DNA of 33,457 nucleotides, taken from contig CAILEM010000041.1 in assembly GCA_903833215.1 (NCBI GenBank), forward strand, positions 1 to 33,457, read 5' to 3'. Below the pieces are notes generated by a model. That model did no database searches and had not been told where the DNA came from. It worked only from the letters and a program-made list of their open reading frames with translations. Shown here piece by piece: positions 1 through 33,457 of the stretch. The translations under genes were made by a program, and so were the position numbers. Positions within the stretch are counted from its first letter, which is position 1. Each line of letters starts with the position of its first letter. Origin of the DNA: an uncultured Armatimonadota bacterium. GTDB lineage: Bacteria; Armatimonadota; Fimbriimonadia; Fimbriimonadales; Fimbriimonadaceae.

Positions 1-61
1 CAAAAAACAAGCACGGATTCGGTACCGTTAACCAGCCGAGACAGTTACCGAAAAATAACTG

Positions 62-75
62 CGGGGAGAACCCCG
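62..75. other. Small GC hairpin in the 5' region
   Basis: CGGGG at 62-66 can pair with CCCCG at 71-75 around an AGAA tetraloop. No U-tract follows, so it is not a convincing intrinsic terminator. It lies upstream of the direct repeats and of the VOC gene. Its role is unknown. Bases 1-61 show nothing else that I recognise. Confidence 0.3.
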
Positions 76-130
76 TCGGTGCGATTCTTATGTGACGCTA
101 CAGATTGATTTCGGTGCGATTCTTACGTGA
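76..130. repeat. 20-base direct repeat pair
   Basis: Two 20-base copies, 76-95 and 111-130, differ at one position (T versus C at the 15th base) and start 35 bases apart. They lie directly upstream of the VOC-fold gene, and the second copy covers the possible GTG start at 127. This argues for a downstream ATG as the real start. They could be a paired protein-binding site or a small tandem duplication. Confidence 0.6.
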
Positions 131-156
131 GGCACTACGCGCCGATAATGCTTGGC

Positions 157-561
157 ATGGAATTCAAACCTGCTTCTGGGCAATTGGCTCACTTTTCAAT
201 CAACGTTGGTGACATGAACCGCGCTCAGGCATTCTATGGCGGAGTGTTCGCCTGGACATTCCAGGCGTACGGACCTCCAGGGTTCTTTATGATCGACATG
301 GCGGGAGCGGAAGTCAAGCCAATTGCTTGTCTCGGCTCCATTCAACTTCGGCGGGAATTGGTCCCAGGTGTCGTCTTGAACGGCTTTGAATGCACGATTG
401 CGGTTGCCGACATCGATTCAACAATCGAGGCGATCCAACGTCTTGGAGGAACCATCGTGATGGCGAAGTGTACGTTGCCAGCCATTGGACACCTAGCATT
501 CATTCAGGACCCGGAAGGGAACTTAGCGGGGGCAATGCAATACGACTCCAAGGCTGAGTAA
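157..561 (+). CDS. VOC-fold (glyoxalase/bleomycin-resistance-like) protein
   Basis: This 134-residue protein has the vicinal-oxygen-chelate pattern. A first beta-alpha-beta-beta-beta half begins with LAHFSINVGDMNRAQAFYGGVF, and a second half contains FECTIAVADIDSTIEAIQRLGG and ends with FIQDPEGNLAGAMQ. That length suits a single two-module VOC domain. Members bind a metal and act as lyases, dioxygenases or antibiotic-binding proteins, and the substrate cannot be read here. I chose the ATG at 157. A GTG at 127 would also be in frame, but it sits inside a direct repeat, and the family usually starts a few residues before the first strand. ATG 148 is a further option. No clear ribosome-binding site is visible. 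The protein is probably cytosolic, as there is no signal peptide. Confidence 0.8.
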   Translation: MEFKPASGQLAHFSINVGDMNRAQAFYGGVFAWTFQAYGPPGFFMIDMAGAEVKPIACLGSIQLRRELVPGVVLNGFECTIAVADIDSTIEAIQRLGGTIVMAKCTLPAIGHLAFIQDPEGNLAGAMQYDSKAE

Positions 562-620
562 AGGGATAGGTCAGTGCTGTTTGGCGAGAATCAACCACCG
601 GTGAGCTTAACACCAAAGGA

Positions 621-790
621 TAAACAGGTCCCTTCTCCGCTGACTTTGAAAAAAGGGAGAGGAACCGCTTCGCAAGTTCCAACATTCCCCCAGTGGTTTC
701 GGCAACCGGTGAAAGTCGGCCCCGGACGTCATTTGTGCGAACCTGAGGCCTCTCTAAGGATTGGGCGCGAAGGCCCTCAGATACCTTGTC
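621..790 (+). promoter_or_regulatory. Candidate cobalamin riboswitch
   Basis: The leader of the ABC gene carries pieces of the cobalamin aptamer in the right order. AGGTCCC (626-632) allows P3 pairing of 629-634 with 653-658. A GGGA follows, then a GGAAC/GTTCC hairpin (661-665 with 676-680) whose loop end reads GCAAGTTCC, then a CCCCCAGTGG stretch. GAGGCC (745-750) can pair with GGCC-TC (773-779, one bulge). A B12-box-like TCAGATACCT spans 777-786, and its ACCT can pair back to AGGT at 626-629. TCTCTAAG (751-758) is also perfectly complementary to CTTAGAGA (792-799), a plausible switching helix. Assignment is by eye and some consensus positions deviate. A covariance-model search against Rfam RF00174 would decide. 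The alternative is an unrelated structured leader. Confidence 0.48.
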
Positions 791-799
791 GCTTAGAGA

Positions 800-824
800 T
801 GGGGCGGTAAACTATTTCCTCCCA
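800..824 (+). promoter_or_regulatory. Hairpin just before the ABC start codon
   Basis: TGGGGCGG (800-807) can pair with CCTCCCA (818-824), with one bulged C and one G-U pair. The helix ends three bases before the ATG at 828. The 5' arm is purine-rich and could act as a ribosome-binding site that this helix hides. With the riboswitch-like segment just upstream, it is a candidate expression platform. This is an inference from base pairing only. Confidence 0.3.
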
Positions 825-827
825 CTG

Positions 828-2603
828 ATGCGAAGCTATTCCCGCACGCCTTTGACCGATGAGGACAAGCTAGTAAAGCTGTCTTTGCCCGGTATCACCC
901 GCCTTTTTCAGCTAGTTGCACCTTATAAGTGGCGACTACTCCTCGCGGGAGTCCTCACCATTTTTTCCAGCTCCATTACGTTATCGATGCCCTTAATCAC
1001 TCAGAGGGCGATTGATGTTGTGTCGAAGACTCAGGACATCGGGCAACTCGACCGCATGGTGTATGTGATTGCCGGCTTGATCCTGCTTTCGGCAGGATTT
1101 GGATACACGCAATACATGCTGGCAGCCTATTCGGGAAACCGAATCGTAATGGATCTGCGGGTGAAGTTGTTCGCTCACATCCAGCGTCTTCCCGTGGTGT
1201 TTTTCGATCGAAAGCGGTCGGGGGACCTCACATCACACCTATCCAACGATGTCGGGATGTTGCAGTCCACCCTTACGGAAGACATCGTGAAGTTGCCGGG
1301 CAACGTTGTCGTGCTCTTTGGTGGAATGGGTCTTGCGCTCTACGTCGACTGGGTTCTTACGGTTGTTGTGGTCGGAATTCTATCCGTAACAATGGCTGGC
1401 TTTGTTGTCTCTGGCCTCGCACTTCGTAAGTTGACCCGCAAGGGGCTCGACGCCCTTGCTGACGCAATGGGGTCTATGAGTGAAGCGATGGCCAACATCC
1501 GGTTGGTGAAGGCATTTGCCCGGGAACCGCACGAAGATAAGCGCGTGAACGAAAAGCTCGTCAAAGTCTTTGGTATCCAAATGCGTAGCGCGGTTTGGGA
1601 AGGCATGATGGGCACTGTTGCCGCAGCTGGTATGACGCTCGTAATTCTGGGCGTCTTCTGGTACGGGGGGCGCAGCGTTCTTGAAGGCCGTATCTCGGTT
1701 GGAAAACTTGTTGCCTTCGTGATGATCATCGTTTTCATTAGCGGCCCGATGGCGTCGCTGGCTTCGTTCTGGTCGCGGCTACAGCGTGCAGTTGGTGCCG
1801 CTGACCGACTGTTCGGAATTCTCGATGAACCTGCTGAGTCGGCAGACGCACCGGATGCGATTTCGTTCCCAATCGGACCTGGAGAAGTTGAACTTCACAA
1901 TCTTGAGTTCGAATATGTTGCAGAGACGCCTGTGTTGCGGAATCTCTCGCTGATTCTTCCCCCCGGAAAGGTAACTGCAATCGTTGGGCCGAGCGGCAGT
2001 GGAAAGACCACCCTTTCTGCGCTTCTTTACCGGTTCTATGAAGTGCAATCCGGTCAGATATCGATCGACGGTGTGCCGGTCCAGAAAATAAAGCGCACAT
2101 CCCTCAGGGAGCACGTCGGCATCGTTCCTCAAGACACGATCTTGTTTGATGGGACGATTCGTGAGAACATCCGCTACGGACGACTCGATGCTACAGACGC
2201 TGAGGTTGAGGCGGCGGCTAAGGCAGCCAATATCGAAGAGTTCGTCAAGGGCTTTAAGGATGGCTATGAGACGCAGATCGGAGAGCGGGGCATTACCCTG
2301 TCCGGTGGTCAAAGGCAACGGGTCGCGATCGCCAGAGTCATGCTTAAGGACCCTCGAATCCTCATTCTCGACGAGGCAACGTCTGCACTCGATACGATTT
2401 CTGAGTCCTTGGTGCGTGAAGCCCTTGACCGGTTGATGGAAGGTCGAACGACGATGGTCATTGCCCACCGACTTTCGACGGTCCAGACCGCCCACCAAAT
2501 CGCGGTTCTTTCGGAAGGGCAAATTGTGGAGCGGGGTAGTCACAACGAACTCCTTGGTCGTGGTGGCAAGTACGCAGAACTGTACGAATTCATTGGCGCA
2601 TAA
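828..2603 (+). CDS. ABC transporter, fused membrane and ATPase domains (exporter type)
   Basis: This 591-residue half-transporter has an N-terminal type I exporter membrane domain (about residues 20-310, six expected helices) followed by an ABC ATPase. Visible motifs are Walker A GPSGSGKTT near residue 387, signature LSGGQRQRVAIAR near 491, Walker B ILILDEATSALD near 511 and the switch histidine in AHRLSTV near 546. Size and layout match MsbA/BmrA-like proteins, which work as dimers in the inner membrane and export lipids or drugs. The substrate is unknown. A TTG at 786 would extend the frame by 14 residues, but those codons overlap the riboswitch-like leader, so I prefer ATG 828. The FAH gene follows 7 bases after the stop, so the two are probably cotranscribed. 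If the leader is a real cobalamin riboswitch, a B12-linked cargo should be considered. Confidence 0.93.
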   Translation: MRSYSRTPLTDEDKLVKLSLPGITRLFQLVAPYKWRLLLAGVLTIFSSSITLSMPLITQRAIDVVSKTQDIGQLDRMVYVIAGLILLSAGFGYTQYMLAAYSGNRIVMDLRVKLFAHIQRLPVVFFDRKRSGDLTSHLSNDVGMLQSTLTEDIVKLPGNVVVLFGGMGLALYVDWVLTVVVVGILSVTMAGFVVSGLALRKLTRKGLDALADAMGSMSEAMANIRLVKAFAREPHEDKRVNEKLVKVFGIQMRSAVWEGMMGTVAAAGMTLVILGVFWYGGRSVLEGRISVGKLVAFVMIIVFISGPMASLASFWSRLQRAVGAADRLFGILDEPAESADAPDAISFPIGPGEVELHNLEFEYVAETPVLRNLSLILPPGKVTAIVGPSGSGKTTLSALLYRFYEVQSGQISIDGVPVQKIKRTSLREHVGIVPQDTILFDGTIRENIRYGRLDATDAEVEAAAKAANIEEFVKGFKDGYETQIGERGITLSGGQRQRVAIARVMLKDPRILILDEATSALDTISESLVREALDRLMEGRTTMVIAHRLSTVQTAHQIAVLSEGQIVERGSHNELLGRGGKYAELYEFIGA

Positions 2604-2610
2604 TCGGTCC

Positions 2611-3213
2611 ATGAAGATCTTTGCCATCGGCCGCAATTACGCAGAACATGCCAAGGAGCTTGGCAACGAGGTCCCATCCGAGCCGGTGATCTTTATGAAG
2701 CCCGATACGGCGCTCCTTGAACTCGGCGATGATTTTCGCTACCCGGAGTTCAGTCAAGAAATTCACTACGAACTGGAAGTGGTACTCCATGTGAGCAAGC
2801 ATGGTCGCAACATTTCCAGAGAGAGCGCGAGGGAATATTTTGACGCAGTCACGGTTGGCATTGACTTCACCGCACGCGACTTGCAGGCCAAGTGCAAGGC
2901 AAAAGGGCTGCCCTGGGAGATCTCGAAATCCTTCGATGGCTCAGCCGCGGTTGGACAGTTCGTTCAAGTGCCAGAGTCACCCGAATATGACTTCACGCTG
3001 TTGAAGAACGGGACGTTATGTCAGGCGGGCAACACTCGCGACATGCTCAATGACTGCGAAAGCCTTATTCATGCCATCTCACGCTATTTCACTCTCAACC
3101 CAGGAGATTTGATCTTCACGGGTACCCCCAGTGGGGTTGGTCCTGTTGCTGTCGGCGATGTTTTTGAAGGATTCCTGGCGGATCAGAGTTTGCTCAAATG
3201 CGCGATCCTGTGA
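2611..3213 (+). CDS. Fumarylacetoacetate hydrolase (FAH) family protein
   Basis: The protein has 200 residues with the FAH/acylpyruvase fold: IGRNYAEHAKELGN and PVIFMKPDTALL near the N-terminus, the metal-ligand segment EIHYELEVVLHV (Glu-x-Glu pattern), VGIDFTARDLQAK, PWEISKSFDGSAAVG, and the C-terminal LIFTGTPSGVGPVAVGD. These are the hallmarks of YcgM/FAHD1-type enzymes, which cleave C-C bonds in acylpyruvates or decarboxylate oxaloacetate with Mg2+ or Mn2+. The natural substrate is not evident. The length is slightly below E. coli YcgM. The open frame continues upstream into the ABC gene, but ATG 2611, 7 bases after the ABC stop, begins the family's conserved N-terminus (MKIFAIGRNY). This spacing suggests translational coupling. 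It converges with the YciI gene, with only 9 bases between the stops. Confidence 0.92.
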   Translation: MKIFAIGRNYAEHAKELGNEVPSEPVIFMKPDTALLELGDDFRYPEFSQEIHYELEVVLHVSKHGRNISRESAREYFDAVTVGIDFTARDLQAKCKAKGLPWEISKSFDGSAAVGQFVQVPESPEYDFTLLKNGTLCQAGNTRDMLNDCESLIHAISRYFTLNPGDLIFTGTPSGVGPVAVGDVFEGFLADQSLLKCAIL

Positions 3214-3222
3214 AGGACGTGT

Positions 3223-3561
3223 TTAGTCATATTCGGCTGCAGCTCGAAGTTCGATGTCTCCACCGTAGGAAAGGCATGGGCATTGCTTTGCAATTCCTGT
3301 GGCCTCAGCAAGGCTCTCGGCTGTGAAGATATAGTAGCCGCCCACCATTTCTTTGGTCTCGACAAAGGGACCGTCGGTGATGACTCCGTCCTCAGTGGTA
3401 ATGAGTGCGCCCGCTTTGGACAGGCCCTCGGCATCGACTAAACGCCCTTCGTCACGCAGTCTGCCCGCCCAGTTGCGATACTGGATCATGGTTGATTGCA
3501 TTTGCTCAGGTGAAAGCTCATCCCACTTTCCCTCTCCTTTGATCAACAAGATGAATTTCAT
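3223..3561 (-). CDS. YciI-family (DGPF-type) protein
   Basis: This 112-residue protein starts MKFILLIKGEGKWDELSPEQM and carries the family motif DGPFVETKEMVGGYYIF at about residues 63-79. That matches the YCII-related ferredoxin-like fold common in actinobacteria and soil bacteria. It is often encoded beside ECF sigma factors, but none is seen here. The function is unknown; some relatives have weak dehydrochlorinase-like roles. AAGGAGA lies 8 bases before ATG 3561, which fixes the start. The usual final ...GxIEvRP is altered to GGDIELRAAAEYD. The gene faces the FAH gene tail to tail. Upstream it is separated from the S53 gene by the terminator at 3614-3645. Confidence 0.88.
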   Translation of the reverse strand: MKFILLIKGEGKWDELSPEQMQSTMIQYRNWAGRLRDEGRLVDAEGLSKAGALITTEDGVITDGPFVETKEMVGGYYIFTAESLAEATGIAKQCPCLSYGGDIELRAAAEYD

Positions 3562-3613
3562 AGTCGTTCTCCTTTGGTGCCTTGCGGAATATCTCAGAAA
3601 GTAGTCGAAAAAG

Positions 3614-3645
3614 AACCGCCGAAATCGACATCGATTTCGGCGGTT
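3614..3645 (-). terminator. Strong intrinsic terminator of the S53/propeller transcript
   Basis: A perfect 15-base inverted repeat (3614-3628 with 3631-3645) is followed on the minus strand by CTTTTT, 25 bases after the stop of the 935-aa sedolisin gene. The plus strand also has a T-rich flank (TTTTTAACTTTTTTT counting stem and tail), so it could work both ways. No plus-strand gene ends here, so its job is to stop the minus-strand transcript before the YciI gene. Confidence 0.9.
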
Positions 3646-3669
3646 TTTAACTTTTTTTAGTTTAGTGGC

Positions 3670-4809
3670 CTAAGGTGTCAAGGTCAGGGTTGCTTGCTTG
3701 CTTACTTGGCCAAACATCGCCCCAATCGTAAATGCCGTCTTGGTAGAGACTCCGCGGTGGGTTACCTTGAAGGTCGTTGTGAGCTTGCCGGCAGGAATGG
3801 TGACGGTCGAGGGCACGCCAACCAAGTCCGCATTGGAACTGGATAGGGAGATCACAAGTCCGCCGATGGGAGCAACTGAGCCAATGGTCACTGTGCCAGT
3901 TACTACCGTCGCAGCCGATCCCTTGACCGAGACCGGAGCCACTTTGACAGCCGTCAAGACTGGAGGCAGAAGCGAGAAGGTGCTTGCCGCCGACGAGTTA
4001 GCAAAAGCAGCGGAGATCTTTACCACTGACTCTGATACGACTGCCTTTGTGGTTACGGAGAACTTGCCAGTCAGTGCACCTCCAGCAATTTTTACTGTCG
4101 CAGGGATGGTTGCGATCGAAGAGCTGGAGTTTGTGAGAGTGATCGTTGCTCCTGTCGCGGATGCCGCTCCAGTAAGGGTGACGATACCGGAAACAGCGGT
4201 TTTGCCTCCAATGGCGCTCGCTGGAGTGAATGTCAACAACGCAATTGTAGGTGGATTAATAACCAGCGTGCTGTAAACGGTTGCGGTACCAATTTGGGCG
4301 GAAAGAGTCGCCGGCGTCTGGCTGGAAACCGCCTTTGTCGTAACCTTGAACGTCGTCGATGTCGAACCGGCCGGGATCGTTACCGTCGCGGGAACTGTCG
4401 CGCTGGTTGTACTGGATAGCAGTTTTGCAACGGCTCCACCCGCGGGGGCAGGGCCATTGAGTGCAACGGTAGCCGTTGAAGCAACGCCACCAGCCACCGT
4501 ACCCGGTTGCAGGGTGAAGCTTGATAACACCGATGGATTGATTGCCATCGTCGTCGTGACTGAAATCCCTTTCGCCGCGGCGGTGATCGTTGCAGAAACT
4601 TGGCTTGTCTGGGTTTTGGTTGTGACACTAAATGTCGTAGTGGCTTTGCCCGCATCAATGGTGACCGTGGCCGGAACCACGACGGCAGCGCTGTTGGACT
4701 TAAGGGTGACCGTAAAGCCACCGACAGGAGCTGACGAAGTTAGGTTGATAGTTCCGACTGCATTGGTTCCACCTACGAGAGACTGTGGTTGTACTGAAAT
4801 ATTTGACAG
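3670..4809 (-). repeat. Ig-like repeat tract, about 4 units of ~94 codons
   Basis: In-frame ~282-base units encode a pattern of P-x-S/T-V-x-G-G, then GTVTL, AP-x-GG, SS, PATVTI-x-AGK/S, and a closing xLTINP-like strand. Unit starts are VLSNISVQPQS, VLSSFTLQPGT, TIALLTFTPAS and VLTAVKVAPVS. The units are diverged at DNA level. The final unit carries an insertion (VKGSAATVVTGTVT) and a THRGV segment also found in the last unit of the neighbouring propeller protein. Confidence 0.85.
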
Positions 4810-6477
4810 CACGGCTGTGTCTAGAACTTTCGAGACCAGTCCCGAAAAGATCATTGGCCCCCATCCGGTAACTGTGTCCCAACCTGCCGTGGCCTTCGAA
4901 GACGCACCGCTAGGCAATGTGCCATTTGAGCCTGCGGTGATATCGAAGAAGACATTCGAATCGCCATTAAGGGAGTAGATGAGATCTTGGATTCGCCCAA
5001 ACCGTCTGTTGCCATTGGAGTCCTTGGGAAGTCCCCCGCTGGCAATAATCTGCTGCTCGGCATCGGCTAATGCGCCTGCCATCGCGGGGGCCGCACAACT
5101 CGTTCCGCCCCAACCCTGGAGTTGCCCCTGGACATAGATCGGGTATCCCGTCCCTGGATCAGCGTCAAGGCTCACGTCGGGAAACAGTCGGTAAGGGTTT
5201 CCAGTTGGAACTCCGGTTCCCTTTTGGTAGCTCGGGTGAATATTGAATGGATCTTGGCTTGGGAACCATCCTCCTCCGCTGCCGGTCCAACCCGTCTCGA
5301 GTGTTCTGTTCCCGAGATTATCAACCGAAACGGTGGTCCCCCCAACGATGCAGACTTCTGGATCGATATCAGAATAAGGCGCTTGCTTCTGTGAGTCCGT
5401 TCCGGTATCTCCAGATGCGGCGAGGTAGGTGATGCCCTGCGCATTCATCGCGAGGTGAAGATTGTGAGCCGCAAGATAGAATGAGGCTCCCCCCATCCAC
5501 CCATAGCTCTCCGAAACGATGTCAGCAAGGTTATCTTGTGATTCGTGGGTAAGTACCGAGATCAAATCTCCAGTGCCCGCATTGTCGTAGATAACGAGGT
5601 TACATAGAGGTGCGACTGCCAAAACGCACTGGATGTCGATATCCCCTTCGGGATCCTCGGTGGCAGTGTTGCCATTGGCTCCGCCAATCGACTTAACTGT
5701 GATGTTTGTACCCACTCCCCCTGCTGGCGTGGGCAGCCCGAAATGTGAATATTCCAGGGCAACATTCGAGAGGCGATAACCAACGAAATTGGATATCGCT
5801 ACGGTTCGCCCTTGGCCTCTGAAGTTGGCATTGTATCCCGCAGCGATGCTATACAACGTTCGAAGCTGAGAGGGCGTTAGTTGGTAGCGACTCTGTGGCT
5901 GTGTAAAGTCCTCAAGGCCGCCAATGTGAAATACGCATCCTCGCAAGGTCGACGGCAAATTAGGTGGCGCTGTGAATGAAAAGCGTCTGGGGCCAATCGA
6001 GAGCCCCCGATTGAGTGGCAAGTACTCTGTGATCGAAGTGTTGAATGCGGCCTGGGCTTGGGCGACAGTTGCATCGGCCAATACCGAGAGGTGATTGTCC
6101 CCAACCAGTCGAACGTTGATGCCGTGTGACTTCAGGTAGTTGGTGACTTGATTGATCGTGGCTTGGCTAGGGCCGTAGCGAGTACCAATCTCTTTCGGCG
6201 TGAGGAAGTGTCGATAGTTAGGGTTTTTTGGATCGGAGACCGAATTGACGAATGCTTGCATCCCTTCTGGATTTCGGTAGGGAAGGGATAGGGAAATGTG
6301 CAAAACGTCGGTAAGGGGTTTCGGGCCCATCGGCAATGCACTCATCGAACCCCGCGGCGGCTCCATAGGAACTTGAGCCCAGCTTGGGTGTTCCCCTTGC
6401 GCGAGCGTTAGCGCGGAAAGGCTAATCAGGGCGGTCACTGTGATCGCGCTTAGGAGCTTCAGTCTTGATTTGTTCAT
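3670..6477 (-). CDS. S53 sedolisin peptidase with four Ig-like repeats
   Basis: This is a secreted serine-carboxyl peptidase of 935 residues. Residues 1-27 form a signal peptide ending TLAQG. A pro-kumamolisin activation domain follows (about 40-190; NPNYRHFLTPKEIGTRYGPS). The S53 catalytic domain (about 200-555) has Glu277 and Asp281 in PEGDIDIQ, the oxyanion Asp357 in AASGDTG, the nucleophile Ser460 in GGTSCAAP, and the calcium-site region FFDIT (Asp512) and GWDTVTGWG. All catalytic residues are present, so the enzyme should be active, probably at acid pH. From about residue 557 four ~94-aa Ig-like repeats run to the last residue. The propeller gene lies 26 bases upstream on the same strand, so the two are likely cotranscribed; a terminator follows. 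ATG 6477 has no obvious Shine-Dalgarno site. Confidence 0.93.
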   Translation of the reverse strand: MNKSRLKLLSAITVTALISLSALTLAQGEHPSWAQVPMEPPRGSMSALPMGPKPLTDVLHISLSLPYRNPEGMQAFVNSVSDPKNPNYRHFLTPKEIGTRYGPSQATINQVTNYLKSHGINVRLVGDNHLSVLADATVAQAQAAFNTSITEYLPLNRGLSIGPRRFSFTAPPNLPSTLRGCVFHIGGLEDFTQPQSRYQLTPSQLRTLYSIAAGYNANFRGQGRTVAISNFVGYRLSNVALEYSHFGLPTPAGGVGTNITVKSIGGANGNTATEDPEGDIDIQCVLAVAPLCNLVIYDNAGTGDLISVLTHESQDNLADIVSESYGWMGGASFYLAAHNLHLAMNAQGITYLAASGDTGTDSQKQAPYSDIDPEVCIVGGTTVSVDNLGNRTLETGWTGSGGGWFPSQDPFNIHPSYQKGTGVPTGNPYRLFPDVSLDADPGTGYPIYVQGQLQGWGGTSCAAPAMAGALADAEQQIIASGGLPKDSNGNRRFGRIQDLIYSLNGDSNVFFDITAGSNGTLPSGASSKATAGWDTVTGWGPMIFSGLVSKVLDTAVLSNISVQPQSLVGGTNAVGTINLTSSAPVGGFTVTLKSNSAAVVVPATVTIDAGKATTTFSVTTKTQTSQVSATITAAAKGISVTTTMAINPSVLSSFTLQPGTVAGGVASTATVALNGPAPAGGAVAKLLSSTTSATVPATVTIPAGSTSTTFKVTTKAVSSQTPATLSAQIGTATVYSTLVINPPTIALLTFTPASAIGGKTAVSGIVTLTGAASATGATITLTNSSSSIATIPATVKIAGGALTGKFSVTTKAVVSESVVKISAAFANSSAASTFSLLPPVLTAVKVAPVSVKGSAATVVTGTVTIGSVAPIGGLVISLSSSNADLVGVPSTVTIPAGKLTTTFKVTHRGVSTKTAFTIGAMFGQVSKQATLTLTP

Positions 6478-6503
6478 AGGATTCTTGCCGAGGGATTCAG
6501 TCT

Positions 6504-9500
6504 TTAGGGAGTCACAGAGAGGTTTGCACTCTTTATGACTCCGGCGAGCGATGCCGTAATCGTCACAGACGTCTGTTGTGTGACGCCTTTGTGTGTGATC
6601 TTGAAGGTGGCGGTAGCCTTTCCAGCCGGGATTGTCACGGTTGCGGGCGTTGCCGCCGCATTCGCATTGGAACTGCTCAAGGCAATCACCAAGCCTCCGG
6701 TTGGAGCGACTCCTGAAAGTGTCACCGTGCCCGTTACAGCAGTAGTCGCACTTCCCTTAACGGATGCTGGAGCAATCGTAACCGATACGAGGGTTGGCGT
6801 TTGGATCGTGAGGCCCGCCTGCTTTGAACTGGTACCGAGTGTGGCAGTGATAGTGGCCGGTGTCGACGAGGTGACCGCGGTGGTTGTGATGTTAAAGATC
6901 CCAGTGGTCAGACCCACACCGACGGATGCTGTTGCGGGCACAACTGCGAACTTGGAGCTTGATGCTAGCTTGACCAAAACGGCTCCACTCTTTGAGCTTG
7001 GTGTCGCGTTCAAGGTGACGTTTCCGATCACTTTGTTCCCACCGATGACGTTCGTTGGGTTCAAGGTGAGGGCCGTGACCAAGAACGGATTGACGCTTAG
7101 AACAGCAGACCGCGAATTGCCGCCAGCTGTCACCGTGATCGTGACGTTCTGAGTCGTACTAACGATGAGGTGCGTCACTGCGAAGACTGCAGTGCTTTGT
7201 CCGCTCTGAACTTTAACGGATGCAATCACCGTTGCTGTTTTCGTATTGGAGCTCTTGAGCGAGACCGTGATACCAGCCGCTGGTGCAGGTCCACTAAACG
7301 TTACCGTTCCTGAGACATTGGTTGAAGACCCGCCAATGACACTTGTGGGACTCAAAGTTACGCCTATAAGTGTGGTTGGTTGAATGACGAGATTGGTCGA
7401 TTGAGTGCTTGATCCGAGCGTTGCCGTAATCGTTGCGGTAACACTTGCGGTAACAGACTTTGTCGATACTGTAAATGTCGCCGAAGTTGTGCCTGCGGCA
7501 ATCTGTACTGAGGCGGGAACGATGGCATTCGTATTGTTGGACTTCAGGGTTACTGTGAGTCCTCCAGTCGGTGCCGCTCCATTTAGGCTAACAGTTCCCG
7601 TCGCCGTGATGCCTCCTGTGACGGGGGATGGATCGATCGATACACTCACCAGCGATGCCGGATTGATTGTTAATGATGTAGTGACAGTTGTCGAATCGAG
7701 AACAGCCGTAATCGTGGAAGTGATCGTCGAGGCTTGACCGCTCGTGCCGACGGTGAACGTCGCTGAAGTTGTGCCAGAGGCTACCGACACAGAAGCGGGA
7801 ACGTTCGCTCCCGTCCCGGCGGACAAGTTAACCACCACTCCACCCACGGGAGCCGGGCGAGAAAGGCTAACCGTGCCTGTCGATGAGTTTCCTCCGACGA
7901 TGGAGTTGGGTGAGACCGACACGTTGGCAAGGAGCGGAGTTAAGACCGTCAACTGAGCGGTCGCGCTGCTGTTGTTCAGAGTCGCCGTGATCGTCGCGGT
8001 CACCGTATTTGTGACTGGCGAGGTTGCAATCGTAAAGGTTGCTGTGGTTGCCCCCGCTGGAACAACAACAGTGGCGGGTGTCACCGCATTTGAGCTGTTC
8101 GAGGATAGGGCAACCGTCGTTCCATTCGCTGGTGCCGCGCCGTTGAGCGTAACGGTCCCAGTGGCGGATATGCCACCGATCACTGTGTTTGGCGAAATGC
8201 TTACGGATGTGACTGTCGCCGGATTCACCGTCAGGGAAGCCGACTTCGCAACTCCACCTTGAGATCCGATGATTGTGGCGATTGTCGACACTGCCACTGA
8301 CTTCGTGGTGATGCTGAACGTTGTTGTCAGTGCACCGGCCGGAACTGTAACGGAAGCAGGCACGACCGCACTTGTTGAGTTCGAGGAAAGACTAACTGCG
8401 AGACCACCCGCCGGGGCTGGCCCAGTCATCGTGAGAGTTCCTGTCGAAGGCGCTCCCCCAATGACTGTGGCTGGTGCAATCGCGAGGCTCTGAAGTGTCG
8501 CCGGTGTGATGGTCAAAATCGCCGTTTTCGCGACGGAATTGAGATTCGCCGTGATTGTTGCAGAGGTCGTCGCTGCTACCGCTGAAGTCGAAATATTAAA
8601 TGTGCCAGACGTTGCGCCGGCCGCGACCGTCACGGTTGCTGGAACGGTTGCACTGGAGCTACTCGATGTCAGGCTAATTACCGACCCATTTGGCCCAGCG
8701 GCACCATTGAGTGTTACCGTTCCGACCGAAGCGTTACCGCCCGTTACAGACGTCGGAGTAAGGCTGATACTCGTCAAGGCAGCTGGGTTGATGGTAAGTG
8801 AGGCGGTCTTGGACGTTGCACCAAGAGTCGCCGTAATGGTTGCATTGGTGATCGTTGAGACGCCTGTTGTATTGATCGTGAATGTTGCCGATGTGGCACC
8901 TGCTGCGACTGTAACGGTCGCTGGCAAGGTTGCGCTGGTGGTGCTGGAAGATAAGCTGACGACACTTCCACCCGTTGGCGCTGCTCCGTTGAGAGTCAAC
9001 GTGCCAGTGGAGGTCAGACCTCCGATGAGGCTGGTTGGATTGACAGTAAGGTTGGACAGGACCGCTGGCGTAATCGCCAATGTGGTCGTTTGCGTTGAGG
9101 TCCCTTGCTTTGCCTGAAGCGTCGCCGTAGTGTTGGCGCCAACTGCGGTTGTGTTAACCGTAAACGATGCGGATGTTGCCCCGGCCGCGACAGTCACGGT
9201 TGCGGGAACGGTCGCGCTTGCCGTATCAGAGCTGAGGTTTATGACAAGACCTGCGCTGGGAGCTTGGCCATTGAGAGACACCGTGGCTGTCGCCGAGTTG
9301 CCGCCAAGCACCGAGTTCGGCGTAACACTGATTCCTGTGAGTGAGGCTGGGTTGATCGTAAGATTCGCCGTTTGCTGACTGCTTCCAAGCGAACCTGTTA
9401 TTGTGGCCGTGGTTGTGGTCGCCACAGCCGTCGTGGTTACTGTGAATGTCGCTGTTGAACTGCCAGCGGCAACCGTGACTGTTGCCGGGACGGTGGCGCT

Positions 9501-9917
9501 AGATGAATTCGATGCGAGTCCAACCTTGGTGCCGCCTGCCGGGGCGTTGCCACTGATGGTCACTGTACCAGTCGAAGAGTTTCCGCCGACAACCGTCGTT
9601 GGTGCAAGAGTAACCGACGAAAGCGTCAGAACGGTGACAGAGATCGTCTGGGTTAGAGTTGTGCCGTTATACGTCGCGCTTAATACAGAAGATCCGTTTG
9701 AAGCCAAAGCGGCATTGGTGTTGATGGTGAATGTTGCCGACGAAGATCCAGCGGGAACAGTCACAGATGTGGGTACGGTTGCGACAGAGGTTGTCGCCGA
9801 CGAAAGTGAAATGACAATGCCTCCGACAGGCGCCGCGGCGGATAACGTGACGGTTCCAGTCGATGTGTTGCCTGCCGAAACAGACGATGGCGAGATGGTG
9901 AAGGTGCTGAGGGTTGG
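6504..9917 (-). repeat. Ig-like repeat tract, about 12 units
   Basis: Twelve consecutive units of ~94-95 codons can be counted from their opening motifs (for example LTLSSVTLAPTTVVGGN, ASLTGISVTPNSVLGGN, PTLVSVTIAPASVKGSA). The tract ends exactly at the stop codon with NLSVTP. Unit 10 and the last unit contain a V-x-GTVT insertion and a VTH/ITH segment, unlike the regular units. Confidence 0.88.
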
Positions 9918-12602
9918 GTTATTCACCGAGGCAATCTGAAGTCGCCATAGACCACGACCATAGGTGCCTGCGTTCAGGTAGCCCGTACCTGGAACAGCAA
10001 CCAAGTCGTCAACAATCACGTTTGGCAGTCCGAGAGGTGACCCAGCGTTAGACCATGTTGCGCCCGAATCGGTGGTCTCGAAGACACCAACGTCGGTTCC
10101 GACAAACCACGTGGTCGATGGGTGGGTCAGGTCACGTGCAATCGCGTTGAGTGAGACATCGGGCAAAGAATTTGAGCCGCTGCCACTCAGTTTTGTAAAG
10201 ACGGCCGGATTCGCTGTTGTATCGCTGCATCGATAGAAGTGTCCGGTTCCTTTCCCAGCGCCGCCAAATCCGAGAACGATATCTTTCGGATTTGCTGGGT
10301 CGACGGAAATAGAAGTTAGGGACTGCTTGGGCAAGCTGCCATTCCCGTTCGCATTAAGGTGAACCCAAGACGAGCCCTGGTTTGCCGTCATCCAAATCGC
10401 ACCGTCACTGGAGCCCGTATAGATTCGATTGGAATCTGAAGGAGCAACCGTAACGCACTGAAGGATCGCACCGTTACCGCCATTGGTGATGTCTTGATTT
10501 CCAAGTGGCCCCGTCCATTGCTGGGTGGTTTCATTCCACTGATAAACGAAATTTGATCCGGTGTAAACGAGGTTGGACTTAAGGGGATCAATCCCCATCG
10601 CACATATGAACGGCGCGTTACCCGAGAACGGATTTCCCCAACTCCCTATTCGATTCTCAGTTTGCCAGCCATCAGTCGTGTTAATGATTGTCAGGTCGTA
10701 AATGGTTGCGTACTGGAACAGCGGGTTAAGCGGATTTACAGCAACACCACCACCATCACCGCCAGCCACGCTGATCCAGTTTTGGATATCTCCAGTGGAT
10801 GCAGGTGAAGCGTTATCTTGAGAGCCACCCAACGCGATATCTGGATTAGACGGGTGCATCGCGATGTGATAAAACATCGTGTTACCGAGGTTCTTGTTGA
10901 GGTCTGTAACGGTGGGGACGAAGTTCGGGTTGAAGGTAACGCCGTAGACGCCACCGTCATTGCTGAAAATCGCTGCATTGGGATTGCTGGGACTTACTGC
11001 CAGGCAGTGTTGGTCGTTATGGGCAATAGCTTTGCCGTTCTGGTTATACGTTGGTCCACCAATCGAAACCCACGAATTTCCGCCGTCGGTTGACAGCTGG
11101 ATGTCAATTTCGCCGAGGAAAAGGACGTCGGTAGTACCGCCCGCCTGAACCCGGCTACCGCACTCCAAGTGGTAGTCATACCAACTCTGGGAAAAGTTGT
11201 AGTTCGTTCCGACTTCATTTCCGGTGGGTAGATTTCCGCTCTTGTCGTTCCACGATCCACCTTGGTTTGAACTTGTGTAAAGTGCTTGGCGCTCCGAATC
11301 GAGGACGTAAACGTTGTTAGGGTCGGTCGGCGAAGTCGCGACTTCATAGGCAAATCGGTAGTTGCCGTCGGCGGGAACTGGACTGCTCAGCAATTGCCAT
11401 GTAGCACCATGGTCGTCCGACTTGTACAAGCGTTGGGTTTGGTTCCCGCCGGTCGCGTATCCTGCGGCGACGGCGTAGAAGCGAGTGTTTCCACTACTCG
11501 GTGCGCTCGCAGCCATGGTTGGCCAGATGTAGTATTGGCCGCCTAGCGCGACTTTTGTCCACGTAGCACCAGCATCAGTTGAACGGAACATCCAACCGCT
11601 AAAAGTATCGACATCTCCAGTACCGGCGATCAGCGTCTGGGAGTTGGTTGGGTCGATGAGGATGTGGTTGACCCCGACTTTGCCCATCGCTCCAATGGCT
11701 ATCTCAGTCCAAGTAGTGCCGCCGTCGGTGGACTTCATAATGCCGTAACTTCCAACAAGTTGGCCATGATAATCGCCGCGACCCACGTAGATCGTGTTGC
11801 CGTTTTTCGGGTCGATGGCGATGCAGTTGATGGCAAGCTGAGTCCACGTACTTGATAGCCATGTCCAAGTGGCACCACTATCCTTACTGCGCCACAAACC
11901 GCCCTGAGCGGCACCAGCATAGATGGTCTGAGAGTCCGCGGGATCGAAGGCAACCGCATTGACGCGACCGTTGATTGCGCCGACTCCATAGTAAGGATTG
12001 TAGGGAACCGACATATTGGTTGGACCAATGAATGTCCAGTTGATAGACGATCTTGGCTGAGACCCAAGCATCGAACTCCGAACAGAAGCTGGCTTCATTC
12101 GCGAGACATGCTCTCGAGCCTTGTCAAACGCGTTCCAATCAAAGGAGTCGTCAGATCCGGCACGCTGACTGATAAAGTATCGGTGGGCACGTAGGTAGTC
12201 CACCTTCTCGTTTTCTTCCTGCTCTTTCTTGCTCTTCGCCGCCTTCGGGTCGCGATGTTTGCGTTCTCTTTCTTCTTCGCGCGTGAACGCTTCGATCTTC
12301 CTGTCTATCGAACTGATGGAGTTCATGTTGACGGGTTGTTCATCGGCTTCGAGAGGTTGGACTCCCGTGATCTTCTCTAGGCGCTCTCGCGCCTTTTCCT
12401 CATCCACGGATGGGTTAAGTTGGATGAGATAAATGGAACTGCCGCGTTCTCGCGTCACGATCTTGCCGATTGGTTGGACGGCGGATGCCAGCCTTTCAAC
12501 GGATACGGTTGGTTTGATCTTAACGTAGAACTCAGCCCCCTTTTTGAGGTTCCCGGAAGACAGGCCTGAGAATAATGCGAGAGCCGATAGAAGAATTGTC
12601 AA
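6504..12602 (-). CDS. Giant secreted ASP-box (sortilin-like) propeller protein with Ig-like repeats
   Basis: This protein of 2032 residues begins with a short hydrophobic, signal-like N-terminus (1-17). Residues 22-92 resemble a fervidolysin/subtilisin-type propeptide fold (FYVKIKPTVSVERLASAV, then IYLIQLNPSVDEEKARERL), and a charged low-complexity stretch (98-135) follows. Residues ~188-890 hold a beta-propeller with ASP boxes (S-x-D-x-G-x-T-W) at about 239, 291, 341, 395, 444, 504, 739 and 843, as in BNR/sortilin-like proteins. About 12 Ig-like repeats fill 896-2032. Nothing identifies an enzyme active site; such propellers usually bind carbohydrate or protein. The start is a TTG at 12602 with CAGGG about 8 bases upstream; no in-frame ATG lies between it and the upstream stop. 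The downstream S53 gene follows after 26 bases. Confidence 0.88.
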   Translation of the reverse strand: MTILLSALALFSGLSSGNLKKGAEFYVKIKPTVSVERLASAVQPIGKIVTRERGSSIYLIQLNPSVDEEKARERLEKITGVQPLEADEQPVNMNSISSIDRKIEAFTREEERERKHRDPKAAKSKKEQEENEKVDYLRAHRYFISQRAGSDDSFDWNAFDKAREHVSRMKPASVRSSMLGSQPRSSINWTFIGPTNMSVPYNPYYGVGAINGRVNAVAFDPADSQTIYAGAAQGGLWRSKDSGATWTWLSSTWTQLAINCIAIDPKNGNTIYVGRGDYHGQLVGSYGIMKSTDGGTTWTEIAIGAMGKVGVNHILIDPTNSQTLIAGTGDVDTFSGWMFRSTDAGATWTKVALGGQYYIWPTMAASAPSSGNTRFYAVAAGYATGGNQTQRLYKSDDHGATWQLLSSPVPADGNYRFAYEVATSPTDPNNVYVLDSERQALYTSSNQGGSWNDKSGNLPTGNEVGTNYNFSQSWYDYHLECGSRVQAGGTTDVLFLGEIDIQLSTDGGNSWVSIGGPTYNQNGKAIAHNDQHCLAVSPSNPNAAIFSNDGGVYGVTFNPNFVPTVTDLNKNLGNTMFYHIAMHPSNPDIALGGSQDNASPASTGDIQNWISVAGGDGGGVAVNPLNPLFQYATIYDLTIINTTDGWQTENRIGSWGNPFSGNAPFICAMGIDPLKSNLVYTGSNFVYQWNETTQQWTGPLGNQDITNGGNGAILQCVTVAPSDSNRIYTGSSDGAIWMTANQGSSWVHLNANGNGSLPKQSLTSISVDPANPKDIVLGFGGAGKGTGHFYRCSDTTANPAVFTKLSGSGSNSLPDVSLNAIARDLTHPSTTWFVGTDVGVFETTDSGATWSNAGSPLGLPNVIVDDLVAVPGTGYLNAGTYGRGLWRLQIASVNNPTLSTFTISPSSVSAGNTSTGTVTLSAAAPVGGIVISLSSATTSVATVPTSVTVPAGSSSATFTINTNAALASNGSSVLSATYNGTTLTQTISVTVLTLSSVTLAPTTVVGGNSSTGTVTISGNAPAGGTKVGLASNSSSATVPATVTVAAGSSTATFTVTTTAVATTTTATITGSLGSSQQTANLTINPASLTGISVTPNSVLGGNSATATVSLNGQAPSAGLVINLSSDTASATVPATVTVAAGATSASFTVNTTAVGANTTATLQAKQGTSTQTTTLAITPAVLSNLTVNPTSLIGGLTSTGTLTLNGAAPTGGSVVSLSSSTTSATLPATVTVAAGATSATFTINTTGVSTITNATITATLGATSKTASLTINPAALTSISLTPTSVTGGNASVGTVTLNGAAGPNGSVISLTSSSSSATVPATVTVAAGATSGTFNISTSAVAATTSATITANLNSVAKTAILTITPATLQSLAIAPATVIGGAPSTGTLTMTGPAPAGGLAVSLSSNSTSAVVPASVTVPAGALTTTFSITTKSVAVSTIATIIGSQGGVAKSASLTVNPATVTSVSISPNTVIGGISATGTVTLNGAAPANGTTVALSSNSSNAVTPATVVVPAGATTATFTIATSPVTNTVTATITATLNNSSATAQLTVLTPLLANVSVSPNSIVGGNSSTGTVSLSRPAPVGGVVVNLSAGTGANVPASVSVASGTTSATFTVGTSGQASTITSTITAVLDSTTVTTSLTINPASLVSVSIDPSPVTGGITATGTVSLNGAAPTGGLTVTLKSNNTNAIVPASVQIAAGTTSATFTVSTKSVTASVTATITATLGSSTQSTNLVIQPTTLIGVTLSPTSVIGGSSTNVSGTVTFSGPAPAAGITVSLKSSNTKTATVIASVKVQSGQSTAVFAVTHLIVSTTQNVTITVTAGGNSRSAVLSVNPFLVTALTLNPTNVIGGNKVIGNVTLNATPSSKSGAVLVKLASSSKFAVVPATASVGVGLTTGIFNITTTAVTSSTPATITATLGTSSKQAGLTIQTPTLVSVTIAPASVKGSATTAVTGTVTLSGVAPTGGLVIALSSSNANAAATPATVTIPAGKATATFKITHKGVTQQTSVTITASLAGVIKSANLSVTP

Positions 12603-12719
12603 ATGATTACCCTGGAAAAATGAACGAGTCGCTTAAGTTTACGACACCGCGTGTAGAAGTGGAATCAGCCTGAGGCTTAAGCAACGTTTCGAACCCAACT
12701 TCTTAACTTGAATACAGAA

Positions 12720-12755
12720 AGAGGGGGCGAACCTCACGAAAGATTCGCCCCCTCT
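12720..12755 (-). terminator. Terminator hairpin after the 3105-aa gene
   Basis: A 12-base inverted repeat (12720-12731 with 12744-12755, GAGGGGGCGAA core) lies 33 bases beyond the stop on the minus strand and is followed there by TTTCTGT, a weak U-tract. Position and stem strength support termination of the giant sedolisin transcript. The propeller gene would therefore have its own promoter in 12603-12719, where I see no convincing -10/-35 pair. Confidence 0.65.
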
Positions 12756-12763
12756 ATGATGCA

Positions 12764-12782
12764 CTCTCCGGTACCCGGAGAG
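12764..12782 (-). other. Second hairpin directly after the 3105-aa gene stop
   Basis: CTCTCCGG (12764-12771) and CCGGAGAG (12775-12782) form an 8-base stem around a three-base loop, 6 bases past the stop codon. No U-tract adjoins it. It may protect the mRNA 3' end or work with the terminator next to it. Confidence 0.45.
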
Positions 12783-12787
12783 GTGAT

Positions 12788-15700
12788 TTACGGTGTGATC
12801 GTCAGCGCAGCGGACTGAGTCAGTCCAGCCAGCGTTGCCGAGATGTTGGCGGTGGTGTTTGAAGTCACCGTAACTGTGTTCACCGTGAAGGTCACGGATG
12901 TGGCTCCTGCCGGAATCGTTACCGTCGCCGGAAGAGTTGCACTTGTAGAGTCCGATGCCAATGTGATGGTGAGTCCACCTGTTGGTGCCGGTCCCGTAAG
13001 AGTTACCGTGCCGGTGGATGAAGTCCCACCGGTAACGGATGTTGGGTTGAGTGTCACCGAAAGCAGCGTTGGCGCTTTGATGATGATCGTGGCTTGAACC
13101 GTGGCGTTGTACTTAGTGGAGACAACGACGGTGGTATCGGCAGCAAACACGCTAGCAGTGAGTGTGAATGTCGCCGAGGTTGATCCAGCCGGAATCACGA
13201 TAGTTCCCGGGATGGTGATCGCATGGGAGACGCTTGTGCCCCATGACACGGTTGCGCCGCCTGCTGGTGCAGGACCGTTGAGGGTCAAGGTTCCAGTTGC
13301 CGTCGCTCCACCGTTTATTGTCGACGGTGAGATCGCGAGCGAAATCAGCGAGACAGGTGTAACGGTGAGATTCGCAGACTTCGTCACTCCACCAAAGGTG
13401 GCGGAGATCGTAACCGTGAGGTTTGCTGCCTGGTTCGTTGTTGCGATGCTGAATGTTGCCGTCGTAGCTCCGGCAGGGACCGTCACCGTAGCTGGAACTG
13501 TCGCCCCAGCCGTCGATGCGAGCGTGACGACGACTCCACCAGTTGGTGCAACTCTTGCGAGTGTTACCGTTCCCGTTACTGTGTTTCCGCCCGCGATTGT
13601 CGTCGGCTTGACCGAAACTGCGGAGAGAAGAGGAGTTTGAATGGTAAGCGTAGCGCTTGCTGTAACACCACTCAACGCGCCTGAGATCGTCGAGGTTGTT
13701 GCTGCCGCAACGATTGTTGTCGAGATTGGGAAAGTGGCCGATGTGGCTCCCGCTGCTACCGTCACCGAAGCTGGGACGATTGCGCTTGTGCTTGTTGAGG
13801 CCAGTTGCACCACGGTACCGCTCGCAGGAGCAGGACCGCTAAGAATGACTGTTCCTACCGAAGGATCTCCACCGGCAAGTGTCGACGGGTTTAGGGTCAA
13901 GCTTGTCAGAGAAGGAGGGTTAATCGTTAGGACAGCGGTCGTCACCAAACCGCCTTGGATGGCGGTGATGGTTGCTGGCGTCGGCCCAGCAACCGGTGTT
14001 GTGGTGATGGTGAAGGTTGTGGTCGTTGCTCCTGCCGGAATTGTTACGGTGCTTGGAACCGTAGCGCTCGACGACTTGGAACTAACCGATACAACCACCC
14101 CACCCGTTGGCGCGGGGCCGTCAAGTGTAAGGGTGCCTATGGAAGAGTTACCGCCGGTCACCGTTGTCGGCGAGAGTGTTAGGCTCGTCAAAACCGGAGG
14201 ATCGATCGTGAGTGTTGCGGTTGAAGAAACTCCACCTTGGGTTGCCGTGATGGTCACCGGAGTGGATGTCACTACAGGAGTTGTGCTTACCGTAAAGGTT
14301 CCCGTGGTTGCTCCCGCAGCCACCGTCACAGATACCGGAACAGTTGCGCTTGTTGAGCTTGAGCCCAGCGTAACGACGAGCCCACCGGTTGGAGCTGCGC
14401 CGGTCAATGTAACCGTTCCGGTGGAAGGCTTACCACCCTTTAGCTGAACTGGGTTCAACGTCAAGGACTGCAGCTTTGCCGCCTGGACCGTCACCGTCGT
14501 GGCAACGGTTGTCGTCCCAGATTTTGAGTAGAGCGTTACAGTAGCGTCTGCTGCAACTGGCAGAGTTGCCACTGTGAACGTAACAGAAGTTGCTCCAGCT
14601 GGGATCGTCAAGCTTGCCGGATTTGGCAGAGCATTCTTGTTTGATGTGGAGAACACAACGGCCATTCCACCTGTCGGAGCAGGGCCGTTTGTGGTCAGTG
14701 TTGCGGTAGCAGAGTTCCCACCGATTAGTGTCGATGGAACGACAGTTAGGCTTGACAGAACCACCGGAGTGAGATTCAGAGTCGCCGTTCGAGTAACTGT
14801 GAACAACGATGCAGTGATCGTTACACTCAGGTTTGCCGACTGGTTGAGAGTGGTAATGGAGAAGGTCGCGGAGGACGATCCCGCCGGAACGTTGACCGTT
14901 GCAGGCACCGATGCACCTGCGGTTGCCGAAAGGCTCACGTTCACGCCACTGGCTGGTGCTGCCTGTGTGAGGGTTACCGTGCCCGTAACTGTATTTCCAC
15001 CCGCCGTTGTTGATGGCTTGATCGCCAACGTGTAGAGTGCCACGGAGTTGATCGTCAAGACGGCTGTCTTGGTCGTCCCACTTAGAGACGCCGAAATCGT
15101 TGCCGAAGTCGTCGTCGTAACCGATGTCGTGGTTACCGTGAACGTTGCTGTCGTCGCACCCGCAGCCACTGTTACCGTTGCTGGTACAGACGCGCTGGTT
15201 GAGTTAGACGAGAGAGACACGACTGTTCCGCTCGGTCCCGCTGGACCTGTGAGGGTTATCGTTCCCGTCGATGTTGCTCCGCCAGTAACGGTGCTTGGCG
15301 CCAATGTGACGCTCGTCAGGGTCGCTGCCGTGATCGTCAGGTTGGCCGATTTGGTCGTGCCATTGAACACTCCAGATATCGACGCCGTCGCCGAAGCAGA
15401 GACTGCCGAAGTGCTAACGGTGAAGGTCACACTCGTTGCGCCACTCGGAACCGTGACTGTCGCTGGGACAGTGGCATTTGAGTTGTTCGACGAGAGCGTA
15501 ACGACAATGCCGTCTGGCCCTGCTGCTCCCGTGAGGGTCACAGTGCCAGTCGATGAGTTGCCGCCGATCACCGAGGTCGGTGAAACTGCGAGGCTGCTGA
15601 TTGACGCTGGGTTAATCGTGAGCGTTGCAGTTTGAGTCGAGGCTCCTGCCGTTCCAGTGATGGTTGCCGTTGCTGCAGCCGATACCGCAGTGGTGGTTAC

Positions 15701-18700
15701 CGTGAATGTCGCTGAGGTCGCGCCAGCAGCAACTGTTACCGAAGCCGGAACCGTTGCATTAGCGTTATTCGAAGTCAGGCTCACGAGGAACCCGCCCGCA
15801 GGTGCCACCGCGTTTAGGGTGACAGTACCGGTGGACGATGCTCCACCTTGAAGCGAAGTCGGCGACAACGTCACTCCAGTAAGGATAGGAGCGTTGATGG
15901 TCAGCGCTGCCGACTGGGTGCCGCCGTTGAGCGAGCCTGAGATATTCGCCGTGGTCGTTGTGGACACGGCCGATGTGCTGACCGTAAAGGTTGCGCTGGT
16001 TGCGCCAGCGGCGACGGTTACGGATGCAGGCAAGGTTGCGCTTGCCGAATCGGACGCAAGCGTCACGACGGAACCGCCAGGGCCTGCAGGGCCGTTGAGC
16101 GTTACAGTACCCGTTGACGAAGAACCGCCAGTCAGGCTTGCGGGGGAAAGGGTCAGGCTCGTAAGTGTCGCTGGCGAGATGGTGAGGGTTGCCGTTTGAG
16201 TCGAAGACCCCGCGGTTCCTGTAATCGTTGCCGTCGTTGAACTTGAGACTGCCGAGGTCGAGATGGTGAACGTTGCTGACGTCGCTCCTGCCGCAACAGT
16301 GACAGTTGCTGGAACGGTCGCACTTGCTGAACTGGAGCTGATGCTTACAACCAGGCCACCTGTCGGTGCTGGTCCGTTCAAGCTTAGTGTGCCGGTGGAG
16401 GATGTTCCGCCAGTAACGGTTGCTGGATTCACTGTCACGCTTGTCAGCGTTGGCGAGTTAATCGTGAGCGTGGCCGTCTTGCTCGTGGCACCGGTGCTAC
16501 CGGTGATGGTGGCGTTGTCTGTCGCTGCGACAGCGACTGTCGTAATCGTGAACGTCGCAGAGGTTGCACCTGCGGCGACGGTTACGGTTGCGGGCAGCGA
16601 GGCGTTCGCAGAACTCGAAGTGAGCGAAACGACAGTTCCACCTGAGGACGCAGGGCCGTTCAGTGTGATCGTGCCTGTCGAAGATGTTCCACCTGTTACA
16701 GAACTTGGTGAAACGGCGAGGCTGCTGATGGTCGGAGCATCGATCGTCAGGGTGGCCGTCTTGGTGACACTACCGCCCGTACTGGTGATGGTTGCTGTCG
16801 TCGTCGTGGCAACCGCGGTCGTGCTAACCGTGAAGGTAGCCGAGGTTGCACCCGCCGGAACCGTAACGCTTGCAGGAAGGGTGGCGTTCGTCGAACTCGA
16901 TGACAACGTAATGACAATGCCGCCAGTTGGGGCCGTACCGGTGAGGGTTACGGTTCCAGTGGAGGTGTTTCCTCCCACTACCTCAGTTGGGCTGAGACTT
17001 ACCGACTGAAGAGTCGGTGCCTGGACCGTTACGGTTGTAGCAACCGTTGTTGTTCCAGATTTTGAGTAGAGGGTTACGACGGTGTCGGTGGCAACCGGCA
17101 GGGTTGTGACCGGGAACGTTACCGAAGTTGCTCCGGCTGGGATCGTGATGCTTGCCGGATTTGGCAGAGCATTCTTGTTCGAAGTAGAGAACACGACGGA
17201 CATTCCGCCAGCGGGCGCCGGTCCGTTTGTGCCCAGAGTTCCAGTTGCAGATGTTCCACCTACGAGCGGATTTGGCGATACCGTCAGTGTCGATATGACG
17301 ACCGGGTTGATCGTCAGCGTCGCGGACTGTGTCGATGTTCCGTACGTTGCAGTGATGCTCGCCGTCGACGTCGCGGAAACCGAAATCGTCGTGATGGTGA
17401 ACGTTGCCGAGGTTGATCCGGCTGGCACGGTTACGGATGCAGGGAGCGTCGCATTCGTGCTGCTGGAGGTGAGGTTAACGGTAATGCCACCGGACGGAGC
17501 AACTCCGTTCAAAGTGACGGTTCCCGTCGACGTGAGCCCTCCGACAACGGTGCTCGGCTTCAATGACACGCTTGTTACGGCGGGAGGATTGATCGTGAGC
17601 GTCGTCGTCTTGGTGGTGCTTCCGGTGACGCCGGAAATGGTCGCAGCAACCGAGCTTGATACCGCGGTTGTCGAGATGGTGAACGTCGCAGAGGTTGCAC
17701 CTGCTGCTACTGATACCGTCGCAGGCACCGTTGCACTCGTCGAGCTAGACGAAAGCGAAACAACGATTCCGCCAGAACCCGCCGGACCGGTCAAGGTGAC
17801 GGTTCCGGTTGAAGACACGCCACCGATGACAGTGCTCGGTGCTACCGAGATGCTGGCAATCGTTGGAGGGTTAATGGTGAGTGTCGCCGTCTTGGTGACA
17901 CCACCGGCGGTTGCCGTGATGGTGGCCGTGGTGACGACGGAGACGGTGGTTGTGCTGATCGTGAAGGTCGCTGAGGTTGCACCGGCAGCGATTGTAACAG
18001 TCGCCGGCAGCGTCGCACTTGTCGAGCTCGATGAGAGCGATACAGATAGTCCGCCTGGTCCAGCTGGGCCGGTCAAGGTGAGCGTTCCGGTTGAGGAGGT
18101 TCCACCCGCTAACGAACTTGGAGCAAGTGTGAGCGTCGAGAGTGTAGCCGGATTGATCGTCAACGTCGCCGTTTGACTGATTCCAGCGAGTGTTCCAGTA
18201 ATCGTTGAAGTAGTGACTGCAGAAACAGCGGTTGTAGAGATTGTAAAGGTGGCTGACGTGGCCCCTGCAGCAACCGTTACGCTTGCTGGCAGAGTTGCGC
18301 TGGCTGAGCTTGACGTCAGTGTCACCACCGAACCACCAGGTCCCGCTGCACCCGATAGGGTTACAGTGCCGGTGGAGGAAGTTCCACCCGTTAGAGTAGA
18401 TGGCGACAAGGTGACGCTTGAAAGCGTCGCCGGTGTGATCGTGAGAGTCGCGGTCTTCGTGACTCCATTTGAACTCGCCGTGATCGTCGAGGTATCCGTG
18501 CTGGATACAGCGACGGTTGTGATTGTAAATGTTCCAGTCGTTGCACCGGCAGCGACGGTGACCGTAGCGGGCACTGTCGAATTCGCACTGCTAGCAGTGA
18601 GGTTCACCAGGTAACCACCGGCTGGAGCGGCACCGTTGAGCGTCACGGTTCCGGTTGAGGTGTTACCACCCTGAACCGAAGTCGGTGCAACTGACACACT

Positions 18701-20404
18701 GACCAGTGATGGAGGAATGATCGAGAGGGTAGCCGTCTTGGACGTGCTACCAAGGGTTCCGGTAATGATCTCACTTACGGCGCCTGCGACAGGCGTCGTA
18801 TTGATCGTGAATGTTGCGGTCGTTGCGCCAGCGGCGACGACGACATTCGCAGGAACGGTTGCATTGGTGTCGCTTGCAGACAGCGTCACTGTGGTTCCAC
18901 CAGTCGGGGCGGCTCCATCGAGAGTCACGGTGCCAGTTGAAGTGTTGCCGCCTACGACTGATGTCGGTGAAACGGACACGCTTACCAGCGCGGGTGGGTT
19001 GATCGTAAGCGTTCCCGTTTTGGTCGTTGAGCCCTGCGTTCCAGTGATGGTTGCAGTGGTGATCGTCGCGACGGGAGTCGTGCTTACCGTGAATGTTGCT
19101 GAAGTTGCGCCAGCGGCAATGGTTACCGTCGCTGGAAGGGTCGCACTTGGAGTGTTTGAGGAGAGGCTGACAACGGTTCCGCCAGGGCCAGCCGGTCCAT
19201 TTAGAGTCGCGGTTCCCGTCGAAGGATTTCCGCCTGTGACTGCGGTCGGTGCCAGAGTGATGCTGGTCAGGCTGGCTGGATTAATCGTCAGCGTCGCCGT
19301 CTTCGTGGTGCTCGCGAGCGTGCCAGAAATCGTCGCCGTGGCTGTACTGGAGACTGCCAAGGTGTTGATTGTGAACGTTGCGCTGGTCGCACCTGCCGCA
19401 ACTGTGACCGTTGCTGGGACCGTTGCGTTGAGGCTATCCGACGAGAGGGTTATGACCGCCCCTGAAGGGCCAGCTGCACCGGTGAGGGTGGCCGTTCCTG
19501 TCGAAGTGTTGGTTCCCACAACTGCCGTCGGGGATACCGAAATGCTCTGCAGGGTCGCAGGCAAGATCGTTAAGGTCGCGGTTTTATTGACGCTGCCCAG
19601 GTTGCCAGTGATCGTTACCGATGTCGAACTTGATACCGGCGTTGTAGTGATTGTGAAGGTCGCTGATGTTGCTCCTGCCGGAATCGTCACAGACGCCGGT
19701 GCCGATGCATTCGGAACACTCGAAGATAGTATGACGCTCACTCCACCGGTAGGTGCAGCGCCGTCAAGAGTAGCGGTTCCAGTAGAACTGGTTCCTCCCT
19801 GAACCGATGTTGGATTCAGGCTGATCGAACTAAGGGAGGGTGGGTTAACGGTTAGGGTCGTTGTAACCGAAGTGCCGCCAATCGATGCCGTAATCGTAGC
19901 CGTCGCTGCCGCAGAAACTGGCGTCGTACTGACAGTAAAGGTCGCTGAGGTTGCTCCAGCAGCCACTGTTACCGAAGCCGGTAGTGTGGCACTGCCTGAG
20001 TTCGAGGCTAGGTTGACGATCACACCACCCGTCGGAGCTGCTCCGTTGAGTGATACCGAGCCTGAGGAGGTATTGCCGCCCACCACTGTTGATGGGGACA
20101 CAGCCACCGAGGAGACGGTTGGCGGATTGATCGTGAGGGACGAGGTTATTGATGCTCGCGAGATCGTCGCTGTAATGGCCGCCGTTGTAACGGCTGCCAC
20201 AGGACTCGTTGTCACCGTAAATGTCGTGGATGTGGATCCAGCCGGAATGGTTACCGATGTTGGCACGACTGCACTTGCACTGTTGGAAGCGAGTGTGACG
20301 ACAGTGCCGCCGGTTGGGGCAGTGAGGCTGACGGTGATCGTGGCGGTCGATGAAGTCCCGCCGGTAACGCTACCAGGGGAGAACGTGAGGGCAGTTGGGA
20401 CGGT
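12788..20404 (-). repeat. Ig-like repeat tract, about 27 units of ~94 codons
   Basis: Counting the opening motifs (PTVSSVAVSPSTVVGGN, PSLSSISLNPTSVQGGT and so on) gives 27 units in 2538 residues. Individual units vary from 93 to 95 residues. The consensus is rich in Thr, Ser, Ala, Val and Gly and almost free of Cys and charged residues, with VPATVTVAAGATSATFTI as its most constant segment. Units 12 and 21 are much closer to each other than to the rest, and units 20/21 resemble 25/26, showing block duplication. The DNA period is about 282 bases. Confidence 0.92.
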
Positions 20405-22105
20405 GGTGTTGAGCACCTTCGACACAAAACCCGAGAAGATCATGGGGCCCCAGCCGGTGGCGGTGTCCCATCCAACGGTCGCTACGGACGTATTTCCGTT
20501 GGGTAGCGTCCCGTTGTTTCCAGTCGTGATGTCGTAGAAGATGTTCGCGTCGCCGTTGTACGAGTAAAGCAGGTCGTTGATTCGTCCGAATCGTTGGTGC
20601 CCGGATGGGTCAGACGGAAGGCCACCGCCAGCGATGATCGCCTGAGCGCTGTCTGCGAGGCTGCCTGCAAATGTAGGCGAGGCGCCGCTGGTTCCACCAA
20701 TTTGGTAGAAGCCGTTGTTTACGTAGATGATGTATCCGGTCTGATCGTCTGCGTCTAGAGATACATCAGGTGTAAGGCGATAAGGAATGCCGGTCGGAAC
20801 ACCGGTTCCATGTTGGTAGGAAGGCAAGATGTTGAATGCATCCGTGGATGGAACCCAACCTCCACCGCCACTCCAGAAATCACCGTTGCTGGGGTCTGTC
20901 CAGTTCCACGGAACCTCGCTGGTGCGGTTACCCTGGGCGTCGGTAAGTGCACTTGTTCCGCCGACGATCAAAACCTCGGGGTCGATGTCTGGATAGGGGA
21001 ACGTCTTAATGTCTTGTGCGCCATGGTCGCCAGAGGCGGCTAGATAAGTAATACCGGTCGCGCTCATTGAGACGTGAATGCTATGGCATGCAGAATAGAA
21101 TGCAACATTACCGCGCCAGCCCCAGCTTTCGGTGATGAAATCAGCTAGGTTGTCGTTGGCTTCCTTTGTAAGGAGCGTAATGGGATCGAAAGTGTTGTCA
21201 GTTGGAGCGTCGCAAGCACAGTCGTAAATAATGAGGTTGCAGAGAGGAGCCATGGCAAGCACAGCCTGAATATCGAGATCTGCTTCACCTGCCTGATAGC
21301 TGTATGTGTTGCCGTTTTTGCCGTTGATCGAGACGACAGAGATGTTTGAACCGACTCCGCCTGCAGGGACAGGCAGACTGAACTGACTGTACTCATGGCT
21401 AACATTGGAAAGTCGGTATCCGTCGTAGTTGGAGATAGCAACGGTTCGTCCCTTACCCGTGTTACCGTTTTTGTAAACAGGGGCGAGGCTGTAAAGCTGT
21501 CTTAGTTGACTTGGAGTCAGCGGACCACCTCGGCGCTTGGGTTGAGTGAAGTTCTCAATACCACCGATATAAGAAACCAGCGAACCAATAGATGCCGGGA
21601 CGGTTGGGACAGAGGTGAAGGAAAACAGCGTGTTGCTGCTAGCCACGCCATTGACTACCGGATTGAACTGATCAATCGTTGTGTTGAACGCGGCTTCCAC
21701 TTGGGCGACAGTGGCGTCCGCCAAAATGGTTATCCGGTTCTTCGCAACCAGGGTGACCTTCATGCCTGAGGCCGTCAAAAAGTCAGATACCTTTTGGAGG
21801 TTCTTCGCTGACACGCCATAGCGAGACCCAACCTGTTCAGGACTAATAAAGTGTCGGTAATTCGGACTATTGGGGTCCGAAACGGAGTCGACAAACTGCT
21901 GGATTCCCTCCGGATCGCCATAAGGCAAAACGATAGAAATGTGGAGCAGGTCTGTAGGAGGTTTATGGCCCGCAGGAGACGCAGACTCTACGCCCGATGG
22001 AATTTCCATCGGCACATTAGCCAGCGTGACCTGTTTCGATTGGGCAAACGCGGAAATAGCCAGCAATAGGAAGGCTGGCAATATCAGTAATTTGCGAAGA
22101 TTCAT
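12788..22105 (-). CDS. Giant S53 sedolisin peptidase with about 27 Ig-like repeats
   Basis: This 3105-residue secreted protein has a signal peptide at 1-21 (cleavage likely after AFA), a pro-kumamolisin activation domain (about 35-185; NYRHFISPEQVGSRYGVS) and an S53 catalytic domain (about 195-565). The catalytic set is Glu274/Asp278 (GEADLDIQ), Asp360 (AASGDHG) and Ser473 (GGTSGASP), with calcium-site Asp525 (FYDIT) and GWDTATGWG. The remaining 2538 residues are 27 Ig-like units averaging exactly 94 residues. Ordinary sedolisins are 400-700 residues, so this tail is extreme. The head is clearly paralogous to the 935-aa neighbour (shared LTPSQLRxLYS, GRTVAISN, AGGVGxNI). No sorting signal, anchor or C-terminal domain follows the last repeat. 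ATG 22105 has no good Shine-Dalgarno site. An imperfect inverted repeat lies at 22143-22163 in the leader. Confidence 0.94.
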   Translation of the reverse strand: MNLRKLLILPAFLLLAISAFAQSKQVTLANVPMEIPSGVESASPAGHKPPTDLLHISIVLPYGDPEGIQQFVDSVSDPNSPNYRHFISPEQVGSRYGVSAKNLQKVSDFLTASGMKVTLVAKNRITILADATVAQVEAAFNTTIDQFNPVVNGVASSNTLFSFTSVPTVPASIGSLVSYIGGIENFTQPKRRGGPLTPSQLRQLYSLAPVYKNGNTGKGRTVAISNYDGYRLSNVSHEYSQFSLPVPAGGVGSNISVVSINGKNGNTYSYQAGEADLDIQAVLAMAPLCNLIIYDCACDAPTDNTFDPITLLTKEANDNLADFITESWGWRGNVAFYSACHSIHVSMSATGITYLAASGDHGAQDIKTFPYPDIDPEVLIVGGTSALTDAQGNRTSEVPWNWTDPSNGDFWSGGGGWVPSTDAFNILPSYQHGTGVPTGIPYRLTPDVSLDADDQTGYIIYVNNGFYQIGGTSGASPTFAGSLADSAQAIIAGGGLPSDPSGHQRFGRINDLLYSYNGDANIFYDITTGNNGTLPNGNTSVATVGWDTATGWGPMIFSGFVSKVLNTTVPTALTFSPGSVTGGTSSTATITVSLTAPTGGTVVTLASNSASAVVPTSVTIPAGSTSTTFTVTTSPVAAVTTAAITATISRASITSSLTINPPTVSSVAVSPSTVVGGNTSSGSVSLNGAAPTGGVIVNLASNSGSATLPASVTVAAGATSATFTVSTTPVSAAATATITASIGGTSVTTTLTVNPPSLSSISLNPTSVQGGTSSTGTATLDGAAPTGGVSVILSSSVPNASAPASVTIPAGATSATFTITTTPVSSSTSVTITGNLGSVNKTATLTILPATLQSISVSPTAVVGTNTSTGTATLTGAAGPSGAVITLSSDSLNATVPATVTVAAGATSATFTINTLAVSSTATATISGTLASTTKTATLTINPASLTSITLAPTAVTGGNPSTGTATLNGPAGPGGTVVSLSSNTPSATLPATVTIAAGATSATFTVSTTPVATITTATITGTQGSTTKTGTLTINPPALVSVSVSPTSVVGGNTSTGTVTLDGAAPTGGTTVTLSASDTNATVPANVVVAAGATTATFTINTTPVAGAVSEIITGTLGSTSKTATLSIIPPSLVSVSVAPTSVQGGNTSTGTVTLNGAAPAGGYLVNLTASSANSTVPATVTVAAGATTGTFTITTVAVSSTDTSTITASSNGVTKTATLTITPATLSSVTLSPSTLTGGTSSTGTVTLSGAAGPGGSVVTLTSSSASATLPASVTVAAGATSATFTISTTAVSAVTTSTITGTLAGISQTATLTINPATLSTLTLAPSSLAGGTSSTGTLTLTGPAGPGGLSVSLSSSSTSATLPATVTIAAGATSATFTISTTTVSVVTTATITATAGGVTKTATLTINPPTIASISVAPSTVIGGVSSTGTVTLTGPAGSGGIVVSLSSSSTSATVPATVSVAAGATSATFTISTTAVSSSVAATISGVTGSTTKTTTLTINPPAVTSVSLKPSTVVGGLTSTGTVTLNGVAPSGGITVNLTSSSTNATLPASVTVPAGSTSATFTITTISVSATSTASITATYGTSTQSATLTINPVVISTLTVSPNPLVGGTSATGTLGTNGPAPAGGMSVVFSTSNKNALPNPASITIPAGATSVTFPVTTLPVATDTVVTLYSKSGTTTVATTVTVQAPTLQSVSLSPTEVVGGNTSTGTVTLTGTAPTGGIVITLSSSSTNATLPASVTVPAGATSATFTVSTTAVATTTTATITSTGGSVTKTATLTIDAPTISSLAVSPSSVTGGTSSTGTITLNGPASSGGTVVSLTSSSANASLPATVTVAAGATSATFTITTVAVAATDNATITGSTGATSKTATLTINSPTLTSVTVNPATVTGGTSSTGTLSLNGPAPTGGLVVSISSSSASATVPATVTVAAGATSATFTISTSAVSSSTTATITGTAGSSTQTATLTISPATLTSLTLSPASLTGGSSSTGTVTLNGPAGPGGSVVTLASDSASATLPASVTVAAGATSATFTVSTSAVSTTTTANISGSLNGGTQSAALTINAPILTGVTLSPTSLQGGASSTGTVTLNAVAPAGGFLVSLTSNNANATVPASVTVAAGATSATFTVTTTAVSAAATATITGTAGASTQTATLTINPASISSLAVSPTSVIGGNSSTGTVTLTGAAGPDGIVVTLSSNNSNATVPATVTVPSGATSVTFTVSTSAVSASATASISGVFNGTTKSANLTITAATLTSVTLAPSTVTGGATSTGTITLTGPAGPSGTVVSLSSNSTSASVPATVTVAAGATTATFTVTTTSVTTTTSATISASLSGTTKTAVLTINSVALYTLAIKPSTTAGGNTVTGTVTLTQAAPASGVNVSLSATAGASVPATVNVPAGSSSATFSITTLNQSANLSVTITASLFTVTRTATLNLTPVVLSSLTVVPSTLIGGNSATATLTTNGPAPTGGMAVVFSTSNKNALPNPASLTIPAGATSVTFTVATLPVAADATVTLYSKSGTTTVATTVTVQAAKLQSLTLNPVQLKGGKPSTGTVTLTGAAPTGGLVVTLGSSSTSATVPVSVTVAAGATTGTFTVSTTPVVTSTPVTITATQGGVSSTATLTIDPPVLTSLTLSPTTVTGGNSSIGTLTLDGPAPTGGVVVSVSSKSSSATVPSTVTIPAGATTTTFTITTTPVAGPTPATITAIQGGLVTTAVLTINPPSLTSLTLNPSTLAGGDPSVGTVILSGPAPASGTVVQLASTSTSAIVPASVTVAAGATSATFPISTTIVAAATTSTISGALSGVTASATLTIQTPLLSAVSVKPTTIAGGNTVTGTVTLARVAPTGGVVVTLASTAGATVPATVTVPAGATTATFSIATTNQAANLTVTISATFGGVTKSANLTVTPVSLISLAISPSTINGGATATGTLTLNGPAPAGGATVSWGTSVSHAITIPGTIVIPAGSTSATFTLTASVFAADTTVVVSTKYNATVQATIIIKAPTLLSVTLNPTSVTGGTSSTGTVTLTGPAPTGGLTITLASDSTSATLPATVTIPAGATSVTFTVNTVTVTSNTTANISATLAGLTQSAALTITP

Positions 22106-22142
22106 TTGTGTGACCCAAAGCGCAGAAGCGCAAACAAAAACA

Positions 22143-22163
22143 GCAACGTAATTTTACGATTGC
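22143..22163. promoter_or_regulatory. Imperfect inverted repeat upstream of the giant sedolisin
   Basis: GCAACGTA (22143-22150) pairs with TACGATTGC (22155-22163) with one bulged base around an ATTT loop. It lies about 40-60 bases ahead of ATG 22105 in a 127-base spacer. It may be an operator or an mRNA 5' hairpin; nothing identifies the binding factor. I see no strong sigma-70 promoter in the spacer. Confidence 0.3.
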
Positions 22164-22232
22164 TAAGGGTCACAGGGGCCGGTGATAAGTTAACAAATGG
22201 GACCGCAACAAGAAAAACCGCAGGATTTGCTT

Positions 22233-22646
22233 CTAGGGTTCGAGCGAAAGCAGTTGTGAGTTCATTTTGCCTAACAAAATGAGCCCTGCGGATGCAACGA
22301 AGAGTGACAAGACACAGCCCAATCTCGCCAAACTGACGACTCGCGAGATGGTCTGAAGCTCAATAGGAATATTGCCGCGTGCTTTGGCCTCGTCGATATC
22401 GAGCATCCTGATGCCAGTTCCTGTCTTGTTCTTCAGGATTCCCGAAGTGCTTTCCAATATCAGCAATCTGGGTTCGCCAATATCGATAGTCACCGGCCCA
22501 AAGGGACTGTGTTGTTTCGGATCGATACGTACGGCTTGAAACTTCTCTGCCCGCGACGTATAAGAGGATTCAAGCAGGAAAGTGCAGGTGAAGCCAGTGA
22601 ACGCTCCAATAAGCACAATCCAAAGCACTGCGCGCATGATTTTCAT
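22233..22646 (-). CDS. Hypothetical protein with two membrane segments
   Basis: This 137-residue protein is not one I recognise. Residues ~5-25 (RAVLWIVLIGAFTGFTCTFLL) form a first hydrophobic helix and ~105-127 (LGCVLSLFVASAGLILLG) a second. Between them lies a ~75-residue hydrophilic domain with alternating strand-like segments (GPVTIDIGEPRLLILES), probably outside the inner membrane if the N-terminus is inside. It starts at ATG 22646, 42 bases after the aminotransferase stop on the same strand, so the two could share a transcript. No function can be assigned. Confidence 0.65.
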   Translation of the reverse strand: MKIMRAVLWIVLIGAFTGFTCTFLLESSYTSRAEKFQAVRIDPKQHSPFGPVTIDIGEPRLLILESTSGILKNKTGTGIRMLDIDEAKARGNIPIELQTISRVVSLARLGCVLSLFVASAGLILLGKMNSQLLSLEP

Positions 22647-22688
22647 GTGCTTGAAATCAACTTATGCTGGGACCATGAAGGGCCGAGG

Positions 22689-23864
22689 CTAGCCCAGGCT
22701 CTTCACGAAATCAATAATACGATTGGCAGCTTCCTCAAGGATGTCATCGGGGACGGCGTAACAGCACCGAACGTGGTTGCGTCCTGTTTCAACATCACCC
22801 GAGAACCCTACGAATGCGGAACCGGGTACGACCAAAACCTTCTTCTCATGGAGTAGTCGCTCTGTGAATGTTTCCGAATCAAGTCCGGTGCTCTTGATAC
22901 TCGGGAATGCATAGAATGCACCTTTCGGCATCGGGCAATCGAGGCCAGCTTCGTTGAGCTTTGCTACGAAGAAGTTCCGCTTCTTCTCCATGGCCTTTAC
23001 TAGTTCATCGACATCGGCTTCACTTTCTCTTAGTGCCGCTTCACAAGCGATTTGGCTAATCGTTGGTGAGCAAAGCATCGTGTACTGGTGAATCTTCATC
23101 ATCGCTTCGATGACTTCAGGAGGAGCACATGCAAAACCGATCCGCCAGCCCGTCATTGCGTAAGCCTTGGAGAATCCACCAAGGAGAATCGTGCGTTCCC
23201 AAGCTCCAGGCAACGAAGAGATACATGTGTGCTCGACACCGTAAACCAATCTTCCGTAGATCTCATCGGAAATGAGCCATAGGTCGTTCTCCTGGGCAAT
23301 CTTTACGATCTCTTCGAACACGGCTTTCGATGGGGTGGCACCGGTCGGATTACTCGGGTAGCCAAGAACGATGGCTTTCGTTTTGTTGGTGAGAACCTTG
23401 CGAATCTGGTCAGGATCCGGCTCAAATTCATTTGCCGCGCTCGTGGCCAATGCTATCGGCTTGCCACCGGCAAAGATCACCGTCGGCCCGTAAGAAACAT
23501 AGGCCGGCTCGAAGAAGATCACCTCATCGCCTGGCTCCAAGATGGACCTTAGGGCCAAGTCAGCACCCTCAGAAACGCCCGTTGTGACGAGTATCTCGTT
23601 ATTGGGATTGTATGTGACGCCGTGGTGAGTCTTCAAACTCTCCGCAATCGCTTGACGAAATGACAGACGCCCAAAGTTAGAGGTGTATGCATCGTCATCT
23701 TGCTCGATGGCTGCAATCGCTGCTCGCTTAGCCGCGGGTGGGCAAGGGTAACGAGGTTCTCCAACGCCGAGCGAAAGGACACCTTCCACTTGCGCCGCCA
23801 AATCAAAGAACCGACGAATGCCAGAGGCTGTAACTCCAGTTACAGATCGCGCTAGAGGCTTCAC
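22689..23864 (-). CDS. PLP-dependent class I/II aminotransferase
   Basis: This 391-residue cytosolic fold-type I aminotransferase resembles the aspartate/aromatic (AspC/PatA) group. The sequence shows SLGVGEPRYPCPP near the N-terminus, TTGVSEGADLALRSIL for cofactor phosphate contacts, YPSNPTGA at 170-176, SDEIYGRLVY with Asp200 and Tyr203, the Schiff-base Lys233 in GGFSKAYAMTGWRIGF, and a C-terminal Arg in GRNHVRCCYA that should bind the substrate carboxylate. Length is normal. The amino-acid specificity cannot be read. The start is a GTG at 23864 that opens the conserved N-terminus (MKPLARSV); no Shine-Dalgarno site is visible. It is transcribed divergently from the cyclophilin gene across a 105-base spacer and precedes the two-TM protein. 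Confidence 0.93.
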   Translation of the reverse strand: MKPLARSVTGVTASGIRRFFDLAAQVEGVLSLGVGEPRYPCPPAAKRAAIAAIEQDDDAYTSNFGRLSFRQAIAESLKTHHGVTYNPNNEILVTTGVSEGADLALRSILEPGDEVIFFEPAYVSYGPTVIFAGGKPIALATSAANEFEPDPDQIRKVLTNKTKAIVLGYPSNPTGATPSKAVFEEIVKIAQENDLWLISDEIYGRLVYGVEHTCISSLPGAWERTILLGGFSKAYAMTGWRIGFACAPPEVIEAMMKIHQYTMLCSPTISQIACEAALRESEADVDELVKAMEKKRNFFVAKLNEAGLDCPMPKGAFYAFPSIKSTGLDSETFTERLLHEKKVLVVPGSAFVGFSGDVETGRNHVRCCYAVPDDILEEAANRIIDFVKSLG

Positions 23865-23969
23865 AAAATCATTATGGCGGGTTATATGATCGGTGTTCCG
23901 ATGCTTTCAGCCCAAATTCTGCCGATACCTGGCGCAACTCGTTAGCCAAGACCGGTACCCTACGTTGTT

Positions 23970-24485
23970 ATGGCAACCCCGAAAGTCGGTGAAGAGATCG
24001 CCGTTTTACAAACAAACCTGGGACGCATCGTCTTGCGGTTTTTTGATGACAAAGCCCCGAACCACGTCAACAACTTTAAGAAGCTCGCGCGCGAAGGCTT
24101 TTACGACGGTACGAAGTTTCACCGCGTTATTCCTGGATTTATGATTCAGGGCGGAGACCCGAACTCGCGAAGTGCGGATCGAGGCATTCACGGCACCGGT
24201 GGCCCTGGCTACAAAGTGAACCAAGAGTTCAACGATACGCCTCATGAGCGAGGAATTCTAAGCGCCGCTCGATCGAGCGATCCAAACTCGGCTGGCTCCC
24301 AATTCTTTTTGATGGTTGCTAAGTCGCCGCATCTTGATCGTCAATACACCGCATACGGCGAGATTATCGAAGGTCTTGACGTTGTTGACAAGATTGTTGC
24401 TCTCCCGCGTGACCATCGAGATAATCCACATCCAGCCAACCCTGCGATTATCGAGAAGGTAACAATCGAGACCTACAGCGAGTAA
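23970..24485 (+). CDS. Cyclophilin-type peptidyl-prolyl isomerase, cytosolic
   Basis: This 171-residue protein is a single cyclophilin domain that catalyses cis-trans isomerisation of Xaa-Pro bonds during folding. The active-site segment FHRVIPGFMIQGGDP places the catalytic Arg at 52, Phe at 57 and Gln at 60. NSAGSQFFLMV (Gln111, Phe113) completes the proline pocket. It lacks a signal peptide, so it should be cytosolic. ATG 23970 has no Shine-Dalgarno site. A second, secreted cyclophilin lies 47 bases downstream on the same strand and shares most of the core, so the pair looks like a tandem duplication with different destinations. Confidence 0.95.
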   Translation: MATPKVGEEIAVLQTNLGRIVLRFFDDKAPNHVNNFKKLAREGFYDGTKFHRVIPGFMIQGGDPNSRSADRGIHGTGGPGYKVNQEFNDTPHERGILSAARSSDPNSAGSQFFLMVAKSPHLDRQYTAYGEIIEGLDVVDKIVALPRDHRDNPHPANPAIIEKVTIETYSE

Positions 24486-24532
24486 TAAGTTCTGTTTAAT
24501 CTGAAACACCTGGAGAATCCAAAAACAAACCC

Positions 24533-25165
24533 ATGAAATTTCAAAAAATAGGCTTCAGCCTTCTGGCATTTTCACTGCTTTCCAGCCTCGCCCTCGCACA
24601 GGGCCTAAAAACTGGCGCACCTGGGGCGACTGCTCCCAAGAACGGCGAAAAAGTCGCTGTTATCGACACGAACCACGGCCAAATCGTCCTCAAGTTCTTC
24701 CCGAAGCTTGCACCCAAGCACGTCGAGAATTTTCAGACGCTCGCGAAGAAGGGCTTCTATGATGGAACGATCTTCCACAGAGTCATTCCTGGCTTCATGA
24801 TTCAGGGCGGCGACCCAAACACCAAACCAGGTGTTGGTGGCCCTCCGGGGCAGGGTGGTCCAGGCTACACGATCAAAGCTGAGTTCAACAGCACTCACCA
24901 CTCACGCGGCATTTTGAGCATGGCACGTGCGCAGGATCCAGATTCGGCGGGTAGTCAGTTCTTTATCACCGTCGCCGATGCTGGATTCTTGGACAACCAG
25001 TACACCGTGTTCGGTCAGGTTGTGAAGGGAATGGACGTAGTTGACAAGATCGTGGCTCTCCCTCGAATTGCCGGTGACATGCCCAGTCCAACGCCAGCAA
25101 CGATGACTCACGTCAAAATCGCTACTTGGCCACTCGGCAAATCGACCGCAAAGAAGCACAAGTAA
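24533..25165 (+). CDS. Cyclophilin-type peptidyl-prolyl isomerase, secreted or periplasmic
   Basis: This 210-residue cyclophilin has a cleavable signal peptide (about 1-22, ending LALAQ), so it acts outside the cytoplasm. The catalytic segment FHRVIPGFMIQGGDP (Arg83, Gln91) and DSAGSQFFITV are intact. A Gly/Pro-rich insertion GVGGPPGQGGPG lies at 100-111, and the C-terminus is basic (TAKKHK). It follows the cytosolic cyclophilin and probably shares its transcript. GGAG lies about 18 bases before ATG 24533, rather far for a ribosome-binding site. Such a chaperone could help fold secreted proteins such as the nearby giant ones, but this is only an inference. Confidence 0.94.
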   Translation: MKFQKIGFSLLAFSLLSSLALAQGLKTGAPGATAPKNGEKVAVIDTNHGQIVLKFFPKLAPKHVENFQTLAKKGFYDGTIFHRVIPGFMIQGGDPNTKPGVGGPPGQGGPGYTIKAEFNSTHHSRGILSMARAQDPDSAGSQFFITVADAGFLDNQYTVFGQVVKGMDVVDKIVALPRIAGDMPSPTPATMTHVKIATWPLGKSTAKKHK

Positions 25166-25190
25166 ACGACTCTCCTTCAAAGGAGTCCCC

Positions 25191-25227
25191 AAATACGCCA
25201 GCGACCTTATGGGTTGCTGGCGTATTT
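25191..25227. terminator. Convergent terminator between cyclophilin and helical-protein genes
   Basis: AAATACGCCAGC (25191-25202) pairs perfectly with GCTGGCGTATTT (25216-25227). The plus-strand flank ends ATTTTGA, so it should stop the cyclophilin transcript. The stop codon of the minus-strand 229-aa gene (25207-25209) sits in the loop, so the same hairpin also marks the 3' end of that operon. The U-tracts are short on both strands. Confidence 0.75.
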
Positions 25228-25896
25228 TGATGGATGGACATCCAGGCTGAAGAATTCCAGCACGTCGTCCAACCTGTCCGATTCCGCCGTACAAGCCTGA
25301 ACCATCTTGGTTTGCTTCGCTTTGGCGTCGTCGATGGCGCGTTTCTTCTGCTCGATTTCGGCCTCAAGGGCTGTGATCTCGGCATCAGCTCGGGTGATGA
25401 ACTGCGTTGCCTGATCGGCGTAGCTCTTGGCATATGCCGTTAGGGCGGCTAGCTTGCGTGAAGCATCGGCGACAATGGCATCAGACGTTACGCCCGTAGC
25501 TTTGGCCATGGCGTTGACGGTGACGTTAACCGTTGCCCGCTTTGCTTCAATTGGGAGAGAAGCTGGCAGCGTCGCAAGTAACTCAAGGACCTGCTCGGCA
25601 GAAAAAGGCGATGAAGGCAAGGCGGCCAGAGCATAAATCGAACTGAAGTTCACGGCTCCGGCTTCATCAATCACGGGTGTCGAAGAGGTTGCCGTAGGCT
25701 TGATCTCGTCGAGGTTTGGACCTGGTGTATCGCGAACAATCTGCTCAACGGTTCGGGTAGCAGGTGCCGTGACCGGCTTTTTCGGTGCCGGGGATGGAGC
25801 ATCCATCACACTCCATGCCTTCGATTCTTTGGGCTCTTCTGGCGGCAATTCTACAAAAAGTCCCGCGGCTCGTCTAAGCGTTTCGTCAAGTCTCAC
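25207..25896 (-). CDS. Uncharacterised helical coiled-coil protein, last gene of the OmpA/ABC operon
   Basis: This 229-residue protein belongs to no family I can name. Residues 1-30 are amphipathic (MRLDETLRRAAGLFVELPPE). Residues 32-80 are Pro/Thr-rich and probably disordered. Residues 95-160 are helical (AEQVLELLATLP, VNVTVNAMAKATGV, IVADASRKLAALTAYAKSYADQ). Residues 165-215 are a likely coiled coil (ITALEAEIEQKKRAIDDAKAKQ). There is no signal peptide or membrane segment, so it is probably cytosolic. The GTG start at 25896 lies 3 bases after the stop of the membrane protein, with GGAGAG about 10 bases upstream. The tight coupling suggests the two act together, possibly as an accessory complex on the ABC transporter. 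Confidence 0.8.
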   Translation of the reverse strand: MRLDETLRRAAGLFVELPPEEPKESKAWSVMDAPSPAPKKPVTAPATRTVEQIVRDTPGPNLDEIKPTATSSTPVIDEAGAVNFSSIYALAALPSSPFSAEQVLELLATLPASLPIEAKRATVNVTVNAMAKATGVTSDAIVADASRKLAALTAYAKSYADQATQFITRADAEITALEAEIEQKKRAIDDAKAKQTKMVQACTAESDRLDDVLEFFSLDVHPSKYASNP

Positions 25897-25899
25897 TTC

Positions 25900-26823
25900 T
25901 TATTTCTCTCCAGGGATATTGTAAAGCTTGCCTGCGCCTGATGCGACCGGCATCTGATCGAACGGTGAGACCTCTTGTAGAGTCTCGGTCAGGTTATCCG
26001 TTTGGTCGACAACGTCTTCGATGTCGGCTAGGACCTGCTCAGGCGACCTCGCCCGAATCTCATCGTTGATTAACCCGAAGGTGTCCTCCATAAGGTGAAG
26101 CTGGTGGTTGAGATTGGTCAGGATTTCGCCGATTTGGCCAACATATTGGCGACGCCGAAGCAGAACTTCCTTTCGCTTATCAAGAACGGCCTGATTGTGC
26201 AGGTTCTCGTCTTTCTTGAGCAAAACGTCGATGCCTTCGATTTCCTCAGAATATCGCTTTTGAATGATATCGACGGTGCTGAGCACCCAGTTTTCATCGA
26301 TTTCGCCGGTTGGGTCTGTTCGGCGAATGATCCTGGGCATCTGAGGAGGAACATTGGCCGGGCGTGTGACCGTACCGGGGTCGGTTTCATCCAAGACGGA
26401 GCCTAGATAAGTTTGAAATTGAACCTGCTTGCTGGCAAACAGCAAGAACTTTTCCATCAAGTAGTCGAGTTTCCGCAGAACTTCGCGGAACCAGTTCTTC
26501 CCTTCAAAAGTTTGACTGCCGATAGAATTTCGCATCGTCTCCAGACGCGAGAATCGAGCCAAAACGGCCTGCGGCAAAGTTGGGCCGACTTCTTGCTTCA
26601 GCTTTTCGCGACGCGCGATAACCTCTTTGTCGTACCGAACCGACAAGCGGTCCATGTACCACTTCGAGTCTGGAGCAAATAGGAGGTACACCGTTTCTAG
26701 GACCAAGCCCGCTAAAAGTGGAACGGGGGTCCAGACGACGGCCGAAGCCGCGAAAAGCCCCGCAAGTCCGATGACGTTGTAGCTCTCCTTGAAGGCTTCT
26801 AAAAATCTATTGTTACCAGGCAT
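25900..26823 (-). CDS. Uncharacterised protein with an N-terminal membrane hairpin and a long helical domain
   Basis: In this 307-residue protein, residues ~16-50 are hydrophobic (VIGLAGLFAASAVVW, then PVPLLAGLVLETVYLLFA), one or two membrane helices with a Pro-containing turn. The rest is charged and mostly helical, with long stretches near 60-140 (YDKEVIARREKLKQEV, WFREVLRKLDYLMEKFLLFASKQVQFQTYLG) and 180-270 (DIIQKRYSEEIEGIDVLLKK, RKEVLLRRRQYVGQIGEIL). It probably sits on the cytoplasmic face. This shape loosely recalls XpaC-like proteins, but I cannot show homology. It is fourth in the operon, 46 bases after the ATPase gene and 3 bases before the coiled-coil gene. No enzymatic motif is visible. 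Confidence 0.8.
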   Translation of the reverse strand: MPGNNRFLEAFKESYNVIGLAGLFAASAVVWTPVPLLAGLVLETVYLLFAPDSKWYMDRLSVRYDKEVIARREKLKQEVGPTLPQAVLARFSRLETMRNSIGSQTFEGKNWFREVLRKLDYLMEKFLLFASKQVQFQTYLGSVLDETDPGTVTRPANVPPQMPRIIRRTDPTGEIDENWVLSTVDIIQKRYSEEIEGIDVLLKKDENLHNQAVLDKRKEVLLRRRQYVGQIGEILTNLNHQLHLMEDTFGLINDEIRARSPEQVLADIEDVVDQTDNLTETLQEVSPFDQMPVASGAGKLYNIPGEK

Positions 26824-26869
26824 ACCGGAAGTTGGCGGCGAATCTCCGTGAATCTACCCACAAATGGCC

Positions 26870-27697
26870 TTACAGCCTTGGGAAGATATCACGAATCTCC
26901 TTCAAAAGGGCAAGGAAACCCGGCGTCGACGTTAAATTCTTATGCCAGGCCAGACCCCTTTCAATGAGATTATAGGTTGCTTGGATGCGTGCACCAGGAA
27001 TGACTTTGCCATCCGCATCGTGATCGCGTCCGAGCAGCCAGATCGTATCGCAGACTTCGATGGCCGCAGCTACGTCGTGGGTGACGAGAATAAAGGTCTT
27101 GAGGTCGTCTGTGCCCGCAACCTCAGTGATAAAATCGCTTACCTTCGACACTGCAACAAGATCAAGCCCCGAGAAGGGCTCATCCATCAGGATGAAGTGC
27201 TCGCTGCACATGAATTGCTGGCCGATAGCGACTCTCTGTCGCTGCCCCCCGGAGAGTTGCACCGGATACTTACTCGCACAGTCCTCCATTTCGAACCGTT
27301 TCAGGAGTTCACGTGATTTGGCCATGGCTTCATCGCGAGAGAGCCCCGCTTGCCGACCACCCACCATGAGGTTTCCAAGGACTGTCCTGTGGGCGAACAG
27401 GGGATAGTGTTGGGCTACGACTCCAACAGAACCACGCTTCATGGGAAACCCATCACCAATTCGGACTTCACCAGAGTCAGGTTTGATCAGCCCGGCAAGG
27501 ATGCAGAAGAGCGTGGTCTTTCCAACGCCACTCGGGCCAAGCAATCCCACGACCTGGCCCTGTTTCTGACCAGGGCGGGTGATGTTCTTGATTTCTGCGT
27601 TGACGTTTTTGAGAATCGGAACGCCATCGTAACTAAGGCAGACATTGTCGATTGTAAGGATCGACTCGTGAATTTCGTAGGCTTCAGGTGCTTCCAT
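26870..27697 (-). CDS. ABC transporter ATP-binding protein (nitrate/taurine-type)
   Basis: This is a 275-residue ATPase subunit. Walker A GPSGVGKTT is at 54-62, the Q-loop Gln lies in VVAQHYPLFAHRTV (~96), signature QLSGGQRQRVAIG at 147-159, Walker B HFILMDEPFSGLD at 167-179 and the switch His in VTHDVAAAIE at 207. Family knowledge places it with SsuB/TauB-type ATPases of importers. The signature helix continues IGQQFMCSE in place of the usual IARAL. It begins at ATG 27697, 3 bases after the permease stop, so the pair is translationally coupled. It would power transport through the upstream permease. The substrate is unknown. Confidence 0.93.
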   Translation of the reverse strand: MEAPEAYEIHESILTIDNVCLSYDGVPILKNVNAEIKNITRPGQKQGQVVGLLGPSGVGKTTLFCILAGLIKPDSGEVRIGDGFPMKRGSVGVVAQHYPLFAHRTVLGNLMVGGRQAGLSRDEAMAKSRELLKRFEMEDCASKYPVQLSGGQRQRVAIGQQFMCSEHFILMDEPFSGLDLVAVSKVSDFITEVAGTDDLKTFILVTHDVAAAIEVCDTIWLLGRDHDADGKVIPGARIQATYNLIERGLAWHKNLTSTPGFLALLKEIRDIFPRL

Positions 27698-27700
27698 GGT

Positions 27701-28594
27701 CTACTTTCGCTCCAGGGTCAGATCGGCGTAGGGGCAAACCGCGTGCCGAATCAGGCCGATGACGGCGTCTTGACTGAGTCCCACGATGAGGATAACAATT
27801 TGGATCGCGAAAACCTCGGCAAGGTGGAAGTACTTGTCTTGAGCAATCAGCAGAGTGCCGACTCCACCTTCCGATTTGACGATGCCCTCAACCATGGCGA
27901 GCATCATCCATCCCATCGCTGCATTCTGTCGAAGCACCTCGAAAGCTTTGTCCGCCGTTCCAAGAACGACAACTTCCCAAACAACTCTCCACTCGCTCAT
28001 GCGAAGCGTTCTTGCATGGTCGAAATCGGCTTTTGGAATGCTAGCGATGACGGATGCCATCGACGTTACAAAGAAGACGGTAATGCCGTAAACCAAGAGG
28101 GAGGTTTTGAGGTAGTGCCCGCCTCCAATCATGATTGTGAAGACCGTTGAGAAGCCAATCATGCTTAGAAAGCGCCCCTTGGATAGCGCCACGACGATCG
28201 GTCGAAATACAGGCAAAACCGTCGAGTACGCCAAAAGAACCGAAATGAGGGCAGACCAACCGAGTGCTTCGAGATTCATCTTAAAGCTGGTGATGAGCTC
28301 TTGACCCAAGCCGTCGTTGTTCCAAAGGCGGGAGAATGCATGGAGCACCTCGCCTGGCTGTGGAAGAATCTTGAAAGGTGAATTAAACCAGACGAGAAGC
28401 GCGATCGCTGCCTCGACGGCAATGATCATCCTCATGGTGCCGACAGACACGACTCGGTTGGGGAGGAAAATCCCGAAAGGATCGATACGATGCTTCTTCC
28501 TGTCGGTTAAGTCTCCGACTTTGAAAGCGTCACTACCATGGGCACCGGCCACTACCCTGCGGGAAGTGGCCGATTCCGGTTTTTGGTCGTCCAT
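27701..28594 (-). CDS. ABC transporter permease (TauC/SsuC-like)
   Basis: This 297-residue inner-membrane permease has about 50 hydrophilic N-terminal residues followed by roughly six hydrophobic segments (for example MIIAVEAAIALLVWF, LGWSALISVLLAYSTVLPVF, YLKTSLLVYGITVFFVTSM, FAIQIVILIVGLSQ). The cytoplasmic coupling loop, DHARTLRMSEWRVVWEVVVLG, is the equivalent of the EAA motif that docks on the ATPase. The long charged N-terminal extension is unusual for SsuC-type permeases and might contact the operon's helical proteins. The C-terminus carries HAVCPYADLTLERK after the last helix. It starts at ATG 28594, 18 bases after the stop of the OmpA-fused binding protein. Confidence 0.9.
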   Translation of the reverse strand: MDDQKPESATSRRVVAGAHGSDAFKVGDLTDRKKHRIDPFGIFLPNRVVSVGTMRMIIAVEAAIALLVWFNSPFKILPQPGEVLHAFSRLWNNDGLGQELITSFKMNLEALGWSALISVLLAYSTVLPVFRPIVVALSKGRFLSMIGFSTVFTIMIGGGHYLKTSLLVYGITVFFVTSMASVIASIPKADFDHARTLRMSEWRVVWEVVVLGTADKAFEVLRQNAAMGWMMLAMVEGIVKSEGGVGTLLIAQDKYFHLAEVFAIQIVILIVGLSQDAVIGLIRHAVCPYADLTLERK

Positions 28595-28612
28595 TAGATT
28601 AGGTCCAGATTA

Positions 28613-30427
28613 CTACTTGATGCTCTGGATAATGACTTCCACGCGACGATTCTGAGCACGTCCTTCGGAACTCGTGTTCGGAGCGATTGGCTCCTCTTGC
28701 CCGCGAGCGACGATGGTGATGCGTCCGGCAGGGAAGTTCAATGGGAAGTTCTTTTCTAGCCAGCCCTTCACTGCGAAAGCTCGAGCTTCCGAAAGGTCCA
28801 TGTTCGCCTTGGGATTGCCTTGGTTGTCGGTGTGGCCACGAATCTCAACGGTGGTGTTGCTGGCCACCAGGAGGTCTCTGCGGAGCTTTTCGAGGTCCTT
28901 CTGAGCTGCACCCGAGAAGACTGCGCGACCTGTGTCGAACGGGATATGCCACATCTTCTTGCTTAAGGCGATGCCCGGCGCTGCCGATGGCTTGACAGCA
29001 ACGGTTGGTTTCGCCGTCTCGGTATTGATGTGCTTCTTCTGGAGGTCTCGATAGTAGGAAGTGTCTTGAATCTGATCGACGGGGTCGATCTTGGGAACGA
29101 TATTTGGATACTGTTCGACAACCACATTTCCGAACAACGTGTAGGTCGCACCAAACAGGTTGGCCGAGCCTTCTTCGAGCCCAAAGGAAACGAAGCTGTC
29201 AGACAAGTTGCTTGCCATGGATCCGCCGAGCGGAACCGGCATGCCAGTCTTGTCCTGCTCCTCGGCTCCCTTGTAGTACTTGGCCCAATAGGAGGCATCC
29301 GAGTCCTTTTCGCCATACAGTTTTGCACTAACTTTCGCGGCAACGTTCAAAGCGTCGCCACTACTCTTAACCGCATCGCCACCTTCGGCGATGGCTAGAA
29401 GCATGTTGTCAACCGTCGAACGGTTATCCTTCATCCACTTGTCGATGCCGATGACGACGCACGGCATTTGCGATGCATAGTCCTTGGTGGAAACGATCGA
29501 AACGAGACCGCCCTTCTGCTTGGCGACATTAACATCGCCCGGTGTCCAGGTGACGCATGCATTCACCGTGATGTGCTTGGTCTCGCCGGTGCGCTTGCCA
29601 TTCTTAACGACGGGACGGTCTTCGCTGTAGCCGGTGATGTACTTCTTCGCGGCGTCTAGGTAGTCATCTGCGTTCACCCAGTTTAGGGCATCGGGATCCC
29701 AGGTTTTGTCGTTAGGGTTGGTCTTGAGGTTGTTATCGCCGAGCCACTTCTGAGCGATGTTCCAGTCGCCATCTCGGATGACGCCCGCAACAACTCCACC
29801 TCGACTTGAGGTTGGTTCCAGCTTCCAGTTGGCTGGACCCATGAATTTGTCTTCGCCTCGGGAGTAGCCAATGGAACCCACGACTTTCGCTCGGTATTCA
29901 GGGCCAAGCTTCTTGAGAGCATCGTTAAGGCCCTTCAAGAAAGCCGCGCTACCGTCACCCATGATCGTGACGAAATGAGCACCCTTGGATGGATTGGCAG
30001 TGCCTTGGCTGAGTTCGGTGGCAAACGCAACGAGAGCGTCGGTGAGTTTGCCGTTGTCGTCTTGGCGAGACCACTTTAGGTTCACGCCGTTCTCGCACAT
30101 TAGGCTGCCTGCGGTCGCCTGGGCACCCCCGATGGCGAACATGAGGCCCATTTGGGCGTTCCACGCATATCCGAGCATTCGGACGTCAGGCTTGTCGGTG
30201 CAGCCGCCCGAGCCCGTATCGGGCATCGAAACCATTTTTCCGGTACCTCCGGAGGTGTCGCTTATCGACGGCAACTTTATCTGAGGAACCGCAAGGGAGC
30301 CCTTTTCAGTGCTACTCGGAACCATGTTGCTGAACGCATCTGGACCCTTCCAAACACGGTAAGCACCAAAAACGATACCGAGGACGAGTAACAAGACGAC
30401 AATCTTTCCGGACGCTTTCAAGCGCAT
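28613..30427 (-). CDS. Membrane-anchored ABC substrate-binding protein fused to an OmpA domain
   Basis: The protein has 604 residues from ATG 30427. Residues 8-24 (KIVVLLLVLGIVFGAYR) look like an uncleaved N-terminal anchor. Residues ~80-465 resemble a periplasmic binding protein of the nitrate/taurine (NMT1-like) type, for example STKDYASQMPCVVIGIDKWM and WAKYYKGAEEQ. Residues ~490-604 form an OmpA/MotB peptidoglycan-binding domain: VEIRGHTDNQGNPKANMDLS, ARAFAVKGWL, AQNRRVEVII. The design would tether the binding protein between inner membrane and cell wall. The frame opens 20 codons earlier at 30487, but GGAGG lies 10 bases before ATG 30427 and the extra codons simply read through it. It is the first gene of a five-gene operon. 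The ligand is unknown. Confidence 0.9.
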   Translation of the reverse strand: MRLKASGKIVVLLLVLGIVFGAYRVWKGPDAFSNMVPSSTEKGSLAVPQIKLPSISDTSGGTGKMVSMPDTGSGGCTDKPDVRMLGYAWNAQMGLMFAIGGAQATAGSLMCENGVNLKWSRQDDNGKLTDALVAFATELSQGTANPSKGAHFVTIMGDGSAAFLKGLNDALKKLGPEYRAKVVGSIGYSRGEDKFMGPANWKLEPTSSRGGVVAGVIRDGDWNIAQKWLGDNNLKTNPNDKTWDPDALNWVNADDYLDAAKKYITGYSEDRPVVKNGKRTGETKHITVNACVTWTPGDVNVAKQKGGLVSIVSTKDYASQMPCVVIGIDKWMKDNRSTVDNMLLAIAEGGDAVKSSGDALNVAAKVSAKLYGEKDSDASYWAKYYKGAEEQDKTGMPVPLGGSMASNLSDSFVSFGLEEGSANLFGATYTLFGNVVVEQYPNIVPKIDPVDQIQDTSYYRDLQKKHINTETAKPTVAVKPSAAPGIALSKKMWHIPFDTGRAVFSGAAQKDLEKLRRDLLVASNTTVEIRGHTDNQGNPKANMDLSEARAFAVKGWLEKNFPLNFPAGRITIVARGQEEPIAPNTSSEGRAQNRRVEVIIQSIK

Positions 30428-30754
30428 CTTAACGTAACCTCCGAGGACCCAAACAAACCGACGTTTCTTACAGCATAGATGAAGCAAGCAATGTTTTGGC
30501 TAGATCGTCGTTTTTGGGGGTGGTCGATCCACGAGTAATGATGGGTCGTTCACGAAGAAAACCACGCTTGGGGTTCTTTCAGGTTGGCAAGTAGAACACA
30601 AACGGAACGCTAAATTCATAAGAGTGGCGTCCCAAAGGAGCCACCATTCATGACTACTTTTCAGCCCGCTCGTTGGTTGCAGTTCTCTGTTTTATGTTTT
30701 GTTTAGCGGACCTTGCTAAACTGGGGAACGTCTAAATCTGCGGACGGCTGTTTG
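30428..30754. other. Divergent intergenic region between the OmpA operon and the response regulator
   Basis: This 327-base spacer must hold the promoters for both directions. I see no convincing -35/-10 pair on either strand. It contains the GGAGG ribosome-binding site of the OmpA gene at its left end. On the right it carries a small ORF with a good ribosome-binding site (30650-30706) and a short inverted repeat around that site. No RNA gene is recognisable. Confidence 0.5.
30650..30706 (+). CDS. Possible 18-codon leader ORF upstream of the response regulator
   Basis: ATG at 30650 is preceded by AAAGGAG (30634-30640) at 9 bases, one of the best ribosome-binding sites in the window. The ORF encodes MTTFQPARWLQFSVLCFV and ends in TAG at 30704-30706. 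It is in the same frame as the response regulator at 30755, and no other stop lies between them. GTGGC and GCCAC flank the ribosome-binding site and could form a hairpin that exposes it in the loop. It could be a translated leader peptide, a remnant of a longer N-terminus cut by a nonsense mutation, or chance. Confidence 0.4.
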   Translation: MTTFQPARWLQFSVLCFV

Positions 30755-31141
30755 ATGGCAAAGTACTTAAAGGTCCTGTTGATTGAGGACAATATAGATG
30801 ATGCGGAGCTCACTATGCGGTCAGTGCGCAAGTTCGGTGCCGCTTTTGAGGTTGAGGTTGCTCGAGATGGGCAATGTGGCCTTGATCGTCTGATGGATGA
30901 CTCGCTGCCGCTGCCAGACATGGTTCTGCTCGACCTCAAGCTACCGAAAATTGGTGGACTGGAGATTCTAAAGCGCCTTCGCCAGTCCCCTCGGACTTCA
31001 GAACTTGCTGTCATTGCATTGTCCGCCGAAGATGAGCCGGTGGAAACTCGAGCCGTTCACGAAAAACTTGCGAGTGGTTACCTCAACAAGCCCGTTACCG
31101 CGCTCGCATTTGGGCAGGTCATCGACCGATTGGGGTTTTGA
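30755..31141 (+). CDS. Single-domain response regulator (CheY/Rcp-like)
   Basis: This 128-residue receiver has no output domain. Acidic pocket residues Glu11 and Asp12 lie in LLIEDNIDDAELT, and the phosphoacceptor is Asp60 in VLLDLKLPKIGG. The switch Ser90 lies in VIALSAEDEP and the conserved Lys112 in YLNKPVT. The EDNxDDAEL start and LPKIGGLEILKRLR segment are typical of Rcp1-type regulators that serve phytochrome or hybrid histidine kinases. No kinase is in the window. The frame is open further upstream (from 30713 with a non-ATG codon), but ATG 30755 starts just before the first strand. It is followed after 50 bases by lepA on the same strand. Confidence 0.92.
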   Translation: MAKYLKVLLIEDNIDDAELTMRSVRKFGAAFEVEVARDGQCGLDRLMDDSLPLPDMVLLDLKLPKIGGLEILKRLRQSPRTSELAVIALSAEDEPVETRAVHEKLASGYLNKPVTALAFGQVIDRLGF

Positions 31142-31191
31142 GCGGTCGGCAACACTCCACGAGGTAAACTGGTCGTCTACCCCTCCCCTCC

Positions 31192-32988
31192 ATGGATCAA
31201 TCCCACATCCGTAATTTTTGCATCATCGCGCACATCGATCACGGTAAGAGCACGCTCGCCGATCGATTGATCGAGCGTTGTGGCGCTATCCGTGGCACTG
31301 CTCAAGAGCAGATGCTTGATTCGATGGATATCGAACGCGAACGCGGCATCACCATTAAGATGGCAGCCGTTCGGTTGAACTACATCGCGAAAGACGGTCA
31401 GGCTTATCAGCTGAACCTGATCGATACTCCGGGGCACGTTGACTTCACGTATGAAGTTTCGCGAGCCCTTGCTGCTTGCGAAGGCGCTGTTTTGGTTGTC
31501 GATGCCAGTCAAGGCGTCGAAGCGCAGACCATCGCGAATGCCAGCATGGCGATGAATCAGAACCTGGCGATCATCCCTGTGATCAACAAGATCGATTTGC
31601 CGCACGCTGATGTCGAACGTGCGAAAGAAGAAGTTGAAAGTGCGGTTGCCATCGACTGTTCGGATGCGATTCCGTGTTCCGCGAAATCCGGCATCGGAAT
31701 CGACGAGATTCTCGAAGCGATCGTTCATCGAATTCCCGCCCCTGCCGGCGACCCTTCGGCGCCACTTCGAGCCTTGATCTATGACTCGCACTTTGATGTT
31801 TATCAGGGTGCGGTTGCCTACCTTCGCGTCAAAGACGGCAGCGTTAAGAAGGGCGACAAGATCATGATGATGGCGACCGGGTCGAAGTTCGATATCGATT
31901 CGACAGGTCACTTCAATCCAGCCCTCGAAGTTGATGATGGACTCGCTACCGGTGAAGTCGGTTTCTTAACGGCGGCAATGAAGAGCATCGGCGACGCGAG
32001 CGTCGGCGATACGGTGACGCTAGCCAATAACCCAGCGACGATCGCTTTGCCTGGCTACCGAAAGGCGCTTAGCATGGTTTTCTGCGGTCTATATCCGACC
32101 GATGGCGACCAGTACAACGACCTCCGTGACGCAATCGACAAGCTGCGTTTGAACGATGCATCTTTGGACTTTGAACCGGAGACTTCGGCCGCGCTTGGTT
32201 TTGGTTTCCGATGCGGATTCCTTGGGTTGCTCCATATGGAGATCGCCCGTGAGCGACTTGAGCGAGAATTCGCGCTGGACCTCATCCTTACCGCACCTTC
32301 GGTTGACTATAGAGTCACACGCAAGAGCGGGGAAGTCGAGCACATCTCCAACCCCACCGATTTCCCGCAGCCGCACGAGCTGGAACTGATCGAGGAGCCG
32401 ATCGTGAATGCGACGATCATGGTGCCAGTCGAATATGTTGGCGCGGTCATGAATCTCTGTCAGGAGCGACGCGGCGTTTATCGCAAGACGGACTATCCGA
32501 CTCCACAGCGCGTGATTCTGTACTACACGCTTCCGCTCGGCGAAATTCTGTTGGACTTCTTCGACAAGCTGAAATCGCACACTCGCGGCTATGCTTCGCT
32601 GGACTACGAAGTGGCGGGCTACCAGACGTCCGACCTGGTTAAAGTCGACGTTCTGTTGAACGGCGATATCGTCGACGCACTGAGTTTTGTTGTTCACCGT
32701 GATTTCTCCTACAATCGAGGCCGAGGAATTGTCGAGCAGTTGCGCAAAGTTGTCCCTCGGCAGCAGTACGAGGTCCGAGTGCAAGCCGCGATCGGCGCGA
32801 AGGTAATTTCCGCAGACACGATCAAGCCGTTCAGAAAGAACGTTATTGCTAAGTGCTACGGTGGTGACATCACCAGAAAGCGCAAGCTGCTTGAGAAGCA
32901 GAAAGAGGGTAAGAAGCGAATGAAGCAAATCGGCTCCATCGAGTTGCCTCAAGAAGCTTTCCTAAGCGTGCTCCGCGTCGCCGATTGA
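31192..32988 (+). CDS. lepA: Elongation factor 4 (LepA), ribosome-associated GTPase
   Basis: The 598-residue protein matches the usual ~600 aa of LepA/EF4. GTPase motifs are AHIDHGKST (13-21), switch I around [16 protein letters not shown] (78-85) and NKID (132-135). The EF-G-like domains follow, and the LepA-specific C-terminal domain ends [28 protein letters not shown], one of the most conserved LepA segments. The protein binds ribosomes and promotes translation or subunit assembly under stress. ATG 31192 begins the canonical N-terminus; the upstream bases are pyrimidine-rich with no Shine-Dalgarno site. It lies downstream of the response regulator and is followed 10 bases later by extragenic repeats. 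Confidence 0.98.
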
Positions 32989-32998
32989 TCAGGTCTGG

Positions 32999-33069
32999 TG
33001 TAGGGGCAGCGCGTGCGCTGCTTAGCCAACGTTGGTCAGTTACAGCGGCAGCAAGAAGCGAGGCACGCC
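32999..33069. repeat. Extragenic palindromic repeat, copy A
   Basis: This 71-base unit begins TGTAGGGGCAGCGCGTGCGC and ends GCGAGGCACGCC. It is nearly identical to copy B, 86 bases downstream. It contains the perfect palindrome GCAGCGC-GT-GCGCTGC. It starts 11 bases after the lepA stop. Such features suggest a REP/BIME-type dispersed element. Copy A lacks the CCCCTACAA terminal inverted repeat found after copy B. Confidence 0.75.
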
Positions 33070-33083
33070 AAATGCGGAATCCT

Positions 33084-33168
33084 TTGTAGGGGCAGCGCGT
33101 GCGCTGCTTACCCAACGTTAGCTAGTTACAGCGGCAGCAGGTAAGCGAGGCACGCCTCTCCCCTACAA
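33084..33168. repeat. Extragenic palindromic repeat, copy B, with terminal inverted repeats
   Basis: TTGTAGGGG (33084-33092) and CCCCTACAA (33160-33168) are perfect 9-base terminal inverted repeats. Inside lie the palindrome at 33092-33107 (GCAGCGC/GCGCTGC) and a nested GCTTACC/GGTAAGC pair (33106-33112 with 33140-33146). The whole element can fold on itself like a REP/MITE. No ORF of note lies inside. A mobile origin is an inference that needs genome-wide copy counting. Confidence 0.7.
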
Positions 33169-33170
33169 CG

Positions 33171-33206
33171 GAAAGGCGAGATCCAGGTAACTGGAGCTCG
33201 CCTTTC
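33171..33206. terminator. Long hairpin terminator between lepA and the minus-strand gene
   Basis: GAAAGGCGAG (33171-33180) pairs with CTCGCCTTTC (33197-33206). After an A-G mismatch, TCCAG/CTGGA continues the stem to a GTAA tetraloop. On the minus strand it lies 30 bases past the stop at 33236; on the plus strand TGATGTTTT follows. Neither U-tract is strong, but the position between converging genes supports bidirectional termination. Confidence 0.7.
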
Positions 33207-33235
33207 TGATGTTTTGGGGTGGGAATCGCTAGAGA

Positions 33236-33457
33236 CTAGTTTCGGCTAACCGTGATGATGCCGACGTTCTGGTAGGTACCAGGTCCAACTTCTGGAGTGA
33301 TCGAGATCTTGCGACCGAAGTCGATTCTCATCACGCCGCCGGTGGACTTGGCGTCGAAGCTAGGACCGCTTGGTTGGAACATGCCGTTGAGCTTGCTGAT
33401 GTCGACCATGCCGCTGTCATACAGTGAATCGGATGTTGCATCGTTGACGAACTGGAG
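33236..33457 (-). CDS. 3' end of an unidentified, probably secreted protein (partial)
   Basis: Reading the minus strand from the window edge gives 73 residues and a TAG stop (33236-33238), ending GPGTYQNVGIITVSRN. The start lies outside the window. The segment is rich in Gly, Ser, Asp and Val with alternating hydrophobic residues (GGVMRIDFGRKISITPEV), suggesting a beta-sandwich end. The closing GTYxxxxIITV pattern recalls DUF4402-like or pilin-like extracellular proteins, but the evidence is thin. No membrane helix is visible in this part. The frame is clear of stops throughout, and codon use looks like that of its neighbours. Confidence 0.7.
   Translation of the reverse strand, partial: LQFVNDATSDSLYDSGMVDISKLNGMFQPSGPSFDAKSTGGVMRIDFGRKISITPEVGPGTYQNVGIITVSRN

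Follow-up and report, generated by a model that had tools for sequence, protein, structure and literature searches.

How a bacterium might hold large exported enzymes and binding proteins at its surface is the question raised by three adjacent genes on the minus strand of a 33,457-nucleotide stretch of DNA (hereafter the window) from an uncultured Armatimonadota bacterium of the family Fimbriimonadaceae (contig CAILEM010000041.1 of assembly GCA_903833215.1). An earlier note on this DNA had described three genes that share one stalk repeat in 4, 12 and 27 copies beneath unlike heads and that end on a unit boundary; it had interpreted them as one modular surface or matrix system, in which no sorting motif follows the repeats and attachment would have to be mediated by the repeats themselves. 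Here we report what profile searches, comparison with related genomes and structure prediction make of the three proteins, and in particular of the units with which their stalks end.

The heads that the note had named, two S53 peptidases on either side of an ASP-box propeller, are borne out by Pfam matches and by the S53 motifs (Table 1). The pro-kumamolisin activation domain PF09286 scores 93 bits on protein 1 and 91 bits on protein 3 (Pfam cut-off 23.5), and the motifs for the Glu/Asp pair, the oxyanion Asp and the Ser are intact in both, namely EGDIDIQ, SGDTG and GGTSCAAP in protein 1 and EADLDIQ, SGDHG and GGTSGASP in protein 3. By family tests proteins 1 and 3 are S53 sedolisins, with a predicted activity as acid serine-carboxyl peptidases, and their heads belong to different S53 subclades (support 0.93). 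Protein 2 matches PF15902 (Sortilin-Vps10) at 74.9 bits against a curated cut-off of 33 and carries a YCF48-type ASP-box propeller. The S53 and VPS10-like/ASP-box heads are ordinary members of their families, and their sole difference is the fusion to a stalk. Signal peptides were assigned by eye; that of protein 2, read from the TTG at 12602, looks weak, and paralogues in L047, L057 and L097 have similar short N-termini. On visual comparison, the N-terminal stretch of protein 2 encoded at 12330-12540 (GAEFYVKIKP...VERLASAVQPIGKI...GSSIYLIQL) is similar to the prodomain that precedes subtilases, here placed before a propeller. The genes of proteins 2 and 1 lie 26 bp apart and probably form one operon, and a strong terminator stands between the protein 3 gene and that pair. 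Elsewhere in the window, at 28613-30487, a protein with an OmpA domain and an N-terminal hydrophobic segment is encoded beside ABC-transporter genes, which fits a diderm envelope.

Table 1. Genes, heads, stalks, terminal units and terminator-like hairpins of the three-gene stretch (window coordinates)
Feature	Position	Strand	Details
Protein 1 ORF	3670-6477	minus	935 aa
Protein 2 ORF	6504-12602	minus	2032 aa; TTG start only
Protein 3 ORF	12788-22105	minus	3105 aa
Protein 1 head: signal peptide, pro-kumamolisin activation domain, S53 sedolisin catalytic domain	4810..6477	-	PF09286 2e-26
Protein 2 head: short export signal, N-terminal domain, ASP-box/VPS10-like propeller	9912..12602	-	PF15902 7e-21; PF14870 5e-8
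Protein 3 head: signal peptide, pro-kumamolisin domain, S53 catalytic domain	20399..22105	-	PF09286 1e-25
Protein 1 stalk, 4 Ig-like units (predicted fold)	3673..4809	-	profile search
Protein 2 stalk, 12 Ig-like units (predicted fold)	6507..9911	-	profile search
Protein 3 stalk, 27 Ig-like units (predicted fold), all ordinary class	12791..20398	-	profile search, class assignment
Protein 1 last unit, terminal class c0 (SVKGS...TGTV...FKVTH...LTLTP)	3673..3957	-	123 bits, A2 model; jackknife class '0'
Protein 2 cassette unit c2 (FAVTH)	7086..7370	-	jackknife class assignment
Protein 2 cassette unit c1 (GNVTLNATPSSKSGAVLVKL)	6798..7079	-	jackknife class assignment
Protein 2 last unit, class c0 (FKITH)	6507..6791	-	133 bits
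Terminator-like hairpin directly 3' of protein 3, 16 bp stem	12720..12755	-	sequence
Terminator-like hairpin 3' of protein 1	3611..3648		both strands scored

A profile built from seven units recovers the same three adjacent minus-strand genes and the same unit counts as the note, with units of 91-95 residues, domain E-values of about 1e-15 to 1e-38 and arrays that each stop no more than one residue from the stop codon. The units share 20-82% protein identity, with within-protein means of 39-54%; in proteins 2 and 3 the internal units are 47-54% identical within the protein, against about 44% between units of different proteins. Tandem Repeats Finder detected no DNA-level tandem array in the window, which together with the divergence of the units speaks for old, divergent repetition and rules out recent tandem slippage. 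All three stalks are free of cysteine, rich in serine and threonine (32-40%) and very poor in acidic residues. The structure prediction that the note had proposed was carried out on the last two and the last three units of protein 2, and AlphaFold2 returned an Ig-like sandwich with a mean pLDDT of 97 and a pTM of 0.85; the stalk unit is thus predicted with high confidence to be a two-sheet Ig-like sandwich. Structurally, the two-unit model comes closest to the Ig-like domains of invasin and intimin (Z about 11). No solved structure related to the unit by sequence was found, and no unit in the three stalks or the two-unit sample passed a curated Pfam or NCBIfam cut-off, the Big_* families included; the terminal units likewise stay below cut-off (best E 0.0056 against Pfam, 0.0005 against NCBIfam).

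The repeat reaches far beyond the window. A first-look profile search of the 6.2 Mb host genome yielded about 400-440 candidate units, and a first set of genome stretches contributed 43 repeat proteins comprising 296 units, a list that later stretches raised to at least 46 proteins with many unlike heads; these counts are lower bounds, the proteins having been sampled via their high-scoring units. Grouped by BLAST and scanned with Pfam for a subset, the heads form clusters of 17 PQQ-type propellers, 7 S53 peptidases and 4 VPS10-like propellers, beside single kelch, WD40, GH25, DUF4434 and other heads. The unit is present in 83 of 101 genomes and attains very large numbers only in a few species of the genus (the host, G004, G012 and G019); those relatives of the propeller head that bear names are uncultured Armatimonadetes and one Fimbriimonas MAG. 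The three window proteins belong to a large family of modular proteins exported by Sec in this Armatimonadota genus. The note had held that a widespread promiscuous domain without a tendency to occur in adjacent genes would make the three-gene cluster a coincidence, and a promiscuous domain is largely what the searches uncovered, but repeat genes do cluster, with 9 neighbouring pairs observed against 0.75 expected among 46 genes. A co-operating surface protease and propeller system could point to this clustering, to the adjacency, common strand and shared stalk of the three genes and to the close spacing of two of them. It is nonetheless very improbable: no S53 gene lies within the neighbouring stretches examined around the propeller orthologues of three other species (L095, L096 and L097), the terminator splits the protein 3 gene from the other two, and the S53 heads come from different subclades. 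On synteny and the terminator we reject the three genes as one system, and what survives of the original proposal is a modular stalk carrying unlike heads on proteins that are probably located at the surface or in a matrix.

The note's view of attachment needs a similar division: the repeats probably do attach the proteins, but specifically by way of a specialised set of C-terminal units that had been overlooked. The statement that the repeats are followed by no sorting motif is in substance mistaken, since the last units are specialised. This set comprises the last unit of protein 1 and the last three units of protein 2, whose final unit is the best-scoring terminal unit of the host genome; it is absent from protein 3, the last unit of which contains neither lysine nor arginine. 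The terminal signature reads SVKG-S-TT-VTGTV ... AGK ... F-x-V-x-H ... LTVTP. By a jackknifed position-specific score the true last unit ranks first in 26 of 34 host-genome proteins (5.4 expected, AUC 0.90), a result that 200 relabelled control sets did not approach (at most 13/34); first units, too, can be told from internal ones, though less well (AUC 0.77, first rank in 13/34). Across four species the motif F-x-[VI]-x-H occurs in 23/70 last, 2/70 second-last and 13/65 third-last units and in 0/387 units further in, the 38 occurrences in the last three units against none elsewhere giving a Fisher value of 3e-19 by a test that ignores relatedness. Within proteins of at least five units, all 32 units with the motif fall among the last three, against 12.7 in within-protein shuffles (maximum 23). 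Basic residues follow the same gradient: the last unit has 5.6 lysines and arginines in the host genome, and three sister species reach 6.5, 4.9 and 6.2, compared with about 1-1.6 internally. The climb spans the last three to four units, and in 53 of 58 proteins the last unit contains more of these residues than the average internal unit (p about 1e-10), with separate replication of the rise in G012, G004 and G019.

When all proteins are jackknifed, 56 of 70 last units are assigned to two terminal classes, c0 (22) and the lysine-rich class k (34), to which only 8 of 265 units at least five positions from the end belong. The remaining 14, protein 3 among them, end in ordinary units, and the terminal module is hence not required for membership of the family. 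Class c0 terminates headless stalks as well as stalks that bear S53, VPS10-like, PQQ or kelch heads; since the species are close relatives and the stalk proteins were sampled through their best-scoring units, these counts do not represent independent events. Often c0 is preceded by c2 and c1, which gives a fixed C-terminal order 2-1-0 on unlike heads, or a shorter form of it in some S53 proteins, behind a stalk that ranges from a single unit to roughly twelve. In a further set of proteins, for which the c0 model selected c0 itself and left position and neighbours unselected, the 16 last units classed as c0 all lie at the stop codon and mostly show the order 2-1-0.

The terminal c0 units of the four genomes form one pure clade (21/23, support 0.92). 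Over the same 231 protein pairs the mean identity is 53.8% for the last unit and 43.1, 44.5 and 42.6% for the three units preceding it, and the last unit is the more conserved in 212-218 of these pairs. Identity among c0 units is equal within and between genomes (53.7 versus 54.1), such that recent copying inside a genome fails to explain the conservation, and recent gene conversion of stalk ends is rejected on the same grounds. These comparisons suggest that c0 is an ancient class maintained by selection. Across 85 genomes of the family it reaches full strength (at least 100 bits) in no species other than the four stalk-rich ones; a dedicated machine would consequently be equally restricted or pre-existing. 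The tagged S53 proteins all lie outside the subclade of protein 3, whose members in the host genome, G004 and G012 have stalks that finish with ordinary units; a pair within that subclade from G007, a genome of the same genus, may be an exception.

We read the last units as a C-terminal surface-sorting or retention cassette on the stalk proteins and would give this reading an even chance of being correct, because earlier sorting systems were recognised from just such a pattern, a conserved folded module at the exact C-terminus of exported proteins that are otherwise unlike. Tags of the PEP-CTERM, GlyGly-CTERM and MYXO-CTERM kinds are short and consist of a hydrophobic helix and a basic tail, unlike the stalk cassette, which would be a folded domain and has no membrane segment. 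What these systems, with exosortase in the case of PEP-CTERM, have in common with the cassette is a region of homology at the C-terminus of dissimilar exported proteins from a single genome, and it was through such a region that PEP-CTERM came to light (PMC1569441); here the same kind of region appears in a little-studied diderm phylum. Neither a PEP-CTERM or LPXTG motif nor a C-terminal transmembrane helix was found in the three proteins, which end with the last strand of a unit and have no Pfam or NCBIfam match there. The type IX sorting signal, a conserved Ig-like C-terminal domain (PMC4804311), offers the nearest working analogy: as in the CTD of the gingipain RgpB, an Ig-like last domain would follow another Ig-like domain at the exact C-terminus of proteins with unlike heads. 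The cassette differs in its phylum and in being a variant of the stalk unit itself. Type IX secretion proper is rejected, with SprA detected in 0/4 genomes and in a control genome at 1e-141, and with no match to TIGR04183 among 17 terminal units. Periscope proteins and Gram-positive fibrillar adhesins likewise carry a head on folded domains that are strung in tandem into a rod and attached at the C-terminal end (PMC9704523), but the stalk repeats described here are divergent rather than near-identical and LPXTG is absent. The structural matches of the unit pair recall the inverse autotransporters intimin and invasin, along with LigA and BAP, from which the stalk proteins depart in that no beta-barrel was found and the orientation is reversed, with the head N-terminal.

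Some of the same observations could be accounted for by other means. Were the terminal module an outer-membrane-crossing secretion signal, perhaps cleaved and providing no permanent anchor, the proteins would end up in the medium or the matrix; the last unit is indeed the most conserved and exactly C-terminal, and secretins are present in 4/4 genomes tested. We consider this unlikely, since the known signal families do not match the terminal units, substrates of type II secretion have, to our knowledge, no common C-terminal domain, and SprA is missing from the four genomes despite a detectable positive control; the existence of Ig-like C-terminal export signals in type IX systems nevertheless counts in its favour (PMC4804311). 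An evolutionary end effect, in which stalks grow and homogenise internally while three functionless end units are inherited from an ancestral stalk onto which heads were spliced, agrees with the greater likeness of internal units within proteins 2 and 3 and with the single c0 clade. A neutral block, however, should not leave c0 about 10 points above c1 and c2 over the same pairs, and the rise in lysine and arginine also marks the second class k; such an origin is rather unlikely as well. Charge binding by the basic last units without any sorting machine would also fit, with LPS or an anionic matrix as conceivable targets.

In this family a variable N-terminal head, peptidase or propeller, is carried by a rod made of neutral Ig-like units in differing numbers, which in most members ends with the basic, highly conserved c0, often after c2 and c1, or with the lysine-rich k. 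Under the preferred reading of a sorting or retention cassette, this terminal module would most likely serve as an address or anchor, recognised by an export or retention apparatus or binding an anionic polymer of envelope or matrix, and the head would be held away from the cell at a distance set by the number of neutral units. What the analysis shows is the architecture, the predicted fold and, for the terminal units, their specialisation, position, conservation and recurrence on unlike heads in four species; we infer a surface location, a sorting or retention role and a partner for the module, and the searches found no partner protein. Proteins 1 and 2 both carry the module, and protein 3, which like its nearest S53 relatives in the host genome and two sister species lacks it, would be released or held otherwise. 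If the module is a tag, the two S53 enzymes, one tagged and one untagged, constitute a natural internal control within the window. More tentatively, an unrecognised Armatimonadota sorting pathway might use the specialised last Ig-like repeat (c0 or k) as the tag that brings dozens of peptidases and propellers to the surface, a proposal that we regard as possible if doubtful. If it were true, much of the surface proteome would be predictable from sequence and there would be a partner machine to seek. Our literature search found no described tag of this kind, and the passages searched in the Fimbriimonas ginsengisoli genome paper report type II secretion genes and contain nothing on the stalk repeat (PMC4072686).

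Several further arrangements of the unit were encountered among the relatives. Headless stalk proteins of 19-22 units, found in at least three species (L049:4570-10098, L088:6382-12735 and L092:6387-12428), share MPHTE near the N-terminus and have similar last units. An inverted layout, with the units directly after the signal and a PQQ-type or other domain at the C-terminus, is seen at L038:10909-14691, L058:5372-7846, L041:11867-13888, L053:4716-6755 and L064:4485-7115, and in another genome of the phylum (G100, L093) a giant open frame has ten internal units and a YD/Rhs-like C-terminal region. In family f2 of the order (L031-L037), proteases of about 620 residues that are subtilisin-like S8 enzymes by their motifs carry exactly two units and end in LT[VI]WF or LTVWF in the copies inspected, perhaps another specialisation of the terminal unit.
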